A stretch of 64,000 nucleotides of DNA, taken from positions 1-64,000 of the forward strand of contig PIZK01000011.1 of assembly GCA_002835545.1 (NCBI GenBank). Direction: 5' to 3'. The position numbers and the translations under genes were made by a program. Origin of the DNA: Alteromonadales bacterium alter-6D02 (GTDB lineage: Bacteria; Pseudomonadota; Gammaproteobacteria; Enterobacterales; Psychrobiaceae). Of the stretch, positions 1-64,000 are shown piece after piece. How positions within the stretch are numbered: position 1 is the stretch's first letter; the number at the start of each line of letters is the position of its first letter. Below the pieces are notes generated by a model. The model did no database searches. It was not told where the DNA came from and was given only the letters and a program-made list of their open reading frames with translations.

Positions 1-516
1 GGGTTAGTTGCGCGTTTACTTATATTCCCACTAAACAAGCCACAACGACATGTTAACCACAAGTCGCTCAAGCCCATCCATAGGGCGCTCGAAAACCGCA
101 TCCCTGCGGTTTAGCGCTTGCTCATAACATATCATTATAGCTTTTAATTGAAGTGCGCTTATTATTAGGTCGGTTATCCTGACATGCCCACATCCGTCAC
201 CTTGACATGCTTTTAGTCAGGACCTCACATCGCTTGTTTAGCCTTTAATGCATTGTTGGCTCTGTCTACGCAGGGATGAAGTGACTGAATGAGGTTTGTG
301 CGATAGATAATACCTAATTACTTTTGGAAAGCACTAAACTTCTACCGACACTAGCCCATGCTCTAGTTGCTCATTACAACAATTGTTCGAGCGTTCGCTT
401 TGTGTCGAAAACTGACTCTTAGGTTATCCACGCCGTAAGGGTGTGGTTCAATATGAACTACACCGTTATGTATGATTCATCAAAGCAATTCAGGGCTACG
501 GTAGATGGCCACCGCT
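1..516. other. Non-coding segment with hairpins
   Basis: No convincing gene is seen here. A strong hairpin lies at 93-112 (AAACCGCA / TGCGGTTT) inside outer arms GCGCT/AGCGC, which could end a transcript from outside the window. At 180-232 there is one copy of a TGACATGC repeat followed by a TTTTAGTCAGGACCTC hairpin half, related to the repeat array at 22865-23010. The small open frame at 441-647 is partly antisense to the acetyltransferase gene and shows no coding signal. Confidence 0.5.
180..232. repeat. Dispersed REP-like repeat, single-unit copy
   Basis: One TGACATGCCCACATCCGTC-type unit is followed directly by TGACATGCTTTTAGTCAGGA and CCTC. The same end sequence closes the 24-bp tandem array at 22865-23010, and the general form (CxGxCAT-TTTTAG-CxGGA-YCTC) recurs in the 135-bp repeats at 14070-14584. 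This marks a dispersed palindromic repeat family of this genome. Confidence 0.6.
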
Positions 517-957
517 TTAGGATTCTAGTATCTTCTTTAAATAATAATTCGTTTGTCCGACGGGGTAATCATCAAGCTCTGCATAGACCTCAAAGCCTAA
601 TTTTTTATAAAAATCTAACGCCTGAAAACTGCCTGTTTCGAGTTTAATTCGCGAGAGCCCTTCAATGATAGAATACTGCTCCATTTTCTCCATCATTTTA
701 GTCGCTAAATCGTTATCACGATAATTTTCGTCAACCCACACTAATTCAATATTAAGCCAACCCCAACTATTAAAGCCAAATACGCCACCGATAAGTTTTC
801 CTTCTAGGTCTCGGATAAAGCAGCCGATGGGTTGTTTAACGTTTTGCCACAGTTTATCGTGATTATAGGCACGCAATTGCGTAGTCAGTTCCTCAACATC
901 ACCAGGCTCAGCCGGCAAAACGGGTTCGATAATTAAGTGTTCTAAGTTGATGGCCAT
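517..957 (-). CDS. GNAT family N-acetyltransferase
   Basis: A 146-residue protein with the GNAT fold pattern. The middle strand LNIELVWVDENYRDNDLATKMMEKME resembles motif A, where the acetyl-CoA pyrophosphate loop normally reads Q/RxxGxG/A; here it is RDNDLA, a variant of that loop. The C-terminal part LETGSFQALDFYKKLGFEVYAEL is the typical motif B end (A-FY-K-GF). It should transfer an acetyl group from acetyl-CoA to an unknown amine in the cytoplasm. It is divergent from idi, with 63 bp between the two starts, so they share a promoter region. The family call is firm; the substrate cannot be read from sequence. Confidence 0.85.
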   Translation of the reverse strand: MAINLEHLIIEPVLPAEPGDVEELTTQLRAYNHDKLWQNVKQPIGCFIRDLEGKLIGGVFGFNSWGWLNIELVWVDENYRDNDLATKMMEKMEQYSIIEGLSRIKLETGSFQALDFYKKLGFEVYAELDDYPVGQTNYYLKKILES

Positions 958-1020
958 TAAATTAACTCGCGATAGGTGAATTCTGTTATACTAACCGAGT
1001 TTTATTAGTAGAGAAATAGC

Positions 1021-1566
1021 ATGAACCGTAACCAAGTCGTATTAGTCGATAGAAACGACAATGTTATTGGTAGTACGGATAAACTACTAGCGCATCAGCA
1101 AGGGCTATTACATCGCGCCTTTTCTATCTTTATCGTTCGAGAACATCAAGGTCACGTCCAGTTATTATTGCAACAACGAGCTTTGCATAAATACCATTGC
1201 GGCGGTTTATGGAGTAACAGTTGTTGTTCTCATCCTCAGCCTAATGAATCCGTTACAGAATCTGCTTTAGCTCGCTTAACTGAAGAGCTCGGTTTTTCAC
1301 TCTCGGATTTACGGTGGGTTGGCAGTCATACCTATCGAGCGGAGCTGACTAACGAGTTAATTGAACATGAATATGATCATTTATTTGTTAGCTGGGCGAA
1401 TCCAAACTTGGACAACCTTAACCCTGATGAAGTCGCTGCGGTTGCTTGGGTCGATATAGAGCAGCTAGAGCAATTATTAACAACCAAGCCTCACTCTTTC
1501 ACACCATGGTTTGCCCCAACGTTTGAAAAAGTTAAATCATCACTAATTAGACGTTCGATAGCTTAA
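1021..1566 (+). CDS. idi: Isopentenyl-diphosphate delta-isomerase, type I
   Basis: Interconverts isopentenyl diphosphate and dimethylallyl diphosphate, the two C5 precursors of isoprenoids (quinone tails, undecaprenyl carrier, carotenoids). The 181-residue length is normal for the bacterial type I Nudix-fold enzyme. The catalytic cysteine lies in WSNSCCSHPQ (Cys69, aligned to Cys67 of the E. coli enzyme), the metal-ligand histidines are near 25 and 31, and the catalytic glutamate is in EHEYDHLF. A Nudix-like helix ESALARLTEELGF is present. It starts with ATG after the purine-rich stretch AGAGAAATAGC. It is a single gene followed by the EamA exporter after 70 bp. Confidence 0.95.
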   Translation: MNRNQVVLVDRNDNVIGSTDKLLAHQQGLLHRAFSIFIVREHQGHVQLLLQQRALHKYHCGGLWSNSCCSHPQPNESVTESALARLTEELGFSLSDLRWVGSHTYRAELTNELIEHEYDHLFVSWANPNLDNLNPDEVAAVAWVDIEQLEQLLTTKPHSFTPWFAPTFEKVKSSLIRRSIA

Positions 1567-1636
1567 TTGGCTGTAGTGCATAAGGCTAGTATCACTACCT
1601 AGGTAAGGATGATAGCCTTAAGTTTCATAGCGTCAG

Positions 1637-2542
1637 ATGTCAATGAGTGTCATGAGTGAGTTAAGACCTGCCTTAGTTAAAATCATCCCCGTCATTTTTG
1701 TGTTGTTATGGAGCACTGGCTTTATCGGTGCAAAGTATGCGTTACCTTATATTGAACCATTTAACTTACTATTTATTCGGATGCTAATCACTGTTGCGGT
1801 ATTTTTGTGTTTAATGAAAGTGCTTGGTGTGACATGGCCGTCGCGAAACCAAATAAAGCATCAAGCTGTCAGTGGTCTATTAATTCATGGTGCCTATCTC
1901 GGTGGTGTTTTTACCGCAATAAAATTACAAATGCCAGCGGGAATCACGGCATTATTGGTCTCAATGCAACCACTGTTAACTGCTCTTATTACGATTTTTA
2001 TTCTTCAGCAAGCAGTGAAATTGCGTCAATGGCTGGGATTGAGCCTTGGCTTTGTTGGGGTTGTTCTGGTTCTTCTAGCAAAAGAAGGCGGTACGAATGT
2101 CGAGTTCGGTTGGCCGGCATTATTGGCCACCTTAATCTCATTGGTGGGCATCACAATAGGCTCGATGTATCAAAAAAAATTTAGCGGTAATGTTAGCTTA
2201 GTTGCGGCATCACTGATCCAATATTCAGCTACGGCTCTATTAATGGCGGGATTGACTTTTTGTTTTGAAACCCAAGTTATCGATTGGCAGCTACCGCTGG
2301 TTGCAGCATTGACTTGGTTAGTCTTTGGACTTTCGGTGAGCGCGGCCTTACTGCTTCTCTATATGATACGACAAGGTGAATCAGCAAAAGTAGCGTCATA
2401 CTTTTATTTAGTCCCAGGTATCACAGCCATTGAGGCATGGTTATTATTCGAAGAGCAGCTGCCGTTTTTAGCTATTATGGGCTTTCTTATCAGTATTGTC
2501 GGTGTTTATCTCACTATTGCTCGTGGGCGAGCTTCTGGCTAA
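1637..2542 (+). CDS. EamA/DMT-family membrane transporter
   Basis: A 301-residue inner-membrane protein with about ten hydrophobic segments in two EamA repeats. The first repeat begins PVIFVLLWSTGFIGAKYALPYIEPF, typical of the RhaT/EamA exporter family (drug/metabolite transporter superfamily). The second repeat begins near residue 160 (PALLATLISLVGITIGSMYQKK). It probably exports a small metabolite; the substrate is unknown. The 3' end overlaps the convergent MarR gene by 29 bp. ATG codons at 1637, 1643 and 1652 are all possible starts, so the first few residues are uncertain. Confidence 0.88.
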   Translation: MSMSVMSELRPALVKIIPVIFVLLWSTGFIGAKYALPYIEPFNLLFIRMLITVAVFLCLMKVLGVTWPSRNQIKHQAVSGLLIHGAYLGGVFTAIKLQMPAGITALLVSMQPLLTALITIFILQQAVKLRQWLGLSLGFVGVVLVLLAKEGGTNVEFGWPALLATLISLVGITIGSMYQKKFSGNVSLVAASLIQYSATALLMAGLTFCFETQVIDWQLPLVAALTWLVFGLSVSAALLLLYMIRQGESAKVASYFYLVPGITAIEAWLLFEEQLPFLAIMGFLISIVGVYLTIARGRASG

Positions 2543-2975
2543 GTTTTCGTGTAATCGCGATGAGCTGCTGTTGCTCAATGTCACTTAAATGCGATAAGAG
2601 TGCTTGTTCTTGAGCTAACACTAAAGGCACAATTTCTTGGTAAAGCAACTCTCCCTGAGATGTCAGTACGACAGTATTAGCGCGTCTATCAGTGGTTGAG
2701 GTTTCTTGGCTTAAGTAATTTCCTTGTTGTAATTTAGCAATCGCTCGACTGACTTGCATTTTATCTAGCTGAGTTATCTGCATGATGTCTTTGCCCGAAA
2801 TTGTCTTAGTAGTATCGCTACAATGTTGTTGGCCAACACAGGCTAGCACACGCCATTCAAAGCGGCTTAGGCCATATTGTTTTTTATAAATTTTTGCGAT
2901 GTACTCACTCATTTGCTGTGCCAAAATAGAGAATTGGTAGGGAAAATATTGATTTAATTCTAATGATGGTTTCAT
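2514..2975 (-). CDS. MarR-family transcriptional regulator
   Basis: A 153-residue winged-helix regulator. The helix-turn-helix covers about residues 55-90 (ISGKDIMQITQLDKMQVSRAIAKLQQ), followed by the wing YLSQETSTTDRRANTVVLTSQG, where the DRR motif is typical of MarR proteins. It is divergent from the VOC/fumarylacetoacetase pair, and the 120-bp gap holds a perfect palindrome with 19-bp arms (3031-3080) that is the obvious binding site. The likely role is a ligand-responsive repressor of aromatic amino-acid degradation, with a tyrosine pathway intermediate as inducer; that role is inferred from the neighbours. It overlaps the end of the EamA gene, so there is almost no room for a separate terminator. 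Confidence 0.9.
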   Translation of the reverse strand: MKPSLELNQYFPYQFSILAQQMSEYIAKIYKKQYGLSRFEWRVLACVGQQHCSDTTKTISGKDIMQITQLDKMQVSRAIAKLQQGNYLSQETSTTDRRANTVVLTSQGELLYQEIVPLVLAQEQALLSHLSDIEQQQLIAITRKLSQKLAHEQ

Positions 2976-3030
2976 GGTTGATCACTTATAACGACAGTCG
3001 CTTGATTGCATTCTAGCCTGAATTGACTTT

Positions 3031-3080
3031 AGTAACAAATGATACTAATATCGACTAATTGATTAGTATCATTTGTTACT
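3031..3080. promoter_or_regulatory. Perfect inverted repeat, probable MarR operator
   Basis: The arms AGTAACAAATGATACTAAT (3031-3049) and its exact reverse complement (3062-3080) are separated by 12 bp. The site sits midway between the divergent MarR and VOC genes, ending 15 bp before the VOC start codon. Binding there would block transcription of the VOC-fahA pair. The length suggests two stacked MarR dimer sites or one large palindrome. Confidence 0.8.
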
Positions 3081-3095
3081 ATTTGTGAGGGCGAG

Positions 3096-3638
3096 ATGAT
3101 CGATATAAAACAAATGCACCATGTGGCGTACCGCTGTAATGATGCCAAAGAAACCGTTGAGTGGTACCAAGAGATGCTCAATATGGAATTATTGGTAGCC
3201 ATTTCTGAAGATAGAGTGCCGTCTACTAAAGAGCCAGATCCTTATATGCACGTATTTTTAGATGCGGGTATGGGCAATATCTTGGCATTCTTCGAGCTGC
3301 CAACTAAGCCTAAAATGGGTCGTGACACCAACACGCCAGAGTGGGTACAACATATCGCTTTTGAAGTCACTGACCGTGATGCATTAATTGCAGCAAAAGC
3401 TGAATTGGAACAAAAAGGGCTGGATGTTTTAGGTATTACCAACCACGGGGTTATTCACTCAATTTATTTCTTTGATCCTAACGGTCATCGTCTAGAATTA
3501 ACCTACCGTAGTGGTAGTGAAAAGCAAATGGCTGAACTTAAACGTGTTGCTCCTGCCATGATTGAAGAGTGGTCGGTGACTAAAAAAGCACCACAGCATG
3601 CCGCATGGCTGCACCAACAAGAATTTAGCGAAGAATAA
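3096..3638 (+). CDS. VOC-family (glyoxalase/extradiol dioxygenase fold) protein
   Basis: A 180-residue protein made of two beta-alpha-beta-beta-beta modules of the vicinal oxygen chelate superfamily. Likely metal ligands are a His in MHHVAYRC near the N-terminus, the His of WVQHIAFEV and the Glu of NGHRLELTYR. It lies 9 bp before fumarylacetoacetase and is probably co-transcribed with it behind the MarR operator. This places it in tyrosine/homogentisate or a related aromatic pathway, perhaps as an isomerase or ring-cleavage accessory enzyme. It is about half the length of 4-hydroxyphenylpyruvate dioxygenase, so it should not be called Hpd. The family call is firm; the reaction is unknown. Confidence 0.85.
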   Translation: MIDIKQMHHVAYRCNDAKETVEWYQEMLNMELLVAISEDRVPSTKEPDPYMHVFLDAGMGNILAFFELPTKPKMGRDTNTPEWVQHIAFEVTDRDALIAAKAELEQKGLDVLGITNHGVIHSIYFFDPNGHRLELTYRSGSEKQMAELKRVAPAMIEEWSVTKKAPQHAAWLHQQEFSEE

Positions 3639-3647
3639 GGGTATCGC

Positions 3648-4979
3648 ATGTCTGTAACTAAACAGTCTCTATTAAATGAAACACATAATCCGCAACTAAG
3701 CAGCTGGCTAGACTCTGCTAATTTGCCAAACACTGACTTTCCAATTCAAAACTTACCATTTGCTATCTTTAGAGTTGCTGGCAGCGAGCAAGCATTTCGT
3801 GGTGGTGTGGCAATTGGCGATCAAATTATTGACTTAGCTGCACTATCAAAACTTAAATTGTTTGACGGCGTTATTGCTGAGGCACTGGTGGCTTGTAGTC
3901 AGTCGACATTAAATGACTTCATGGCAATGCCTGCATCTGTGTGGTCAGCGCTGCGTGCTGCATTATCTCAAGCGTTAAGCGCTGGTGCTGAGCTTGAGGG
4001 TGAGTTGCGTCGTTGTCTTGTTGCTCAAGATGAAGCGGAATATGATTTACCTTGTCGTATCGGTGATTACACTGACTTTTACACATCGATTCATCATGCA
4101 ACGAGTGTCGGGTCATTATTCCGTCCGGATAATCCATTATTGCCAAACTATAAATGGGTGCCAATTGGTTATCATGGTCGTTCATCGTCTATTGGTATTT
4201 CTGGCCAAGCATTCCCACGCCCTAAAGGTCAAACCAAAGCGCCAGATGCTGACAGCCCAAGTGTTGGTCCATGTAAGCGCCTAGATTACGAAATGGAAGT
4301 CGGTATTTATATTGGCGGTGGTAATGAGCTTGGCGAAACAATCGCACTTGATGATACTGACCAGCATATCTTTGGTATGTGTTTATTTAATGATTGGTCT
4401 GCGCGCGATATTCAAGCGTGGGAGTATCAACCATTAGGCCCATTTTTAGCGAAAAACTTTGCATCAACGGTCTCACCATGGATTGTGACTAACGAAGCGT
4501 TAGCACCGTTTAGAACAAGTTGGCAACGTAACGAAGCCGACCCACAACCGCTTGAATACTTATCAAGTGAACGTAACAGTGCGTTAGGTTCTTACGATGT
4601 ACAATTGGAAGTGTTCTTAGAAACGCCAACCTTGCGTGAAGCGGGTGAAGCAGCGGTTAAGCTAACTCAATCATCTTTCCGTCACTCTTATTGGACTACG
4701 GCACAAATGGTTGCTCATCATACCGTGAATGGCTGTAACTTAGTCGCTGGTGACTTCTTTGGTAGTGGTACTCAATCAGGTCCAGACGCACAGGAAGCGG
4801 GCTCTTTGTTAGAGTTATCTAATGGCGGCAAGCAACAAGTGGAATTGGCTAACGGTGAAACACGTACTTTCCTTGAAGATGGTGATGCTGTTGTAATGCG
4901 TGGTTACTGTGAACAAGCAGGTGCGAAACGCATCGGCTTTGGTGAATGTTATTCATTAGTACTTCCAGCTAAATCATAA
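3648..4979 (+). CDS. fahA: Fumarylacetoacetase
   Basis: Hydrolyses fumarylacetoacetate to fumarate and acetoacetate, the last step of tyrosine catabolism via homogentisate. The 443-residue length fits the full two-domain enzyme. The N-terminal SH3-like domain spans about residues 20-130. The catalytic FAH domain contains DYTDFYTSIHHATSVG, with the Asp metal ligand and the catalytic His, then YHGRSSSI, LDYEMEVGIYIG with Glu ligands, and LFNDWSARDIQAWEYQPLGPFLAKNF. GDFFGSGTQSG is the usual C-terminal motif. It is the second gene of a MarR-controlled pair and is followed by a clear terminator. No other homogentisate pathway genes are in the window. Confidence 0.95.
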   Translation: MSVTKQSLLNETHNPQLSSWLDSANLPNTDFPIQNLPFAIFRVAGSEQAFRGGVAIGDQIIDLAALSKLKLFDGVIAEALVACSQSTLNDFMAMPASVWSALRAALSQALSAGAELEGELRRCLVAQDEAEYDLPCRIGDYTDFYTSIHHATSVGSLFRPDNPLLPNYKWVPIGYHGRSSSIGISGQAFPRPKGQTKAPDADSPSVGPCKRLDYEMEVGIYIGGGNELGETIALDDTDQHIFGMCLFNDWSARDIQAWEYQPLGPFLAKNFASTVSPWIVTNEALAPFRTSWQRNEADPQPLEYLSSERNSALGSYDVQLEVFLETPTLREAGEAAVKLTQSSFRHSYWTTAQMVAHHTVNGCNLVAGDFFGSGTQSGPDAQEAGSLLELSNGGKQQVELANGETRTFLEDGDAVVMRGYCEQAGAKRIGFGECYSLVLPAKS

Positions 4980-5009
4980 GAAAGCACATTAGAACATCAA
5001 AATCGACTG

Positions 5010-5042
5010 AGCGAGCGCCACATTAGTGACGCTCGCTTTTTT
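5010..5042 (+). terminator. Rho-independent terminator after fahA
   Basis: An 8-bp stem (GCGAGCG at 5011-5017 with CGCTCGC at 5030-5036, extended by one A-T pair) is followed by a run of six T residues. It lies 31 bp after the fahA stop. Confidence 0.85.
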
Positions 5043-5150
5043 ACTTTATAGCCATTCATCCTTTATGACCAACCTTAGTTCAAATGTAATACTTTAAATT
5101 TATACCAATAAAATCAATGACATTTTATGTCAATGAGAATTAGTTTAATT

Positions 5151-5170
5151 GATAAATAATAATAATTATC
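5151..5170 (+). promoter_or_regulatory. Fur-box-like site before the imelysin operon
   Basis: GATAAATAATAATAATTATC matches about 14 of 19 positions of the Fur consensus GATAATGATAATCATTATC when aligned at its 3' end. It lies about 74 bp before the imelysin start, in an AT-rich promoter zone. Iron repression of the operon would fit its content, but binding is inferred from sequence only. Confidence 0.6.
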
Positions 5171-5243
5171 GTTTGCGATCTTAATTTTGTTACATTAATA
5201 TACGGGCAAATTTGGTGACTAATTAATCTTTAAAGGATATAAA

Positions 5244-6626
5244 ATGAGCGTTAAAAAATTAGCAATAGCCTCTCTTGTGGCTGCTGTGCTAACAGGTTGT
5301 AATGGCGATGATGGTGACAACGGCATTGCGGGTCTTGATGGCTTAAAAGGTGCTGATGGTGCAAATGGAGTGAGCACTTTTGTTAAGCGTCAAGATGTAC
5401 TAACTACCAATGCGAACATTGCTTATGCCGTTTATAGCGACTCATTAATCACCGCGCAAAATTTACGTGATGACCTTGCTGCATTAGTCGCTAACCCTAC
5501 AGAACAAACGTTTGCTCAAGCTAAAGATGCTTGGTTAGCTTCACGTGAACCCTACGGACAAACTGAAGTTTACCGTTTCCGTTCGGGTCCTATCGATGCA
5601 CTTAAAGAAGATGGCACCATTGGTGTTGAAGGTGATGGTAAAGAAGGTCGCATTAATGCTTGGCCGCTAGCTGAAGCGATTATCGATTATGTCGCACCAG
5701 CGGTTAACGGTTCTGCCCAAGGTGATGTTGTGATCTCTGGCAGCATCATTACTAACGCTGCTGACTATCCAACAATCAATAAAGACACTATCGCAGATAT
5801 GTTTGAGCATGGCGAAGATGAAGCGAACGTAACCACAGGCTACCATGCGATTGAGTTCTTACTATGGGGTCAAGATTTAAACCTCGACGCAACAACAGGC
5901 GATGGTGGTACACGTGATGCTTCAGGTGGTCAACGTCCGGTGACAGATTACAGTATGACAGCTTGTACGTCAGGCACAGGTACACCAGCAGATGTCAGCG
6001 TATGTACCCGTCGTGGTCAATACTTATTAGCTGCTGCTGATTTATTGATTGAAGACTTAGCCGCTGTGACTACAGCGTGGGAGCCAGGTGTTGAGGGTAA
6101 CCACTATGCTAACTTCGTGGCAGGTGGTGATGAATCTCTTGGCCTAATGCTGGGTGGCATGGGTCGCTTAAGCTTTGGTGAATTAGCAGGTGAACGAATT
6201 AACATCGCGCTAACCACTAACTCTCAAGAAGATGAGCATTCTTGTTTCTCTGATAACACGCACCGCGACATCTTCTTAAATGCGAAAGGCGTTCAAAATT
6301 CTTACTTAGGTCGCTACGTACGCGTTGATGGCGAAGTGATTGAAGGCGCATCGCTTCATGACTTACTTGTCGTGGAAAAAAACCATGAGTTAGCAAATGA
6401 CCTACGCGGTGCATTAGAAAAAACCATGGCTAGCGCTGCTGTTATTGATACTAAAGCGAAGACTGGCGTACCGTTTGATAACCTAATTCAACAAAGTGTA
6501 TCACAACCAAATGTCGTTGCCGTTATTGCAGCGTTAGTTAAACAAACCGATCAAATTGAGTTAGCAGCACAGGTGCTTAATGTTGAAACTGCCGATTTAC
6601 GTGATGATACCGATCAAGATATCTAG
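5244..6626 (+). CDS. Imelysin-family (peptidase M75/IrpA-like) lipoprotein
   Basis: A 460-residue exported lipoprotein with signal sequence MSVKKLAIASLVAAVLTGC, lipobox LTGC. Directly after the lipidated Cys come about seven collagen-like Gly-X-Y triplets (GDDGDNGIAGLDGLKGADGANG), which look like a flexible tether. The imelysin domain follows, with the hallmark GYHAIEFLLWGQD (the GxHxxE motif) around residues 200-213. Family members (IrpA, ICMP, EfeO relatives) act in periplasmic iron handling; proteolysis is doubtful for most. It is first gene behind a Fur-like box and is followed by an internal terminator, suggesting it is made in excess over the downstream genes. Confidence 0.9.
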   Translation: MSVKKLAIASLVAAVLTGCNGDDGDNGIAGLDGLKGADGANGVSTFVKRQDVLTTNANIAYAVYSDSLITAQNLRDDLAALVANPTEQTFAQAKDAWLASREPYGQTEVYRFRSGPIDALKEDGTIGVEGDGKEGRINAWPLAEAIIDYVAPAVNGSAQGDVVISGSIITNAADYPTINKDTIADMFEHGEDEANVTTGYHAIEFLLWGQDLNLDATTGDGGTRDASGGQRPVTDYSMTACTSGTGTPADVSVCTRRGQYLLAAADLLIEDLAAVTTAWEPGVEGNHYANFVAGGDESLGLMLGGMGRLSFGELAGERINIALTTNSQEDEHSCFSDNTHRDIFLNAKGVQNSYLGRYVRVDGEVIEGASLHDLLVVEKNHELANDLRGALEKTMASAAVIDTKAKTGVPFDNLIQQSVSQPNVVAVIAALVKQTDQIELAAQVLNVETADLRDDTDQDI

Positions 6627-6653
6627 TAGATAAAAATAATTTCTCGATAGTGT

Positions 6654-6685
6654 AATAGGCTCTTTTAATTAAGAGCCTATTTTTT
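6654..6685 (+). terminator. Intra-operon terminator/attenuator
   Basis: An inverted repeat AATAGGCTCTT / AAGAGCCTATT with a 6-nt loop is followed by T residues. It lies between the first imelysin gene and the DUF1111 gene. Partial read-through would lower expression of the downstream haem proteins relative to imelysin. Confidence 0.8.
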
Positions 6686-6709
6686 GCGTTTATAACCCTA
6701 TAAAAAGTA

Positions 6710-8407
6710 ATGATTATGAATCAATCGTTTAGCAGTTTGTTAGGACACAAAAGTAAGTTATTCACATCAGTTGTTGTGGTCGGTATGTTAGCTGGTTGTG
6801 GTGGCTCGGATAAGAAGCCCACAGTACAGCCGGAACCAGAGCCTAATCCTGCACCAGTGAAGCCTGCGAAAGATCACAGTGGATTAACGCCATTAACGGC
6901 GTCAGAAATAATCTCTGGTGAGCATTTGGCGGGTGGTGCGGTCACTAGTTTTATTTTTAATAGTGAAGCTTTTGAGCAACGAGCATTGGCTGTGGCTGGT
7001 AACTTTTCTCAAGATGCTAACTTTACTGCTGGCGATCATATCTTTAGAACTCCTCATGATGGCATGGGGCCGTTAATGAATGCAGCGAGCTGTCAGGGTT
7101 GTCATTTAAAAGATGGCCGTGGCGTAGTTCCTGCCTCTCCAGTAGAAGCAATGCGTAGCATGTTTTTACGTATTGGTGATAGCCAAGGCAACCCTGATCC
7201 AGTCTATGGTGGTCAGTTACAAACGTTTGCTGTGCAATCTTTTACCACATCTGATCGTGATGCCGGCTTACCGAAAGCCCAAGGGTCGATTAATGGTGAC
7301 GAACTATACGGCGAAGCGTTTGCCTTTATAAAATATGAAACCATTAATGGCCAATATGCCGATGGTGAAAGTTATCAGCTGCGCAAACCGACTTACTACG
7401 TAAAAGATTTATCATTTGGCGAGTTTAATGGAGATGTGCGCTTATCGCCTCGTGTCACGCCAAGTGTCTTTGGAGCAGGCTTATTGGAAGTGATAAAGGC
7501 GGACACTATCGTGGCTTTGGCTGATCCTGACGATAGTAATAACGACGGTATCTCTGGCCGCGCAGTGTTTGTTAACGAAACCATGACCGGAGAACAAAAG
7601 CTAGGGCGTTTTGGTTACAAATCAACAAACCCAACGGTATTACAACAGTCTGCGGGGGCTTATCGCGGCGACATGGGTATCACCAATTCTTTATTTAAAC
7701 AAGAGCCTTGTACCGAACTGCAAGTGGCTTGCTTAAGCGTTGCAGAGCAAGAGACTACCGTTGGTGAAGATATCGATATAACCGACCGTGAATTAGCGTT
7801 AGTTGAGTTTTACACCCGAGTATTAGCCGTGCCTGCGCGCCGTGGCTTTGATACGACGACTGAACAATGGCAGGCCGATGTAACCGCGGGCCGCACACTA
7901 TTTTTTAACAGTGGCTGTGTCGATTGTCATACACCGCGTCATGTCACTGGTGAGGCGCCGGGAAGCTTATTGGGGGAAGTGATGTTATCGACCCTTTTAC
8001 CTGATGCTGAACCACTGGATTATTTAGCTAACCAAACTATCTATCCGTATACCGACTTGTTACTCCATGATATGGGCGGTAGTTGTAAGATTACCCGTGA
8101 GTTAGCCGACGGTGCAAGTTGTACAAGCGGTAACAGCTGCATGTATGTGCAACGCTGTGAAGGGCTAGCAGATGATCGCCCAGAAGGACAGGCTGATGGT
8201 CGTGAGTGGAAAACCCCAGCGTTATGGGGGCTTGGTCTTGTTAAAACGGTAAACCCGAAAGCAACGTTCCTTCATGATGGTCGAGCTCGCACTATTGCTG
8301 AGGCTATCTTGTGGCATGGCGGTGAGGCCAGCAACAGTCAGAAAGCCTTTGTGAACTTAAGTAAAGTCGAGCGAGACCAATTGCTTAGTTTTTTAAATTC
8401 ACTGTAA
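6710..8407 (+). CDS. Di-haem DUF1111 lipoprotein (thiol oxidoreductase-like/peroxidase-like)
   Basis: A 565-residue exported lipoprotein (lipobox LAGC near residue 29, then a Pro/Glu-rich linker QPEPEPNPAPVKP). It has two c-type haem motifs, CQGCH in AASCQGCHLKD and CVDCH in SGCVDCHTPRH, the pattern of DUF1111 or 'di-haem oxidoreductase' proteins related to cytochrome c peroxidase/MauG. FLHDGRARTIAEAILWHGGEA is the conserved C-terminal signature. It probably works in the periplasm as a redox partner of the imelysins in iron uptake; substrate unknown. Extra cysteines in GGSCKITRELADGASCTSGNSC are not in the shorter paralogue that follows. The start is at ATG 6710 or, two codons on, at 6716. 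Confidence 0.88.
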   Translation: MIMNQSFSSLLGHKSKLFTSVVVVGMLAGCGGSDKKPTVQPEPEPNPAPVKPAKDHSGLTPLTASEIISGEHLAGGAVTSFIFNSEAFEQRALAVAGNFSQDANFTAGDHIFRTPHDGMGPLMNAASCQGCHLKDGRGVVPASPVEAMRSMFLRIGDSQGNPDPVYGGQLQTFAVQSFTTSDRDAGLPKAQGSINGDELYGEAFAFIKYETINGQYADGESYQLRKPTYYVKDLSFGEFNGDVRLSPRVTPSVFGAGLLEVIKADTIVALADPDDSNNDGISGRAVFVNETMTGEQKLGRFGYKSTNPTVLQQSAGAYRGDMGITNSLFKQEPCTELQVACLSVAEQETTVGEDIDITDRELALVEFYTRVLAVPARRGFDTTTEQWQADVTAGRTLFFNSGCVDCHTPRHVTGEAPGSLLGEVMLSTLLPDAEPLDYLANQTIYPYTDLLLHDMGGSCKITRELADGASCTSGNSCMYVQRCEGLADDRPEGQADGREWKTPALWGLGLVKTVNPKATFLHDGRARTIAEAILWHGGEASNSQKAFVNLSKVERDQLLSFLNSL

Positions 8408-8421
8408 CTTGAGTTGTTGAG

Positions 8422-9843
8422 ATGTATAGATTTATGTTTACTGCTGCTGCGTTAATTGCAGTGGCAGCACTGACTGGCTGTAATGAGCACGCTGTTCCGG
8501 GGTTTAACAGCAGCGAGCTTAAGCCAGGAGGCAAGGCTACGGTTAAACGACTTGATAAGCGCACCTTTATCCAACCGGGCAATCACATTGAAAGTATGGA
8601 TAAACTCGCGTTTTGGAGTGGTTTAACGTTTTTTAAAGATCCTTGGGTGATCTCGCCTAGTTCAACTGACGATCGTGATGGTTTAGGTCCGCTCTTTAAT
8701 ACCCGTTCATGCGTCACTTGTCACAGCAAAGGTGGGCGTGGGCGTGCTGAACAAGAGGGAAGTATCAAAGGCTCAGGTTTGCTAGTTCGTTTAGGTTCAA
8801 CATCTGGCACTTTACCAATGGTTGACCCTATTTATGGGGGGCAGGTGCAAGTGCGTGCCATTGACTATCGCCACTCAGCGATGAAGCAGCCAGTGAAGCC
8901 GGAAGCGAAGCTGTCATTAACTTATCAATACATTAATGGCAAGTTTGACGATGGCGAAACTTACCAACTACGCAAGCCCTTAATCAAGTTGAGTGATTTA
9001 GCTTACGGCCCCTTGGCGCAAGGAATAGGTATTTCACCGCGTTTTGGCCCCAACATTTATGGCATGGGTTTATTAGATGCGATTAAAGAGCACGATTTAT
9101 TAGCGCAAGAAGATATTGAGGACAGCAATGGCGACGGCATCAGTGCGAAATACAATCGTGTAGTGGCCGCAAGCAGCAAAAAAATGGCGGTAGGACGCTT
9201 TGGTTTTAAAGCGAAACACCCCACGCTTGAGCAGCAGGTTGCGGCCGCCTTTGTCACTGACATAGGCATCACTAACCCAATGTTTAATGATGAAATATGT
9301 ACAGGGCATCAAGCCGGGTGTTTACAAGCAGCGGCGTTAGGTGCGCCTACACAGCAACTAGAAATCAACCAAAAGTTATTTGATTTAACGATGAGTTTTA
9401 GCTTGCATATTGGGGTGCCGCCAACGCGTCAATTACAAACTCAGCAGGTGCAAACCGGTCGCAAGTTATTTTATCAAGGTGGCTGTCATCAATGCCATCG
9501 CCCGAGCTATGTCACTGACACTAATTACCCTGAACAAAGTTTAGCGGGTTTAACGATTTGGCCGTACACCGACCTCGCATTACACGATATGGGAGAGGGG
9601 CTAGCCGATGGTGTACATGAATACTCTGCAACGGGTCGTGAATGGCGTACACCACCATTGTGGGGCATAGGTATGCAACAGAGAATTCAAGGTAAACAAC
9701 AGTTCTTACACGATGGCCGGGCACGTACTATCAGTGAAGCCATTCTCTGGCATGGCGGTGAGGCCACGGCAAGCCAACAACACTTTAAAGCATTATCAAA
9801 AGCTGAGCGTGAAGCGCTTATTGCCTTTGTCCGTGCAATTTAG
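8422..9843 (+). CDS. Di-haem DUF1111 lipoprotein, second copy
   Basis: A 473-residue paralogue of the preceding gene, 14 bp downstream. The signal peptide ends in lipobox LTGC, giving N-terminal Cys-Asn-Glu. Haem-binding motifs are CVTCH (SCVTCHSKGGRG) and CHQCH (GGCHQCHRPSY). The family signature FLHDGRARTISEAILWHGGEA is almost identical to that of its neighbour. Tandem DUF1111 genes next to imelysins are a recurring arrangement in marine gammaproteobacteria, and the two proteins may form a heterodimer or an electron relay. It lacks the cysteine-rich insertion of the first copy. Confidence 0.88.
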   Translation: MYRFMFTAAALIAVAALTGCNEHAVPGFNSSELKPGGKATVKRLDKRTFIQPGNHIESMDKLAFWSGLTFFKDPWVISPSSTDDRDGLGPLFNTRSCVTCHSKGGRGRAEQEGSIKGSGLLVRLGSTSGTLPMVDPIYGGQVQVRAIDYRHSAMKQPVKPEAKLSLTYQYINGKFDDGETYQLRKPLIKLSDLAYGPLAQGIGISPRFGPNIYGMGLLDAIKEHDLLAQEDIEDSNGDGISAKYNRVVAASSKKMAVGRFGFKAKHPTLEQQVAAAFVTDIGITNPMFNDEICTGHQAGCLQAAALGAPTQQLEINQKLFDLTMSFSLHIGVPPTRQLQTQQVQTGRKLFYQGGCHQCHRPSYVTDTNYPEQSLAGLTIWPYTDLALHDMGEGLADGVHEYSATGREWRTPPLWGIGMQQRIQGKQQFLHDGRARTISEAILWHGGEATASQQHFKALSKAEREALIAFVRAI

Positions 9844-9873
9844 CAATAAGCAATTTTAAAGGAATTAATACTC

Positions 9874-11043
9874 ATGCTTAAACAACAAAATTCAACGCTA
9901 TCCCAATGGCAACGTTACGCAAAATATACCGCTGCAGCACTATTAACATCGCTACTCATTGCCTGTGGTGGTGGCGGGGAAACGGAAGACAAAAAAGCGT
10001 CTAATCCAGCCCCAGAGGGTGATGCAACACCCGTTGTAATCGAGCAAGGGGAAGCGTTCACCCTGTATCTCACCGATATGGCTGACCAAGTGATCCTTCC
10101 TCACTACGCACAAATGCGTGAGCGTTTTGAGGCGTCACAACAGGCAATTACTCAGTTTTGTAGCTTAGAGACCGCTGCGGATAGTGACTTAACAGCGTTA
10201 CAACAAAGTTGGCAACAGGCCAATCAAGCATGGCAACAAGTTCAGTGGCTTAAAGTTGGCCCTATTGCTAGTCAGAATCGTTGGTTTAGAATTCAATTTT
10301 GGCCAGACTCCAATGATGCCGTTGAGCGCGGTGTAACCGATTTGCTACTAAACCCGAATGTTATCGACCAACCATTCTTAGCGACGCAAAATGTTGGCGG
10401 ACAAGGGTTACCAGCATTAGAACGTATCATTTTTGCCGATAATGATAATGCGTTGTTAGTTGCTAGCGACATGGCGAAACGTTGTGAAGTGATGAATGCG
10501 ATTGCGGCCAATATCGTCTTAATCTCGCAGGAAGTGGAGCAAGGCTGGGTGAACACGACTAAAAGTGATCTGATTAATGGCCAAGGTGAGTTTGATAGCA
10601 CTCAAGATGCCGTTGAGGAGTTGGTTTCAAACTTAGTGGCGCAAATTGAAATTGTGCGTGCGAGAAAAGTAGATTCAGTTGCTGATGAAACAAGAGCCGC
10701 TGAAAGTGCTATCGCAAATGCCAGTGCTAGTAATCTGGTGATGAATGTTCGTGCTTTTAGTGAAGTCTTTCAGGCGAATAGTAATTTTGGTTTAGATGAT
10801 ATTTTAATTCGCAGCCATCAAGATCAACAATTAGCTGATGCAATTAATGCCCAGTTAGTGTTGACTGCGCAGTTAGCTGAAGCACTTGATGAGGATTTTA
10901 ACCAGTTAGTGCAAACGCCTGATGGCAAAGCCGAGTTGGAAAAGATATCAGCTTCATTAAATAAGCTAGAAGATCAGGTGAAAGTGGACTTTGTTAAAAC
11001 ACTAGGCATTAGCCTTGGCTTTAATTCAAATGACGGTGACTAA
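9874..11043 (+). CDS. Imelysin-family lipoprotein, second copy
   Basis: A 389-residue exported lipoprotein with a longer signal (hydrophobic AALLTSLLIACGGGGE, lipobox LIAC) and a Gly/Asp-rich tether. The imelysin-type helical domain follows: QWQQVQWLKVGPI in the first half and GGQGLPALERIIFADND at the site where family members carry the GxHxxE motif. Here the His is replaced (GLPALE), so metal binding may differ from the first imelysin of the operon. The translation signal is AAAGGAATTAATACTCATG. It overlaps closely with the next gene. A periplasmic iron-related role is inferred from context. Confidence 0.82.
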   Translation: MLKQQNSTLSQWQRYAKYTAAALLTSLLIACGGGGETEDKKASNPAPEGDATPVVIEQGEAFTLYLTDMADQVILPHYAQMRERFEASQQAITQFCSLETAADSDLTALQQSWQQANQAWQQVQWLKVGPIASQNRWFRIQFWPDSNDAVERGVTDLLLNPNVIDQPFLATQNVGGQGLPALERIIFADNDNALLVASDMAKRCEVMNAIAANIVLISQEVEQGWVNTTKSDLINGQGEFDSTQDAVEELVSNLVAQIEIVRARKVDSVADETRAAESAIANASASNLVMNVRAFSEVFQANSNFGLDDILIRSHQDQQLADAINAQLVLTAQLAEALDEDFNQLVQTPDGKAELEKISASLNKLEDQVKVDFVKTLGISLGFNSNDGD

Positions 11044-12249
11044 GTGATAAACCAGTCTCGTCGTCATTTTATACAACAGGCAGTAAAACTCGGTTGTGGT
11101 TTAACTACTGGTGCAGTCGGCGTAGGCTTGTTAGGTGGCTGTAAGCCGCTGACCGCTGGTGCTGATAGGGTGTTATTTGCCAGTGCCTTAAAGCTAACTG
11201 GCAGTCAGGGCAAAACGTCAGGCTATTTCTTAGGCTTTTTTGACAAGTTGGGTCAGTTGATAAGTAAAGTGAAGCTGCCTAGTCGAGGGCACGATGTTGT
11301 TGCTGTGCCTAATAAGCCACATCATGCACTGGTGTTTGCACGGCGACCGGGCTACTTTGCGATAGAAGTGAATGGCCTGACGGGTGAAATTACTAATCAG
11401 TTTAAACCGCAACCGTCCTATCACTTTTATGGTCATGGTTGTTTTGATGCTAGCGGTCGTTATTTATTTTGTACCGAGAATAAAGTCGAGCCGCTTTCCA
11501 GCCGCGGGCAGGGGACTCAAGCACCCTTGGGGGTGATTACCATACGTGATGCCAACAACTATCAGTTGTTATCTCAAATGAGCGCTGGTGGTGTTGGGCC
11601 TCACCAATGCGTGATAATGCCGGATAATAACACCTTGGCGGTGGCTAATGGTGGGATCTTTACCCATCCAGACAAGCCAAGAGAGAAGCTTAACTTAACG
11701 ACTATGCAACCAAACCTGAGTTATTTAGACGTTGAGAGTGGTAAAGTGCTAGCGAGCTATCAGCCGCAACATCACCAAGCTAGTTTACGCCACCTTGCCG
11801 TGAGCCAAACGGGGCAAGTCATTATTGGTGCTCAATTGCAGCAACCTCTAGCGCACATAGAGCCCTTGATCTACTCCCATCACGGTGAGTCTAAATTACG
11901 CCCTTTAGTTGCTAATGATAACTTATGGCAAAGCATGAATGGTTATACCGCAAGTGTTGCTATCGATAGTCATCATCAAGTGGCTGCGGTGACGTGTCCT
12001 CGAGGTGGCTTAGTTAGTTATTGGGATTTAGTCTCTTTAAACTTATTGTCATCCGAGCGTTTTAAAGACTGTGCAGGTGTCGGGGTTGTCAAAAGGAAGT
12101 TCTTTATGAGCAATGGAAAGGGCAGATTGGCGAGTCAGGTTATAACAACGCAGGCACCAGCGGGGTTAAAGACGCTAGCCAACCACAATACAGTACGTTG
12201 GGATAATCATCTTGCAGTTATCTCTCCCGTCGTTCCCGCAGTTTTTTAA
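11044..12249 (+). CDS. DUF1513 Tat-exported protein
   Basis: A 401-residue protein starting with GTG right at the end of the preceding gene. The N-terminus MINQSRRHFIQQAVKLGCGLTTGAVGVGLLGGC carries a twin-arginine motif (SRRHFI) and a possible lipobox, so it is folded in the cytoplasm and exported by Tat. The body has repeated WD/beta-propeller-like blades (GHDVVAVPNKPHHALVFARRPG, HLAVSQTGQVIIGAQ) typical of DUF1513, which is usually encoded with imelysins and DUF1111 proteins. Its reaction is unknown. The stop codon lies inside the loop of a GTTCCCGC/GCGGGAAC hairpin, so the last residues may come from a repeat that entered the 3' end. Confidence 0.88.
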   Translation: MINQSRRHFIQQAVKLGCGLTTGAVGVGLLGGCKPLTAGADRVLFASALKLTGSQGKTSGYFLGFFDKLGQLISKVKLPSRGHDVVAVPNKPHHALVFARRPGYFAIEVNGLTGEITNQFKPQPSYHFYGHGCFDASGRYLFCTENKVEPLSSRGQGTQAPLGVITIRDANNYQLLSQMSAGGVGPHQCVIMPDNNTLAVANGGIFTHPDKPREKLNLTTMQPNLSYLDVESGKVLASYQPQHHQASLRHLAVSQTGQVIIGAQLQQPLAHIEPLIYSHHGESKLRPLVANDNLWQSMNGYTASVAIDSHHQVAAVTCPRGGLVSYWDLVSLNLLSSERFKDCAGVGVVKRKFFMSNGKGRLASQVITTQAPAGLKTLANHNTVRWDNHLAVISPVVPAVF

Positions 12250-12257
12250 GCGGGAAC
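12232..12257. repeat. REP-like hairpin overlapping the DUF1513 stop codon
   Basis: Arms GTTCCCGC (12232-12239) and GCGGGAAC (12250-12257) enclose the stop codon at 12247-12249, followed by CTC. The layout matches the hairpin heads in the repeats at 14070-14584 (TTCCGGC-TTTTAGCCGGAATCTC). Confidence 0.6.
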
Positions 12258-12362
12258 CTCACGAGGCTGCCACCACATTCACCAGCACAGTTTACGTAAG
12301 CAGCTCCCGGCTTAAAAGACTATCGGGTCGACGATATGGTTGGCATTCTGATTGAGCCACAA

Positions 12363-12394
12363 AAAAGGCGCGCTAATCTCTTAGCGCGCCTTTC
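12363..12394. terminator. Bidirectional terminator between DUF1513 and ompW
   Basis: GGCGCGCTAA (12367-12376) pairs with TTAGCGCGCC (12381-12390) around a 4-nt loop. An A run precedes it and TTTC follows it, so it can end transcripts of both convergent genes. Confidence 0.85.
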
Positions 12395-12416
12395 ATCAAT
12401 TAGTGTAAAAAACTAA

Positions 12417-13199
12417 TTAGAATTTGTAACCAACTGATAGAGTGTAAACTAATGGGTTTAGGTTAACACTTACTTTTCCTGGCACTTCTAAAGCTGTTGC
12501 TTTGAATGTTGCAGTAGTATCGATATCGATGTAACGAACCGATGCGTTGATAATGAAGTTATCTTCTAGGTGGTAATCAACACCAAACTGTGCCGCTAAG
12601 CCCCAAGAGTTTTTAAGATTTAAATCTTTAGCTTGAAGGCCAACAGACTCTGTACCCGCTGGTAAGCCTAACGCCGGTGCTAAGTCAGCAATTGATGTAT
12701 CGTTTAATGCGCCAACTTGAACTGCATCACCGCTCATTGTGCTGTTGAAGTTATCATCGAAAAATACAGTGTAGTTAATACCGATACCAGCGTATGGTTG
12801 AATTTTCGATGTTGGCTCGTTGAAGTAGTAAAGTGCACTTAATACTGGTGGTAGGTGCTTAGTGCTACCTAGGTTTAGTGTAGTATCACCAACATGAACA
12901 TTTAAGTCGTGGCTAAATGGTGTCGCTGCTAATAGTTCAATTGCAACGCGGTCAGTCACGAAATACGCTAGGTTTAGGCCTAATTGAGTGTCATCTTCAA
13001 CAGATGCTTTTAATGCAGGGCCACCTTCGGCTAAATGAACCGTCATGTCTGCAGCGTAGATAGTTGGCTTGTCATCAGATAATGCAACATTTGTTAAACC
13101 TGCACGAACAATGATATCACCTGCTTCGTTTGCAGTAGCAACGGCAGCTGAAGAAGAAAGAGCAGCAAGAAGGGCAACGTTTAATAATGTCTTTTTCAT
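12417..13199 (-). CDS. ompW: OmpW-family outer membrane protein
   Basis: A 260-residue outer-membrane eight-stranded beta-barrel. The signal peptide MKKTLLNVALLAALSSSAAVATANEAG is cleaved after ATA-NEA or nearby. The mature start GDIIVRAGLTNVAL and the C-terminal pattern PLVYTLSVGYKF with terminal Phe (barrel assembly signal) are typical of OmpW. ALYYFNEPTSKIQPYAGIGINYTVFF is the conserved central region. OmpW forms a narrow hydrophobic channel and is linked to the aerobic-anaerobic shift in enterobacteria. Two perfect FNR-type boxes lie 76-130 bp before the start, so oxygen control is likely here too. Confidence 0.93.
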   Translation of the reverse strand: MKKTLLNVALLAALSSSAAVATANEAGDIIVRAGLTNVALSDDKPTIYAADMTVHLAEGGPALKASVEDDTQLGLNLAYFVTDRVAIELLAATPFSHDLNVHVGDTTLNLGSTKHLPPVLSALYYFNEPTSKIQPYAGIGINYTVFFDDNFNSTMSGDAVQVGALNDTSIADLAPALGLPAGTESVGLQAKDLNLKNSWGLAAQFGVDYHLEDNFIINASVRYIDIDTTATFKATALEVPGKVSVNLNPLVYTLSVGYKF

Positions 13200-13274
13200 T
13201 TTGAGTATCCTTGAGGAACGAAATAAGTTTGTAAATTCAATACGGCTATTATGGGTATTTTGAAAAGTTGAAAA

Positions 13275-13288
13275 TTGATGTAAATCAA
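13275..13288. promoter_or_regulatory. FNR/EtrA-type box, proximal to ompW
   Basis: TTGATGTAAATCAA is a perfect match to TTGAT-N4-ATCAA, centred about 82 bp before the ompW start codon. This position suits activation of ompW when oxygen is low. DUF1287 is divergent from ompW and starts 174 bp away on the other side. Confidence 0.8.
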
Positions 13289-13315
13289 GTGAAAGACGTG
13301 ATGTGATGGGCTTTA

Positions 13316-13329
13316 TTGATTTGAATCAA
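13316..13329. promoter_or_regulatory. FNR/EtrA-type box, distal to ompW
   Basis: TTGATTTGAATCAA is a second perfect TTGAT-N4-ATCAA site, 41 bp centre-to-centre from the first. That is close to four helical turns, which would put two bound dimers on the same DNA face. Confidence 0.78.
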
Positions 13330-13461
13330 AGGTTGTTAGAGTTATTGAAATTGTTGTGAGGTAAAGCGGAACTTTTTGAGTTGTGAGAGGGAAGTCAGTT
13401 TGTGTTAAGGCTGCTACTTTTATGTTAGCTCTATATCTATTTAATCGAGTTTAGAGACATC

Positions 13462-14052
13462 ATGATAAGAAATAGCCTGTTTGTTTTATGCTTATTCGTG
13501 CCCGCTATTGAGGCTAATGCAAACTTTAGTGATGAGCTGGCCTCCGCAGCCATTGAGCGTACAAAGCATGCCGTGACCTATGACGGTCGTTACATTGCTA
13601 TTGCTTTCCCTAATGGTGATGTACCACCTAATATTGGTGTGTGCACCGATGTGGTTATCCGTGCGTATCGCAGTTTAGGTATTGATCTGCAGTTATTAGT
13701 GCACCAGGATATGAAGGCGAACTTTGCACATTACCCTTCTAAACGCATTTGGGGTTTAATAAGAACGGATCCCAATATTGATCATCGTAGAGTACCAAAC
13801 CTCAAAACATTCTTTGCAAGGCATGGCAAGAAGCTCCCTGTGACAGAGGATAGCGGGGATTATAAACCGGGTAACTTGGTGACGTGGCTGCTTCCGGGTA
13901 ATTTACCCCATATCGGTATTGTGACAGATAAATTATCACCTACTACAGGCAACCCTCTTATCTCGCATAATATCGGGCGAGGGCCCGTACTTGAAGATAT
14001 GTTATTTGATTTTAAAATTACCGGACATTATCACTATGCACCTAGTCACTAA
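13462..14052 (+). CDS. DUF1287 family exported protein
   Basis: A 196-residue protein with signal peptide MIRNSLFVLCLFVPAIEANA and a DUF1287 (COG3738) domain. Conserved points are TYDGRYIAIAFPNGDVPPNIGVCTDVVIRAYRSLGIDLQ, with a Cys-Thr-Asp that resembles the NlpC/P60 or CHAP-type catalytic Cys, and LPHIGIVTDK with a conserved His. This pattern suggests a periplasmic cell-wall amidase or peptidase, but the activity of DUF1287 proteins is not established as far as I know. It is a lone gene facing ompW, and the repeat block begins 18 bp after its stop. Confidence 0.85.
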   Translation: MIRNSLFVLCLFVPAIEANANFSDELASAAIERTKHAVTYDGRYIAIAFPNGDVPPNIGVCTDVVIRAYRSLGIDLQLLVHQDMKANFAHYPSKRIWGLIRTDPNIDHRRVPNLKTFFARHGKKLPVTEDSGDYKPGNLVTWLLPGNLPHIGIVTDKLSPTTGNPLISHNIGRGPVLEDMLFDFKITGHYHYAPSH

Positions 14053-14069
14053 GCAGGGATAGTATCAGT

Positions 14070-14584
14070 CCTAAAAGTTGTCGTTCCGGCATTGTTTTAG
14101 CCGGAATCTCTCGTTTAAACCCTAAAGCGAGGTCCTGAATAAAACATTTTCAGGACGACGCAGGCAGGAGTACTAACTCTTCTATAATATGACGAGGTTG
14201 TCAGCCCTAAAAGTTGTCGTTCCGGCATTGTTTTAGCCGGAATCTCTCGTTTAAACCCTAAAGCGAGGCCTGAATAAAACATTTTCAGAACGACGCAGGC
14301 AGGAGCGCTAACTCTTCTATGATATGACGAGATTGTCAGCCCTAAAAGTTGTCGTTCCGGCATTGTTTTAGCCGGAATCTCTCGTTTAAACCCTAAAGCG
14401 AGGCCTGAATAAAACATTTTCAGAACGACGCAGGCAGGAGCGCTAACTCTTCTATAATATGACGAGGTTGTCAGCCCTAAAAGTTGTCGTTCCGGCATTG
14501 TTTTAGCCGGAATCTTTCGTTTAAACCCTAAAGCGAGGCCTGAATACAACATTTTCAGAACGACGCAGGCAGGAGCGCTAACTG
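14070..14584. repeat. Four-copy 135-bp tandem repeat with two hairpins per unit
   Basis: Units begin at 14070, 14206, 14341 and 14476 (periods 136, 135, 135); the last is cut short at about 108 bp. Each starts CCTAAAAGTTGTCGTTCC and contains two hairpins: TTCCGGC-N9-GCCGGAA, and CCTGAA/TTCAGG inside CCTGAATAAAACATTTTCAG. Copies differ at only a few bases. The block fills the gap between convergent DUF1287 and FadL genes. It creates a spurious 198-codon frame on the minus strand with a repeated protein motif, which is not a real gene. Confidence 0.9.
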
Positions 14585-14604
14585 GGTTTAAATCGTACGC
14601 CAGA

Positions 14605-16146
14605 TTATAGGAAGTAATTAAACTGCAACGACACAACGTAAGCGTTAATCTTATAATCTGCTTGGTACATACTGTTATATAGTGCCACGTCTTGCGCATT
14701 ATACTCACCATCGATGACAGTTGTTTCTTTCATGTGCATCAAGCCTGCAGCGAAGTCTACATTCCAGCTTTCATTGTTTTGGTAATTCGCTCCAACAGTT
14801 AACCAAGTACGGTCATTGGCTGGAATACGCGCACTACGATATTGACCGTTTACTGGAGACTTATCTTCTGCAATACCAGCCTTAATTTGCCATTGATCGT
14901 TTACTTGATAAGTTGCACCAACTGAGTATGCCCATACATCTTGCCAATATTCAGGAATGTAGCCGATATGTCCCGGTGCATTAAGGTTTTGCTCTTGTTG
15001 AGTGCTAGCGCTAATACTTGGCTTTGAGTCCGCTGATAATACGGAAATGTCAGTAAATTTACTCCACTGAGTCCAAATTGCTCCCAGCTGTATTGATAAC
15101 TCGGTGTTAACTTTATAATCAGCGCTTAACGCCACACTCATTGGTGTATTAAGGTCAAGTGTCGACGCTTCCGACTTTGCTGGTGAAACAGCTAACTTAC
15201 CTGTAGTTAAATCAACCACTGGCATCTTAGAACCATCGACAATCCCTGGAATCGTCGGTGCAGTCCAGTATTGCTCAGGATTTGGAGTAAAAGGGACAAA
15301 CTCACCTGTGATTGGCGTGTTATTGATAGTTGAGTCACCTTCAAGGGTATAATCAACGGCAGACTGGTAGCTTAATGCTAGCGCTAGTGCATCAGTGGCT
15401 TGATAATGCAAACCTAAGGTATAGCTTAACTTTAAATCATCGCCAGAGACTTCGTAAAAACTATCGCAATATGCGGATTGGGCAACATCGTTAAATGTTC
15501 CTTGGCTTAGTTGGCTATAGGTGGCGTTGATCCCTGAACCAATCTCACATAAGCCGTTATGATCTTTAAATTTACTTAAGGTACCGCTAGCGTAGTTAAT
15601 TGCCACTGCTGCACCGATTGATAATTTGTCATTAACAAGGTAACTAATGGCTGGTTGTACTGAAATAACCTTAAATTCCGTTTGCTTAGCAAAGTAACGA
15701 CCGACAAAGTCATCTTCATATTCACTTGATGTGGCAAAAGGTACAGCAACAGATAAACCAAAGCCCAGTTTATTATTAAGCGGCTGGTAATAATGAAAGT
15801 GTGGAATGGCTGAAATACTTGATAAGGTATCGGCTTCTTTTCCTGTTACCGGCAAGCCCGGTGCACTGGTAGCTTTGGCATTTTTAAACTCACCATCTAG
15901 ATTGAGTACATTGAGGCCAACACTATACTGTGCTTGGTCAAGTTTAACGAACGCCGCAGGATTTGAGTAACCTACACTCGCATCATTGATCTGAGCTCCT
16001 CGCCCAGCATAAGCATTGCCCATCGCACTAGTTGATTGCTCATAGAGTTTGAAGCCAGCCGCTTGAGTCGGGGCCGTAAAAGTACTTGCAACAGCGAGTG
16101 CTACTAAAGAAAGAGTTATTCTTTTTATCATTATTATAGATACCAT
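14605..16146 (-). CDS. fadL: FadL-family outer membrane long-chain fatty acid transporter
   Basis: A 513-residue outer-membrane beta-barrel. The signal peptide ends at TQAAGFKLYEQSTSAMGNAYAGRGAQINDASVGYSNPAAF, where the mature N-terminus AGFKLYEQSTSAMGNAYAG and the NPA motif are hallmarks of the FadL/TodX hatch domain. The chain ends in NAYVVSLQFNYFL, a barrel-type C-terminus. It would take up long-chain fatty acids or other hydrophobic compounds. ATG codons at 16146 and 16131 are possible starts; MIKRITLSLVALAVAS from 16131 is the more typical signal sequence. An FNR-type box lies in the shared upstream region, and repeats begin right after its stop. Confidence 0.9.
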   Translation of the reverse strand: MVSIIMIKRITLSLVALAVASTFTAPTQAAGFKLYEQSTSAMGNAYAGRGAQINDASVGYSNPAAFVKLDQAQYSVGLNVLNLDGEFKNAKATSAPGLPVTGKEADTLSSISAIPHFHYYQPLNNKLGFGLSVAVPFATSSEYEDDFVGRYFAKQTEFKVISVQPAISYLVNDKLSIGAAVAINYASGTLSKFKDHNGLCEIGSGINATYSQLSQGTFNDVAQSAYCDSFYEVSGDDLKLSYTLGLHYQATDALALALSYQSAVDYTLEGDSTINNTPITGEFVPFTPNPEQYWTAPTIPGIVDGSKMPVVDLTTGKLAVSPAKSEASTLDLNTPMSVALSADYKVNTELSIQLGAIWTQWSKFTDISVLSADSKPSISASTQQEQNLNAPGHIGYIPEYWQDVWAYSVGATYQVNDQWQIKAGIAEDKSPVNGQYRSARIPANDRTWLTVGANYQNNESWNVDFAAGLMHMKETTVIDGEYNAQDVALYNSMYQADYKINAYVVSLQFNYFL

Positions 16147-16419
16147 TAGACAGATTTGAGGTTCATCTGATAAAGACTTAGCAGGGGTTGTCTATTAAGC
16201 GCTTATCAGATGAATTAGAGTAAATACTCAGTTTGCGGAATATAGCTGAGTTATAGTGATTTGTAAAAACAAAATAAACGCTAGTTTAAAAAGTGAGATC
16301 CAACAATGCCCTAAGAGCTAAAGGGTAAGAAAATTGTCCTTTTTATTTCATTGCAAGGGAAAGGAGTGATTGATAAATGTGATTGACTTTCCCTTTTTCT
16401 TTAAGTAAAGCGTTTCGAT

Positions 16420-16433
16420 TTGATTTATATCAA
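16420..16433. promoter_or_regulatory. FNR/EtrA-type box before the hemerythrin-GGDEF gene
   Basis: TTGATTTATATCAA perfectly fits TTGAT-N4-ATCAA. It is centred about 82 bp before the ATG at 16509 and about 280 bp before fadL on the other strand. The spacing from the start codon is the same as for the proximal ompW site. Confidence 0.75.
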
Positions 16434-16508
16434 CGAGCTTAATTTTGATTATTTCAATTTTTGAACTATGTAGGTATATTTAATCATCGTTTATGAGGGA
16501 TGTGTTTG

Positions 16509-18698
16509 ATGATAAAGCTAGAATGGAATGCTGGCATGAGTGTGGGCGTCGATTCCATCGACAATGATCATAAAAAAATCATTAGATTATTGGCCGAATT
16601 GTCTAATGCTGTAGGGGAGAGTGGACAGCAACAATATATCGAAGAGACCTTTGAGCAGTTGGAGCAATATGTTCAAGAGCACTTTGAACGTGAAGAGAGG
16701 TTATTAAGTGATATAGGCTATGCTCATTACGCTGAACATTGTGATTCCCATCAAGCGTTTTTCAAACAGCTGGCGCAATTAAAAAAGCGTTGGCAAGATG
16801 AGTGTGAAGAGGGAATATTAGAAGTTATCCTTGATTTCCTTCACCATTGGCTGGTCAATCATATCTTAATTGAGGATTTAGACTATAGCCAACATGTGTA
16901 TCAAACAAAGCTAAGCGCAAAAGAGCAAGCTAATGAGAGCTTGTTACAGCGTCTCTCATCCCAATTAGCTAATCGTATTCCTTTATCTAATCGCGTATTA
17001 ATTTCTATTCTCTTTCCCTTTATTGGTGTGGCTTTCTTATGCATGGTGTTATTAGGTAATAATGTACAAAACTATCAACACATGCAGTTGTTGTCTGGTA
17101 TGGGCACCGTACTAGCTAATGTCAATGCACTGACGCATTCATTACAAGCTGAGCGGGGGTTAACGACGGGCTTGATGAGCTCGAATTATAAAAGTTTTAA
17201 CATCGCACTCACAGATCGCAGAAATAAAACAGACGAATTAAATGCCGTTTTTTGGCAGCATTTAGAGCACTCCGTAGAGCCTCAAGTTAAACAGGTTATC
17301 ATGGAAGGCTTGCCACAGGCTCAAACTGAACTAAAGTCTTTGCAAAAAAACCGACTCGCCTTTGACAGTAATCAAGTGAGCTTTGAGCAGATATTTAATG
17401 CTTATTCGACATTGATTGACATGTTGTTATCTAAAACCGATCGTTTGATTAATTTGGATGTTGATCATGAGCTAATGAGTAGTATTTCAACGATTAACTC
17501 GATGCTACTTTATAAAGAGTATTTAGGTCAGATTCGAGCAGAAGGGGTCAGAATCATTGAGACAGGTCAGGGGCGCTTGGATGATAGCCGTGAGATCAGT
17601 CTACTCATTGGTATGCAGCGCAATGCTCTACGGACCTTTGATAACTTTGCAACGAACCAACAAAAGCAAGTGTGTGCTCAATTCTGTTTGCCACTAACGA
17701 TAGAGAAAAAAATCAGAAAAGAGATGATTGCTTTAAGTGTATTGCCAAAAGAGGTGCAAGGTGATCATTGGTTTGTGGTGATGTCACAAGAAATGGATCA
17801 ATTAAAACTATTTACCGATCAGCTTATTTTATCGCTAGATGAAAAAGCCAAGGCTAAGATTACTAGCCTTCATCAAGGTAGTGAACAGATCATTATAGCG
17901 GTGGCACTCATTGTTGTTTTGAGTATTTGTTTTGTCGTGGTATTAAATCACAGTATTATTTTTCCGATTCGGCAAGTAACTAGTGCGTTAAATAAAGTGT
18001 CCTCAGGAGATAGAGGTGTTCGGTTGCATCAATTTAATGAACAAGATGAAATTGGAAATATATACCGCGCTTATGAAAAACTAAGACGCAAGTTACTGCA
18101 AGTCGATGTCATGCGAGCGATGGTTGAGCAACAACAAGAATTGTTAGAACAAAGCCATTCAGAAACAAAGCACTTTAGGTCATTAGCAGAAACGGATGCT
18201 CTGACTGGTGCTGTAAATCGTCATCACTTTGATACGGCCTTGCAAAATGCCATCATATCAATGCAAGCAGTGAAGGCTCCGCTTTCAATTATGATGCTAG
18301 ATATTGACCACTTTAAACAAATCAACGATAGCTATGGACACCTTGTGGGCGATGAAGTGCTAATTCGCTTTTATCAGGCTTGTAAAAGTGCTGCCAGAGG
18401 GAGTGATACGGTAGCCAGAATTGGCGGTGAAGAATTTGTTGTGATAATGCCAAATACCAACGCGCAACATGCACTGCAGATAGCTGAGCGTTTAAGGAAA
18501 AAAATAAAAGCTCTTAACCCGGTAGTTAATGGCATCACGGTCCCTGTTACTGTGAGTATTGGGGTAAGTGAGTGGCACGATAACTTGTTTGAGTTGATGT
18601 CAGACTTAGTCAATGATGCTGATCAGTCATTATATTTAGCGAAAAATTCGGGGCGTGACAAAGTTGTATTTAGACATGAGCCGATGGTTAATTCTTAA
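16509..18698 (+). CDS. Hemerythrin-NIT-HAMP-GGDEF diguanylate cyclase
   Basis: A membrane protein of about 729 residues making c-di-GMP. Order: N-terminal cytoplasmic hemerythrin domain (residues 1-135; His/Glu iron ligands in IDNDHKK, EHFEREE, HCDSH and HHWLVNHILIED), TM1 (RVLISILFPFIGVAFLCMVLLG), a periplasmic domain with LTHSLQAERGLTTGLMSS typical of nitrate/nitrite-sensing NIT domains, TM2 (IIIAVALIVVLSICFVVVL), HAMP, coiled coil, and a C-terminal GGDEF domain with intact GGEEF active site. ATG 16509 is preferred over 16500 because GAGG at 16495 has proper spacing and the domain starts IKLEW. It could combine oxygen and nitrate signals; the FNR-type box upstream supports a redox role. Confidence 0.9.
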   Translation: MIKLEWNAGMSVGVDSIDNDHKKIIRLLAELSNAVGESGQQQYIEETFEQLEQYVQEHFEREERLLSDIGYAHYAEHCDSHQAFFKQLAQLKKRWQDECEEGILEVILDFLHHWLVNHILIEDLDYSQHVYQTKLSAKEQANESLLQRLSSQLANRIPLSNRVLISILFPFIGVAFLCMVLLGNNVQNYQHMQLLSGMGTVLANVNALTHSLQAERGLTTGLMSSNYKSFNIALTDRRNKTDELNAVFWQHLEHSVEPQVKQVIMEGLPQAQTELKSLQKNRLAFDSNQVSFEQIFNAYSTLIDMLLSKTDRLINLDVDHELMSSISTINSMLLYKEYLGQIRAEGVRIIETGQGRLDDSREISLLIGMQRNALRTFDNFATNQQKQVCAQFCLPLTIEKKIRKEMIALSVLPKEVQGDHWFVVMSQEMDQLKLFTDQLILSLDEKAKAKITSLHQGSEQIIIAVALIVVLSICFVVVLNHSIIFPIRQVTSALNKVSSGDRGVRLHQFNEQDEIGNIYRAYEKLRRKLLQVDVMRAMVEQQQELLEQSHSETKHFRSLAETDALTGAVNRHHFDTALQNAIISMQAVKAPLSIMMLDIDHFKQINDSYGHLVGDEVLIRFYQACKSAARGSDTVARIGGEEFVVIMPNTNAQHALQIAERLRKKIKALNPVVNGITVPVTVSIGVSEWHDNLFELMSDLVNDADQSLYLAKNSGRDKVVFRHEPMVNS

Positions 18699-18737
18699 GT
18701 AAGAGGATTATAGATAAAGATATTTCAAGAAGAATTT

Positions 18738-18813
18738 TGGAGCGACTTACGAGGTTCGAACTCGTGACCTCGACCTTGGCAAGGTCGCGCTCTACCAGCT
18801 GAGCTAAAGTCGC
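18738..18813 (-). tRNA. tRNA-Gly (GCC)
   Basis: A 76-nt cloverleaf on the minus strand with encoded CCA. The acceptor stem is GCGACTT / AAGTCGC, the D arm is TAGCTCAGCTGGTAGAGC, the anticodon loop is TTGCCAA (anticodon GCC), and the T arm is GAGTTCGAACCTC. It is identical to the next two copies. Confidence 0.97.
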
Positions 18814-18842
18814 ATCAAGATAGATTCAATGTTGTGAATATT

Positions 18843-18918
18843 TGGAGCGACTTACGAGGTTCGAACTCGTGACCTCGACCTTGGCAAGGTCGCGCTCTAC
18901 CAGCTGAGCTAAAGTCGC
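18843..18918 (-). tRNA. tRNA-Gly (GCC)
   Basis: Second identical copy of the minus-strand tRNA-Gly, with anticodon loop TTGCCAA and encoded CCA. It is 29 bp from the first copy and probably in the same transcript. Confidence 0.97.
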
Positions 18919-18958
18919 ATCATATATAAACATTGTCTATATTGGATAGATAGTAAAT

Positions 18959-19034
18959 TGGAGCGACTTACGAGGTTCGAACTCGTGACCTCGACCTTGG
19001 CAAGGTCGCGCTCTACCAGCTGAGCTAAAGTCGC
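18959..19034 (-). tRNA. tRNA-Gly (GCC)
   Basis: Third identical copy and the first transcribed of the array. Tandem tRNA-Gly(GCC) next to orn, rsgA and psd resembles the glyVXY locus of E. coli. Confidence 0.97.
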
Positions 19035-19181
19035 AATATTTACTACGCTTTCTAAGACTGGTGCCTAAGAAAGTGAAGCGCATTATAAGTAAATTGAGCT
19101 AAGCTGCAAGTGTTTTTTTCGCTTAGCGGCTCGATTGCTTAAAAACTGTCATTTTTATGCGCTAAATTGACAAAAAAATCG

Positions 19182-19736
19182 TTATTGCTTAAAAAAATGC
19201 TCGCGGTAATAACGCAGCTCAGCAATGGACTCTCTAATGTCGTCTAAGGCTTTATGAGTACCTTGCTTTGAAAAACCTTTGAGCATTTCGGGCTCCCAAC
19301 GGCGCGCTAACTCTTTTATTGTGCTCACATCAATATTACGATAGTGAAAGAAGGCCTCTAGTTCAGGCATGTGACGCGCCATAAAACGGCGGTCTTGGCC
19401 GATACTATTACCACACATTGGAGATTCACCCTGTCCAACCCATGGCGTTAGAAAGGCAATCGTTTGTTCAATCGCGTCTTGTTCTGAGATTGTACTTTCT
19501 TGAACACGTTTGACTAATCCAGAGGCGTTATGATGAGTAGTATTCCACTCGTCCATCGCATCAAGAGCCGATTGAGGCTGGTGGATGGCTAATACTGGCC
19601 CTTCAGCGAGTGTATTTAATTCACTATCAGTCACGATGGTTGCAATCTCTATCACGCGGTCAGTGTCAGGGTTTAACCCTGTCATTTCTAAATCGACCCA
19701 AACGAGGTTGTGCTTATTTTTCTGTGATGATTGCAT
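19182..19736 (-). CDS. orn: Oligoribonuclease
   Basis: A 3'-5' exoribonuclease of the DEDDh family that clears two- to five-nucleotide RNAs, including pGpG from c-di-GMP breakdown. The 184-residue length is standard. Motif I is [28 protein letters not shown] (Asp and Glu of DLE), motif II lies in [36 protein letters not shown], and motif III with catalytic His is in [19 protein letters not shown]. It is divergent from rsgA, as in many gammaproteobacteria. It is functionally linked to the c-di-GMP enzyme upstream only in the general sense. Confidence 0.97.
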
Positions 19737-19938
19737 AAAGAACTTCTTGGCTAATTTTTAATGCTGATAGTATATCAGTGTATTGAGAGTAAGCGCTAAT
19801 CTCTCTTATTATTTATTGATACGGGTTAGTTTTGCTCAATCTACCATTCAATAATCGCCTTTATCTATGTTATTTTGTGCTGTACATAGTATGATTAAGA
19901 CAATCTTTACTCATTCAAGACACATTTAGAAGAAACCT

Positions 19939-20991
19939 TTGGCTAAACAAAAGAAATTAACGAAGGGGCAACAGCGCCGCGTTAGCTCCAATCAAAAAAA
20001 ACGTATATCGTCATCGAAGAAGAAAGAGCAACAAGTCCAGTGGCAGGCTGACCAGCTTGGTACTCAAGAAACGGGCTTGGTAATTAGTCGTTATGGCCAA
20101 CATGCTGATATTGAAGATAACGAAGGACAAGTCTTTCGTTGTAACATCCGCCGCACCGCAGGCTCGCTAGTTACTGGTGACAAGGTTGTTTGGCGTAAAG
20201 GTAATGAGGTTTTATCTGGTATTAGCGGGGTCGTTGAAGCAGTTCATGAGCGTGTTAGTGAATTAACTCGCCCTGACTTCTATGACGGCATTAAGGTTGT
20301 TGCCGCTAATATCGATCAAATCTTTATTGTTTCTTCTGTTGCTCCTGCCTTTTCCACTCAAATCGTAGACCGCTATCTAGTAGCCTCTGAAGACGTTGAA
20401 ATCAAACCAATCATTGTTTTAAATAAAATTGATTTATTGGATGATGAAGGCATGGCATTACTTGATGAAATGCTAGAACCGTATCGCCAAATTGGTTACG
20501 AAGTAATCATGCTGTCGAGTCATACGGGAGAAGGTGTTGAAAAATTAAATCAAATGCTCAAAGATAAGGTCAGCATTTTTGTTGGTCAATCGGGTGTTGG
20601 TAAATCATCGTTAATTAATGCCCTGATGCCTAATGCTGAGCTACAAGTGGGTGATATCTCTGACACATCAGGTTTGGGGATGCACACGACTACCACTGCA
20701 AAACTACTTCATTTTGAACACGGTGGTGATTTAATTGATAGCCCAGGTGTGCGTGAGTTTGGCTTGTGGCATCTAGACCCAGAGCGTATTGCGTGGTGTT
20801 TTATTGAGTTTAGAGACTTTCTCGGCGGCTGTAAGTTTAGAGACTGTAAACACCGAGATGACCCCGGTTGTATCTTGGCTCAAGCTGTAGAAGATGAAAA
20901 AATTGATTTCGAGCGCTTTGAAAATTATCATCGTATTCTCGATTCACTAGAAAATAATAAACCAAATCGCCACCCAGGCGGTTCTAATTAA
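19939..20991 (+). CDS. rsgA: Ribosome small subunit-dependent GTPase A
   Basis: A circularly permuted GTPase that helps mature the 30S subunit. The 350-residue chain has a basic N-terminal extension ([21 protein letters not shown]), an OB fold, the GTPase with G4 NKIDL before G1 [15 protein letters not shown], then G3 [10 protein letters not shown], and the zinc-finger [14 protein letters not shown] at the C-terminus. It begins with TTG at 19939, since [12 protein letters not shown] is the normal N-terminus and no better ATG exists. It is 10 bp from psd and likely forms an operon with it. Confidence 0.97.
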
Positions 20992-21001
20992 GGAAGTATC
21001 C

Positions 21002-21949
21002 GTGAGTTTTACCGATAAGTTTAAAATTGTTAGCCAATATTGTTTACCTAAGCATGGAATATCACGCTTGATGGGGCGTTTTGCAGCAAAAGAATGTGGC
21101 GGCATCACAACGGGTTTTATCAACTGGTTTATTAAGCAATATGGCATCGATATGTCAGAAGCTGAGCGTGAAAGTGCTAAAGAATATCGTACCTTTAACG
21201 ATTTCTTTACTCGCGCACTAAAGCCGGGCTTACGTCCAATTAGTGACACCGATGTTGTATTACCCGTTGATGGTTGTGTAAGCCAGTTAGGCCCAACAAA
21301 AGCCGGGCGTATTATTCAAGCTAAAGGCCATGATTATTCTGCCTTTACTTTGCTTGGCGGCGATAAAGAGCGTGCTAAACCATTTGCCAACGGGCACTTT
21401 GCGACAATCTATTTAGCGCCAAAAGATTACCACCGTATTCACATGCCAATGGATGCCACATTGCGTGAAATGGTATATGTGCCAGGTGACTTATTTTCTG
21501 TTAACCCGCTAACAGCACAAAATGTTCCTGGGCTATTTGCTCGTAATGAGCGTGTTGCTGCGATTTTTGATACTGAGTTTGGCCCGATGGCGATGGTGTT
21601 AGTTGGTGCAACAATTGTGGCTAGCATTGAAACTACATGGCACGGCACAGTGACACCACCAAGCAACCAATTAGATAGCTGGGATTATCCTGCTGATGGT
21701 GATGAAGCTATCACCTTCAAAAAGGGTGATGAAATGGGGCGCTTTAAACTAGGTAGTACAGTGGTGATGTTGTTCGGTGATCAAATGCTTGAGCAGTTCG
21801 AACCTTATCTTGAGCCAGAAGTGGTGACACGATTAGGTCAGCCAATGGCTCAATTAAAAGCAACCAAGCAATCGGTAGCATCAAACGTTGAAGCTGCACA
21901 GGATTTAACAGAGCAAGCCTCTGACGAATCAACTGATTCAGCAAGTTAA
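21002..21949 (+). CDS. psd: Phosphatidylserine decarboxylase proenzyme
   Basis: Makes phosphatidylethanolamine at the inner membrane. The 315-residue proenzyme self-cleaves at the Gly-Ser bond of LGST ([14 protein letters not shown]) to generate the pyruvoyl group. Other markers are [24 protein letters not shown], with catalytic His, and HGTVTPP. It starts at GTG 21002 after the AGGAAGT ribosome site. The C-terminal extension after about residue 275 (Ala/Thr/Ser/Gln-rich) is longer than in E. coli and likely disordered. It is co-directional with rsgA. Confidence 0.97.
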
Positions 21950-21957
21950 TTGTCTGA

Positions 21958-22839
21958 GTGAACGAGCAAAGTAAAAGCTTAGTTCAACTTCATTTCGCAG
22001 TACTGCTTTTTGGCGGTACTGCGTTATTTTCACACCTTCTCCCTTGGTCTGCACTTGATATTACTATGTTCCGTAGTGGTTTAGCTGCTTGTGCATTAGC
22101 CGTGATGATCAAGTTTCAGCGTGACAACTTATTACTAAACAATGCCACAGACTATAAAGTCGCTTTAATACTAGGCGTGCTGATTGGTTTACACTGGGTC
22201 ACTTATTTTTATGCAATGCAATTGGCGGGAGTTGCCGTTGGGATGTTGGCATTTTTTTGTTATCCCGTGGTCACCGTATTTCTAGAACCACTGTTTAATA
22301 AAACCCGTGCCCACCGTCGTGACATACTCTGCGCTATCGCCGTTTTTATCGGGGTATTACTGCTTGTTCCTGAACTTTCTATGCAAAATGATACAACACT
22401 TGGTGTGGTGATTGGGGTGGTGTCTGGCTTTTTATTTGCGCTGCGCAATGTGCTGCATAAACAGTATTTCAGTCATTATAAAGGCACCCAAGCCATGTTC
22501 TACCAAACCTTGGTTGTGTCATTGATGTTGGTGTCATTTGTTGATTTTAACCCGCTAGAAATGACGGGTGTATGGCACGACGGTGCTGTTGGTGAGCTGG
22601 GCCTATTAGTGGTGTTATCGGTTATTTTTACTGCCGCGCCCCATGCGTTTTTAGCACATTGCTTTAGGCAACTCTCGGCTAAAACCGCAGGCTTAATCTC
22701 CTGTTTGCAACCTCTCTATGGTGTGGCACTGGCAGCTCTCATTTTAGGGCAATGGCCTAGTAGCATGGTCTATATTGGTGGCGCATTAATCGTCGCCGCT
22801 GCGGTATTAGAAACGATATTAGTAACGAAGAATCGGTAA
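21958..22839 (+). CDS. EamA/DMT-family membrane transporter
   Basis: A 293-residue inner-membrane protein with ten predicted hydrophobic segments forming two EamA repeats (LHFAVLLFGGTALFSHLLPW, then GVVIGVVSGFLFALRNVLHK). It begins with GTG 21958, 8 bp after psd, and is probably co-transcribed with it. The conserved AGVAVGMLAFFCYPVVTVFLEP and SAKTAGLISCLQPLYGVALA regions are typical of the family, which exports small metabolites or amino acids. The substrate is unknown. A 24-bp tandem repeat lies between it and convergent mrcB. Confidence 0.88.
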   Translation: MNEQSKSLVQLHFAVLLFGGTALFSHLLPWSALDITMFRSGLAACALAVMIKFQRDNLLLNNATDYKVALILGVLIGLHWVTYFYAMQLAGVAVGMLAFFCYPVVTVFLEPLFNKTRAHRRDILCAIAVFIGVLLLVPELSMQNDTTLGVVIGVVSGFLFALRNVLHKQYFSHYKGTQAMFYQTLVVSLMLVSFVDFNPLEMTGVWHDGAVGELGLLVVLSVIFTAAPHAFLAHCFRQLSAKTAGLISCLQPLYGVALAALILGQWPSSMVYIGGALIVAAAVLETILVTKNR

Positions 22840-22864
22840 GCTACTCTTCGTTACTTTGTCACCC

Positions 22865-23010
22865 TGACATGCCACCATTGTAACGTCTTGACATACCACC
22901 ACTGTGACGTCCTGACATGCCACCACTGTGACGTCCTGATATGCCACCACTGTGACGTCTTGACATGCCACCACTTCGTCGTCCTGACATGCTTTTAGTC
23001 AGGATCTCGC
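22865..23010. repeat. 24-bp tandem repeat ending in a REP-like hairpin
   Basis: Units start at 22865, 22889, 22913, 22937 and 22961 with an exact 24-bp period, consensus TGACATGCCACCACTGTGAC plus GTCC. A sixth start at 22985 runs into TGACATGCTTTTAGTCAGGA-TCTCGC, which can fold as CCTGAC/GTCAGG. There are no spacers, so it is not a CRISPR array. A one-unit relative occurs at 180-232. Confidence 0.9.
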
Positions 23011-23029
23011 TTTACTCAATGCCGCGCTA

Positions 23030-25375
23030 CTATTCTGTAAAACTATCAAAGAAATCACTAAATACAGATTGCTTCTTCTTAGGTGTATTACAACCATGCC
23101 CACCTTGCCATGCTGCAGCTAATACAGGCATCGTGACAGCATCACGACAGCCTTTAGCACTAGCGACACCACTGAAACTATTAAAGTAACCCGTGGTGAT
23201 TTGTGTTGGCTGTTTTAGCGAAAGTGAAACGCCGCCACGCTGTTTTACAAAGTCACTATAGACGGTTAAAGCACCGGAACTCCCCGTTAAGCCTGTCGGT
23301 TTATTATCATCACGGCCAAGCCATACCACGGTAGCTTCATTATTATCAAACCCCGCATACCAGCTATCCCGTAAGTCATCGGTTGTTCCCGTTTTACCAG
23401 CTAATCGTTTGCCTTTATTACGCCAAGTTAAAGATTTTGCTGTGCCTGTTTTTGTAACTTGTGCCATAGCATATTTTGTTAAATAGGCGGCTGGAGGACT
23501 AATGGCTTGCACGGGGATTTTATTATACCCATAAAACGTGTCGTTACTGTCGTTGGTGACAGCAATCACCGCGTGTAGTGTGAGCTTTTCGCCTTGGTTA
23601 GCTAGGCTTTGATACAGCTGAGTCATTTGCCATGGGCTTGACTCGAGTGCACCAAGTAGCATCGATGGTAACAACTTAACTTCATTATTCCAGCCTGCAC
23701 GATTTAAGGTATAAGAGATATTATCAAGGCCCACGTCCATACCAAGATTTACAAAAGGAATGTTATAAGAATGAGTTAAGGCATCGAATAAGTTGGTCTG
23801 TTCACGATATTTTTTATCGTAATTGAGCGGCTTCCAAGTATTACCTTCGCCGTCTTTAAGGGAAATTGGCTTATCCTTAAGTGGGGTCGCTAGATTATAA
23901 CGCGCGGCATCCTCAAGGGCTGTGGCTAACACAAAAGGTTTAATTAAAGATCCTATAGGGCGTACTGCATTGAGAGCACGATTAAAGCCAGCAAAGTTTT
24001 TATTTTTCCCCTCAACAATCGCTTTAATTTCCCCTGTTTTATAATTGGCAACAATCATTGCGCCTTCTAAATCATTGGTCTTTTTTGACTTCTCGAGCAG
24101 CTTAATTCGTTTTGTTAAGCTTTGCTGAGCAAAACGCTGTGCACTACTGTCTAAGGTGGTGAAAATAGAAATCCCTGAGCTCTTAGAAAAGTCTTGGGTG
24201 AAACGAGTTGCTAACTCGCGGCGAACCAGCGACATAAATCCATGAAACTCACCGTTTTTAGCAACACTATTTTTTAAACCGAGTTTAGCGTCAACGGCCT
24301 TTTTATACTGAGCGATTGAAATATAATCTTCACTTAAGAGTTGACGTAAAATTAAATTACGGCGTTTTAACGCACGCTCTTGATAACGCTTAGGGTTATA
24401 ATAGCTAGGACCTTTGATCATCGCGACAAGTAATGCGATTTGATCTGGTGTTAATTCATTGATTGGGCGGGCGAAATAGAATTCACTAGCCAAGCCAAAA
24501 CCATTGACACTTAACGCACCATTTTGTCCAAGGAAAACCTCATTAAGGTATATTTCAAGTAACTCATCCTTTGAATATTTAAACTCGATTAAAATTGAGT
24601 AATAAGCTTCTTTGACCTTTCGCCACAATGAACGCTCACGAGTAAGAAAAACATTCTTCACTAGCTGTTGAGTTAACGTTGAACCACCTTGAACAGTACG
24701 GCCAGCTTTTATATTGGCAACCATGGCGCGAATAATTGATAGCGGAGCGATACCTTTATGTTGATAGAACTTACGATCTTCAATATGAATTAGCGCTGCA
24801 ATAAGGAGTTCAGGAAACTCTTCTCGAGGTACAAATAATCGATCTTCTTTACTGCTGTTGCGAATACGCTGTAATAGTTTAGGCTCAATATTAAATTGCG
24901 TTAATGACTCTTTATTGTTTCGGGTGGTAATTGATGAAAGGTAGCTGCCCTTGAAGTTGAGCATTACACGTTTAGCGGGGTGGGGGCCGTCAACATAATT
25001 AAAGGCACGTCGATTGATATCGATTTTTGTCTTTGAAACTGAGTACTCACCGGGAGAGCTTGGGTTACTAACACGTCGATAATTTAACTCTTCAAGTTCA
25101 TTAATGACCTGATTACGCGCTATCGCTTGTCTTGGCTTAAGGCTTAATGACTGAGCATACACTTTGGCTGGAATATCCCAGTGGTCATGAGAAAACTTTT
25201 GTTCAATTTTACCATCAAGGTAAATACCATAGCCGCCAATAACCGCAAACATCACTAGCAACAGCTTAGCACTTAAGACTAATAGCTTCTTACGCCAAGA
25301 TTTAGCTGTTTTGCTTTTCGTTGCTTTGCTCTTTTTTTCTTCAGCCGTTGGCTTGTCATCAGTTTTTTTAGTCAT
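23030..25375 (-). CDS. mrcB: Penicillin-binding protein 1B
   Basis: A bifunctional peptidoglycan glycosyltransferase/transpeptidase of 781 residues anchored by one N-terminal TM (LLVLSAKLLLVMFAVIGGYGIYL). Its short cytoplasmic tail is Lys/Ala-rich. The UB2H-like domain is followed by GT51 motifs EDRKFYQHKGI, GGSTLTQQLVKN and RKVKEAY. Transpeptidase motifs are SLIKPF (SxxK), SYN and KTGTT. It builds the lateral wall with LpoB-type activators. The start MTKKTDDKPTAEEKKS at 25375 is the only sensible one. mrcB and hrpB are commonly neighbours in gammaproteobacteria; here hrpB is 35 kb away. Confidence 0.96.
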   Translation of the reverse strand: MTKKTDDKPTAEEKKSKATKSKTAKSWRKKLLVLSAKLLLVMFAVIGGYGIYLDGKIEQKFSHDHWDIPAKVYAQSLSLKPRQAIARNQVINELEELNYRRVSNPSSPGEYSVSKTKIDINRRAFNYVDGPHPAKRVMLNFKGSYLSSITTRNNKESLTQFNIEPKLLQRIRNSSKEDRLFVPREEFPELLIAALIHIEDRKFYQHKGIAPLSIIRAMVANIKAGRTVQGGSTLTQQLVKNVFLTRERSLWRKVKEAYYSILIEFKYSKDELLEIYLNEVFLGQNGALSVNGFGLASEFYFARPINELTPDQIALLVAMIKGPSYYNPKRYQERALKRRNLILRQLLSEDYISIAQYKKAVDAKLGLKNSVAKNGEFHGFMSLVRRELATRFTQDFSKSSGISIFTTLDSSAQRFAQQSLTKRIKLLEKSKKTNDLEGAMIVANYKTGEIKAIVEGKNKNFAGFNRALNAVRPIGSLIKPFVLATALEDAARYNLATPLKDKPISLKDGEGNTWKPLNYDKKYREQTNLFDALTHSYNIPFVNLGMDVGLDNISYTLNRAGWNNEVKLLPSMLLGALESSPWQMTQLYQSLANQGEKLTLHAVIAVTNDSNDTFYGYNKIPVQAISPPAAYLTKYAMAQVTKTGTAKSLTWRNKGKRLAGKTGTTDDLRDSWYAGFDNNEATVVWLGRDDNKPTGLTGSSGALTVYSDFVKQRGGVSLSLKQPTQITTGYFNSFSGVASAKGCRDAVTMPVLAAAWQGGHGCNTPKKKQSVFSDFFDSFTE

Positions 25376-25753
25376 TAATTGAAGTTGTTCTAATTTAAGT
25401 GGGCGTTACGACGCTTATTTTAGGAAATATGTACAAATAATATAGTGTATCAATGATGGCTTAACCTTAGCTGTCTTGGCTTAAAACCTTATTACCACTA
25501 CCTATGCCATATTAAAACAATCACCTCACCGAAGCTAATGTTAGTTCTTTTTTGTTACTAAACAATAAGTGATAAAAATAATTGTGAATAAAATTTGCAC
25601 AATGCAATTTTGTTGACTAGCTTAAGTTTGCGGCAGCGCAGTGAGGTTGTCGCCGCATGAAGTAAAAAGGAATGGTTGGTTTTTGCATTAATACAATCAA
25701 CTAAATAATGAAAAACATACCGATAGTTTATCGGTGATATGGAGAACAATATT
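25376..25753. other. Intergenic region between divergent mrcB and bacteriocin-like gene
   Basis: About 380 bp of AT-rich DNA holding the promoters of both divergent genes. A small stem GCGGC/GCCGC occurs near 25629-25655. No further gene is seen. The left edge of any insertion between mrcB and hrpB would lie here. Confidence 0.4.
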
Positions 25754-25927
25754 ATGCGTGAATTAAGTGTGAGTGAAATGGATCAGGTTAATGGCGGGTT
25801 GAGTGCAGAGAAAGGTGCAATTGCAGAAGCTGCTATTGCCGGTGCTGCATTTGCTGTCGGAATGACTGGTGTGGGATTAATAGCTACAGCTGCTGTCCTT
25901 GCATGTGTTGCACTGATGGAAGACTAA
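25754..25927 (+). CDS. Double-glycine leader bacteriocin-like peptide precursor
   Basis: A 57-residue peptide with leader MRELSVSEMDQVNGG (15 residues), a textbook double-Gly leader of class II bacteriocins/microcins cut by C39 peptidase-ABC exporters. The 42-residue core, starting LSAEKGAIAEAAIAG, is almost all Ala, Gly, Val, Ile and Leu with small-xxx-small spacing and a single Cys, as in membrane-inserting peptides. ATG 25754 is chosen because GGAG at 25741-25744 sits 9 nt upstream; an ATG at 25739 would add five residues and lacks a site. The nearest C39 exporter in the window is at 45224. It is followed by a hairpin and a rhomboid-like gene. Confidence 0.82.
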   Translation: MRELSVSEMDQVNGGLSAEKGAIAEAAIAGAAFAVGMTGVGLIATAAVLACVALMED

Positions 25928-25938
25928 GTTAGTCGGTG

Positions 25939-25963
25939 GTACTACGGCTGTTTGCTGTAGTAC
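25939..25963 (+). terminator. Stem-loop after the bacteriocin-like gene
   Basis: GTACTACGGC and GCTGTAGTAC form a 10-bp stem with one G-U pair and a 5-nt loop. There is no strong T run, so it may attenuate, or protect the peptide mRNA, rather than stop transcription fully. Confidence 0.5.
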
Positions 25964-25992
25964 TCATTTAGTCATAAGTTTAGGTTAATTGC

Positions 25993-26952
25993 ATGAATGT
26001 GAAACGATATAATACTACTCCCCAAAAGCTGGAATCAGTGGAATTATTTATTAAAGAATGGAGGCCTATTGAAGGCTGGCTTATCCAAGATGATAACGGA
26101 AGTTTTGTCCTGCCTACACACCACTCTACATTGGGAAATAGTTTTTTTAAGTCTTATAAAAATTCTGTAAAGAAAAGTTTTATTCTTCTACTTTTTACAA
26201 TGCTATTAGTTTCTTTTGTATTTCTTTTTAGAGACATTACACAGCCTACTGCACATATTACTTTGTTTGTAATGTTGTTGAGTATAGCATTAATGGATAT
26301 GGGCTTAAGTACCAAGAGTATTGATAACTGCAAGCAAAAAGTGGAGTTTCTGTTTGAACTTAAAAAGTCCTTTCCGAGCGTTCTTCTAACCTTCGCACCC
26401 TTTTTAATTTTTATTATTCTTACACAGTTTTATTTATCAAGGCTGCTAGGTGACTTTGAAACACTAGTGATTTCTTTTGGAAATTATTATCCAGAAATTG
26501 GCATCAGTTCTTTATGGAGATTTCTATTAGGCCCATTATTTCATAGTGACATTCAGCACTGGTTAGTAAATACCATATTGACTATACTCATCGCTTCAAT
26601 GGTTCCAATGCGTAAGACGTTATTAACTTTCTACGTATTTTATGTAGGGGCTGTTGGCTCTCATGTAGTAACTTTTTCTGTTAATCATTTTTACCATACT
26701 CCGTTCGATGCATTACTAGGTTTATCAGGTGGGGCGTATACACTCCTAGCCTATGCAATTAGTTATTATTATGAAAAAAAATATTTTAATATAATTATTT
26801 CTCTTCTCTCAATATTAGCTTTTAGTGAATTGTCGCTAAGTATTTTATCAAATGATGCGAGCCATTCCGCACATTTAAGCGGTTTCTTGATTGGTATTTT
26901 TATATATAAGTTAAAAGGGAATTCCTGTCTGACTACTTTGACAAAAAAGTAG
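25993..26952 (+). CDS. Rhomboid-family intramembrane protease-like protein
   Basis: A 319-residue membrane protein. The N-terminal ~60 residues are soluble, followed by two TMs, then a six-TM rhomboid-like core. WRFLLGPLFHSDIQHWLVNT matches the L1-TM2 region of rhomboids (H...HxxxN), LGLSGGAYTLLAY holds the GxSG catalytic Ser, and ASHSAHLSGFLIG the catalytic His, so the Ser-His dyad is intact. It starts 65 bp after the bacteriocin-like peptide. Two roles are possible: immunity against the peptide, or cleavage/release of it or of its receptor. Neither is known for such a pairing to my knowledge. Codon use is AT-rich compared with mrcB. Confidence 0.75.
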   Translation: MNVKRYNTTPQKLESVELFIKEWRPIEGWLIQDDNGSFVLPTHHSTLGNSFFKSYKNSVKKSFILLLFTMLLVSFVFLFRDITQPTAHITLFVMLLSIALMDMGLSTKSIDNCKQKVEFLFELKKSFPSVLLTFAPFLIFIILTQFYLSRLLGDFETLVISFGNYYPEIGISSLWRFLLGPLFHSDIQHWLVNTILTILIASMVPMRKTLLTFYVFYVGAVGSHVVTFSVNHFYHTPFDALLGLSGGAYTLLAYAISYYYEKKYFNIIISLLSILAFSELSLSILSNDASHSAHLSGFLIGIFIYKLKGNSCLTTLTKK

Positions 26953-27087
26953 GAAAACTAATTTTTTAAATTGAATTACCTACGTCATTTTATTGAAAGT
27001 AATGAATTCTCTTTTCTGAGGTTCTATCAGTATTAAAGAGTGCAGTTTCTTGTGAGTTAGAAAGTAAAGCAAATAAAAGGCTCGATT

Positions 27088-27375
27088 ATGTTTTATCGTT
27101 CATATAAGCAGCTCCACCTTGAAGAAGGAATGTCAAATTCTGAAAAAAAACTCGTATACAAAAAACTCTATGGAAAAACCTTTAAAACAGGTTGGCCTTA
27201 TATGGGGTTCTTTTGTATTTTTCTATTACTGATGTTTGCTCAATATATATTAAAAATTGACAACCCTTGGTTAATAGCAATTTTTGGTGGAGTTGGCGGC
27301 CTAGTATTTTTTCAATTTCAATGTATAGCTGTTGAAAGGTTGTATTGGTCAGAAAAAGGCGACGAAAGTAATTAA
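27088..27375 (+). CDS. Small two-TM membrane protein, candidate immunity protein
   Basis: A 95-residue protein with a Lys-rich N-terminal segment (SEKKLVYKKLYGKTFKTG) and two TM helices (GFFCIFLLLMFAQYIL and PWLIAIFGGVGGLVFFQF). I recognise no family. Size, topology and position after a bacteriocin-like precursor fit bacteriocin immunity proteins, but this is context only. The Met at 27088 and the internal MSNSEKK are alternative starts. It is followed by a decayed CPBP gene. Confidence 0.55.
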   Translation: MFYRSYKQLHLEEGMSNSEKKLVYKKLYGKTFKTGWPYMGFFCIFLLLMFAQYILKIDNPWLIAIFGGVGGLVFFQFQCIAVERLYWSEKGDESN

Positions 27376-27473
27376 TGATAGTACAGGAAGCTAATTAAGG
27401 TTTTGATTAACTTTCTTTATCTAACTAAGTATAACGAAAGGGCTTCAACGCCCTTAAATTGGGGCCTAGAAAA

Positions 27474-27764
27474 ATGAAGGGGGTGTTTTTTTCTTTATAC
27501 GTATTACTTTCACTCGAACTATTAATGGGGGTAAGTTTTTTGTCATTCATTAGGTGGGTTTAATCTTAATGCCCCTCTATTCAAATGAGCTCGATTTAAG
27601 GAGGGAGTCACTCCTGGCATCCCCTTTCCTGTAATGATTATGGGGGCAATATTCGAAGAAGTTATCTTCCGTGGGCTATTTTTGTTACTGTTATTTCGTT
27701 ATCACATCAATAAACCAATCACCCTTGCCGTTTCTATTAGTGTGGCTTTTCCCATGATTGTTTT
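27474..27764 (+). pseudogene. Frameshifted, truncated CPBP-family gene
   Basis: Three frames carry consecutive pieces of a protein similar to the intact CPBP gene at 50453. MKGVFFSLYVLLSLELLMG aligns to its start, then GFNLNAPLF, then NELDLRRESLLASPFL in another frame, then VMIMGAIFEEVIFRGLFLLL with the EExxxR motif. The matching stretch in the intact protein reads GLNLDKPYAEELDSRADDLA and VMVVAPVIEEVLFRG. Similarity stops around 27755, where the convergent unknown gene begins, so the C-terminal half is gone. It is a dead paralogue linking this locus with the lanthipeptide cluster. Confidence 0.8.
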
Positions 27765-28427
27765 TCATAGCAACGAAGCAACTTTTTCTAAATTAAATCG
27801 TAATACATGTTTCTCTTTTGCTGACATATCCGCTTTTTTTATGACATTGTGATGAAGTCTAAAGCCGTCTTCTGTCTGGCTGATAAATTTCTCAAAATCG
27901 AGAGAGGTTTGGTTGTTCTGGACTATATTGATGAATTGTTCGTGGTTAATTCTGATAGCGTCGATTTTCCAGCCAGAGCCTTCTCGTTTTACAGAGAATA
28001 GGTTATCTATGTAATGATGCTCAGGGCTCGTTAGTACCGATGTTAACGTTCTATCTTGTTTGGTGGATAGGCTTACCCCGACAGATACACGGCTGTCTGA
28101 AATGAAAGGAACCCAAAAGTTATGGCGTTTCACGGTGATTTCATAGTTGGAAGTGTCTAATAGTGAGAAGCTTTCTAATAAACTAATCAGTAAAAGGAAG
28201 TTCTTATTTTGACAGGGTAGCTCATTTAACGCTTGGGTATCCGTTTGATGAGAAGCAATCGGCAGACATAACTTAGTATAATTTCCTGCTTGAATTTGGG
28301 TAAGGTAATCTTTTATTTGATTATCTATTTTATGATTTTCACCCAACAAACTGATGAAGAAAAAGAAACTAAGAAAAAGTAAGCCGACGGTAGTCAGAAT
28401 CGAATACTTATTAACAAAACGGGCCAT
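27765..28427 (-). CDS. Unknown membrane-anchored protein
   Basis: A 220-residue protein with one N-terminal hydrophobic helix (YSILTTVGLLFLSFFFFISLLG) and a soluble remainder likely in the periplasm. Two cysteines (CLPIAS and LPCQN) may form a disulphide. No recognised domain; the fold hints at a mixed alpha-beta NTF2-like shape (HYIDNLFSVKREGSGWKIDAIRINHEQF), which is a guess. It is downstream of, and same strand as, the GST gene (24 bp gap), and its 3' end abuts the CPBP pseudogene. Function unknown. Confidence 0.6.
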   Translation of the reverse strand: MARFVNKYSILTTVGLLFLSFFFFISLLGENHKIDNQIKDYLTQIQAGNYTKLCLPIASHQTDTQALNELPCQNKNFLLLISLLESFSLLDTSNYEITVKRHNFWVPFISDSRVSVGVSLSTKQDRTLTSVLTSPEHHYIDNLFSVKREGSGWKIDAIRINHEQFINIVQNNQTSLDFEKFISQTEDGFRLHHNVIKKADMSAKEKHVLRFNLEKVASLL

Positions 28428-28451
28428 GGTTATCCATCCAATTTAATGATT

Positions 28452-29114
28452 CTATGCTTTATTCTCTTGATAAAGCGCCAAACTCACTCCTTCAGTCTCG
28501 CACGCCTTAATAATTTCAGGCTGCTTAGCTAACTGACGTAAATAACGAGCAAGATGAGTAAATTCTAATGGTGGCTTGGTGATCTCATCAGCCCACACAG
28601 CGAGCATAAACAGGAAGTAGTCACAGGCGCTGATGCTATCACCCACGAGGTAAGTGGAGTTCGCTAATTCATTATCGAGTAACGCCAGAATATCACTAAC
28701 CCGTTGGTCTTGAGCTTGTTTAATTGCCGCTGCGTGAGTCACATCTGTTGAGTGTTTTTCTGGGTAGAAATAGACCATTAATTCGGCTTGTAATGTATTA
28801 GTTAAATACATCATCCATTGCATAAACTTAGCACGTTCGCTAGTACCAATGGCAGGGATTAGCTTCGCTTGCGGATGCTGTTCAGCCAAGTGAATGCAAA
28901 TAGCTGGGCTTTCAAAAATAGCCTGCTCTCTATCGATTAGGGTCGGGATGCGCCCCGCAGGGTTTAACGCTAAGTATTGCGCTGACTTTTGTGCGTTATT
29001 TTTACGGTCTACTTTAAGGAGCTCAAATTCAATCTGATATTTCGTGCGTAATGCTTCCAGCATAAAATGCGGTGCCATGCTGGCGTTACATGGGTAGTAA
29101 TATAATTGATACAA
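28452..29114 (-). CDS. Glutathione S-transferase family protein
   Basis: A GST of about 220 residues. The N-terminal thioredoxin-like domain LYQLYYYPCNASMAPHFMLEAL leads to LNPAGRIPTLIDREQAIFESPAICIHLAE, with the cis-Pro and the ES(P) glutathione-binding motif. The all-helical C-terminal domain contains STYLVGDSISACDYFLFML. The likely start is TTG at 29114, preceded by AGGAG with a 6-nt spacer and giving the usual MYQLYYYP N-terminus; an upstream ATG at 29177 would add 21 atypical residues. It conjugates or reduces electrophiles with glutathione in the cytoplasm. It is divergent from the DUF2878 gene. Confidence 0.88.
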   Translation of the reverse strand: MYQLYYYPCNASMAPHFMLEALRTKYQIEFELLKVDRKNNAQKSAQYLALNPAGRIPTLIDREQAIFESPAICIHLAEQHPQAKLIPAIGTSERAKFMQWMMYLTNTLQAELMVYFYPEKHSTDVTHAAAIKQAQDQRVSDILALLDNELANSTYLVGDSISACDYFLFMLAVWADEITKPPLEFTHLARYLRQLAKQPEIIKACETEGVSLALYQENKA

Positions 29115-29233
29115 CGGGAACTCCTGTTTAAGTGTGCAATCAGCTCTTTGTTTAATCGCATCATAGTACAACAACATGGGTCGAACTGCTTAATATTTAC
29201 AGCCTCTTCATTTAAATAAATTCACATGTTTTT

Positions 29234-29260
29234 TGAACCTAATCGCTATTTGATTCGTAT
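29234..29260 (+). promoter_or_regulatory. Candidate ECF-sigma promoter before the DUF2878 operon
   Basis: TGAAC (29234-29238) and CGTAT (29256-29260) are separated by 17 bp, 30 bp before the DUF2878 start. The same TGA[A/T]C-N16/17-CGTAT pattern occurs before the LON-domain gene and the sigma factor gene. Confidence 0.6.
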
Positions 29261-29290
29261 TACTTACTAACGTTCATTGCAAACTTAGGT

Positions 29291-29794
29291 ATGGTTTTGT
29301 TGCTGCTTAATTTACTTGGTTTTAATCTGATGTGGTTCGGCTTAGTTTTTTGGGGGAATTTATTTATTCCTATCGCTCTCGTATGGCTGTGTTGTCACTT
29401 AATGTGGATATCAACTGCACCTGCTAAGGAAGCAAGGTTGATAGCAACTATCAGCATCATTGGTATCTGTGTCGATTCTGCTTTGCAGTTAAGTCATATT
29501 TTTATTTTTGATGGAGCTAACCTTTTGCCATTTTGGCTAATCACGTTGTGGTTTTGTTTCTCAGCGACACTTTGCCATAGCCTTAAATTTCTTGAGCGTT
29601 CAATACTATTTCAAGTGCTTACTGGCCTGCTTGCGCCATTGAGTTATATTGCTGGCTATCAATTGAATGCGGTTGAGTTTGGTTTGCCCCTCATCCAAAC
29701 CTATGCTTTATTGAGCGTAGTATGGGGGCTGTTGATGGTGAGTTTTTTCTATATCAAATCACGAATATTCGAGAAGGAGTATCATCATGTTTAA
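29291..29794 (+). CDS. DUF2878 family membrane protein
   Basis: A 167-residue integral membrane protein with about five TM segments (LLLLNLLGFNLMWFGLVFWGNLF at the N-terminus, SVVWGLLMVSFFYIKS at the end), matching DUF2878. These genes travel with chalcone-isomerase-like and DUF3833 genes and with cyclopropane synthase/ChrR clusters in marine gammaproteobacteria. A role in membrane lipid change or oxidative stress is inferred from this company only. The 3' end overlaps the next gene by 8 bp, indicating translational coupling. Confidence 0.8.
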   Translation: MVLLLLNLLGFNLMWFGLVFWGNLFIPIALVWLCCHLMWISTAPAKEARLIATISIIGICVDSALQLSHIFIFDGANLLPFWLITLWFCFSATLCHSLKFLERSILFQVLTGLLAPLSYIAGYQLNAVEFGLPLIQTYALLSVVWGLLMVSFFYIKSRIFEKEYHHV

Positions 29795-30359
29795 AGGGAT
29801 AACCGCTGTACTATTATTTATTGCTAGTCACTCATTGGGGTGGGCAAATCAAGAACAACCATCTGAACAAGGGGCAATGTTAAGTGACTATCAATCTCTC
29901 GATGAAGCGCTGGACTCAGCACCATTTATCGAATTAGGTGAAACAACATTTTCAATTCTATTTTGGGATTTATATCAAAGCCGGCTACTAACCACTTCGG
30001 GTCGTTACCCAATAAGCGCACAGAAAGAAATGCTGGTATATCAGATCAACTATCAGGCTGATATTTCGAGTGATGACTTAATAAAACGTACTGTAGAGCA
30101 GTGGCAACACCTCAATATATCACCTGAAGTTTATACTCCTTATTTAGCACCACTAAAAACGATTTGGCCTGATATTGTCGATGGTGACAATTTAGCTTTA
30201 CTAATGACCGAACAGCGCAGCACGTTCTTCTTTAACGGCAAGCGTGTCGGGGCGATAAATGATGCCCAGTTTGGTCAATTGTTTATTGATATTTGGTTAT
30301 CAGAGAATACAAGTCAGCCTAAACTTCGCGCAGAATTATTAGGAGATAATAATGATTAA
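29787..30359 (+). CDS. Chalcone isomerase-like periplasmic protein
   Basis: A 190-residue protein with signal peptide MFKGITAVLLFIASHSLGWANQ. The domain from about residue 50 (FIELGETTFSILFWDLYQSRLLTTSGRYP, then FFFNGKRVGAINDAQFGQLFIDIWLSENTSQPKLRAELLG) is the chalcone isomerase-like fold, which in bacteria is not a flavonoid enzyme but a probable fatty-acid or lipid-binding fold. It overlaps both flanking genes by 8 bp, so the three form a tight operon behind the TGAAC/CGTAT promoter. Confidence 0.85.
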   Translation: MFKGITAVLLFIASHSLGWANQEQPSEQGAMLSDYQSLDEALDSAPFIELGETTFSILFWDLYQSRLLTTSGRYPISAQKEMLVYQINYQADISSDDLIKRTVEQWQHLNISPEVYTPYLAPLKTIWPDIVDGDNLALLMTEQRSTFFFNGKRVGAINDAQFGQLFIDIWLSENTSQPKLRAELLGDNND

Positions 30360-30915
30360 ATTTAAACGGAATGTGGGTGTATTACTATTAAGTGTGAGTG
30401 CATTAGGGTGCTCTACAGATATTGGCGATTATGAATCCGTTCAGCAGCCCTTTGATATCAAGACTTACTTTAATCAGTCGGTGACAGGGTGGGGAATGGT
30501 TCAAGACTATACCAATAAAGTGAATCGGCGCTTTTGTGTTGAAATTGTTGGTACATGGCAAGAAAACCAAGGCACCTTAGCAGAAGTGTTTTATTTTAAT
30601 GACGGTGAGGTGAGCTACCGAAATTGGCAATTAACCAAATTAGAAGATGGTAGTTATTCTGGCACTGCCGGTGATGTTGACGGTGTGGCCAAAGGGGTCC
30701 ACCAAGGATTCGCCTTTCAATTTAACTACGATCTGTTGTTAACACTCGATGAGACAACGTACAAAGTCGCGATGGATGATTGGATGTATCAGCTAGATGA
30801 GTATCGGGTGATGAACAAAACATCGATGCATAAGTTTGGCGTTAAAGTGGCGGATGTCACCTTGTTTTTTGATAAGGAACAGCAAAATAAGCGCTGTAAA
30901 CGCTCAGTTATTTAA
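30352..30915 (+). CDS. DUF3833 family lipoprotein
   Basis: A 187-residue lipoprotein with signal sequence ending LLLSVSALGC, lipobox SALGC. The body FNQSVTGWGMVQDYTNKVNRRFCVEIVGTW through YRVMNKTSMHKFGVKVADVTLFF is the lipocalin-like DUF3833 domain. It is the last gene of the DUF2878/CHI-like/DUF3833 operon. Probably it binds or carries a lipid at the periplasmic face of the outer membrane; this is inferred. In related genomes the gene sits in cyclopropane/furan-type fatty acid clusters, consistent with the genes 8 kb downstream. Confidence 0.85.
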   Translation: MIKFKRNVGVLLLSVSALGCSTDIGDYESVQQPFDIKTYFNQSVTGWGMVQDYTNKVNRRFCVEIVGTWQENQGTLAEVFYFNDGEVSYRNWQLTKLEDGSYSGTAGDVDGVAKGVHQGFAFQFNYDLLLTLDETTYKVAMDDWMYQLDEYRVMNKTSMHKFGVKVADVTLFFDKEQQNKRCKRSVI

Positions 30916-31209
30916 TCGTAAGCCCTCAATTGAGGGCATTGTATTGTGTTCACTATCTTTACTTATCCGTTTTATTTTGCGCCTTGCTATCGGCACCTTA
31001 CCCATACACACCATTATTGTTTGTGGTGAAATTAAGCCTTTTTGATTAACGCTCAGGTAGGAGCTGCAGCCTCGAGCTGTCGACCAATAAACTCTGTGTT
31101 GCCCAAATGAGAGAGCTCATTAAGGCACTCCTTTGTCACTTTGAGTGTGTGAAATACAAACGCTAATGATTAAATTAGTTCATTCAGTCGGTTTTATTTG
31201 AACTCACAC
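30916..31209. other. Intergenic region with no gene seen
   Basis: About 290 bp between DUF3833 and the LON-domain promoter. A short open frame at 30836-31045 is mostly an out-of-frame overlap of DUF3833 and is not supported. No strong terminator is evident. Confidence 0.4.
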
Positions 31210-31236
31210 TGATCGCACCAAGCGTTGATAGCGTAT
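31210..31236 (+). promoter_or_regulatory. Candidate ECF-sigma promoter before the LON-domain gene
   Basis: TGATC (31210-31214), 17 bp, CGTAT (31232-31236). The -10 end is only 9 nt before ATG 31245, which favours the internal ATG at 31269 as the translation start. Confidence 0.62.
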
Positions 31237-31268
31237 GACTGTGTATGAATGACAAACAAGAAGCGACA

Positions 31269-31835
31269 ATGAATAATTTTAATTTACCAATATTTCCATT
31301 GCCTGTATTTCTTCTACCTCATGGCAGAATGCGCTTGCGAATATTTGAAGCTAAATATTTATCAATGGTCAGTATGGCTTCAGAGCTAGGCGGTTTCGTC
31401 ATCCAACTCACGTCACCTGAACAGGGGCTCTCTCATGTTAAGTGGGGGAGCTTAGTCGAGATAAAAGACTTCAATCAAGGGCCGGATGGTATTTTGGAAA
31501 TTGATATCTATTGCCAGTCATTAGTGCATATTGGCCAAGAAAAAGTTGATGAGCAGGGCTTGTCCCTTGCAATGATGACCAAGTTCTCTCATTGGTCACA
31601 GTTTCATCAGACTAGTTTACCAATCTCAACGCTAGGTAGTGTACTTGATAGCATCATTTCGCAACACGAGATACTCAGTGACTTATACCGCGTGAAAGAG
31701 CTGAGATGTGCCCATTGGGTGGTTGCACGATGGCTTGAACTCTTACCTATTAGCTTGAAGGTTAAAAACTCATTCATCCATATGAACAATCTAGAGCAGA
31801 CAAAAGAATTTATTGAATCAATTGTTTATAAATAA
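31269..31835 (+). CDS. LON peptidase substrate-binding (N-terminal) domain protein
   Basis: A stand-alone LON substrate-recognition domain of about 188 residues (MNNFNLPIFPLPVFLLPHGRMRLRIFEAKYLSMV, with the FPLPVFLLPHG and LRIFExRY-type motifs). It has neither the AAA ATPase nor the Ser-Lys protease of Lon. Such proteins may present substrates or act alone; function unsettled. ATG 31269 is preferred because the candidate promoter ends just before 31245. It sits immediately upstream of the sigma/anti-sigma pair and belongs to the same stress regulon by promoter motif. Confidence 0.82.
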   Translation: MNNFNLPIFPLPVFLLPHGRMRLRIFEAKYLSMVSMASELGGFVIQLTSPEQGLSHVKWGSLVEIKDFNQGPDGILEIDIYCQSLVHIGQEKVDEQGLSLAMMTKFSHWSQFHQTSLPISTLGSVLDSIISQHEILSDLYRVKELRCAHWVVARWLELLPISLKVKNSFIHMNNLEQTKEFIESIVYK

Positions 31836-31859
31836 AATCACAATAAATTTAAAATTAAG

Positions 31860-31885
31860 TGATCTTATGTTCTTTACAACCGTAT
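31860..31885 (+). promoter_or_regulatory. Candidate autoregulated ECF-sigma promoter
   Basis: TGATC (31860-31864), 16 bp, CGTAT (31881-31885), just before the sigma factor gene. Autoregulation by the encoded ECF sigma is the simplest reading. The GTG at 31896 would be almost at the transcription start, so ATG 31908 is preferred. Confidence 0.62.
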
Positions 31886-31907
31886 TAATACTCAAGTGGA
31901 TAATTCA

Positions 31908-32540
31908 ATGGTGTGTAAAGTGATACAAACAAACTTGCCATGCAAAGACGCTAGTGTTAAATCTATTAAGATGAATGATGAAATAGATCACCCACAGCTT
32001 TGCCAATGGCTGAACAGCGTAGCAGAACAAAGAGACAAGCAAGCGTTCACGCATTTGTTTAAGCTTTTTGCACCTAAAATATTACGCATTGCCCGCAGTA
32101 AGTTTCCCAATGAAGCGCAAGCAAACGAAGTCGTTCAAGAAACCATGAGTAACGTGTGGCGTAAAGCCCACCTGTTCAACGCTGACAAAGGGGCTGCGAC
32201 AACATGGATTTATACCATCATGCGTAACGTCACCTTTGATATGCTGCGTAAAATCAAAGGAAACAAGGAAGACAACTTAAGTGATGACATCTGGCCGCTA
32301 GCGGAAGGGCAAGCCAGCGATGAAGAAATATATGATGATCACTTAGAAAACCAGAACTTACTCAGCGCTATTGAAGAGTTACCTGCGCCACAACAAGCTG
32401 TGGTCAAGGGCTTCTACTTGATGGAAATGTCGCAAGAGCAATTGGCGCAGCAATTAAATCTACCCCTTGGTACCATTAAATCTCGATTACGTTTAGCGCT
32501 TTCCAAACTCAAAGTGCAGTTAGGAGAAGATCATGATTAA
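31908..32540 (+). CDS. ECF RNA polymerase sigma factor (RpoE/ECF11-like, ChrR partner)
   Basis: A sigma-70 family protein of about 210 residues. Region 2 is FTHLFKLFAPKILRIARSKFPNEAQANEVVQETMSNVWRKAHLFNADKGAATTWIYTIMRNVTFDMLR, and region 4 is AIEELPAPQQAVVKGFYLMEMSQEQLAQQLNLPLGTIKSRLRLALSKL. Overlap with a ChrR-type zinc anti-sigma (8 bp) and co-transcription with a photolyase and a cyclopropane-type synthase place it in the singlet-oxygen response class known from Rhodobacter. It should direct polymerase to the TGATC/CGTAT promoters found nearby. Confidence 0.92.
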   Translation: MVCKVIQTNLPCKDASVKSIKMNDEIDHPQLCQWLNSVAEQRDKQAFTHLFKLFAPKILRIARSKFPNEAQANEVVQETMSNVWRKAHLFNADKGAATTWIYTIMRNVTFDMLRKIKGNKEDNLSDDIWPLAEGQASDEEIYDDHLENQNLLSAIEELPAPQQAVVKGFYLMEMSQEQLAQQLNLPLGTIKSRLRLALSKLKVQLGEDHD

Positions 32541-33216
32541 ACATCACCCTACTTTTGAGTTATTAAAATCATACGTTGCAGGAGACTTACCAGCATCCCT
32601 GTCCGCGGGAATCGCGATGCATGCGCAAATGTGCTCACACTGCCAACAGCAAATTGCGCTGTTAACCGATGAGGCGGCATCTGTCCTTGAAGCCGATTTT
32701 TCACCATCAGTTACAACTGAACGTGATGATCATGATTTTGATAGTGAAACCTTCGATTTTGAGCAAATGATCGGTGACATTACAGCCTCAACAGCGCGAG
32801 AAGAGTTAAAAGCGCCAGTGGAAAAAACGATAACATTTAATAATAAAACTTATCCATTACCGTTAGCGTTAAACAATATGGTCGTAGGCAAGAGTACCAA
32901 TATTGGCAAACTTTCTCGGGCGCGCGTACAACTAAATGAAGAAGAGATTCATACCAGTTTACTTCACATTGAGCCCGGTGGTGGTGTGCCAGAGCATACT
33001 CACAAAGGGTTCGAATTAACGTTACTCCTAGATGGTTCATTTGAAGATGAACAAGGTAAATACGTTAAAGGAGATTTCATTATGCTTGATGGTCGTCATC
33101 AACATAACCCGATCTCCACAGAGGGCTGTTTATGCTACACCGTGGCTAATGACGCACTGCGTTTTACTCAGGGTATTAATAAGTTGTTAAACCCAATAGG
33201 CACGTTTATCTATTAA
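32533..33216 (+). CDS. chrR: ChrR-family zinc anti-sigma factor
   Basis: A 227-residue cytoplasmic anti-sigma. The N-terminal zinc-binding anti-sigma domain has His and Cys ligands in HPTFELLKSYVAGDLP, MHAQMCSHC (HxxxCxxC). The C-terminal cupin (about residues 120-215) contains SLLHIEPGGGVPEHTHKGFELTLLLDGSFEDEQGKY, with His and Glu metal ligands. ChrR holds its ECF sigma until singlet oxygen or organic peroxide triggers release. It overlaps the sigma gene by 8 bp, giving coupled translation and matched amounts. Confidence 0.93.
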   Translation: MIKHHPTFELLKSYVAGDLPASLSAGIAMHAQMCSHCQQQIALLTDEAASVLEADFSPSVTTERDDHDFDSETFDFEQMIGDITASTAREELKAPVEKTITFNNKTYPLPLALNNMVVGKSTNIGKLSRARVQLNEEEIHTSLLHIEPGGGVPEHTHKGFELTLLLDGSFEDEQGKYVKGDFIMLDGRHQHNPISTEGCLCYTVANDALRFTQGINKLLNPIGTFIY

Positions 33217-33237
33217 CGATTTTTTAAGGAATTGACT

Positions 33238-34197
33238 ATGATTCACCAAGTGAACAAAAAAGATTTAAAAATTGGTATTAGTGCGTGCTTAGTGGGTGAA
33301 AAAGTGCGATTTGATCGCAGTAGTAAACCATCGAATTTCTGTATTAATGATTTTGGTCAGCATGTGACTTATCAATCATTTTGCCCAGAAGTAGCTATCG
33401 GTTTACCGATCCCAAGACCGACAATTAGGCAAATTAAGCAAGATGATATAATCAAAGTTGCTCGCCCTGATGGTACAGGTGATGTCACTGAGGCACTCAA
33501 AGCTTATGGAAAAAAAGTGGCGTCAATGACCAAGCATTTAAGTGGTTATGTTTTTTGTGCAAAAAGTCCAAGTTGTGGCATGGAGCGGGTCAAGATTTAT
33601 AACAGCGAGGGGAACTCGTTAGTGTCAAATGGCGTGGGCACCTTTGCTAAAGAAATTATGGAGGCTAATCCGTTACTACCGTGTGAAGAGAATGGACGCT
33701 TAAACGATCCACTTATTCGAGAAAATTTCGTCGCACGTGTTTACGCTTACAAACACTGGCAAAACCTTAATGCGTCGGGATTAACCAAACACAAGCTCAC
33801 CACCTTTCACAGCCAATATAAATACACTGTAATGAGTCATGATTTAGTGGCCTATAAAAACTTAGGGCGCTTACTGGCTCGTTCTGATATGGCCCTAGAG
33901 GACGTTGCGCAGCAATATATTTTAGGTCTAATGACGGCGTTAAAAATTATTGCGACAAGAAAAAAACATGCTAATACACTATCGCACATTCAAGGCTACT
34001 TCTCTAAACACCTTGGGGCTAATGAACGACAAGAGCTGTGTGAACAAATCAATGCCTATCGCCAAGGGCTCGTCCCTTTAATGGCACCGCTGACATTGAT
34101 TAAGCATTACTTATTGCAATACCCCAAAGCATATTTAGCTCAACAGTCCTATTTATCACCGTACCCAGACAGGTTGAGATTAAGATACGCGTATTAG
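33238..34197 (+). CDS. DUF523 and DUF1722 domain protein (YbgA-like fusion)
   Basis: A protein of about 319 residues in two parts: DUF523 (residues 8-150; ISACLVGEKVRFDRSSKP, SFCPEVAIGLPIPRPTIRQI, CAKSPSCGMERVKIY with conserved Cys residues) and DUF1722/YbgA (ENFVARVYAYKHWQNL to HYLLQYPKAYLAQQSYLSPYPDRLRLR). Homologues are usually next to photolyase, as here (36 bp upstream of phrB), and are suspected to aid DNA photorepair or a tRNA-thiolation-like reaction, not proven. ATG 33238 with AAGGA at 33226-33230 is the better start than TTG 33232. Confidence 0.88.
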   Translation: MIHQVNKKDLKIGISACLVGEKVRFDRSSKPSNFCINDFGQHVTYQSFCPEVAIGLPIPRPTIRQIKQDDIIKVARPDGTGDVTEALKAYGKKVASMTKHLSGYVFCAKSPSCGMERVKIYNSEGNSLVSNGVGTFAKEIMEANPLLPCEENGRLNDPLIRENFVARVYAYKHWQNLNASGLTKHKLTTFHSQYKYTVMSHDLVAYKNLGRLLARSDMALEDVAQQYILGLMTALKIIATRKKHANTLSHIQGYFSKHLGANERQELCEQINAYRQGLVPLMAPLTLIKHYLLQYPKAYLAQQSYLSPYPDRLRLRYAY

Positions 34198-34233
34198 TTC
34201 TATCTAAACGATATAGATCCCCAAGGAGTACTC

Positions 34234-35628
34234 TTGTTACTGTGGTTTAGAAATGATTTACGAACTCATGATAATCCAGCCTTACATTATTTTTTAAGCG
34301 TACAGCACGCTAAAAAACCTGGGAAGGCTGTTTTTTTTATTTCAAAAAAGCAATGGCAGCAACATCATTGGTCAGCGATAAAAATGGATTTGATCATCAG
34401 GCACGCCTCTGCCTTAGTTGATGAATTAGCTACCTTGGGGATTGAGCTGACATTAGTTCATCTTGATACTTTTTCCGATCAAGTGCAGTACATCATTAGT
34501 GCAGCACAAAAAGACGGGATTGATGAAGTCGTTGCTAATAGTGAAGTTGAATTTAATGAGCAGCAACGCGATTGGACAATAGCACAAGCTGGTGTCAATT
34601 TACGTTTGTTTGAAGCTGATGTTATTGTGCCCAAAGGGCGCATCCTTAATCAAGCTGGACAGATGTTTAAAGTGTTCACTCCTTTTAAGCGAGCTTGGCT
34701 AAAACACCTAAATCAACAGGGATTTGAGTATCTTGGTAAGACACAATCGACAGCGATGCCAACAAGCTTACTTGCCAGCGACTCATCGAATGTAGATAGC
34801 TTAAGTGAGGGGCAATCCAATGCGTGGCCATTAGCGCCTACAGTTGAGCAGACTGTAATGCCGACATTTTTCAATGACAAGTTAGCTAATTACAGTGCGC
34901 AACGAGATATTCCGTCTGTAAAAGGCACTTCTGGTCTTTCTCCCTATCTAGCCGCAGGCCTCATCAGTCCACGTTATGTGTTAATGCAGCTACTCAACAC
35001 AGACCCTGACATATTGTCGGCCCCCGACAGCGCTAATTTCGCGTGGTTAAATGAACTGATTTGGCGTGAATTTTATCGACACCTGTTATTTCATGAGCCA
35101 CGACTGTGTAAGCATCAATCCTTTAATCAAAAATATCAGCATACTCAGTGGCATAATAATGCTGCGCATTTCCAAGCGTGGAAATGTGGAAGGACGGGGT
35201 ATCCTTTGGTTGATGCTGCTATGCGGCAACTTAATCAAACCGGTTGGATGCATAATCGTTTAAGAATGGTGGTAGCAAGCTTTCTAACCAAGCATTTATT
35301 AATTGATTGGCGCTGGGGAGAGCAATACTTTATGGAGCAGCTTATCGATGGTGATTTAGCAGCCAATAATGGTGGCTGGCAATGGGCTGCAAGCACAGGG
35401 TGTGATGCTCAACCTTATTTTCGCATTTTTAATCCGATAAGACAGAGCGAAAGATTTGATCCTAATGGAGATTTCATTCGTATGTATTTACCAGAACTGA
35501 AAGATATCCCTAATAAGGCGATACACTTTCCACATGCTTATTTAGAAAAGTACAATTTAACAGCCTATTGGCCAGCGATTGTCGAGCATAAAGAAGCTAG
35601 GTTAAACGCACTCGCTTTTTATAAATAG
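34234..35628 (+). CDS. phrB: Deoxyribodipyrimidine photolyase
   Basis: Light-driven repair of cyclobutane pyrimidine dimers. The 464-residue protein has the N-terminal antenna domain (LLWFRNDLRTHDNPAL) and the C-terminal FAD domain with TSGLSPYLAAGLISPR, ELIWREFYRHLLFHEP, YPLVDAAMRQLNQTGWMHNRLRMVVASFLTKHLLIDWRWGEQYF, and NNGGWQWAASTGCDAQPYFRIFNP. The Trp-rich pattern and length match class I CPD photolyases. It starts at TTG 34234 behind AAGGAG with a 5-nt spacer. Co-transcription with the ECF sigma and ChrR ties it to photo-oxidative stress. Confidence 0.95.
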   Translation: MLLWFRNDLRTHDNPALHYFLSVQHAKKPGKAVFFISKKQWQQHHWSAIKMDLIIRHASALVDELATLGIELTLVHLDTFSDQVQYIISAAQKDGIDEVVANSEVEFNEQQRDWTIAQAGVNLRLFEADVIVPKGRILNQAGQMFKVFTPFKRAWLKHLNQQGFEYLGKTQSTAMPTSLLASDSSNVDSLSEGQSNAWPLAPTVEQTVMPTFFNDKLANYSAQRDIPSVKGTSGLSPYLAAGLISPRYVLMQLLNTDPDILSAPDSANFAWLNELIWREFYRHLLFHEPRLCKHQSFNQKYQHTQWHNNAAHFQAWKCGRTGYPLVDAAMRQLNQTGWMHNRLRMVVASFLTKHLLIDWRWGEQYFMEQLIDGDLAANNGGWQWAASTGCDAQPYFRIFNPIRQSERFDPNGDFIRMYLPELKDIPNKAIHFPHAYLEKYNLTAYWPAIVEHKEARLNALAFYK

Positions 35629-35686
35629 TGACTTAGCGTTTTTCTCACAATGATAATGGACTTAATGTGTAGGGTAGGTAGATACA

Positions 35687-36145
35687 ATGACTCCGAGAAG
35701 AATAAACCAACAAGCAGAGTGGCCTTTTTGGTTAAAAAATTTTATTGATGTTTATCAAGTCCTCTCAACCGATAATCTGGAGTTGCTCGGGTCTATTTAC
35801 CATAAGGATGTCACTTTCCTTGATCCAATTCATCAAGTTAATGGTCTAGATAACCTACAGCAGTATTTTTCAAACCTTTATCAGAACTTATCTCAATGTG
35901 ACTTTCTTATCACAGATGCCATTGTTGATGGTGATCAAGCGGCGCTCTATTGGCAGATGACGTATACACACCGCTCACTAAATGGTGGGCGAGAGGTGGT
36001 TGTTACAGGAACGTCTCGTATCAAAGGTAAAAATAATAAAGTCATTCATCATCAAGACTATCTCGACGTAGGCGCGATGCTTTATGAGCAACTACCTGTC
36101 ATTGGTCGAGTTATTCAATGGATAAAAGCTAAGGCGGTGAAGTAA
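35687..36145 (+). CDS. SnoaL/NTF2-like protein
   Basis: A 152-residue small cytoplasmic protein with the cone-shaped NTF2-like fold. The region FIDVYQVLSTDNLELLGSIYHKDVTFLDPIHQVNGLDNLQQYFSNLYQNL is typical of SnoaL-like domains, and YWQMTYTHRSLNGGREVVVTGTSRIKGKNNKVIHHQDYLDVGAMLYEQLP follows. It is regularly encoded with the SDR, FAD oxidoreductase, DUF1365 and cyclopropane synthase genes in ChrR operons. The substrate is unknown; it may act on a modified lipid. It touches the SDR gene end-to-start. Confidence 0.85.
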   Translation: MTPRRINQQAEWPFWLKNFIDVYQVLSTDNLELLGSIYHKDVTFLDPIHQVNGLDNLQQYFSNLYQNLSQCDFLITDAIVDGDQAALYWQMTYTHRSLNGGREVVVTGTSRIKGKNNKVIHHQDYLDVGAMLYEQLPVIGRVIQWIKAKAVK

Positions 36146-36867
36146 TGGCTGATAATATGGTGTTAATTACCGGAGCAACATCGGGTATCGGAGCGGCCTT
36201 AGTAGATGAATACCTTGCTAAGAGTGATAAAGTGATAGCTTGTGGACGAAGTCAGCAAAAAATGGCAGCACTGGACACTCGAGTGTATCAGCAATGCTTA
36301 TTTGATATCACAGACTCTGATGCAGTCGCACAGGTTGCGAGTGAGGTTGCAACGCTTGATATTTTAATCTTAAACGCGGGCGATTGCCGCTACATCGACG
36401 ATGTGATCAAGTTTGACCATCAGGCGTTTAGCGCAATCATTGCCACTAATCTAACCGCGCTCGGAACCTTGTTGGCAGCCTTTCTACCTAAGGTAAAGCG
36501 CGGAGGGCAAGTTGTGTTTGTGAGCTCTAGCGCGACTATTTTACCTTTTCCTCGTAGCGAGGCTTATGGCGCTTCAAAAGCTGGGGCGGATTACTTGGCC
36601 AATAGCCTGCGCCTAGACTTACTTGAACACGATATCGGTGTGACCTTAGTTCACCCAGGCTTTGTTAGTACTCCTTTAACCGATAAAAACACCTTTGATA
36701 TGCCATTTATGATCACCAGCCAAGAGGCGGCTAAGCGCATAGTGAAGGGCGTGAACCAACGCAAAGCGTATCTCCATTTCCCCAAGCGGTTAACTTGGCT
36801 TTTAAAGTTCTTTTCAATACTCCCTGCGGGGCTTTGGCAAAAATTAATTATTAGGAATAACCCATGA
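36145..36867 (+). CDS. Short-chain dehydrogenase/reductase
   Basis: A 240-residue NAD(P)-dependent SDR. The nucleotide-binding motif is TGATSGIG (residues 8-15), the NAG motif is LNAGD, and the catalytic triad is Ser in VSSSATILP with Tyr and Lys in YGASKAGAD. It overlaps the preceding stop by 1 bp and the following FAD gene by 4 bp, so it is translationally coupled. In this operon it likely handles a lipid or aldehyde intermediate made by the neighbouring FAD enzyme and methyltransferase; the substrate is not known. Confidence 0.92.
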   Translation: MADNMVLITGATSGIGAALVDEYLAKSDKVIACGRSQQKMAALDTRVYQQCLFDITDSDAVAQVASEVATLDILILNAGDCRYIDDVIKFDHQAFSAIIATNLTALGTLLAAFLPKVKRGGQVVFVSSSATILPFPRSEAYGASKAGADYLANSLRLDLLEHDIGVTLVHPGFVSTPLTDKNTFDMPFMITSQEAAKRIVKGVNQRKAYLHFPKRLTWLLKFFSILPAGLWQKLIIRNNP

Positions 36868-38147
36868 CACAATCCATGAAGAAAATTGCCATCATTGGCT
36901 CTGGAATTTCGGGACTAACAACGGCTTATCTGCTCTCAAAAAAGTATCAGGTCAGTGTGTTTGAAAAAAATGATTATATCGGCGGACACACCGCCACCGT
37001 TGATGTTGAAAAGTCTGGTCGCACTTATGCGATAGATACTGGCTTTATCGTGTTTAATAACAAAACCTATCCTAATTTTTTGGCGCTTTTATCTGAGATT
37101 GGTATTGGAAAACAAGCGACAGAGATGAGCTTTTCAGTGCATAACTGCAACACTGGTTTAGAATATAACGGACACAATTTAAATACACTATTCGCTCAGC
37201 GCCGTAATATCTTAAACCCTAAATTTTGGATGTTGGTCAAAGAGATACTAAGGTTTAACAAAGCTTGCAAGGCGATATTTAGTCAAAACAGTTATAAGGT
37301 CGATTATACGTTAGGGGCTTTTTTAAAAGACAATGGCTTTAGTGACTTCTTTGCTGAGCATTATATCTTACCCATGGGAGCGGCAATTTGGTCAAGCTCG
37401 TTGACCGAAATGGAAGGCTTTGAATTTCGATTCTTTGTGCAGTTTTTCCATAACCACGGCCTATTGAATATTGCGGACCGCCCGCAATGGTATGTGATCC
37501 CTCAAGGATCGCGTAGCTATTTAGCCCCATTGTGTCAGCCGTTCAAAGACAATATTCATTTAAATGCAGATATTAGCCATATTGAGCGTCAAGCCGACAG
37601 TGTCACCCTCAGCTTTAACGACGGTTCAACGCAAATATTTGATGAGGTTGTATTAGCTTGTCATTCGGACCAAGCACTAGGTTTACTAAGAGATGCAAGT
37701 GAGGATGAACAACAAGTGCTTTCTGCCATGCCTTACAGCACTAATTCAGTGGTTCTTCATACTGATGATAGTTTATTGCCAGTGCGTAAAAAAGCGTGGG
37801 CGAGCTGGAATTATCAACTGAGTGAAGACCGGGCTAAAGCCGCCAGTGTCACATACAATATGAATATTCTACAAGGAATTGAAAGCAATGATACTTTCTG
37901 TGTTACGTTAAATCAGAAGGAGGCGATAAACCCAGACAGTATTTTACGGGAATTTACTTATCATCACCCAATATTTTCCGAGCAATCGATTAAGGCGCAG
38001 CAAAAACGATCGTTAATTTGTGGTCACAATCGTACCCATTTCGCAGGTGCATACTGGCACAATGGGTTTCATGAAGACGGTGTTCGTAGCGCTGTTGAAG
38101 TGGCCGAACGCTTTGACTGCTTCTTAGCACAACGACCAAAGGGATAG
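36864..38147 (+). CDS. FAD-dependent oxidoreductase (amine-oxidase/desaturase-like)
   Basis: A 427-residue flavoprotein. The N-terminal Rossmann motif IAIIGSGISGLTTAYLLSKKYQVSVFEKNDYIGGHTATVD binds FAD, and the C-terminal motif HFAGAYWHNGFHEDGVRSAVEVAERF closes the site. This COG2907-type protein is always found with DUF1365 and a cyclopropane-type synthase. In related bacteria the set is implicated in making modified (furan or cyclopropane) fatty acids under ChrR/sigma control. It should act at the inner face of the membrane on phospholipid-bound acyl chains, by inference. Confidence 0.9.
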   Translation: MTQSMKKIAIIGSGISGLTTAYLLSKKYQVSVFEKNDYIGGHTATVDVEKSGRTYAIDTGFIVFNNKTYPNFLALLSEIGIGKQATEMSFSVHNCNTGLEYNGHNLNTLFAQRRNILNPKFWMLVKEILRFNKACKAIFSQNSYKVDYTLGAFLKDNGFSDFFAEHYILPMGAAIWSSSLTEMEGFEFRFFVQFFHNHGLLNIADRPQWYVIPQGSRSYLAPLCQPFKDNIHLNADISHIERQADSVTLSFNDGSTQIFDEVVLACHSDQALGLLRDASEDEQQVLSAMPYSTNSVVLHTDDSLLPVRKKAWASWNYQLSEDRAKAASVTYNMNILQGIESNDTFCVTLNQKEAINPDSILREFTYHHPIFSEQSIKAQQKRSLICGHNRTHFAGAYWHNGFHEDGVRSAVEVAERFDCFLAQRPKG

Positions 38148-38157
38148 AGAGGTCATT

Positions 38158-38931
38158 ATGTCAGCCCTATTTGCTAATAGTCAGATTTATGTCGGGCGTG
38201 TATTTCACCAGCGCTTTACCCCTAAAAAGCATCGCTTTGATTACTCATTATATATGTTGGGCTTGGACGTGGATGATGTTGAAGGAGCAACAAAGGGGTT
38301 AGGCTTGTTTGGGTTTAACTTATTCCATCCATTACGTTTTGTTGAAAAAGATTATGTTAACGGTGAACCTTTTTCGTTAAGTCAACGTATTAAGAATAAA
38401 GTGCAGCAACTCCAAGGGCACAAGGATATCGCAAAAATTGTCATGCTGGTTCAAGTCAGATGTTTTGGGATTTATTTTAGCCCAGTCAACTTTTACTTTT
38501 GTTATGACAGCAATAATCAATGCAGCCAGATGTTGGCTGAAGTGAGCAACACCCCTTGGAATGAGCGGCATTATTATTTAGTCGACTTACGCAGTGATGA
38601 TAAAGAAAAAGTGACGGATAAAGTATTTCAAGTGTCACCTTTTATGGACTTAAACATGGCGTATTTTTGGCAAGTTAAACCGCCATCACCGGATGGTAAA
38701 TTAATGGTTAAAATTGAAAATAAACGGGCAGAGGTTGGCGACGCATCAATGACAAAACTATTTGATGCTAGCTTGGTCATGAAGCAACAAGCGTTTACTC
38801 GGAAAAACCTCTTTCGCGTATGGTGCCAACTGCCATTGATGACCCTAAAAGTGGTCGCTAGCATCTATTGGCAAGCATTAAAGTTATTGATAAAACGCGT
38901 TCCCTTTATTGGCTATCAAAAAGCAAGTTAA
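38158..38931 (+). CDS. DUF1365 family protein
   Basis: A 257-residue protein of DUF1365 (COG3496). Conserved stretches are YVGRVFHQRFTPKKHRFDYSLYMLGLDVDDV at the N-terminus, RCFGIYFSPVNFYFCYD, EVSNTPWNERHYYLVD, and KVFQVSPFMDLNMAYFW. No catalytic residue set is established to my knowledge; it may help the adjacent FAD enzyme and methyltransferase on acyl chains. The FAD gene stops 10 bp before it and cfa-like follows after 35 bp. Confidence 0.9.
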   Translation: MSALFANSQIYVGRVFHQRFTPKKHRFDYSLYMLGLDVDDVEGATKGLGLFGFNLFHPLRFVEKDYVNGEPFSLSQRIKNKVQQLQGHKDIAKIVMLVQVRCFGIYFSPVNFYFCYDSNNQCSQMLAEVSNTPWNERHYYLVDLRSDDKEKVTDKVFQVSPFMDLNMAYFWQVKPPSPDGKLMVKIENKRAEVGDASMTKLFDASLVMKQQAFTRKNLFRVWCQLPLMTLKVVASIYWQALKLLIKRVPFIGYQKAS

Positions 38932-38966
38932 TCATTCAGGTATCATAAGAATATTAGGAATTTATT

Positions 38967-40193
38967 ATGGAACAAGCACAAACAATCAATGTATTAAATA
39001 CCGCTAGTTGGATAGACAAGCGCAGCAGAGCCATGGTGCATTCGGTGTTAGCTAACCTACCTTACGGTCAGTTGGAAATTGTTGAAGGCACAACCCATAC
39101 CTTTCTTCCTGAAAACTCGGATTCGACTCAAATTAAAGCAAAAATCCATGTGCATGATATCACTATGTATCGCGATTTTATTAAAGGGGGCAGTATCGGT
39201 GCCGCTGAAGCATATATTGCAGGGAAGTGGACGAGTGGAAATTTAACTCAAGTTATCCGAATTTTTGCTAAAGCCCAACAAGAAACAGACCGTTTAGAAG
39301 CGAAAAGAACCTTACTTAATCGATTCAAGAATGTCATTAGTCATTGGCAAAACAGAAATACACAATCAGGGTCAAAACGAAATATTTTAGCCCACTACGA
39401 TTTAGGCAATGAGCTTTATCAGCGCTTTTTAGATCCTCAAATGATGTACTCATCCGCTATCTACCCTACCGAAGAAGCAACACTGGACCAAGCGCAGCTT
39501 CATAAGCTAGAAACCATTTGTCAGCGCCTGTCATTAAAAGAGTCGGATCACCTGCTGGAAATAGGCACGGGGTGGGGTGGTTTAGCCATTTTTGCTGCTC
39601 AGCGTTATGGTTGCCGCGTGACCACAACAACAATTTCTGATGCGCAGCATGCTTATGCCAAGGAGCGTATTGAAAAATTAGGCTTGAAAGAACAAATCAC
39701 TTTGCTCAAAAAAGATTACCGTGAACTCACTGGTCACTTTGACAAGGTAGTATCGATTGAAATGATTGAAGCTGTTGGCTACGAGTTTTTACCAAGCTTT
39801 TTTAAACAGTGTAACGACCGATTGGTTAAAGGCGGAAAATTGTTAATTCAATCAATTACCATCGCTGACCAACGCTTTGACTATTATAAAAATAATGTTG
39901 ATTTCATTCAGCGTTATATTTTCCCTGGCGGTTTTCTACCCTCAATCAATGTGCTTAATAATCACCTAACACAGCACAGTGAATTAGTGATTGAAAGTAT
40001 AGATGACATTGGCCTGGATTATGCTAAAACCCTCGCTCATTGGCGCGAGAAGTTTCTAGCCGCTTGGCCAGAGTTGGTAACGCTTGGTTATGACGAGACT
40101 TTTAAACGTCTGTGGTTATATTATCTCGCTTACTGTGAAGGGGCATTTTTAGAGCGCTCGACCAGTACGGTTCACCTTGTAGCAAGGAAATAG
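38967..40193 (+). CDS. cfa: Cyclopropane-fatty-acyl-phospholipid synthase family methyltransferase
   Basis: A 408-residue SAM-dependent methyltransferase that transfers a methylene or methyl group to unsaturated phospholipid acyl chains. The SAM site is LLEIGTGWGGLAIFAAQRYGCRVTTTTIS, preceded by the Cfa region SKRNILAHYDLGNELYQRFLDPQMMYSSAIY. VVSIEMIEAVGYEFLPSFF and QSITIADQRFDYYKNNVDFIQRYIFPGG, with the bicarbonate-binding region, are also typical. Cfa proteins with a ChrR sigma operon can make methylated furan fatty acid precursors, so plain cyclopropanation is not certain. It ends 1 bp before the lipocalin gene. Confidence 0.92.
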   Translation: MEQAQTINVLNTASWIDKRSRAMVHSVLANLPYGQLEIVEGTTHTFLPENSDSTQIKAKIHVHDITMYRDFIKGGSIGAAEAYIAGKWTSGNLTQVIRIFAKAQQETDRLEAKRTLLNRFKNVISHWQNRNTQSGSKRNILAHYDLGNELYQRFLDPQMMYSSAIYPTEEATLDQAQLHKLETICQRLSLKESDHLLEIGTGWGGLAIFAAQRYGCRVTTTTISDAQHAYAKERIEKLGLKEQITLLKKDYRELTGHFDKVVSIEMIEAVGYEFLPSFFKQCNDRLVKGGKLLIQSITIADQRFDYYKNNVDFIQRYIFPGGFLPSINVLNNHLTQHSELVIESIDDIGLDYAKTLAHWREKFLAAWPELVTLGYDETFKRLWLYYLAYCEGAFLERSTSTVHLVARK

Positions 40194-40730
40194 ATGATGA
40201 TTAAAGCATTAATGTCACTGTTGTTTTTAGTCAGTCTTGTTGGTTGTACTGGGCTTCCCGATGGGGTGAGTCCGGTAAAGAACTTCAACCTTGAGAAGTA
40301 TCAAGGAAAATGGTTTGAGATTGCACGACTTGATCATTCATTCGAGCGTGGCCTTGAACAAATTACTGCACAATACACAATAAAGCAAAACGGTGATGTT
40401 GAAGTGATTAATCGAGGTTTTTCAACAGCAGATAAGCAATGGCAACAAGCAACAGGGGTGGCTAAGTTTGTTGAAACTAGCGATATTGGTTATCTCAAAG
40501 TTTCATTTTTTAGGCCCTTTTATGGTTCTTATATTATCTTTGGTCTTGATGATGACTACCAACACGCCTTTGTTTCCGGGCCGGATACCTCGTATTTATG
40601 GTTTTTATCTCGTACTACAACACCACCTCCTAAAGTGATGCAACAATTTATCACTCAAGCGTCGGCGTTAGGCTTTGACGTGGATAAACTTATTTATCCA
40701 GCGCACCCCTTACCCTTGTCGGATAAGTAA
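40194..40730 (+). CDS. blc: Outer-membrane lipocalin (Blc-like)
   Basis: A 178-residue bacterial lipocalin with lipobox LVSLVGC (signal MMIKALMSLLFLVSLVGC). The lipocalin signature GKWFEIARLDHSFERGLEQITAQYTIKQNGDVEVINRGF and the downstream YLKVSFFRPFYGSYIIFGLDDDYQHAFVSGPDTSYLWFLSRTT are clear. It binds fatty acids or lysophospholipids at the inner face of the outer membrane. It is the last gene of the sigma/ChrR operon and fits a membrane-lipid repair role. Confidence 0.93.
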   Translation: MMIKALMSLLFLVSLVGCTGLPDGVSPVKNFNLEKYQGKWFEIARLDHSFERGLEQITAQYTIKQNGDVEVINRGFSTADKQWQQATGVAKFVETSDIGYLKVSFFRPFYGSYIIFGLDDDYQHAFVSGPDTSYLWFLSRTTTPPPKVMQQFITQASALGFDVDKLIYPAHPLPLSDK

Positions 40731-40842
40731 GATTAGATGAATGAAGGCCGAGAAAACGACGAGACTGGAAGGGGAAGACGTTAAGCGATGAAAGTATTTA
40801 GTCAATCGCTTCAGTGAAGATCTGAAGCGATTTATTTTAAGG

Positions 40843-41157
40843 CTATTCTTGGTGGTCTTCAGCTTCTTCTCGTACTATGCGGTTACGTACAGCCGGTTTA
40901 ACCATAATTTCGATATAGAATGATTCAAGCTCCAACCGCTCAGCTTCATCGATATGCTTGTTAATTGTTGAGATATGAATAGGCTCAGCCTGAGTTTCGT
41001 CCACACCATATTTACAATCAAAGTCCCAATAATCGACACCTTCGGGTAACTTCTTATTACGCTCACGCTTGATGTACTTTTTGATGTCATATTTAATCGA
41101 CTCCACCAAACGGGCGAGGTTTAATTTAGGGTGGGATAATACAAAGGTCTTTTTCAT
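40843..41157 (-). CDS. DUF6172 family protein
   Basis: A 104-residue, highly charged cytoplasmic protein. The pattern MKKTFVLSHPKLNLARLVESIKYDIKKYIKRERNKKLPEGVDYWDFDCKYG is that of the small family DUF6172, which is widespread in gammaproteobacteria. Function unknown. It is a lone gene, convergent with the lipocalin. Confidence 0.8.
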   Translation of the reverse strand: MKKTFVLSHPKLNLARLVESIKYDIKKYIKRERNKKLPEGVDYWDFDCKYGVDETQAEPIHISTINKHIDEAERLELESFYIEIMVKPAVRNRIVREEAEDHQE

Positions 41158-41566
41158 CTATTACGATTCTACTTATTTAAATTTTATGAATACTGCGATT
41201 ACATTCAGCCTTCAGGAAAGGTTGATGTCTAAAGCTCATTATACCGAATTTATGATTGATTCATCTTCTTTTTCGTTCGGGTGGTTGGCTGGGCGATGCT
41301 AGGGTCTTCCGGCCAGTAATGATTTGTAATAATAGGTTGTATAGTATATTGACGCTCAATTAAGTCTTCTATAACAACATGTTTAGGTGAAAAATAATGA
41401 ATCATGATTGACAGTTGATATGGCCCATGTAGTTTGACAAAAAGAGCCCTAATATTGACATACTTAACTAGTAGATTGACACATTATTCCATATCTAGCT
41501 CGTTTAACAGTTCGAGTCTTGTTCATAAGTGTTTCTAATAGTTAAGGTATCAGCTGATTTCTAATC
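41158..41566. other. Intergenic region, no gene seen
   Basis: About 400 bp of AT-rich DNA with no supported frame. Its left end holds the promoter of the DUF6172 gene. From about here the base composition drops, marking the start of accessory DNA. Confidence 0.4.
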
Positions 41567-42154
41567 TTATTTTGGCACTAAGCTAATAATGTTAGTCTGC
41601 TTGAAGTTAGTCCAATAATTACTTATTTTTATTATTTCAAATAGGTCTTCATCGGGTATCAATATGAGCTCCTCTTTAGTATATCCATTAAGGCTGTCTA
41701 TTAGAGAAGTAAACAAATTGAGCATCTCATGGTGTTCAATAAAACACTCACTTGACAGTTCCGCCAAACTGATACATTCAAAATGTTCTATGTATGTTTT
41801 TAACACCCCTCGTAATTGTGACTCCTTTTGAAGACTTAAGCTTCCAAAAGGCGTTACCTGTAGTAGATGAAGGGGCTTTGCTAGTAGTTGGGTGTTTTTA
41901 AACTGTGAGGGAAATTCGGAGCTTTCCCCATCAATACAAGATAAAAAGTCGATAACCTTCTGGACTTCCAATTGATGAATTTCCGCAATGTCGCATACTG
42001 AATGTCCTGAATAAAAGTATACTGTGTCATACACTTCATTCATCAAAGAGTTACATTCAGAGCAAGTTATAGGGGAACTTTGAGAAGAAGCTAGACTAAT
42101 GTTTAGTGATAATAAATCGGCAGAATGCCTAACGCTACAGAAAGAACAATGCAT
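41567..42154 (-). CDS. Unknown protein with N-terminal zinc-ribbon-like cysteines
   Basis: A 195-residue protein. CSFC near the start and CSEC at about residue 31 form a likely four-Cys zinc site (MHCSFCSVRHSAD, then ITCSECNSLMNEVYD). The rest is hydrophilic and alpha-helical in appearance, with many Leu and Glu residues. No family recognised. No neighbour in the same operon: the next gene is 170 bp upstream on the same strand. The AT-rich composition suggests accessory DNA. Confidence 0.5.
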   Translation of the reverse strand: MHCSFCSVRHSADLLSLNISLASSQSSPITCSECNSLMNEVYDTVYFYSGHSVCDIAEIHQLEVQKVIDFLSCIDGESSEFPSQFKNTQLLAKPLHLLQVTPFGSLSLQKESQLRGVLKTYIEHFECISLAELSSECFIEHHEMLNLFTSLIDSLNGYTKEELILIPDEDLFEIIKISNYWTNFKQTNIISLVPK

Positions 42155-42324
42155 AATAATCTCCAGGCAATCAAAGGCCCACCAAACGCCTTGTTGCTAT
42201 TAATCATTACAAATTGTCACGGATGCTCGGCTTCGTCGTATCTTGGGTAGGCACAGGCTGTCCGCACAGCCAAAAAATATAAAACTTTAAGATAGCGACT
42301 AGTTTAATAGTATTTCAATTAAAT

Positions 42325-42750
42325 CTAAAGATTGTCGATAATTTTCTTTAGATCATTTTCTGGAATATTGAGTAAAGTCGAAACTACTGTTTGAGTATCA
42401 AAGCTCTTCAAGTATTCGATTGCACTTATTGTTATGTTCCATCTATCCCAGTTCGATTGGATTGTGATTGCTACTTCAACTGGATTAGATAACTCAATTA
42501 ATTGTTTTGACTCCTCCGTAAGTGAGCCTGAATCGGCTGCTCTTTTCAAAAGGTCCCACGACTTATAATTATAAAAGTCTATGGCAATGGTTCTTTGAGC
42601 TTGATTTAGTTTGCAGCCTGTAAGGTTGGCTAACCTTCTTGCTTGCTTCTTTAATATCTTTACGGATTGAGAATTTTCTTCAGGCACTACGAATCTCCAA
42701 AAGCACCGAAAAATCCACAGCATTTTCGATACATCAGAAATAAGTAGCAA
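42325..42750 (-). CDS. Small unknown protein
   Basis: A protein of up to 141 residues. The segment SVKILKKQARRLANLTGCKLNQAQRTIAIDFYNYKSWDLLKRA resembles a short N-terminal domain seen in many plasmid- and island-encoded proteins (arranged as KxxAKxLA....L....AQ..iA...GyksWd.L), whose role is unclear. The hydrophobic first 20 residues (MLLISDVSKMLWIFRCFWRF) are unusual, and the real start may be a later codon near residue 21. Function unknown. Confidence 0.45.
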   Translation of the reverse strand: MLLISDVSKMLWIFRCFWRFVVPEENSQSVKILKKQARRLANLTGCKLNQAQRTIAIDFYNYKSWDLLKRAADSGSLTEESKQLIELSNPVEVAITIQSNWDRWNITISAIEYLKSFDTQTVVSTLLNIPENDLKKIIDNL

Positions 42751-43106
42751 TCTAATTAAGGATGGGCTTTCGCTTCGTTTTTGTGGTCACTGGCCGCCAT
42801 CACGACCTTGAAAGTTCTTATATAACAAGAGCAATCTTACCTTTTAATAATGCGCGTTGATATACCCGTAAGCCTGATTGAGCAGCATTTAGTCTTTGCT
42901 TGTCGCATACTTGAATGTTACTAACAGTTAATTCTAAATAAAAATATTCACTCTCAATATATGGTTAACTCAAATAATCAGATCATATCTGATGTAAATT
43001 AAACGACCATTAGATTTACAGTCTTGCAGTTAATGTAAATGTTTCAAAGGATGATAGTAGCTATGTAAAGGAACGCGTAAAGTTATCTTTGTAAAGGCTT
43101 GATACT

Positions 43107-43155
43107 GGTTCGCCCTCAGTTTCCTAGAAAGTGTCAAGGAAACTGGGGGCGAACC
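43107..43155. repeat. Inverted repeat with 19-bp arms
   Basis: GGTTCGCCCTCAGTTTCCT (43107-43125) pairs with its reverse complement at 43137-43155 with a single difference that makes a G-U pair in RNA. The 11-nt loop is AGAAAGTGTCA. No T run follows, so it may be a transcript-stabilising hairpin or a small mobile-element end. Confidence 0.7.
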
Positions 43156-43336
43156 ATACGTTTATTTTACAAAGGGATATTTATTTTTGTTCATAGCATC
43201 TCTTTTTATTTCATTATTCTAAATATCAAATGCCTACGAATTCGGGGGGGAGGGAAAGGTCACTCCACGTATAGACTTTTCAGGCATGCCGAAATTAACC
43301 AATTTTAGATAGCTCATTTTTAGCCACTAAATACTC

Positions 43337-43363
43337 GCAATTGAAAATAATTGTTTCAATTGC
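43337..43363. repeat. Inverted repeat with 10-bp arms
   Basis: GCAATTGAAA (43337-43346) and TTTCAATTGC (43354-43363) form a perfect palindrome with a 7-nt centre. Possible regulator binding site. Confidence 0.5.
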
Positions 43364-43547
43364 TTAGACGTAAGCGTTGAGTAAGCAACAAAACACTGCG
43401 AGAAAAATATACAATGTACAATCCGTAGTTGGGAATCATTACTGTGCTTTCACGGATTAGAAAGCAGAATGAATTATAGAAGGTGTTGCTATTATAGTGC
43501 TGTTTTTTAAGGTTTTTTCTTAAAGTTTAAACAAGAATAAATTTACT

Positions 43548-43577
43548 CAACGTAATTAGATATATCTAATTACGTTG
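43548..43577. promoter_or_regulatory. 30-bp perfect palindrome upstream of the lanthipeptide operon
   Basis: CAACGTAATTAGATA and its exact reverse complement lie back to back without spacer, 385 bp before the first cluster gene. A 30-bp perfect palindrome with no loop is a poor RNA hairpin terminator and better fits a dimeric regulator site or a cruciform. Confidence 0.55.
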
Positions 43578-43874
43578 AAATGCTTACATCACAAAACGGA
43601 GATATAACTCCAATGACTGTTATCACCTGGAGAATATAGTTAGAAACACTACGAACGGCTAGAAAGTGCCTAGTCAATTAGTCGTAGTTCACTGTTATGT
43701 CGTGACGTTTTTTATAATAACAATCCCAACATCTAATCATTTACAGCAATCACCGTGAAAGACAATGGAACAGTGTCTTTTAGACTATCTTTTGTATTGT
43801 CTAAAGCGCTTACTTGTAAGCTACTAAGGGAGTAGTGGAATTATAAGCATAAAATCAACTTTTAATAATTTCTA

Positions 43875-43903
43875 TTGACACAAGTTATTGATTGCTGGAT
43901 ATT
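43875..43903 (+). promoter_or_regulatory. Candidate sigma-70 promoter of the lanthipeptide operon
   Basis: TTGACA (43875-43880), 17-bp spacer, GATATT (43898-43903), about 59 bp before the TTG start of the HlyD gene. The -35 is perfect; the -10 is weak, suggesting activation may be needed. A C8 run lies between it and the start codon. Confidence 0.5.
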
Positions 43904-43961
43904 TCAACACCATTAACGCTTATGGATTTGCGTACCCCCCCCTAAAACATGGAGATGTAGT

Positions 43962-45224
43962 TTGTCAAAAGGAATTGAGACTGACCTTTTCAGGAAAGAA
44001 GTAATAGCTGAGCAATCGCAACGATTAACTGGCTCTGTAATATTAGCTCAACCATTATCAATTACAATCGCCACACTTATCATTGTAGCCATTGTTGCTT
44101 CTTCTCTGATGTTTATTTCAAGTGCTCACTACTCTAGAAAAGAAACGGTTCAAGGTTACCTCCGCCCAGACAAAGGCTTAATAAAAAGTTACTCCAATCG
44201 CACTGGAACAATCAAGAAAATATATATTTCTGAAGGTGATTTTGTAGAGAAAGGTTCACCTTTGGTTAGTATAGTTACTCGGCAAAGTATGAGTACGGGG
44301 GAAGAACTTGGTGATAAATTAATCGAAGAAATCAACATACAACAAGATTTATTAGTGGAAGAGGCGGAACAATACTTACGCATAGAATCACAGGAGCTAT
44401 CTCGTATTACACAGCGAATAAATATATTGGAAAACTCCCAAACGATAATAAAGAATCAGAAAGCTTTACTTAATGAAAAACTCCAATTGCTAGAGCAACA
44501 GCAAATCCAATATACAAAACTACATGACAAAGGATTTATATCTGAACTAGAGTTTCAGAAGAAACAAGAGAACCACCTTAACATTAGACAAGAAGTTGAA
44601 TCTCTGGAGCGAGTGTTATTACTACAGCAGTATGATATACAGCAACTAGCCTTCGAATACAAAAATATTCCTGAGCAATATCAACTTAAACACCGCGACA
44701 TTAAACGACGTCAGTCAGATTTGAGTCGTCAGTTTAGTGAAACGAAGAATAATTACAACTACGTGATTGAAGCAACACACTCAGGGGTGGTCACAGCCAT
44801 ACAGGTCGTTGAGGGTGAAACTCTAAATTCCACTCGTCTCTTATTAACTCTACTACCTCAAGGCGCTGAGTTGATAGCCGAACTTTTATTGCCTACTCGT
44901 AGTGCCGGCTTTGTGCAGATTGGGGATATTGCCAGGTTGCGTTTTCAAGCTTTTCCTCATCAACGATTTGGTTATCTTAAAAGCAAAATAACACAAATTG
45001 ATCAATCGATAATTACCCAAAGTGAAGCTAATTTCCCAATTCAATTAACAGAACCTATATACAGACTACAAGCTAGGTTGAGCAAACAGCAAATTACTGG
45101 GTATGGCAAAGAGTTTAATTTAAAAAGCGGAATGTTATTCGAGGCTGACATCATCCTCGATCGTCGTACCTTATTACAATGGATGCTCGACCCAATCTAT
45201 AGTTTAAATGGAAAAATTAACTAA
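43962..45224 (+). CDS. HlyD-family periplasmic adaptor of the bacteriocin exporter
   Basis: A 420-residue membrane-fusion protein with one TM at about residues 32-54 (IATLIIVAIVASSLMFIS). It then has the biotinyl-lipoyl hairpin (GTIKKIYISEGDFVEKGSPLVSI), a long coiled coil of about 150 residues and the second lipoyl half (ATHSGVVTAIQVVEGETLNS). It links the inner-membrane ABC exporter to an outer-membrane channel such as TolC, which is not encoded here. TTG 43962 is the start, with GGAG 7 nt upstream. It overlaps the ABC gene by 1 bp (TAATG). First gene of the lanthipeptide operon. Confidence 0.9.
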   Translation: MSKGIETDLFRKEVIAEQSQRLTGSVILAQPLSITIATLIIVAIVASSLMFISSAHYSRKETVQGYLRPDKGLIKSYSNRTGTIKKIYISEGDFVEKGSPLVSIVTRQSMSTGEELGDKLIEEINIQQDLLVEEAEQYLRIESQELSRITQRINILENSQTIIKNQKALLNEKLQLLEQQQIQYTKLHDKGFISELEFQKKQENHLNIRQEVESLERVLLLQQYDIQQLAFEYKNIPEQYQLKHRDIKRRQSDLSRQFSETKNNYNYVIEATHSGVVTAIQVVEGETLNSTRLLLTLLPQGAELIAELLLPTRSAGFVQIGDIARLRFQAFPHQRFGYLKSKITQIDQSIITQSEANFPIQLTEPIYRLQARLSKQQITGYGKEFNLKSGMLFEADIILDRRTLLQWMLDPIYSLNGKIN

Positions 45225-47386
45225 TGCCTCATGTAACGGAGAATCAGACTATGGAAAATAGCGCGAGTTTATTAGAGTTTACTGGGGCCAAACGTGTACC
45301 GTTAATATTGCAGTCAGAAATCGCAGAGTGCGGATTAGCATCTATGGCAATGGTAGCCTCTTTTTATGGTCACCAACTTGACATGCCCGCCATGCGTAAA
45401 CGATTTTCAACGAACTTAAATGGAATGAACTTTCAGCAACTCATTGAATTAGGCGATAGCTTAGGTTTGGCAAGCCGAGCGCTAAAATGTCCTCTAGGAG
45501 ATGTAAATAAGCTAAACCTTCCCTGCATTTTACATTGGGATATGGACCATTTTGTTGTACTAACAAAGGTTAGTAATACAACTTATTCAATAAACGATCC
45601 CGCAGTAGGCAAGCGTACTTTATCAGTACACGATTTTAGTAAACATTATACTGGAGTTTCACTCGAACTTACTCCTACAGTAAAATTCGAAAAAAAGAAT
45701 GAAAAGCAGCAAATGAAGCTGTCACAGCTTTGGAGCAAAATTTCTGGATTAAAAACCGCTTTATTGAAGTTATTTGCCCTGTCAATAATATTACAACTCT
45801 TCGCTCTATCCTCACCATATTATATGCAATGGGTGGTAGATGAAGTATTAATAAGCAGAGATCAGTCACTGTTAATTGTGTTAGCTATTGGCTTTGCGTT
45901 ATTAAGTATTTTTAGTGTATTGACGACAGCCTTAAGAAGTTGGTTAATTTTACGTTTATCTAGTCTGCTAAATATGCAAATGGGTGTTAACTTGTTAAAT
46001 CATACGCTCAAGTTGCCAATGCACTATTTTGAATCTCGACATATTGGTGACATCACTTCTAGATTTAGCTCAATGGATCAAGTCAGAGAACGTATTACCA
46101 CAGGTTTAGTAGAGGCGACGGTAGATGGAATCATGTCTCTAACTTTATTGGTAATGATGTTCCTATATAGCTTCAAACTAGCTGCGATAGTATTAGCTGC
46201 TAGCATATTTTATGTTTTTGTACGTTTGGCCCTGTATCGCCCATTACATCAGGCAACTGAAGAGTCAATACAAAACAAAGCGAAAGAACAATCTAACTTT
46301 TTAGAAAATGTTAGGGGCATTCAAACTATTAAGCTTTTTGGTAATGAAACTCAGCGACAAGAAATATGGCAAAATCGTTATGCAGAAGTCATTAATTCTG
46401 ATATTCGTTTAGGAAAATTACGAATAAGTTTTGATTCATTTAATAAATTGTTGTTTGGTTTAGAGAACACCATTGTCATTTATTTTGCTGCGATAATTAT
46501 AATGGAAGGAAACTTATCAATTGGCATGATGCTAGCGTTCATAGCCTATAAAAGACAATTCACTGAGCGATACTCCAATTTAGTAGAGCAAATGATTCAA
46601 TTCAAGGTAATGCGCCTTCACCTCGAACGTATCTCTGATATTGCTTTACACCCACAAGAAGAAAATCGTGAAGGTAATACACTCATTTCACTAACATCAC
46701 AAAAGTTAAAGGGCCAACTCATATTGAAGGATGTGTGTTTTAGCCATGCAAAAGATGAATGCGACATTTTACATAATATAAACCTAACTATAAATGCAGG
46801 GGATTCGATAGCGATAACTGGCGAATCAGGGTCCGGAAAGACAACTTTAGTTAAAATAATGCTCGGTTTATTGTGTCCAACTTCAGGGGAAATATTGATC
46901 GATGGTTATGACATAACACACATTGGGCTAAAAGAATACAGATCTAGAGTTGCTGCTGTGATGCAAGAAGACACATTATTAGCCGGCTCCGTTGCTGATA
47001 ACATCAGTTTTTTTGATCCTCAACCCAACTATCTACAAATTGAGAAATGCGCACAACTTGCTGCTATTAATCAAGATATAGACAAAATGAGCATGGGTTA
47101 TAATGCCCTTGTCGGAGATATGGGGTCAAACCTATCGGGAGGGCAAAAACAACGAATACTATTAGCTAGGGCGCTTTATAAATCCCCAACAGTCTTATTT
47201 ATGGATGAAGCAACTAGTCACTTGGACATCAATAATGAAGCAAGAATATCAAAACTAATATGCCAGCTTAAAATGACCCGGGTTATTGTCGCACACAGAC
47301 CTGAAACAATAAATAGAGCAAATAAAGTCTACGTGCTTTGTGGAGGCCAGCTTGAATCCGTAAAGCTCGATGCTCACAAAGCATAA
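45224..47386 (+). CDS. C39 peptidase-ABC exporter (bacteriocin processing and secretion)
   Basis: A 720-residue half-transporter that trims double-Gly leaders and exports the peptide. The N-terminal C39 peptidase has Cys36 (IAECGLASMAMV), His in WDMDHFVVL and Asp in SINDPAVG. Then comes a six-TM ABC domain (about residues 165-440) and the ATPase with Walker A GESGSGKTTLVK, signature LSGGQKQRILLARAL, Walker B VLFMDEATSHLD. All catalytic residues are present, so it should cut after GG of the lanthipeptide leader and perhaps of the peptide at 25754. It works with the HlyD adaptor just upstream. Confidence 0.95.
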   Translation: MPHVTENQTMENSASLLEFTGAKRVPLILQSEIAECGLASMAMVASFYGHQLDMPAMRKRFSTNLNGMNFQQLIELGDSLGLASRALKCPLGDVNKLNLPCILHWDMDHFVVLTKVSNTTYSINDPAVGKRTLSVHDFSKHYTGVSLELTPTVKFEKKNEKQQMKLSQLWSKISGLKTALLKLFALSIILQLFALSSPYYMQWVVDEVLISRDQSLLIVLAIGFALLSIFSVLTTALRSWLILRLSSLLNMQMGVNLLNHTLKLPMHYFESRHIGDITSRFSSMDQVRERITTGLVEATVDGIMSLTLLVMMFLYSFKLAAIVLAASIFYVFVRLALYRPLHQATEESIQNKAKEQSNFLENVRGIQTIKLFGNETQRQEIWQNRYAEVINSDIRLGKLRISFDSFNKLLFGLENTIVIYFAAIIIMEGNLSIGMMLAFIAYKRQFTERYSNLVEQMIQFKVMRLHLERISDIALHPQEENREGNTLISLTSQKLKGQLILKDVCFSHAKDECDILHNINLTINAGDSIAITGESGSGKTTLVKIMLGLLCPTSGEILIDGYDITHIGLKEYRSRVAAVMQEDTLLAGSVADNISFFDPQPNYLQIEKCAQLAAINQDIDKMSMGYNALVGDMGSNLSGGQKQRILLARALYKSPTVLFMDEATSHLDINNEARISKLICQLKMTRVIVAHRPETINRANKVYVLCGGQLESVKLDAHKA

Positions 47387-47432
47387 TAATGATTACCCAA
47401 GTTTAAGGACGTCCAAATAAGGTGAAAAGGAA

Positions 47433-50033
47433 ATGAAAGATAATAATAGAATTAAATTAGTCAACGTATTTAGTCAAGAGCAGGACGAAAAACTGTCTAG
47501 CTTCATGCAAACGCTAGATAAGGAAAAACTATTAAGTATCACCGAAAGAAAAGAATTCACAGCGTGCATGAAGCACCAATATTTTTCATTTTTTTCACGT
47601 GTTTATACTAGAACGTTAATACAGGAATTTGAAATTTACAAACATGAACAAAGCGGTACATTAGATTCGTTTGTATCTTGTAATAACACTGTTGAGTTAA
47701 AAAGGATAATTCAAGAAAATTTCCCAGAGTTACCTAAATTTGTAGATCGGCTAATTCACCAGTTCGAATTACTCGTAATAAAAGTCTTAAAACGATTTAA
47801 AGAAGATAGTGCTGTAATTAGTGAGCAATTATTTGCATTAAAGAATATGGAAATTAAGATAACCCACATATCATCTGTTGGTGACAGGCACAATAATGGT
47901 CAAACAACTTGCATGATTGAAACAAATTGCGGGAAGTTAGTATACAAGCCTAGAGCAGCTATAAATGACCTATTTTTTGTCGAACTACTAACCGTTATTA
48001 ATTATTTCGAACAAACAAACAACCCATACTCTTTTATAGATAAAACGGACTACTCTTGGCACAAATTCATAGAAAAAAAAGCACAAGAGGAAGTTCTAGT
48101 TAGTGATGTAAAGAACTTCTATTTTCGCTACGGCAAACTAATCGCATTATGCTACACAATTAATGCAAGCGATATGCATTACGAAAACATTATACTGATG
48201 GGCTCCACCCCATTTATCATAGACTTAGAAGTTCTCTTGCTTCCTGAGTACAGGTATGACACAGATATACCACCAATGGACGTTAATGCCATAGGCCTCC
48301 TCCCAAGAATATCAGTAAACGAAGAGGGTCATTATAGTGATAAAAGCCCTTTAAAATCAAAAGATATGGATTTTCACGACAAAGTCGCTTATTTCTCAGA
48401 TGATGATGTCACAATAAAGTACAAAAATGTTATAGAGAACAATCAGACGCTCCTTCCTATAATTAATAACAAAGAATCTTGCCCTTATGATTTTATTGAA
48501 GATGTACTAGCGGGATTTAGAGAAACAATACATATTGTTAATGAAAATAAAGATAACATAAAAAGTTTATTCTATAGACTTGAGCCTAACCTTTCATCAA
48601 GACTAGTACTGCGAAATACACAAACCTATGTAAAATTTTTGTCCCTATCCTATCACCCTGATTATTTTTTCAAAGAGAATACGCGAAGCAATTTATTTAA
48701 AAAAATACCGGCTATTGATTGCTTCACCAACGATGTGTACAAAAGTGAGATTGAGCAGTTAATAAATGGAGACGTTCCATTCTTTAGAGTAGGTGTGAAT
48801 GATAAATACATAATATCTAGTAATAGCCAAAATTCAGATATAGCTATAACAGGAAAAGATTCTTTTTTTGAAAAGTTAGATAACTTATCAAACACTAAAC
48901 ATATCAACTATCAGCAGCATTTAATACGGCTTAGTCTATCTCAACTGAAGCTTGAAAGTAATAATAGGGTGCACGAGCTGATTGGTAAATCAGATATACC
49001 TAATATATTAAAAAGTAATAATAATTTTTATCCTGAAAATATTCAGTGGCCTCAATTATCAACCAAAGATACCTATGTTATTCTACAAACGGTGGGAGAA
49101 AATTTATTTGACGGAAATACTGGAATCCACTATGCGCTAGAACTTAACGAAAAACTACAAGTAACTAACGAGCAATACACCAATGAATTAGCTATTCTAC
49201 GAAAAAGTCAAAAAATCTCTTCTGATGCATTTATCAAAAATATTAAAGAAACAACCGTTATGTTACATGGTATAACAGGTTTAGGTGGGTATATTTGGTA
49301 TTTAAATAGACTTAATAAATTAACTTCTGAACCATATTACAAAAGTCAACTATCACAGCTTTGTAGCCAAATTACACCTGAAATTCTCAACACCGAAGAG
49401 GTGGACTTTGTCCGCGGTGTCACAGGTACAATTGCTGCTTTATTAAACTCCAAGACTTATGACGACAATGTTATCCATGAAAAACTTACTAAACTTTATA
49501 ACCTCCATTTAAATAATCAAGACTTGTCGTTCTCACATGGTTTGAGTTCGTTACTATATTGTAGTGCTTTATTTAAAAATAAGACGGGCATTGAGATTCC
49601 GGGGCATGAACCTTTACTGAATAGAGTAGTAGACTACATATTATCTGAACAAAAAATACCAGCAAATGGCTCCTGGTGCAAAGGGATTCTAAGTCGAATA
49701 AAAGTGGCGTTAGAAGACCAAGAAAACAACACCGAAGTTCTTGCTTTGTTGAATTCAACTGTCTTAGCAAACGAACTTAAAGTGCATGTGAGTGATAGCA
49801 GTCTTTGTCATGGATTAAATGGAGCTAATATGATAATCGGTGAATTGCAAGCACACCAAAATATTCAGAATATTTCACTCCAAGCAGTCAAATATAACGA
49901 CCAAGAAAAGTTTGTAACCGGGAACTATAAAGGGTTGTATTCTGTTGGGCTGTTCAACGGGGTGACATCCGAATATTTAATCAAGTATGCCAAAGAGTTT
50001 AATGATTACAGTTCACCACTTTTTTTAAACTAA
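47433..50033 (+). CDS. lanM: Class II lanthipeptide synthetase (LanM)
   Basis: A bifunctional 866-residue enzyme that dehydrates Ser/Thr in the precursor and cyclises them with Cys. The N-terminal DUF4135 dehydratase is kinase-like: LVYKPRAAINDLFF (Lys of the phosphate site), NASDMHYENII (Asp247, His249, Asn252) and DLE (Asp264). The C-terminal LanC-like domain has HGITGLGGYIWYL, FSHGLSSLLY, and zinc ligands Cys749 (NGSWCKG) and Cys792-His793 (SLCHG). At 866 residues it is compact, as typical LanM proteins are 900-1100, because the cyclase is short. It lies between the exporter and the precursor gene. Confidence 0.93.
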   Translation: MKDNNRIKLVNVFSQEQDEKLSSFMQTLDKEKLLSITERKEFTACMKHQYFSFFSRVYTRTLIQEFEIYKHEQSGTLDSFVSCNNTVELKRIIQENFPELPKFVDRLIHQFELLVIKVLKRFKEDSAVISEQLFALKNMEIKITHISSVGDRHNNGQTTCMIETNCGKLVYKPRAAINDLFFVELLTVINYFEQTNNPYSFIDKTDYSWHKFIEKKAQEEVLVSDVKNFYFRYGKLIALCYTINASDMHYENIILMGSTPFIIDLEVLLLPEYRYDTDIPPMDVNAIGLLPRISVNEEGHYSDKSPLKSKDMDFHDKVAYFSDDDVTIKYKNVIENNQTLLPIINNKESCPYDFIEDVLAGFRETIHIVNENKDNIKSLFYRLEPNLSSRLVLRNTQTYVKFLSLSYHPDYFFKENTRSNLFKKIPAIDCFTNDVYKSEIEQLINGDVPFFRVGVNDKYIISSNSQNSDIAITGKDSFFEKLDNLSNTKHINYQQHLIRLSLSQLKLESNNRVHELIGKSDIPNILKSNNNFYPENIQWPQLSTKDTYVILQTVGENLFDGNTGIHYALELNEKLQVTNEQYTNELAILRKSQKISSDAFIKNIKETTVMLHGITGLGGYIWYLNRLNKLTSEPYYKSQLSQLCSQITPEILNTEEVDFVRGVTGTIAALLNSKTYDDNVIHEKLTKLYNLHLNNQDLSFSHGLSSLLYCSALFKNKTGIEIPGHEPLLNRVVDYILSEQKIPANGSWCKGILSRIKVALEDQENNTEVLALLNSTVLANELKVHVSDSSLCHGLNGANMIIGELQAHQNIQNISLQAVKYNDQEKFVTGNYKGLYSVGLFNGVTSEYLIKYAKEFNDYSSPLFLN

Positions 50034-50041
50034 AAAGTTTC

Positions 50042-50077
50042 TCGCCAATTCACTGCTCAAAAAGTATGAGTTGGCGA
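50042..50077. terminator. Stem-loop between lanM and the precursor gene
   Basis: TCGCCAA (50042-50048) pairs with TTGGCGA (50071-50077), extended with TTCA/TGAG. No T run, so it may protect or process the mRNA rather than stop it. Such structures often allow higher precursor than enzyme levels. Confidence 0.45.
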
Positions 50078-50189
50078 CAATAAATTATGCATAATACAAC
50101 AAAGTTTTGTGTTGTGTGTATGTTCTTGCACAGAGATGTGTGAGGGAGTTTTACTACAATTAATAACTACATTTTATAAGGATATCATT

Positions 50190-50405
50190 TTGAATATTAA
50201 TCAAAGAAACCCAAAAAACCGCACTATTGAAAATAAAGCAGGCAGTGAAGTTGTTGAATTAACAACTGAAGAACTCACTAGTGTAAACGGAGGTAGACAG
50301 AAGTGGTCACGCTGGCTCTGTGCTGTGACCGAAACTGTTACTTCTGCTGATACATATCAGTGTACTGAACATGATTCATGTGACCATATCTGTATGTCAG
50401 CGTAA
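50190..50405 (+). CDS. lanA: Lanthipeptide precursor peptide
   Basis: A 71-residue precursor. The 35-residue leader ends ELTTEELTSVNGG, the class II double-Gly pattern. The core RQKWSRWLCAVTETVTSADT-YQCTEHDSCDHICMSA has 36 residues with four Cys (core positions 9, 23, 29, 33) and nine Ser/Thr, enough for up to four (methyl)lanthionine rings. TTG 50190 is the start: AAGG at 50178-50181 is 8 nt upstream, and the longer frame from 50109 begins with an implausible Cys-rich stretch. The four-Cys core has no precise relative that I recall. The LanM and C39 exporter are directly upstream. Confidence 0.85.
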   Translation: MNINQRNPKNRTIENKAGSEVVELTTEELTSVNGGRQKWSRWLCAVTETVTSADTYQCTEHDSCDHICMSA

Positions 50406-50416
50406 CCTGTCACACA

Positions 50417-50438
50417 ATAAGGGCCCTTGGGCCCTTTA
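50417..50438 (+). terminator. Terminator/attenuator between precursor and CPBP gene
   Basis: AAGGGCCC and GGGCCCTT with a 2-nt loop, followed by TT and then A residues. It probably reduces read-through into the CPBP gene, so that the peptide is made in excess over this membrane protein. Confidence 0.75.
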
Positions 50439-50452
50439 AAAGGTTAAATATT

Positions 50453-51109
50453 ATGAAAAATCTTATACTTACTGTGGGCATTATAACAGCGCTCCAATTG
50501 TTAATGTCCATCAACTATGTTTTATTAATTGAGGGATTAAATCTTGACAAACCTTATGCCGAAGAACTTGATTCAAGAGCTGATGATTTAGCAGCATCAG
50601 CTTTTTTGGTAATGGTAGTTGCCCCTGTTATAGAAGAAGTATTATTTCGTGGTATATTTCTGTTGATTTTATTTCGTTTTCGCATTAACAAACCAGTCAC
50701 TATCGCAGTTATCATCAGTGTGACTTTTTCCATATTGCACCCAACACTTGCCATTCCAGGAATATTTTTAATTTCGTTATTATATTGCTATTTGGCATAT
50801 GCAAGCAAAAGCCTGTGGATGCCAATTCTCGTTCACATGTTACATAACTCAGCTTTAACAGTGCTAGATTGGAACGAAAATTCAGATACTTTAAATTATT
50901 ACATAGACGGTTATACAGAATTTTTGACCAGTTTAGGGCCTCTAGGCGCAACGTCACTGATTTTTTCTGTATTCATCACTTGTATAGTTATATGCTGCTT
51001 AAACCTTAACTTATTCAAGAACGGTAGTATTTATTTGAGCCAAAATATAAATAATACTTTAAAAAAATCATATGATCATTTCGATAAATTCTGCTCTAAA
51101 AAAGCATAG
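50453..51109 (+). CDS. CPBP-family intramembrane metalloprotease-like protein
   Basis: A 218-residue membrane protein with about six TM segments. The CPBP/Abi motifs are intact: EEVLFRG (EExxxR), FSILHPTL (FxxxH) and HMLHNSA (HxxxN). In bacteriocin loci CPBP proteins can give immunity or help process peptides. Here it directly follows the lanthipeptide precursor after a hairpin, which fits an immunity role. A decayed paralogue sits at 27474-27764 beside the bacteriocin-like gene. The C-terminal 30 residues are Lys-rich and cytoplasmic. Low-GC codon use like the rest of the cluster. Confidence 0.85.
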   Translation: MKNLILTVGIITALQLLMSINYVLLIEGLNLDKPYAEELDSRADDLAASAFLVMVVAPVIEEVLFRGIFLLILFRFRINKPVTIAVIISVTFSILHPTLAIPGIFLISLLYCYLAYASKSLWMPILVHMLHNSALTVLDWNENSDTLNYYIDGYTEFLTSLGPLGATSLIFSVFITCIVICCLNLNLFKNGSIYLSQNINNTLKKSYDHFDKFCSKKA

Positions 51110-51283
51110 TAATAAAATTATCGTAAACGAGAAGCTAAACATCAGCGCCTAAAGGGACATTGGCTGGCAGGTTGAACCGCATGTTTCGCCAGCTAATTAG
51201 AAAGACCCGAACAGCCAAACCGGGTTAAACTTGACGACTACAACCAAGCTAGCGTCATTTTCGCTGCTGCAAGCCACGGCGTT
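51110..51283. other. Short gap between cluster and IS element
   Basis: 174 bp with no gene. Sequence contains GGCTGGCAGGTT and TTTCGCCAGCT, a loose inverted repeat. Composition is richer in G and C than the cluster, so this may already be part of a mobile remnant. Confidence 0.35.
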
Positions 51284-51338
51284 TTTCAAGGTAGTTGTCG
51301 CCTAAAATGTTAAGCGGCTTGCTTGTGTTGTTCTGGGT

Positions 51339-52355
51339 TTAGCTCCACAACACCCACTGGCTGCCAGTTTCTTTCGCTTTTTGACCACCGTTCTGGGTGT
51401 TCATTTCTCTTTCGTTGATTAATACCTCAGTATCAAGCCCTTCATGCCGTTGATTTGGCGTTACAAACCGAATTCGACTATGACGATGTTCGTTGTTGTA
51501 CCAGTCAGTAAAGCTTTTAACCCACTCTCGCGCTTTCTCTAAAGACTCAAAGCCTTCACTTGGCCAGCGTGGATGGTACTTAACCGTCCTAAATAGTGAC
51601 TCTGAATAAGGATTGTCATTACTTACCCTAGGCCGACTGCGAGAGGTTACAACACCTAGGTCATACATTTTTGCTCGCATTGTTAAACTCTTCATTGGTG
51701 CGCCATTATCGGAGTGCAATACCAAGTCTTGCTTTCGGCACTTTTCACTCCACACACTACGTTCGAGAAGCTCTGCTGCCAGCTCTCCTGTCTCGCACTC
51801 ATGGACTTCCCAACCAACGATTTTACGGCTGTAAATATCTTCAATCATGTAAAGATAATAATGCTGTCCAATCACTCTTGTTGGCATATAACTGATATCC
51901 CAGCTCCAAACCTCATTCGCCTTTTTAGCCGTAAAACTAGTCGGTTTCGGGTGGCTATTCCTAGGCTTTGCTTTGCCTCGATGAGTCAGCATGTTTTCAG
52001 CTTTCAATATGCGATAAAAAGTCGACTCACAAGCAATATACTCCCCTCTATCTGCCAATATAGGGACGATTTGGCTTGGCGGTAAAGAAGCAAACTCCTC
52101 TTCATTACACACGTCAATAACAGCCTGCCGTTCTTGTGAATTTAGCTTGTTTAGCGGCGCTGGCCTCGTTGCTGTCGGTCTTTTATCGTCGCTAATTTCA
52201 CCGCCCACACGCCAACGCTGCAACGTTCTTATCGATAAGCCGACCATCTTGCAGGCTTCATCTTGCCTTGCTCCTGACGCGACGGCTTCATTGATTAAAT
52301 CTGCATGCTTTTGCCTATCGGTCAGCGTAATTAACTGTCCTCTTTTCCCTCCCAA
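51339..52355 (-). CDS. IS3-family transposase, OrfB (DDE integrase core)
   Basis: A 338-residue protein with an N-terminal helix-turn-helix region (ASGARQDEACKMVGLSIRTLQRWR) and an rve DDE core: Asp in VWSWDISYM, Asp in LHSDNGAPM, Glu in NPYSESLFRTVKYHP, the last with the IS3 spacing. NEHRHSRIRFVTPNQRH is the usual C-terminal motif. It overlaps orfA by 25 bp, so an OrfAB fusion by ribosomal slippage is expected as for IS3 relatives. The start listed is TTG, and the fusion product is probably the active transposase. Confidence 0.93.
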   Translation of the reverse strand: MGGKRGQLITLTDRQKHADLINEAVASGARQDEACKMVGLSIRTLQRWRVGGEISDDKRPTATRPAPLNKLNSQERQAVIDVCNEEEFASLPPSQIVPILADRGEYIACESTFYRILKAENMLTHRGKAKPRNSHPKPTSFTAKKANEVWSWDISYMPTRVIGQHYYLYMIEDIYSRKIVGWEVHECETGELAAELLERSVWSEKCRKQDLVLHSDNGAPMKSLTMRAKMYDLGVVTSRSRPRVSNDNPYSESLFRTVKYHPRWPSEGFESLEKAREWVKSFTDWYNNEHRHSRIRFVTPNQRHEGLDTEVLINEREMNTQNGGQKAKETGSQWVLWS

Positions 52356-52828
52356 TAGGCATCGAACTTTTTTCCTAACACGAGCAATGCCGCACTTTCA
52401 GCCAAGGCCTTTTCTTTCCTGCGTAGCTCGCGTTCTAGCTCTTTAATACGCTTTTTGTCTGCCTTTTGCTCTGGTGTTTGTTTCGTTCGTTTGTCCGATT
52501 TTGTTGTGTTCCCTGCGATACACGCTTGTTTCCAGGACTTGATTTGTTCTGGGTATAGGCCATTAGCTCGGCAATATTCACTTAACTCAACTTCCGACAA
52601 TGTTGAGGTTTCTAAAACAACAGCGAACTTCTCTTCACTTGACCAGTTATCTGGCGAACTCACTTTTGACACATTAAACCCTGATACTTTAAATTGCTTC
52701 TTCCAACTATACAGGGTTGAAACATTAATGCCTTCTTGCAGGGCAAATTTTCGTACTGATAAGCCGCTTTGACTGAGTTTATTTAAAATGGCTTCTTTAA
52801 ATGAACTTGAATACCGTTGGTAATCCAC
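52331..52828 (-). CDS. IS3-family transposase, OrfA (HTH protein)
   Basis: A 165-residue DNA-binding protein. It begins MDYQRYSSSFKEAILNKLSQSGLSVRKFALQEGINVSTLYSWKKQF, a transposase 8/HTH_Tnp_1-type helix-turn-helix. A second HTH-like piece follows (TLSEVELSEYCRANGLYPEQIKSWKQACI), with a Lys/Arg/Glu-rich leucine zipper-like end (KELERELRRKEKALAESAALLVL) for dimer formation. It gives target/end recognition as the first part of an OrfAB fusion. ATG 52828 begins 45 bp inside the right inverted end. Confidence 0.92.
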   Translation of the reverse strand: MDYQRYSSSFKEAILNKLSQSGLSVRKFALQEGINVSTLYSWKKQFKVSGFNVSKVSSPDNWSSEEKFAVVLETSTLSEVELSEYCRANGLYPEQIKSWKQACIAGNTTKSDKRTKQTPEQKADKKRIKELERELRRKEKALAESAALLVLGKKFDAYWEGKEDS

Positions 52829-52891
52829 TGACTTTAACTTACCGCTCCCTGTTTATTTATAAGATTATTTGAGGCGACAACTATCCTGACA

Positions 52892-53157
52892 CAGGGGGAA
52901 TATGTAAAAGAAGCCAAGGAAGATCTTTTTATTATTTGTACTCTGATGATACATCTAGACAAGATATCTTTGACTTTAAAAATGAACTATACAATAGGGC
53001 ACAGGAACATGCCGAGTGTTGCATTGAAATTTTTATAAGTTTTTCTGAGTTAAGCGCAAATGTATCGCTTCAAAATTGGTTGTCTAGTGCAATCAGAGTG
53101 GTTGACTGTATTACCCTATCCGCAATTCTGGTTGACCAATCGGTTTTTTATTCGTGA
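52892..53157 (+). pseudogene. C-terminal gene remnant cut by the IS element
   Basis: A frame open from the IS border to the stop at 53155 encodes about 87 residues ending ASYFY-like text: FYYLYSDDTSRQDIFDFKNELYNRAQEHAECCIEIFISFSELSANVSLQNWLSSAIRVVDCITLSAILVDQSVFYS (given here in pieces of under 20 in sense: FYYLYSDDTSRQDIFDFK, then CCIEIFISFSELSANV). No start codon with a ribosome site is present; the left part is missing. It overlaps the WYL gene end by 10 bp. It may be what is left of a gene once regulated by the WYL protein. No family is recognised. Confidence 0.35.
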
Positions 53158-54014
53158 TATCTAGGTGCTATTGTTAAGTTTTTAGTACCCAAAAGAGTTT
53201 GTTTATTTTGTAAATAGAGTTGATATTCAGCACCTGAAATCGATGCGTGCTCAGAACAATCCACATTCCACTGGCGGAGTAAGTAACCAACCAGTGCGGC
53301 TCTAACTTCTAATTTCAGCACGCCGTTTGTCATACCATAATCCATCTCTATAGCTCGGTTGTGTTTAATACTGGGATGTACCACAATTTTGAGCTCTAGG
53401 ATTTTATCCCATTCATCGTCAGATTTGGCTAGTTCTGTTTCTTTCATCTTATTTTCAACAAGGTCCACTTTGCTAAACCTAGTGCAGACGAAGTCTCTGA
53501 AACTCTTTGTTTTTCTATCATAAGCTCGCACGTGCCAACGGTGACCGTTGTTAACAATGGCATGAGGAATTAGCGTTCTTTGTGTTGCCCCTGAGGTTAA
53601 TGACTCATATTTGCAACTAATCGTAGAGCCACCGTGTATAGCTCTCATTAAAGCGCCGACTATTTCAGGTTGAGGGTTAATGAGCCCTATTGCATTAAAA
53701 CAAATGTTGGACGTTTCAACCTCTTGAGAAATACCATCGCCAAACCCTCTGGACAAGGCCTGCAATACAGAGTCTGGGTCATGATTAAAAATAGGCAGAA
53801 AATTATTTGAACGTAAATATTTCTTGGTTTCGTGTGTTAACACAGCATTGTTAGGGGCTAATTCACGATAAAGGGATAAGTCCCTTGAGCAAGAAGCTAA
53901 GCCGGTTTTAAATCTTTGGATTAAGTCTGCACGGCCTATCTGGCCGTGGTATTCCAAGCAAAAGTCTATATAGGCCAAGCGTTCCCGCTGTGCGTAATTC
54001 ATTTCATCAAGCAC
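53148..54014 (-). CDS. BrxR/CapW-like HTH-WYL transcriptional regulator
   Basis: A 288-residue regulator. The N-terminal winged helix (RERLAYIDFCLEYHGQIGRADLIQRFKTGLASCSRDLSLYRELAPNNAVL) closely follows the BrxR/CapW pattern (RL.yIdF...G.i.R.dL..rF....a..S.Dl..Y.elaP.N). The WYL domain ISCKYESLTSG-ATQRTLIPHAIVNNGHRWHVRAYD then senses a ligand, probably nucleic acid or a nucleotide, and a WCX-like C-terminus ends it. This repressor type usually guards BREX, CBASS or other defence islands. Here no such effector is intact; its 5' neighbour is the recombinase module, divergent with 198 bp between. It may regulate the recombinases or be a leftover. Confidence 0.85.
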   Translation of the reverse strand: MLDEMNYAQRERLAYIDFCLEYHGQIGRADLIQRFKTGLASCSRDLSLYRELAPNNAVLTHETKKYLRSNNFLPIFNHDPDSVLQALSRGFGDGISQEVETSNICFNAIGLINPQPEIVGALMRAIHGGSTISCKYESLTSGATQRTLIPHAIVNNGHRWHVRAYDRKTKSFRDFVCTRFSKVDLVENKMKETELAKSDDEWDKILELKIVVHPSIKHNRAIEMDYGMTNGVLKLEVRAALVGYLLRQWNVDCSEHASISGAEYQLYLQNKQTLLGTKNLTIAPRYHE

Positions 54015-54064
54015 GGTTCTACTTAATATATCAATAATTAATGTTCTGGCAATATACGCTCACA

Positions 54065-54180
54065 CCACACATGATGCAATCAAAAAGATAATACCATTTT
54101 AATTCACTTAAGGTTGAAATTACATCCTTATTAAGCTATAACTCATCATATTGATAGTATCATTATGATATCACGTGTGG
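54065..54180. promoter_or_regulatory. Inverted sites in the WYL/intA intergenic region
   Basis: CCACACATGAT (54065-54075) and ATCACGTGTGG (54170-54180, reverse complement CCACACGTGAT) match at 10 of 11 positions and lie 94 bp apart in opposite orientation. They bracket the divergent promoters and could bind the WYL repressor or the recombinases. The right site lies 33 bp before the intA start. Confidence 0.5.
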
Positions 54181-54212
54181 TTGGCTAGAGTGGAAAATGA
54201 AGATAGGTAATT

Positions 54213-55634
54213 ATGGATAAGCGAAAGAAAGAGCGGTCAATAACATTAAGGCGACTAGACTATAACGCCGGAGAGTTAACAACTATTTCAAATTTAGAGA
54301 GCCACCCAATACGAGTGCCGTTGGAGAAGAGTGATAAAGATGAGTCCTATTACATCGGAAAAGAATATTCTTTAACTATCCCTGATGATTCGGTATACCA
54401 CATTCCATTTTTATTCAATGCCGATGGTACTCCATGGTATGAAGGTAATTTGTTCTTTTATCGTCAGTCGATTGATAAACTTACTGGCTATGAAACGACA
54501 GATGAGCTGCGTATCAGAGCGTCTATGCTGCTTGATTACAAACTGTTTTGTGAAGATGAAGGTCTTGATTATTTAGATTTTAGCGCTGGCCGACCAGGCA
54601 GTAGGCCATCTTACAGGTATTTCCAAGATCTATTATCTAAAGATGCAGTATCACGAAAAAACTTAAATAAACGAACTTTGGTTGTCTATGATTTTTATAA
54701 ATTTATTACCGAAATTCCAGGCTTCAATATTGATATTACCCTAGTTGAAAGTGCAAGAGAGGCTTTCATAAGATTTAGCAATGGCTATAGTAAAAAAGTC
54801 GAAATAAGATCTCAAACAGTAAGAGTAAATAACCAAGCAAAAGAAGTTCCTCTTGGTTATGTTAGAGATGATGGTGAGGACCTTAGGCCGTTAACAAATG
54901 AGCAGTGCGACGAGTTCATTGATGTGTTGAGTAGGAAGTTTTCAGTTGATGAACGCTTGATTCATTCTATTACTCTCAACACCGGTGCTCGTAAACAGAG
55001 TGTTTTTACGATGCGAGTTAAGCATCTAAAGCTGTTAAACGAGGCCAATTTAACTAGCGATGGCAGTTATAGATTAAAAGCTGGACCTAGAACAGGAATA
55101 GATACCAAATTTGGGAAATCTCAAACATTGTATTTCCCGAGGGATTTAGCTGATCAGTTAAAGGTTTATGCAAATTCAAAATTAGCTAAAGAACGGCGAA
55201 GCCTTTTTAGCCTGAAGCATGGCGACATCTTAAATGAAGATGACATGTACTTGTTTATCAGCACGCACGGAAATTGCCATTATATGGCAAAGAATGATCC
55301 GCGTTACCGTCAAGTAAAATCCCGTCCAAAAGGCGAGCATACTAATTATTTAAAGCAAAAACTACTCAAATTTGTTTCATCCGATTTTCCCAAGGATTTC
55401 ACATTTCACTGGCTAAGAGCCACATACGCTTTGATGTATCACGAGTACTTGGTTTCTCTTGTTGCAGATGGAAAATTAAAGCTCGGTAATGAGATTACTA
55501 GGGTTCAGCAACGTCTACATCATACCAAAAGAGAGACGACAGAAAATTATTTGAAGTTGTTTACTAATATCAATGAAAAAATGGCCGCTCAAGAAGCCTA
55601 CGAAGAGCGACTTTTCGAAGGTATCACTTTTTAG
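54213..55634 (+). CDS. intA: Tyrosine recombinase, IntA-like of an SE-type integrative element
   Basis: A 473-residue site-specific recombinase with complete active site: Arg260 (NTGARKQSVFTMR), His399 and Arg402 (FHWLRATYAL), a His-rich box VQQRLHHTKRET, and the Tyr446 nucleophile (TTENYLKLF). The N-terminal 230 residues include a core-binding domain. First gene of a four-gene operon in which the second recombinase lacks a catalytic residue, the order reported for intA-tfp-intB-srap of strand-biased circularizing elements. ATG 54213 is preceded by a weak AGATAGG site. It cuts and joins element ends; the attachment sites are not identified. Confidence 0.88.
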   Translation: MDKRKKERSITLRRLDYNAGELTTISNLESHPIRVPLEKSDKDESYYIGKEYSLTIPDDSVYHIPFLFNADGTPWYEGNLFFYRQSIDKLTGYETTDELRIRASMLLDYKLFCEDEGLDYLDFSAGRPGSRPSYRYFQDLLSKDAVSRKNLNKRTLVVYDFYKFITEIPGFNIDITLVESAREAFIRFSNGYSKKVEIRSQTVRVNNQAKEVPLGYVRDDGEDLRPLTNEQCDEFIDVLSRKFSVDERLIHSITLNTGARKQSVFTMRVKHLKLLNEANLTSDGSYRLKAGPRTGIDTKFGKSQTLYFPRDLADQLKVYANSKLAKERRSLFSLKHGDILNEDDMYLFISTHGNCHYMAKNDPRYRQVKSRPKGEHTNYLKQKLLKFVSSDFPKDFTFHWLRATYALMYHEYLVSLVADGKLKLGNEITRVQQRLHHTKRETTENYLKLFTNINEKMAAQEAYEERLFEGITF

Positions 55635-55657
55635 ATGTACGAAAATAAGGATTCTTC

Positions 55658-57616
55658 ATGAAAGGGGTAGGTATTGCCCAAGAGCGAGAAAAGCTGACTC
55701 TCCGCGACACTATAGTGGTAACACGCAAGCAAATATCTGAAGACTTTTTGCATCCGGAAAAAGTCCGGTTGCAATTAGATAGAAAAACAAGAGTAAATCC
55801 ATTAGATCTCGGTGCATTAGCCTATACAACTCGCCAGCCTCAAAGGAACACGTATTTAGCAGGCTTACCTTACTACGTTGACGAAAGCAGTTTTATGCTG
55901 GCCAGGCGAAAGTTGTTAATTGTACTGCATGACTATGTTGCAACTACGGGAAATACTGATAAAACAGTATATTTTCATTTGAGTCACTTTATCAGAATAA
56001 TAACTTGGCTAGATGATAACGGATATAGTCTTTTTTCAAATACGCAAACTGTAGCAAGACAAGGTTACTGCGCTTATGTATCGGAACTCAATCATCAAAT
56101 TAAATCCGTCGATCTAAATCAACTAACTCCTAAAGCGGCAAATGAATACCAACATGAAATAATTAAATTACTAAGTCTTCTTTGGGGGCATGAAGTTGCT
56201 CAGGTAATTATTCGTGAAATACCTTTAATCAAATATAAGAACAATGGAGGGGTTGCTCCTGATGAACGCAATGTGAGGTTTGCCACTCGAACGTTTTTAC
56301 ATCTAGCTAGGGGGTTTTCAAGCTTTATTATGAAGAATAAAGCATTCCCTTATTTGCTTAATATGAGTGATTATGAATGTTATGTGTTCCCAAGTAACGC
56401 TAATGCTTGTGTAACACCTTATACAAACACTAAAAATTATTCCTATCACTATGAAGCCGGCCGGATTTCGACACCTGAGGAGTATATGGCGAAATGTCCC
56501 CGCAGGATCGGGATAGGGAGTGCAACTAAAGAAATTGAGTCTTCTAAAGCTAACTTAATTGCGATTAATTCTAATGTAAGGGATGTCAATCGCTTAAACT
56601 ACGCTTCTTTAGCGTTGAATAGCTACATGCAGGTATTTGTGTTGATGACTGGGATTTATCCTTCTGAGCTTGTTCAGCTTGAGTACGATGCCAGCTTTAC
56701 ATTAGAAAAAGACCTGCTTAAGAATGATTTTCGCGCAATCAAGATGCGTGCTGCTGGGCGTGAAGTGGTTTATAGCTTGGGCAATCGAAAAGGGCTAGAG
56801 ATTTTTAAAGAGTATATTCAGCTCAGAAACTGGGTATTGGATGGAGAGGATTGCCGCTTTCTTTTTTTTACCATGAAAAGGAATAGTGAGGGTACAAAGA
56901 AATATCAGAAAATGAAGGCTGACTATGTGTACAAGTATTACCGAAGCCTTAGTGGTAAGTTCTTACCGATATCATTTGAAGCAATTACGGCCCGGAAGGT
57001 GCGTAAATATAAAACCGTAGTGTGGAATGAGATTGATATTGCACAACGAGTCATAGCCAATTCATTAAACCATAGCCTCAAGACCAATCATAATTATTAC
57101 GCAGTTTCTAATCCAAATAAACAACAGGAAGAATTTGCCCTATTTTGGGAGTCAGCGAATGCTGCTTCGCAACGCATTACTATCAAGTTAGTTAACGAAA
57201 ATGATTCAGGAAGCATTAGTACTGCATCAGGCCATTGTGATGATTTTAAGCATCCACAACCAATGCAAATCGAGACACCGATTTCGCCAGACTGCAATAG
57301 TCAAATAGGGTGTTTGTACTGTGAACATTATGTATGCCATGCGGACGAAGAAGATATTCGAAAGCTATATAGCTTACTTTATGTCATTAATGCAGTAAGA
57401 AATATGGCAACAGATTATAGTCACTCAGATGCGTTGTTATTGGAGCTTAGTATGCGTATTCATCTGGTATTGCAACTAATGGAAAAGAAATATAAAAATA
57501 TTCAGTCAGTTATCGAGAATATTAAACAAGAAGTAATGGGGAGTGGTTTGCTAACACCTTTCTGGGAATATCGATTACAGCGTTACGAACAGATGGGGGT
57601 GATAATTAATGGATAA
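55658..57616 (+). CDS. tfp: Catalytically incomplete tyrosine recombinase-fold protein (Tfp-like)
   Basis: A 652-residue protein with tyrosine-recombinase fold. At the site of the first catalytic Arg it reads MTGIYPSELVQLE, with Tyr334 replacing Arg, and the HxxR box is ITARKVRK, without His. A Tyr motif remains in NHNYYAVSN. The C-terminal region adds a Cys cluster CNSQIGCLYCEHYVCH that may bind zinc. Inactive recombinases between two active ones match the 'tyrosine recombinase fold protein' of SE elements, where it is needed as an architectural partner. It overlaps intB by 8 bp. AAGG before ATG 55658 is a fair ribosome site. Confidence 0.82.
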   Translation: MKGVGIAQEREKLTLRDTIVVTRKQISEDFLHPEKVRLQLDRKTRVNPLDLGALAYTTRQPQRNTYLAGLPYYVDESSFMLARRKLLIVLHDYVATTGNTDKTVYFHLSHFIRIITWLDDNGYSLFSNTQTVARQGYCAYVSELNHQIKSVDLNQLTPKAANEYQHEIIKLLSLLWGHEVAQVIIREIPLIKYKNNGGVAPDERNVRFATRTFLHLARGFSSFIMKNKAFPYLLNMSDYECYVFPSNANACVTPYTNTKNYSYHYEAGRISTPEEYMAKCPRRIGIGSATKEIESSKANLIAINSNVRDVNRLNYASLALNSYMQVFVLMTGIYPSELVQLEYDASFTLEKDLLKNDFRAIKMRAAGREVVYSLGNRKGLEIFKEYIQLRNWVLDGEDCRFLFFTMKRNSEGTKKYQKMKADYVYKYYRSLSGKFLPISFEAITARKVRKYKTVVWNEIDIAQRVIANSLNHSLKTNHNYYAVSNPNKQQEEFALFWESANAASQRITIKLVNENDSGSISTASGHCDDFKHPQPMQIETPISPDCNSQIGCLYCEHYVCHADEEDIRKLYSLLYVINAVRNMATDYSHSDALLLELSMRIHLVLQLMEKKYKNIQSVIENIKQEVMGSGLLTPFWEYRLQRYEQMGVIING

Positions 57617-59657
57617 TGTGAATGATTGTCGCGTATTTGATGGTAAAAAATCTAAATTTGGTACGCCTCCGGACTCCTATTTTTGTACTGAAGGACGGCA
57701 TCCCTCTCCTAGTTTTGTACTATGTCGAGATAAAGACGGCAAAGCGACTGCCGTCTATGGACAAGATATCTGGAATTATAATCCTTATCGGTTAAGTGCA
57801 GTAAAAATAAGTAGATTCCGGTTTGATAAATTGCTCCAAGGAGAATTTAAAGCGGAACGAAGAATGTTAGTAGATGAGGCGAAATATCTCCTGTTTTGTA
57901 TTCAGTTTTTTTCTCAAGGAGGGCATGCTGGAACGCTAACGGCGTCTACTTTAGGAAACTATTACTCGATATTTCGCAATGCAATTGAATTTTGTATTTC
58001 GCTCAATAAAAACCAATTTATTGGTATCATTACCCTCAAAGATCTATTTACCAATAAGAATTACCTTGCAAATTTTTTAACGGTAAAAAGTGGTAAAAGT
58101 TTTAAAGTACGAGCTCGTGCTATCTGCAAACGTCTTAGTTATATCGGACAAGATAAAGTTGGTTTTGCTGCTGTATCCAGGCTAAGGATTAGCGTTAAAA
58201 AGAGTCAGCAAACTCCAGTTATACCTACACGCCTCTATTTGGCATTAATTTCGCAATTAACCAATGACGTTGAATTTTTGGATGGAAAGTTTGATAAGTT
58301 GGCTAACTTCTTGAGTGAATTCAATGATTGCAACTATGGACGAGCATATTCGACGCAAAAAGGTAAAAAGGTACGCCTAAGAGACCTGCGACCTAATATG
58401 CAGGAGGCGTTATTGTCTTATGGACTTGATAGTAACTTTATCGACGATTTTTATGTTGATAATGCCTCAAAGTTAATCACTGCGCTAAAGATGATTCAAT
58501 ACCGGATGCGCTTAGTTCTCCACTTGTATACGGGGATGCGTGATCAAGAAGTAATGAGATTGTCTTATCAATGCCTTTGTAATAAAACGATTACAGAAGA
58601 GTTTAAAGATGATGAAGGAGTGACGATAGTTAAAAAGCGTATAGTAAAATTAATCTCGACTACAACTAAATTTACTGGATATCGGGAATCTGAATCCTGG
58701 TATGCAGCACCAGAAGCAGTTAAGGCTATCCGAATATTACAATTGATAGCTAGGGGGTTAGCAAAGCTATATGGCGTAGAGACTAAGGGGTGTGATCTAT
58801 TTTTAAATCCGTCGGTTATTTCAAAACCTGGAGCGCAAGTTAGCATTGTAGATTTTAAAAAAATTAAAGATAAAAAGTCTTGGATTAAAGAGTTGACGAT
58901 TTTACAAGAAGACTTTAATGAATTACAGGCTTCAGATCCCTCACGAGATTTCCATCTGGATGAGGAGTTTCAAATAGGAAGTATTTGGCCGATACGGAGC
59001 CATCAATTTAGACGCTCTCTCGCTTTCTATGCCGCTAGTTCGGGTTTTGTAAAGTTACCTACACTGAAACGTCAATTTAAGCACTTGACGTTGGCGATGG
59101 CACGATATTATTCACGCAATTTCGAAAATATTAAAACTATCTTTGGCTTTTATAACAAAGAAACCAAAGAGTTTGACTTACCGAGCGAGCATATCATTTG
59201 GGAATGCCAAGCTGGGGTGGTAACCAGCGTGGCGGATATGCTTGTTGATGATGTATTGAATAGTAAGCAGCAATTGCATGGCAAAACAGGCGGCTATATT
59301 GAGCGTCAACGTGGCAAACTGCGTGATGGCGAAATATTGATTGAAGAAGTACGAGCGGAGACCCTCAGGCGAGTTGATAAAGGTGAACTTAGTTATCGCA
59401 ATACGTTACTGGGTGGCTGCATGAAAGTTGGTAAATGTGATAGTGCGATGCTTGGTGTAATAACTGAATGCTTACCTTGTGACGAAGCAATTATTAAAGC
59501 ATCAAAGGTTGATTCACAGATCGAGGAACTAAAGGAGCAGTTAAGTTACTTTGAGGAAGGTGAAGGTGAGCATCAAATCATGTCGGCGGAGCTTGCTGCA
59601 CTTGTGAAATACAAGAAACATAGAATGTCACACAATGAGACTGAGGAGCTAATATGA
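57609..59657 (+). CDS. intB: Tyrosine recombinase, IntB-like of an SE-type integrative element
   Basis: A 682-residue recombinase with full catalytic set: Arg311 (LYTGMRDQEVMRLS), His465 and Arg468 (IRSHQFRRSLAFYAAS), then His in FKHLTLAMARYYSRNF with nucleophile Tyr500 or 501. The C-terminal 130 residues carry a Cys group (LLGGCMKVGKCDSAMLGVITECLPC), possibly zinc-binding, and a coiled coil (SKVDSQIEELKEQLSYFEEGEGE). It overlaps the coiled-coil gene by 4 bp (ATGA), so all four are one coupled operon. It probably acts on the other element end from IntA. Confidence 0.86.
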   Translation: MDNVNDCRVFDGKKSKFGTPPDSYFCTEGRHPSPSFVLCRDKDGKATAVYGQDIWNYNPYRLSAVKISRFRFDKLLQGEFKAERRMLVDEAKYLLFCIQFFSQGGHAGTLTASTLGNYYSIFRNAIEFCISLNKNQFIGIITLKDLFTNKNYLANFLTVKSGKSFKVRARAICKRLSYIGQDKVGFAAVSRLRISVKKSQQTPVIPTRLYLALISQLTNDVEFLDGKFDKLANFLSEFNDCNYGRAYSTQKGKKVRLRDLRPNMQEALLSYGLDSNFIDDFYVDNASKLITALKMIQYRMRLVLHLYTGMRDQEVMRLSYQCLCNKTITEEFKDDEGVTIVKKRIVKLISTTTKFTGYRESESWYAAPEAVKAIRILQLIARGLAKLYGVETKGCDLFLNPSVISKPGAQVSIVDFKKIKDKKSWIKELTILQEDFNELQASDPSRDFHLDEEFQIGSIWPIRSHQFRRSLAFYAASSGFVKLPTLKRQFKHLTLAMARYYSRNFENIKTIFGFYNKETKEFDLPSEHIIWECQAGVVTSVADMLVDDVLNSKQQLHGKTGGYIERQRGKLRDGEILIEEVRAETLRRVDKGELSYRNTLLGGCMKVGKCDSAMLGVITECLPCDEAIIKASKVDSQIEELKEQLSYFEEGEGEHQIMSAELAALVKYKKHRMSHNETEELI

Positions 59658-60079
59658 ATCCAGAATTGAAAAAGTGCTATGACGCCTTTGAGAGGCTTAA
59701 AGATGAAAGCCCTAGGCTTGAAAAATTTAAAGGCTTATTACAAAAAGACATCACAGCTTCAAAAGTCAGTCAGGAAGCGGGTCATGACAGTGGCTATTTG
59801 AAAAAAAAACGTCCACTGCACATACCCTTACTATCAATGATCGCCTTACATGTAAAAGACCATAAGAAGATCACAATGGGCAAAGGAGCGGCGATCAGCA
59901 GAGAAAAAAATAAAGCGCAAGATGCTAAGACAGCTTTAGATCTTGAGAAAGCCAAACTTGAAGCATCGTTAGGGCGAGAACTACAGATGTATAATCGCTT
60001 GAAAGAGGTTGAGCTAGAGTTAATTGAGTTAAAAGAGAAGCTTGCTGTGCAGACCAATATTACGAGGCTCAGTACTTGA
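59654..60079 (+). CDS. srap: Small coiled-coil recombination auxiliary protein (Srap/TnpC-like)
   Basis: A 141-residue protein. The N-terminal half ITASKVSQEAGHDSGYLKKKRPLHIPLLSMIALHVK has a possible helix-turn-helix. The C-terminal half is a long charged coiled coil (DAKTALDLEKAKLEASLGRELQMYNRLKEVELELIELKEKLAV). Size, position and coupling to intB match the SE-associated recombination auxiliary protein, and more loosely TnpC of Tn554. It would orient or assist the recombinase complex. ATGA overlap with intB. Confidence 0.75.
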   Translation: MNPELKKCYDAFERLKDESPRLEKFKGLLQKDITASKVSQEAGHDSGYLKKKRPLHIPLLSMIALHVKDHKKITMGKGAAISREKNKAQDAKTALDLEKAKLEASLGRELQMYNRLKEVELELIELKEKLAVQTNITRLST

Positions 60080-60115
60080 AGTTACAAATCCCTATCCTTA
60101 AAAATTTTGTAACTG

Positions 60116-60140
60116 GTAACGTTACGACTGAAAGGTAACG
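60116..60140 (+). repeat. 25-bp direct repeat, copy 1
   Basis: GTAACGTTACGACTGAAAGG-TAACG, 3 bp before the ATG of the zinc-ribbon gene. It matches the copy at 60556-60580 at 21 of 25 positions. Each copy has GTAACG at both ends. The ATG is too close for a usual ribosome site between them, so the repeat also carries the translation signal (AAAGGTAACGATATG). Confidence 0.75.
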
Positions 60141-60142
60141 AT

Positions 60143-60559
60143 ATGATGGAACAATATTTTGAATGCTCGTTGTGTGACGATTTCTACTCATCGAAAACGA
60201 TGATGAAAGAAGTTACCGTTTGGGAAGATGCTAAAACTCTTCTTTGCTGTAATCGGTGTAATGACAAACTACTTTTAAAACTTACGGGCAATCGTAAACT
60301 TGCTAATTATAAACGCACAGATTTAAAAGAAGAAAAAGCTAGAGAGATGTGTTTTTTATTAGCCAAATATAATGCACTTGAATGGTCATATCAAAAACAA
60401 GCCGATTTACTCAATAGTCATGATTTGCTTACAACTAGGGGACAACCGTTCTCAAAAGTAGCAGTTATGAGATATTATAATTGCTATAAAAATTTGTATA
60501 TCAATCTTTATAGAACGTCGAGTAAATCTTTTGATGAATACTTGAGAGAAGACTTGTAA
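60143..60559 (+). CDS. Zinc-ribbon protein with recombinase-like HTH
   Basis: A 138-residue protein. The N-terminal cysteine pairs (FECSLCDDFY, LLCCNRCNDKLL) form a zinc ribbon. The second half WSYQKQADLLNSHDLLTTRGQPFSKVAVMRYYNCYKNLY resembles the HTH used by serine recombinases (LN..G..T..G.pw....V). It has no catalytic domain of its own. The gene lies exactly between two 25-bp direct repeats. It follows the recombinase operon, so it might be an excisionase-like or regulatory partner, or the cargo. No certain family. Confidence 0.6.
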   Translation: MMEQYFECSLCDDFYSSKTMMKEVTVWEDAKTLLCCNRCNDKLLLKLTGNRKLANYKRTDLKEEKAREMCFLLAKYNALEWSYQKQADLLNSHDLLTTRGQPFSKVAVMRYYNCYKNLYINLYRTSSKSFDEYLREDL

Positions 60560-60580
60560 CGTTTTGATTGAAACGTAACG
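60556..60580 (+). repeat. 25-bp direct repeat, copy 2
   Basis: GTAACGTTTTGATTGAAACG-TAACG overlaps the stop codon of the zinc-ribbon gene (60557-60559). It shares 21 of 25 bases with copy 1. Could be an attachment-like or operator sequence. Confidence 0.75.
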
Positions 60581-60658
60581 TCTTGTGTGCCGATAGCTTG
60601 CAAAATTTGCGATGAGAAAGTTAATGTATTGCATTGTATGAATCAATAAATGCGATTT

Positions 60659-60695
60659 ATGGCTCAAATAGTTGGCTCTTTTGAGCCATAAAATA
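60659..60695. terminator. Terminator at the right end of the mobile region
   Basis: ATGGCTCAAA (60659-60668) and TTTGAGCCAT (60680-60689) pair perfectly with an 11-nt loop, followed by AAAATATTT. It separates the integrase region from hrpB and probably ends the recombinase transcript. Confidence 0.65.
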
Positions 60696-60770
60696 TTTGC
60701 CCCTTATAACGTAATGAAAACACGTCTGATATAATCAGCATTACACACCAACGAAAAGCGCAGCTAAAAC

Positions 60771-63290
60771 TTGTTACCTATTGAAAAGTACTTACCCGAA
60801 ATTACTTCTAAGTTACAGCAAGGTCAAAGCTTAGTTCTTCAAGCTGAGCCTGGGGCTGGTAAATCAACAGCTGTGCCCCTTAGTCTGTTAAAAGCTAATA
60901 TCCTTAATGGTAAAAAGATAATCATGCTAGAACCGCGTAGAGTCGCGGTTAAGTCGATAGCTTTTTACCTAGCCAAGCTATTAGGTGAAAAAGTTGGGCA
61001 GCGAATAGGTTATCAAATACGTAATGAACGAAAAACATCCCAAGATACTATTCTTGAGATAGTGACAGAGGGTGTACTTACTCGCAGGTTGCAAAACGAC
61101 CCTGAACTAAGCGGTGTAGGTCTTATTATCTTTGATGAATTCCATGAGCGCTCTATCCATGCTGATTTAGCTTTAATGTTGTCGCTTGAAGTACAAGAAG
61201 CTTACCGAGAAGATCTAAAGTTACTTGTGATGTCTGCAACTATAGACACTGAGCAAATCTCTCGCTATTTAGGCCAAGCACCAATAATGAGATGTCCTGG
61301 TAGGACTTACCCAGTTGAAGTTGAATATTTAGGTCGAACAAAAACTCATTTATCTGTGCAGGTAATGAAAGCTCTTAGTTCTTTATTAGAAAACGATATG
61401 GACGGCGATATACTAGTATTTTTACCCGGCCAAGCAGACATTAAGCGTTGTATGCAGTCCGCACAAGAGCAATACCATTCTAATATTGAATTTTTACCAC
61501 TCTACGGCGGACTACCGTTACCACAGCAGGAGTTAGTGCTAAGTAAAAAAGTTAATAATCATCGTAGAGTTATTTTTTCCACCAATATTGCAGAAACTAG
61601 CTTAACGATTGAAGGCATTACTTGCGTAATAGATTCTGGACTAGAAAAGGTACTTTCTTTTGATATAAAAAGTGGGTTATCTAGGTTGGAGACCTCGTAT
61701 ATTTCAAAAGCTTCTGCAACTCAAAGAGCTGGTCGTGCTGGTAGGTTACAAAGCGGTCGATGTATTCGGCTTTGGAGTGAGACTGAACATAATGCATTTA
61801 GCGACTTTCAAGCAGATGAAATTACTACATCAAATTTAGCTAGTCTCACTTTAGATTTATCAGCGTGGGGAATCACTACATTTGAAGCAGTTAATTGGTT
61901 GACTGCGCCTCCTAAATATCACTTCGAAGTGGCTTGTGAGCTTAACTATGCTTTAGGTTTATTTGGTAGCAACAATAAGATCTCTCAACGTGGATTGAAG
62001 GCCCTTAAACTGGGTCTTGAGCCTAGACTCGCTAGTATGTTGCTTAGTTGTGATACACAGAATGAGAAGCAGGTTAGCTGCATTTTAGCTGCGCTATTAT
62101 CAGAGCGGGATATCATTGTGAATGCTGATAGTTCTGATGTGATTGAAAGAGTATTAATATTTAACGATTACTTGAAGAATAGAAAATCATTTAAGGCAAG
62201 CCATAAAGTTAACTTCGGTGCATTGGAACAAGCAATAACTCTGGCTAAATCTTTTGCACGTTTGACTGGTGTCTCAAATTTGGGAGACTCTATCGCGTTA
62301 AGCGACCTACAAGCTTATGTAGGTCCATTACTTCTAAAAGCATACCCTGAACGTTTAGCTCAGGTGCGTGGTAAAGGAACTAGCCGATATTTGCTAGCCA
62401 ATGGTAGAGGGGTCACTCTAAGAGAGTCGGATTCAATTCAAGGTGAACCTTGGCTTGTTGTCTGTGATTGTGATGGTAAGAATAAAGATGGTTTAGTATT
62501 CGTAAGCGCTGCAATTTCCATTGAGGATGTTAAAAATGCTTTAAAACAGCAGCTTTCTGAAGCAACGCATTACTCCCTAGATAGCAAAAAAGAAAAAGTA
62601 ACAGGCAGACGACAGCTCTCTTACAAGTCATTGGTTGTTGAAGATAATATTTTAAGTTCAATTCCGAAAGAGGAGTTTGAACTGTGTATTAAAGATATAT
62701 TGAGTGAAGAAGGTTTAAAGTTTCTTAATTGGTCCGATAAATGTGACTCTTGGTTCTCTAGAGCTAAGTGGTTGAGTGGCATTGTAGAGGACTTCCCGAG
62801 CATTTCAGAAGTTAGCCTAATCAATCAACTCGACTGTTGGTTGTTGCCATACATATCGAACGTCAAATCAATAAAACAACTTAGAAAATTAAATATTTAT
62901 GACTTGCTGATCGCTAATTTTTCATGGGACCAACAACAGCTTCTTGCCGAGCAGGCCCCTGAGTACTATATAACGCCCAGTAAAAAGAGAGTGGCAGTAA
63001 GGTATGACCAACACCAGGGTCCAACCGTGGCGGTTATATTACAAGAAATGTTCGGACAGCTAGAGTCGCCTTTATTGGCACAAAATAAAGTTCCCTTACG
63101 TTTTGAGCTTCTTTCCCCCGCAAGAAGGCCTATTCAAACCACCAGTGATCTAGGTAATTTCTGGAAGTCATCATACTTCGATGTAGCAAAAGACATGCGT
63201 GGAAAATACCCTAAACACCGATGGCCGGAAAAACCACTTGAGGAAGTACCTGGTCGCTCAATCAAAAGAACAAGCAACTATCGCGGCTAA
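60771..63290 (+). CDS. hrpB: ATP-dependent RNA helicase HrpB
   Basis: An 839-residue DEAH-box family helicase. Motifs: Walker A LQAEPGAGKSTAVPL, motif II IIFDEFHERSIHADL (DEFH), SAT (LVMSATIDTEQ), motif V FSTNIAETSLTIEGITCVID, motif VI QRAGRAGRLQSGRCIRLW, then HA2 and the C-terminal HrpB_C region ending KYPKHRWPEKPLEEVPG. Role in RNA metabolism; not essential in E. coli. TTG 60771 is the start: an in-frame stop lies at 60765, the next ATG is far inside, and the protein already begins at the usual LPIEKYLPE. A -10-like TATAAT is at 60730. Often adjacent to mrcB in other gammaproteobacteria. Confidence 0.95.
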   Translation: MLPIEKYLPEITSKLQQGQSLVLQAEPGAGKSTAVPLSLLKANILNGKKIIMLEPRRVAVKSIAFYLAKLLGEKVGQRIGYQIRNERKTSQDTILEIVTEGVLTRRLQNDPELSGVGLIIFDEFHERSIHADLALMLSLEVQEAYREDLKLLVMSATIDTEQISRYLGQAPIMRCPGRTYPVEVEYLGRTKTHLSVQVMKALSSLLENDMDGDILVFLPGQADIKRCMQSAQEQYHSNIEFLPLYGGLPLPQQELVLSKKVNNHRRVIFSTNIAETSLTIEGITCVIDSGLEKVLSFDIKSGLSRLETSYISKASATQRAGRAGRLQSGRCIRLWSETEHNAFSDFQADEITTSNLASLTLDLSAWGITTFEAVNWLTAPPKYHFEVACELNYALGLFGSNNKISQRGLKALKLGLEPRLASMLLSCDTQNEKQVSCILAALLSERDIIVNADSSDVIERVLIFNDYLKNRKSFKASHKVNFGALEQAITLAKSFARLTGVSNLGDSIALSDLQAYVGPLLLKAYPERLAQVRGKGTSRYLLANGRGVTLRESDSIQGEPWLVVCDCDGKNKDGLVFVSAAISIEDVKNALKQQLSEATHYSLDSKKEKVTGRRQLSYKSLVVEDNILSSIPKEEFELCIKDILSEEGLKFLNWSDKCDSWFSRAKWLSGIVEDFPSISEVSLINQLDCWLLPYISNVKSIKQLRKLNIYDLLIANFSWDQQQLLAEQAPEYYITPSKKRVAVRYDQHQGPTVAVILQEMFGQLESPLLAQNKVPLRFELLSPARRPIQTTSDLGNFWKSSYFDVAKDMRGKYPKHRWPEKPLEEVPGRSIKRTSNYRG

Positions 63291-63439
63291 TAATGTTCTA
63301 TGGTGATGTTGCAAGAAAATGAACTTGCAGCATGAAATCTGGGGCAGTGTTCAACGTACTAGTCATATATTATATTTTCGAAGCACCATTTAAATTTGTG
63401 ATAAAATTACCCTAATAATAAGTAAGTGGAGTCGACCTG

Positions 63440-63670
63440 ATGATTGATGAAAAATCCATATCCCCAGAAGCAATTTTTGCCGAAGTGAACTGCCCTATTA
63501 AGAAAGCTGAGTTAAGAAAGCAGCTTCTCAAAGAAAATAATGGTGGATTTGGTGTTTCAAAGCAACACCCTAATCATATTTTTAAGTACAACAGCCATGG
63601 TGATTTAGTGGCTATCGGTGAGTATAAAGATGGTGGCTTTGTTGCTACAGAAACCTTTGTTGAAGAGTGA
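63440..63670 (+). CDS. Small hypothetical protein
   Basis: A 76-residue acidic-basic mixed protein (ISPEAIFAEVNCPIKKAELRKQLLKENNGGFGVSKQHPNHIFKYNSHGDLVAIGEYKDGGFVATETF). No TM or signal peptide and no family known to me. The repeat-like HGDLVAIGEYKDGGF hints at a small beta sheet. ATG 63440 has AAGTGGAG 6-13 nt upstream, which supports translation. It is a lone gene after hrpB. Confidence 0.6.
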   Translation: MIDEKSISPEAIFAEVNCPIKKAELRKQLLKENNGGFGVSKQHPNHIFKYNSHGDLVAIGEYKDGGFVATETFVEE

Positions 63671-63970
63671 TCTTTTCTAGCTCGCGCCTAACTGTGTTCT
63701 CTCCAATTTTAATGTGATTTAATCTAATAATTGATGACTTAATTCCTTTGTTAACTCTAGCGAGGAAGGCTTGCTCGCTAGAAAGATCACCATATTTTTT
63801 TCTTATTTATCAAATTTATATTTAAAACTAAACTATTAAAGATTAATTGTTACGCCAGTTTTTTGGTGCTAAATTATTGCTTTAAAGCGTGTAGCCCTAA
63901 TAGCTTTACCTATAGGTTACAGCTATAAGGTCTACGCATTAAACACCGTTTATTTTCTAGTAGGAGCTTT
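63671..63970. other. Intergenic region, no gene seen
   Basis: 300 bp of AT-rich DNA with no supported frame. It contains CTCGCGCC and repeated TATAGGTTACAGCTATAAGG near 63910-63932 that resembles an inverted repeat (CCTATAG-GTTACA-GCTATAAGG), possibly a regulatory site for the gene at the window end. Confidence 0.4.
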
Positions 63971-64000
63971 ATGAATAGTTACAAATACTTTCTTATCTAT
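63971..64000 (+). CDS. Start of a gene cut by the window end
   Basis: ATG 63971 follows TAGGAG with a 4-nt spacer. The visible ten residues, MNSYKYFLIY, look like a start of a signal or membrane segment. The product cannot be named from this. Confidence 0.4.
   Translation, partial: MNSYKYFLIY

Follow-up and report, generated by a model that had tools for sequence, protein, structure and literature searches.

The 64,000-nucleotide stretch of Alteromonadales bacterium alter-6D02 DNA analysed here (the window) very probably carries a class II lanthipeptide operon at 43962-51109 on the + strand, in which a LanM synthetase and its candidate precursor are combined with an HlyD adaptor, a C39-ABC exporter and a CPBP membrane protein. 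Judged from sequence, the gene set seems complete: it covers synthesis of a lanthionine peptide, closure of its rings and export. Gene content and order, protein families, individual residues and exporter relationships are direct observations, and all five frames are open, with zero internal stops. The features are:

43962..45224, + strand: HlyD-type periplasmic adaptor, 420 aa, TTG start (Pfam HlyD_D23, E 1.1e-11)
45224..47386, + strand: C39-peptidase ABC exporter, 720 aa (PF03412, PF00664, PF00005)
47433..50033, + strand: LanM class II lanthipeptide synthetase, 866 aa (TIGR03897; invariant columns)
50190..50405, + strand: candidate precursor, 71 aa from TTG 50190, with a 35-aa leader ending ELTTEELTSVNGG and a 36-aa core
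50453..51109, + strand: 218-aa CPBP (Rce1-like) membrane protein, the candidate immunity protein (PF02517)

The coordinates and order bear out a first-pass annotation that described five contiguous genes on one strand. Its reading of class II lanthipeptide synthesis with HlyD/C39 export is likewise supported, with families, motifs and gene order in agreement, and a LanFEG-type transporter is, as it had stated, not among the operon genes. Its emphasis on novelty in a Gram-negative host was overstated. Gammaproteobacterial class II lanthipeptides from Dyella and Pseudomonas ogarae have already been characterised (PMC9576775); among 369 genomes sampled from the class, 9 encode a LanM over the family cut-off, the organism's own included; and LanM, C39-ABC and HlyD occur together on two cyanobacterial plasmids. 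What appears to be new is the combination, a LanM joined to an exporter of a kind that, in its nearest relatives, seems to handle plain bacteriocins.

The LanM synthetase

The synthetase matches NCBIfam TIGR03897 at 324.7 bits (cut-off 304) over model positions 12-920 of 932, and a single chain holds both an N-terminal DUF4135 dehydratase domain (PF13575, residues 97-453, E 1.6e-63) and a C-terminal LANC_like domain (PF05147, residues 555-845, E 9.5e-18). In an alignment of nine LanMs, D247, H249, N252, D264, E266, R390, R394, T396, C749 and C792 are invariant; the window protein also has H793, a column at which two of the nine aligned rows carry Cys. We take these residues to serve in dehydration by phosphorylation and elimination and as zinc ligands. 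Lack of the dehydratase or zinc residues had been named as grounds for refuting the annotation, and the set from D247 to T396, C749, C792 and H793 are all in place. The earlier remark that an 866-residue LanM is short does not hold: the family model counts 932 positions, and one Staphylococcus LanM in the comparison is 864 residues long. Shortening by truncation is rejected in view of the extent of the model match and the existence of that 864-residue protein.

LicM2 and CylM are the sole relatives of solved structure found by sequence search (E up to 0.001), and identity to LcnDR2 is about 24%. Among the matches listed from plasmid records, the lowest E-values belong to two cyanobacterial LanMs (1e-38 and 2e-38), with LcnDR2 alongside (6e-38). 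The phylogeny that the first-pass annotation proposed as a check places the window LanM in the Bacillota-type half of the tree, within an eight-row set with support of 91/97, but on a long end branch (2.54), and branch lengths and uneven composition drew warnings from the tree program; the Bacillota affinity is thus of moderate strength. Scans of genome and viral contigs with the window LanM gave nothing useful. A second LanC-like gene of the genome (C43) was considered as a second lanthipeptide cluster and rejected: in the 20 kb examined there is no LanB, exporter or HlyD homologue, and its product has only a weak match to LanKC.

The exporter and its relatives

The exporter contains Peptidase_C39, ABC_membrane and ABC_tran domains (E 2.7e-32, 1.2e-38 and 1.5e-32), and its residues 22-710 align with peptidase-containing bacteriocin transporters of known structure. 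C36, H109 and D125 of the C39 domain are invariant among three related exporters aligned, and Walker motifs are present; the catalytic motifs annotated as intact are upheld in both exporter and LanM. Identity reaches 66.8% to an exporter on the Shewanella oneidensis MR-1 megaplasmid, whose HlyD is 46.4% identical to the window adaptor, and a maximum of 74% to that of a Colwellia sp. MAG. In an 89-row exporter tree, the window falls within a 40-row set (SH-aLRT 100), with Colwellia and Thalassotalea as the nearest rows, and the protein can on these grounds be assigned to the gammaproteobacterial HlyD+C39 bacteriocin exporters. None of the five operon genes encodes an outer-membrane channel.

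The best 79 of 434 exporter relatives were surveyed for neighbouring LanM, LanB, LanC and LanKC, "plain bacteriocin" denoting a locus at which none of these was found; several genomes or contigs contribute two or three of the 79 loci. LanM was found at none of these 79 best loci, of which 65 have at least 3 kb downstream; it could be missed at the other 14, because less than 3 kb is available there. Class I LanB and LanC occur at five of the 79, all in Pseudoalteromonas, and class III LanKC at three; class I, class III and the window occupy separate branches of the exporter tree. Related exporters also yielded 79 neighbouring double-glycine peptides, all from loci without recognised lanthionine enzymes and none from the class I or III loci; not one of these peptides has four or more Cys, and 71 have 15-residue leaders.

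The precursor and the CPBP protein

The candidate precursor sits between lanM (156 bp) and the CPBP gene (47 bp). It has a double-glycine leader ending in VNGG and a 36-residue core with four Cys, four Ser and five Thr. Translation probably starts at TTG 50190, with AAGGA seven bases ahead; the longer ORF first listed, from GTG 50109 (98 aa), is also open but is the less likely form. The leader is at least 35 residues long, because no in-frame ATG, GTG or TTG lies between 50190 and the Gly-Gly. Matches to the bacteriocin-leader models PF10439 and TIGR03949 are both sub-threshold.

The CPBP protein matches PF02517 (E 1.6e-17, 64.0 bits, cut-off 22.4) and has the EExxxR and His motifs. At 11 of the 79 loci of the same exporter family, a CPBP gene is found no more than 1 kb from the exporter. 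Across 1.34 Mb there are 16 CPBP-like ORFs, 13 of them at most 1 kb away from an exporter and all 16 on the exporter strand; the profile used for counting was built with six of the neighbours later counted. Unsupervised clustering agrees, grouping 12 proteins from 10 loci with a median distance to the exporter of 44 bp. This recurrence supports an immunity role, and the earlier proposal of CPBP as candidate immunity gene gains by it. A CPBP search of plasmid records gave nothing useful.

Genomic surroundings and alternative readings

An operon recently acquired and now decaying or silent, its genes intact yet unexpressed or not cooperating, is an unlikely alternative that several features of the locus would fit. 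Among 394 genomes sampled in the order, just one, that of the organism itself, has a LanM over the cut-off. Both lanM and the CPBP gene have a GC content of 33%, whereas 23 ORFs at 1-41000 average 42% (sd 3%, lowest 33%). Upstream, no clear gene is seen over 1.2 kb, an IS3-type element lies 230 bp downstream, and promoter-like matches are at chance level (37, against 33.1 with sd 6.7 in shuffles). The five open frames and the intact catalytic motifs of LanM and exporter argue the other way. It is about equally improbable that the product is a signal or other secreted factor rather than a toxin and that CPBP acts as a processing protease instead of conferring immunity. In favour are the intramembrane proteases among CPBP proteins, the intact EExxxR motif here, and weak NCBIfam matches that include MroQ and myxosortases. 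Those matches fall far under the model cut-offs, however, and CPBP genes are repeatedly seen next to exporters that have bacteriocin-like peptides among their neighbours. Less probable still is a LanM that leaves the adjoining small ORF unmodified, its true substrate being encoded elsewhere or lost. The ORF has a non-ATG start, and a search of 72,556 plasmid records at E up to 10 gave no homologue, a result that also counts against the operon reading, but it lies directly 3' of lanM, is rich in Cys and Ser/Thr, and is the only ORF picked by a simple leader pattern over 42700-51400. The reading of the five genes as a class II lanthipeptide operon is preferred.

In order and sizes, the recombinase genes at 54213-60079 match an SE element (intA-tfp-intB-srap); it is from this match, rather than from compared SE sequences, that we infer such an element. 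According to PMC10214605, these genes mark the left end of SE elements; the operon lies on the outer side of that end, and is therefore a neighbour and not cargo of the adjoining element. GInt (PMC5385486) fits less well, because the second gene has no Pfam integrase match and that of the third is weak and below cut-off. Direct repeats that might serve as island ends were limited to families of 18-27 nt, and an Rfam search of 41000-54300 gave nothing useful. In congeners, relatives of the genes at 29-40 kb occur at one locus (L094) and relatives of hrpB at two others (L097, L098); none of the stretches compared for locating island borders contains both sides.

Proposed pathway and origin

In the proposed pathway, the precursor would be translated with its 35-residue leader, and LanM would phosphorylate and then eliminate Ser/Thr of the core. 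The zinc-bound LanC-like domain would add the four Cys to dehydro residues, so that as many as four thioether rings could form. Cutting after VNGG would fall to the C39 domain of the ABC protein, and the same protein would export the core, while HlyD and a TolC-type outer-membrane protein encoded elsewhere in the genome would bridge the periplasm and CPBP would shield the producer. We infer this chemistry, the leader cutting, TolC use, peptide activity and immunity, as well as the direction of assembly; the operon would be modular in origin, uniting a gammaproteobacterial bacteriocin-exporter family, a Bacillota-like LanM and a Cys-rich core.

A broader proposal, for which the balance is even, is that one exporter family has served as a chassis, joined at least three separate times to class I, class III and, in the window, class II machinery. 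The graft would be visible in the substrate, where a VNGG-type leader end like that of the exporter family is followed by a Cys-rich core. An N-terminal leader extension of about 20 residues, absent from nearly all other peptides picked, may be for LanM. The proposal predicts that the first 20 leader residues matter mainly for LanM modification and the VELTTEELTSVNGG part mainly for cutting and export. If it is true, Gram-negative lanthipeptides can arise when an existing exporter and immunity set gains a modifying enzyme and an extended leader.

To our knowledge, few Gram-negative lanthipeptides have been characterised, and how they cross two membranes has been little studied. Among the open-licence papers listed, judged by titles and abstract openings, none describes a LanM on this exporter family. 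Small and apparently self-contained, the operon has one precursor, a plausible immunity gene and an exporter of defined family, and is therefore testable in laboratory E. coli. The exporter comparison offers a handle for genome mining; with class I and III enzymes, and many bacteriocin-like peptides that lack a recognised lanthionine enzyme, beside the same family, the transition from plain bacteriocin to lanthipeptide can be asked about.

Comparison with known systems

In the lacticin 481 group, LcnDR2 (also called LctM) shares the DUF4135 dehydratase, the LanC-like cyclase and the same catalytic residues with the window LanM, and LicM2 and CylM, both of solved structure, are related to it by sequence search. 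The window operon differs in its Gram-negative host, its HlyD adaptor and its lack of a LanFEG-type transporter. LanII (Dyella sp. 333MFSha) and LanII-23 (Pseudomonas ogarae) are characterised LanM-modified peptides of gammaproteobacteria (PMC9576775), as the window product would be. Published class I lanthipeptides of Pseudoalteromonas include PciA of P. citrea (PMC9993889) and the pseudorosins (cited in PMC12819058). The five surveyed Pseudoalteromonas loci have LanB and LanC next to an exporter of the same family as in the window; their dehydratase is unrelated and their exporters form a separate clade.

The cyanobacterial clusters on Trichormus and Dolichospermum plasmids resemble the window in grouping LanM, C39-ABC, precursor and HlyD genes in a diderm. 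Their exporters, however, are 26-27% identical to that of the window and their HlyD proteins about 22-24% over short stretches; gene order differs, and their LanM has 1058 residues and falls in the other half of the LanM tree. Among the gammaproteobacterial HlyD+C39 bacteriocin exporters (S. oneidensis MR-1, Colwellia, Thalassotalea), LanM was not found at the 79 loci surveyed, and the peptides have few Cys and mostly 15-residue leaders; with the window they share the VNGG-type leader end and, at 11 of the 79 loci, the CPBP neighbour.

Organization of the operon

The cluster consists of five genes in a row.

43962-51109, + strand: HlyD adaptor, C39-ABC exporter, LanM, small ORF (precursor), CPBP protein

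The HlyD and ABC genes have one base in common, and the subsequent gaps are 46, 156, and 47 bp when the precursor is started at 50190. Four of the five products pass a curated Pfam or NCBIfam cut-off; the small ORF has only sub-threshold matches to bacteriocin-leader models in these collections. LanM scores 324.7 bits against TIGR03897 (cut-off 304), and nine aligned LanMs all share D247, H249, N252, D264, E266, R390, R394, T396, C749, and C792; H793 is kept in the window protein, with Cys in its place in two other rows. LicM2 (4.5e-33) and CylM (8.9e-24) were the only solved structures matched in a sequence search at E up to 0.001. Gene content, the TIGR03897 score, and conserved catalytic residues bear out the first-pass identification of a class II lanthipeptide cluster. 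In agreement with its statement on a dedicated regulator and LanFEG, annotation and Pfam analysis place neither among the five genes.

TTG 50190, seven bases past AAGGA, is a better precursor start than GTG 50109, which opens a 98-residue ORF. It yields a 35-residue leader ending in ELTTEELTSVNGG and a 36-residue core with four Cys, four Ser, and five Thr. A simple leader pattern run across 42700-51400 selected no ORF but the precursor, which matches nothing in the plasmid collection up to an E of 10.

Genomic surroundings

GC content is 33% in lanM and the CPBP gene and 37% in the exporter genes; the 23 ORFs at 1-41000 average 42% (sd 3%, lowest 33%). Downstream come an IS3-type element, a gene for a WYL protein, and a recombinase set of four genes.

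51339-52828: IS3-type element (transposase pair), 230 bp beyond the CPBP gene
54213-60079: recombinase set of four genes that overlap or lie close together (473, 652, 682, and 141 aa)

The set agrees in gene order and sizes with the SE-type integrative element (intA-tfp-intB-srap, PMC10214605); its second gene has no Pfam integrase match. The set is possibly the left end of an element of ~12 kb reaching chromosomal hrpB. An HrpB-like helicase (839 aa; window 60771-63290 and stretch L059 2389-4845) of the probable element adjoins chromosomal hrpB; two congener HrpB proteins match chromosomal hrpB at 66% and the helicase at 37-38%. PADLOC gave a marginal match for one of three neighboring ORFs (L059 121-2206) and none for the other two.

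A strong inverted repeat with 23-nt arms, 91% complementary, lies at 43106-43156, ~0.8 kb upstream of the operon. It is single-copy in its own genome and has no Rfam match; 43070-43200 folded as RNA gives a z-score of -8.8.

Distribution and affinity of LanM

The gammaproteobacterial host genome (3.99 Mb, 45 contigs) holds one LanM over the cut-off and is the only such genome among 394 sampled from its order, 15 others having weaker or partial, mostly LanC-type, matches. Across the class, 9 of 369 genomes have a LanM over the cut-off, and across the phylum 8 of 398 match the window LanM at 1e-10, the host being counted in both. LanM is therefore uncommon, yet established, in gammaproteobacteria. 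Two gammaproteobacterial class II lanthipeptides, from Dyella and Pseudomonas ogarae, have been produced and their modification demonstrated (PMC9576775); with the class count, this shows that the first-pass annotation overstated how unusual the cluster is.

In a 22-row tree, the window LanM falls in a 10-row set (support 95/98) with six Bacillota proteins, one from a Yersinia plasmid, and two other gammaproteobacterial LanMs, and within an 8-row set (91/97) lacking those two. The other half holds five gammaproteobacterial, four other proteobacterial, two cyanobacterial, and one Streptomyces LanM. A firm reading of origin is weakened by the long end branch of the window protein (2.54), warnings by the program that branches were long and composition uneven, identities of only ~23-27% over long stretches, and E-values that, among the plasmid records listed, are lowest for two cyanobacterial LanMs, followed by lactococcal LcnDR2.

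On contig C43 (~21520-22725; stretch L060 9520-10725), the host also encodes a LanC-like protein of ~401 aa that stands alone and carries several CHG/WCHG motifs; no lanthipeptide gene was found near it, and it is reminiscent of LanCL proteins.

The exporter family and its partners

The Shewanella oneidensis MR-1 megaplasmid encodes an exporter 66.8% identical to the C39-ABC protein; two peptides annotated as bacteriocin-like come after it, and no LanM is annotated in the 18 kb examined there. A contig-collection scan with an alignment of three exporters returned 434 relatives, and the analysis used the best 80, from 79 loci. These are 49-74% identical to the window exporter and come from Colwellia, Thalassotalea, Pseudoalteromonas, Psychrosphaera, Shewanella, Rheinheimera, and others. 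A profile from 22 LanMs found no LanM in these 79 loci, an absence firm for 65 because 14 have less than 3 kb downstream of the exporter. A second copy of the exporter, 69% identical, is present in the host, and no lanthipeptide gene was found beside it. In 18 of the 79 loci, a protein of ~700 aa, carrying no annotation here, lies on the exporter strand at a median 3.4 kb (e.g. locus L118 4918-7092).

From Pseudoalteromonas the same profile recovered five LanC proteins that stand alone, and from Rheinheimera three proteins of 909-928 residues. The five LanC genes accompany a five-protein cluster (~1050 residues each), assigned as lantibiotic dehydratase (LanB) by Pfam on two; of the three large proteins from Rheinheimera, two were run through Pfam and showed RamC_N, kinase, and LanC-like domains (LanKC). 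The remaining members of both groups were assigned through clustering with those tested. Order loci in genomes G243, G253, and G338 combine LanB, LanC, and exporter; congener G008 has LanC and exporter near a contig end, without LanB.

Lanthionine enzymes beside the exporter family
L183, L190, L192, L195, L196, L214, L216, L217: class I enzymes (LanB/LanC), Pseudoalteromonas or the host's order
L210: LanC alone near contig end
L186, L188, L194: class III LanKC-type proteins shortly behind exporter, Rheinheimera

The exporters were placed on a tree of 89 rows, built by a quick method with SH-aLRT as the only support measure. One branch (SH-aLRT 100) sets apart the nine class I loci, together with two unlabeled rows, and a second (100) the three class III loci; the window exporter belongs to a 40-row set (100) without class I or III members. 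These separate branches support the view that lanthionine-forming enzymes were paired with the family at least three separate times; they speak to pairing, not to the direction of joining.

CPBP accompanies the exporter in nine rows of the window's 40-row set. A profile of the window CPBP and six neighbors, applied to the 79 loci (1.34 Mb), found 16 CPBP-like ORFs, all on the exporter strand and 13 (in 11 loci) less than 1 kb from the exporter gene. Clustering not seeded from CPBP gave 12 proteins in 10 loci, a median 44 bp from the exporter and all on its strand. The host genome (3.99 Mb) has two PF02517 matches, the operon CPBP being one; the other, partial, lies far from the operon in an 87-aa open frame (window 27631-27807). 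Association with the exporter rather than LanM fits immunity to the exported peptide, and the earlier proposal of CPBP as immunity candidate agrees with its recurrence within 1 kb of the exporter in 11 of 79 loci; a role in processing is possible as well.

Comparison with related systems

Near the exporters, a pattern search yielded 79 double-glycine peptides, drawn from 47 of the 79 loci. The leader is of 15 residues in 71 of them, and none has four or more Cys in the core (median 0), counts that are not unbiased because the pattern itself favors such leaders, some loci are near-copies, and class I and III loci contributed no peptide. Because the frame from 50190 to Gly-Gly holds no ATG, GTG, or TTG, a 15-residue leader is impossible in the window precursor. 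Read as a possible graft, its leader ends in the same style as those of the exporter family but is 20 residues longer, an extension that we infer serves LanM, and its core is Cys-rich, unlike those picked beside related exporters. A Pseudoalteromonas peptide is similar to the window precursor on both sides of the cleavage site (VNGGRGGWLRWLR against VNGGRQKWSRWLC; phmmer E 0.0014 among 6553 ORFs). The operon is an interesting modular case, in which a known exporter chassis is joined, only here among the loci examined, with a class II synthetase.
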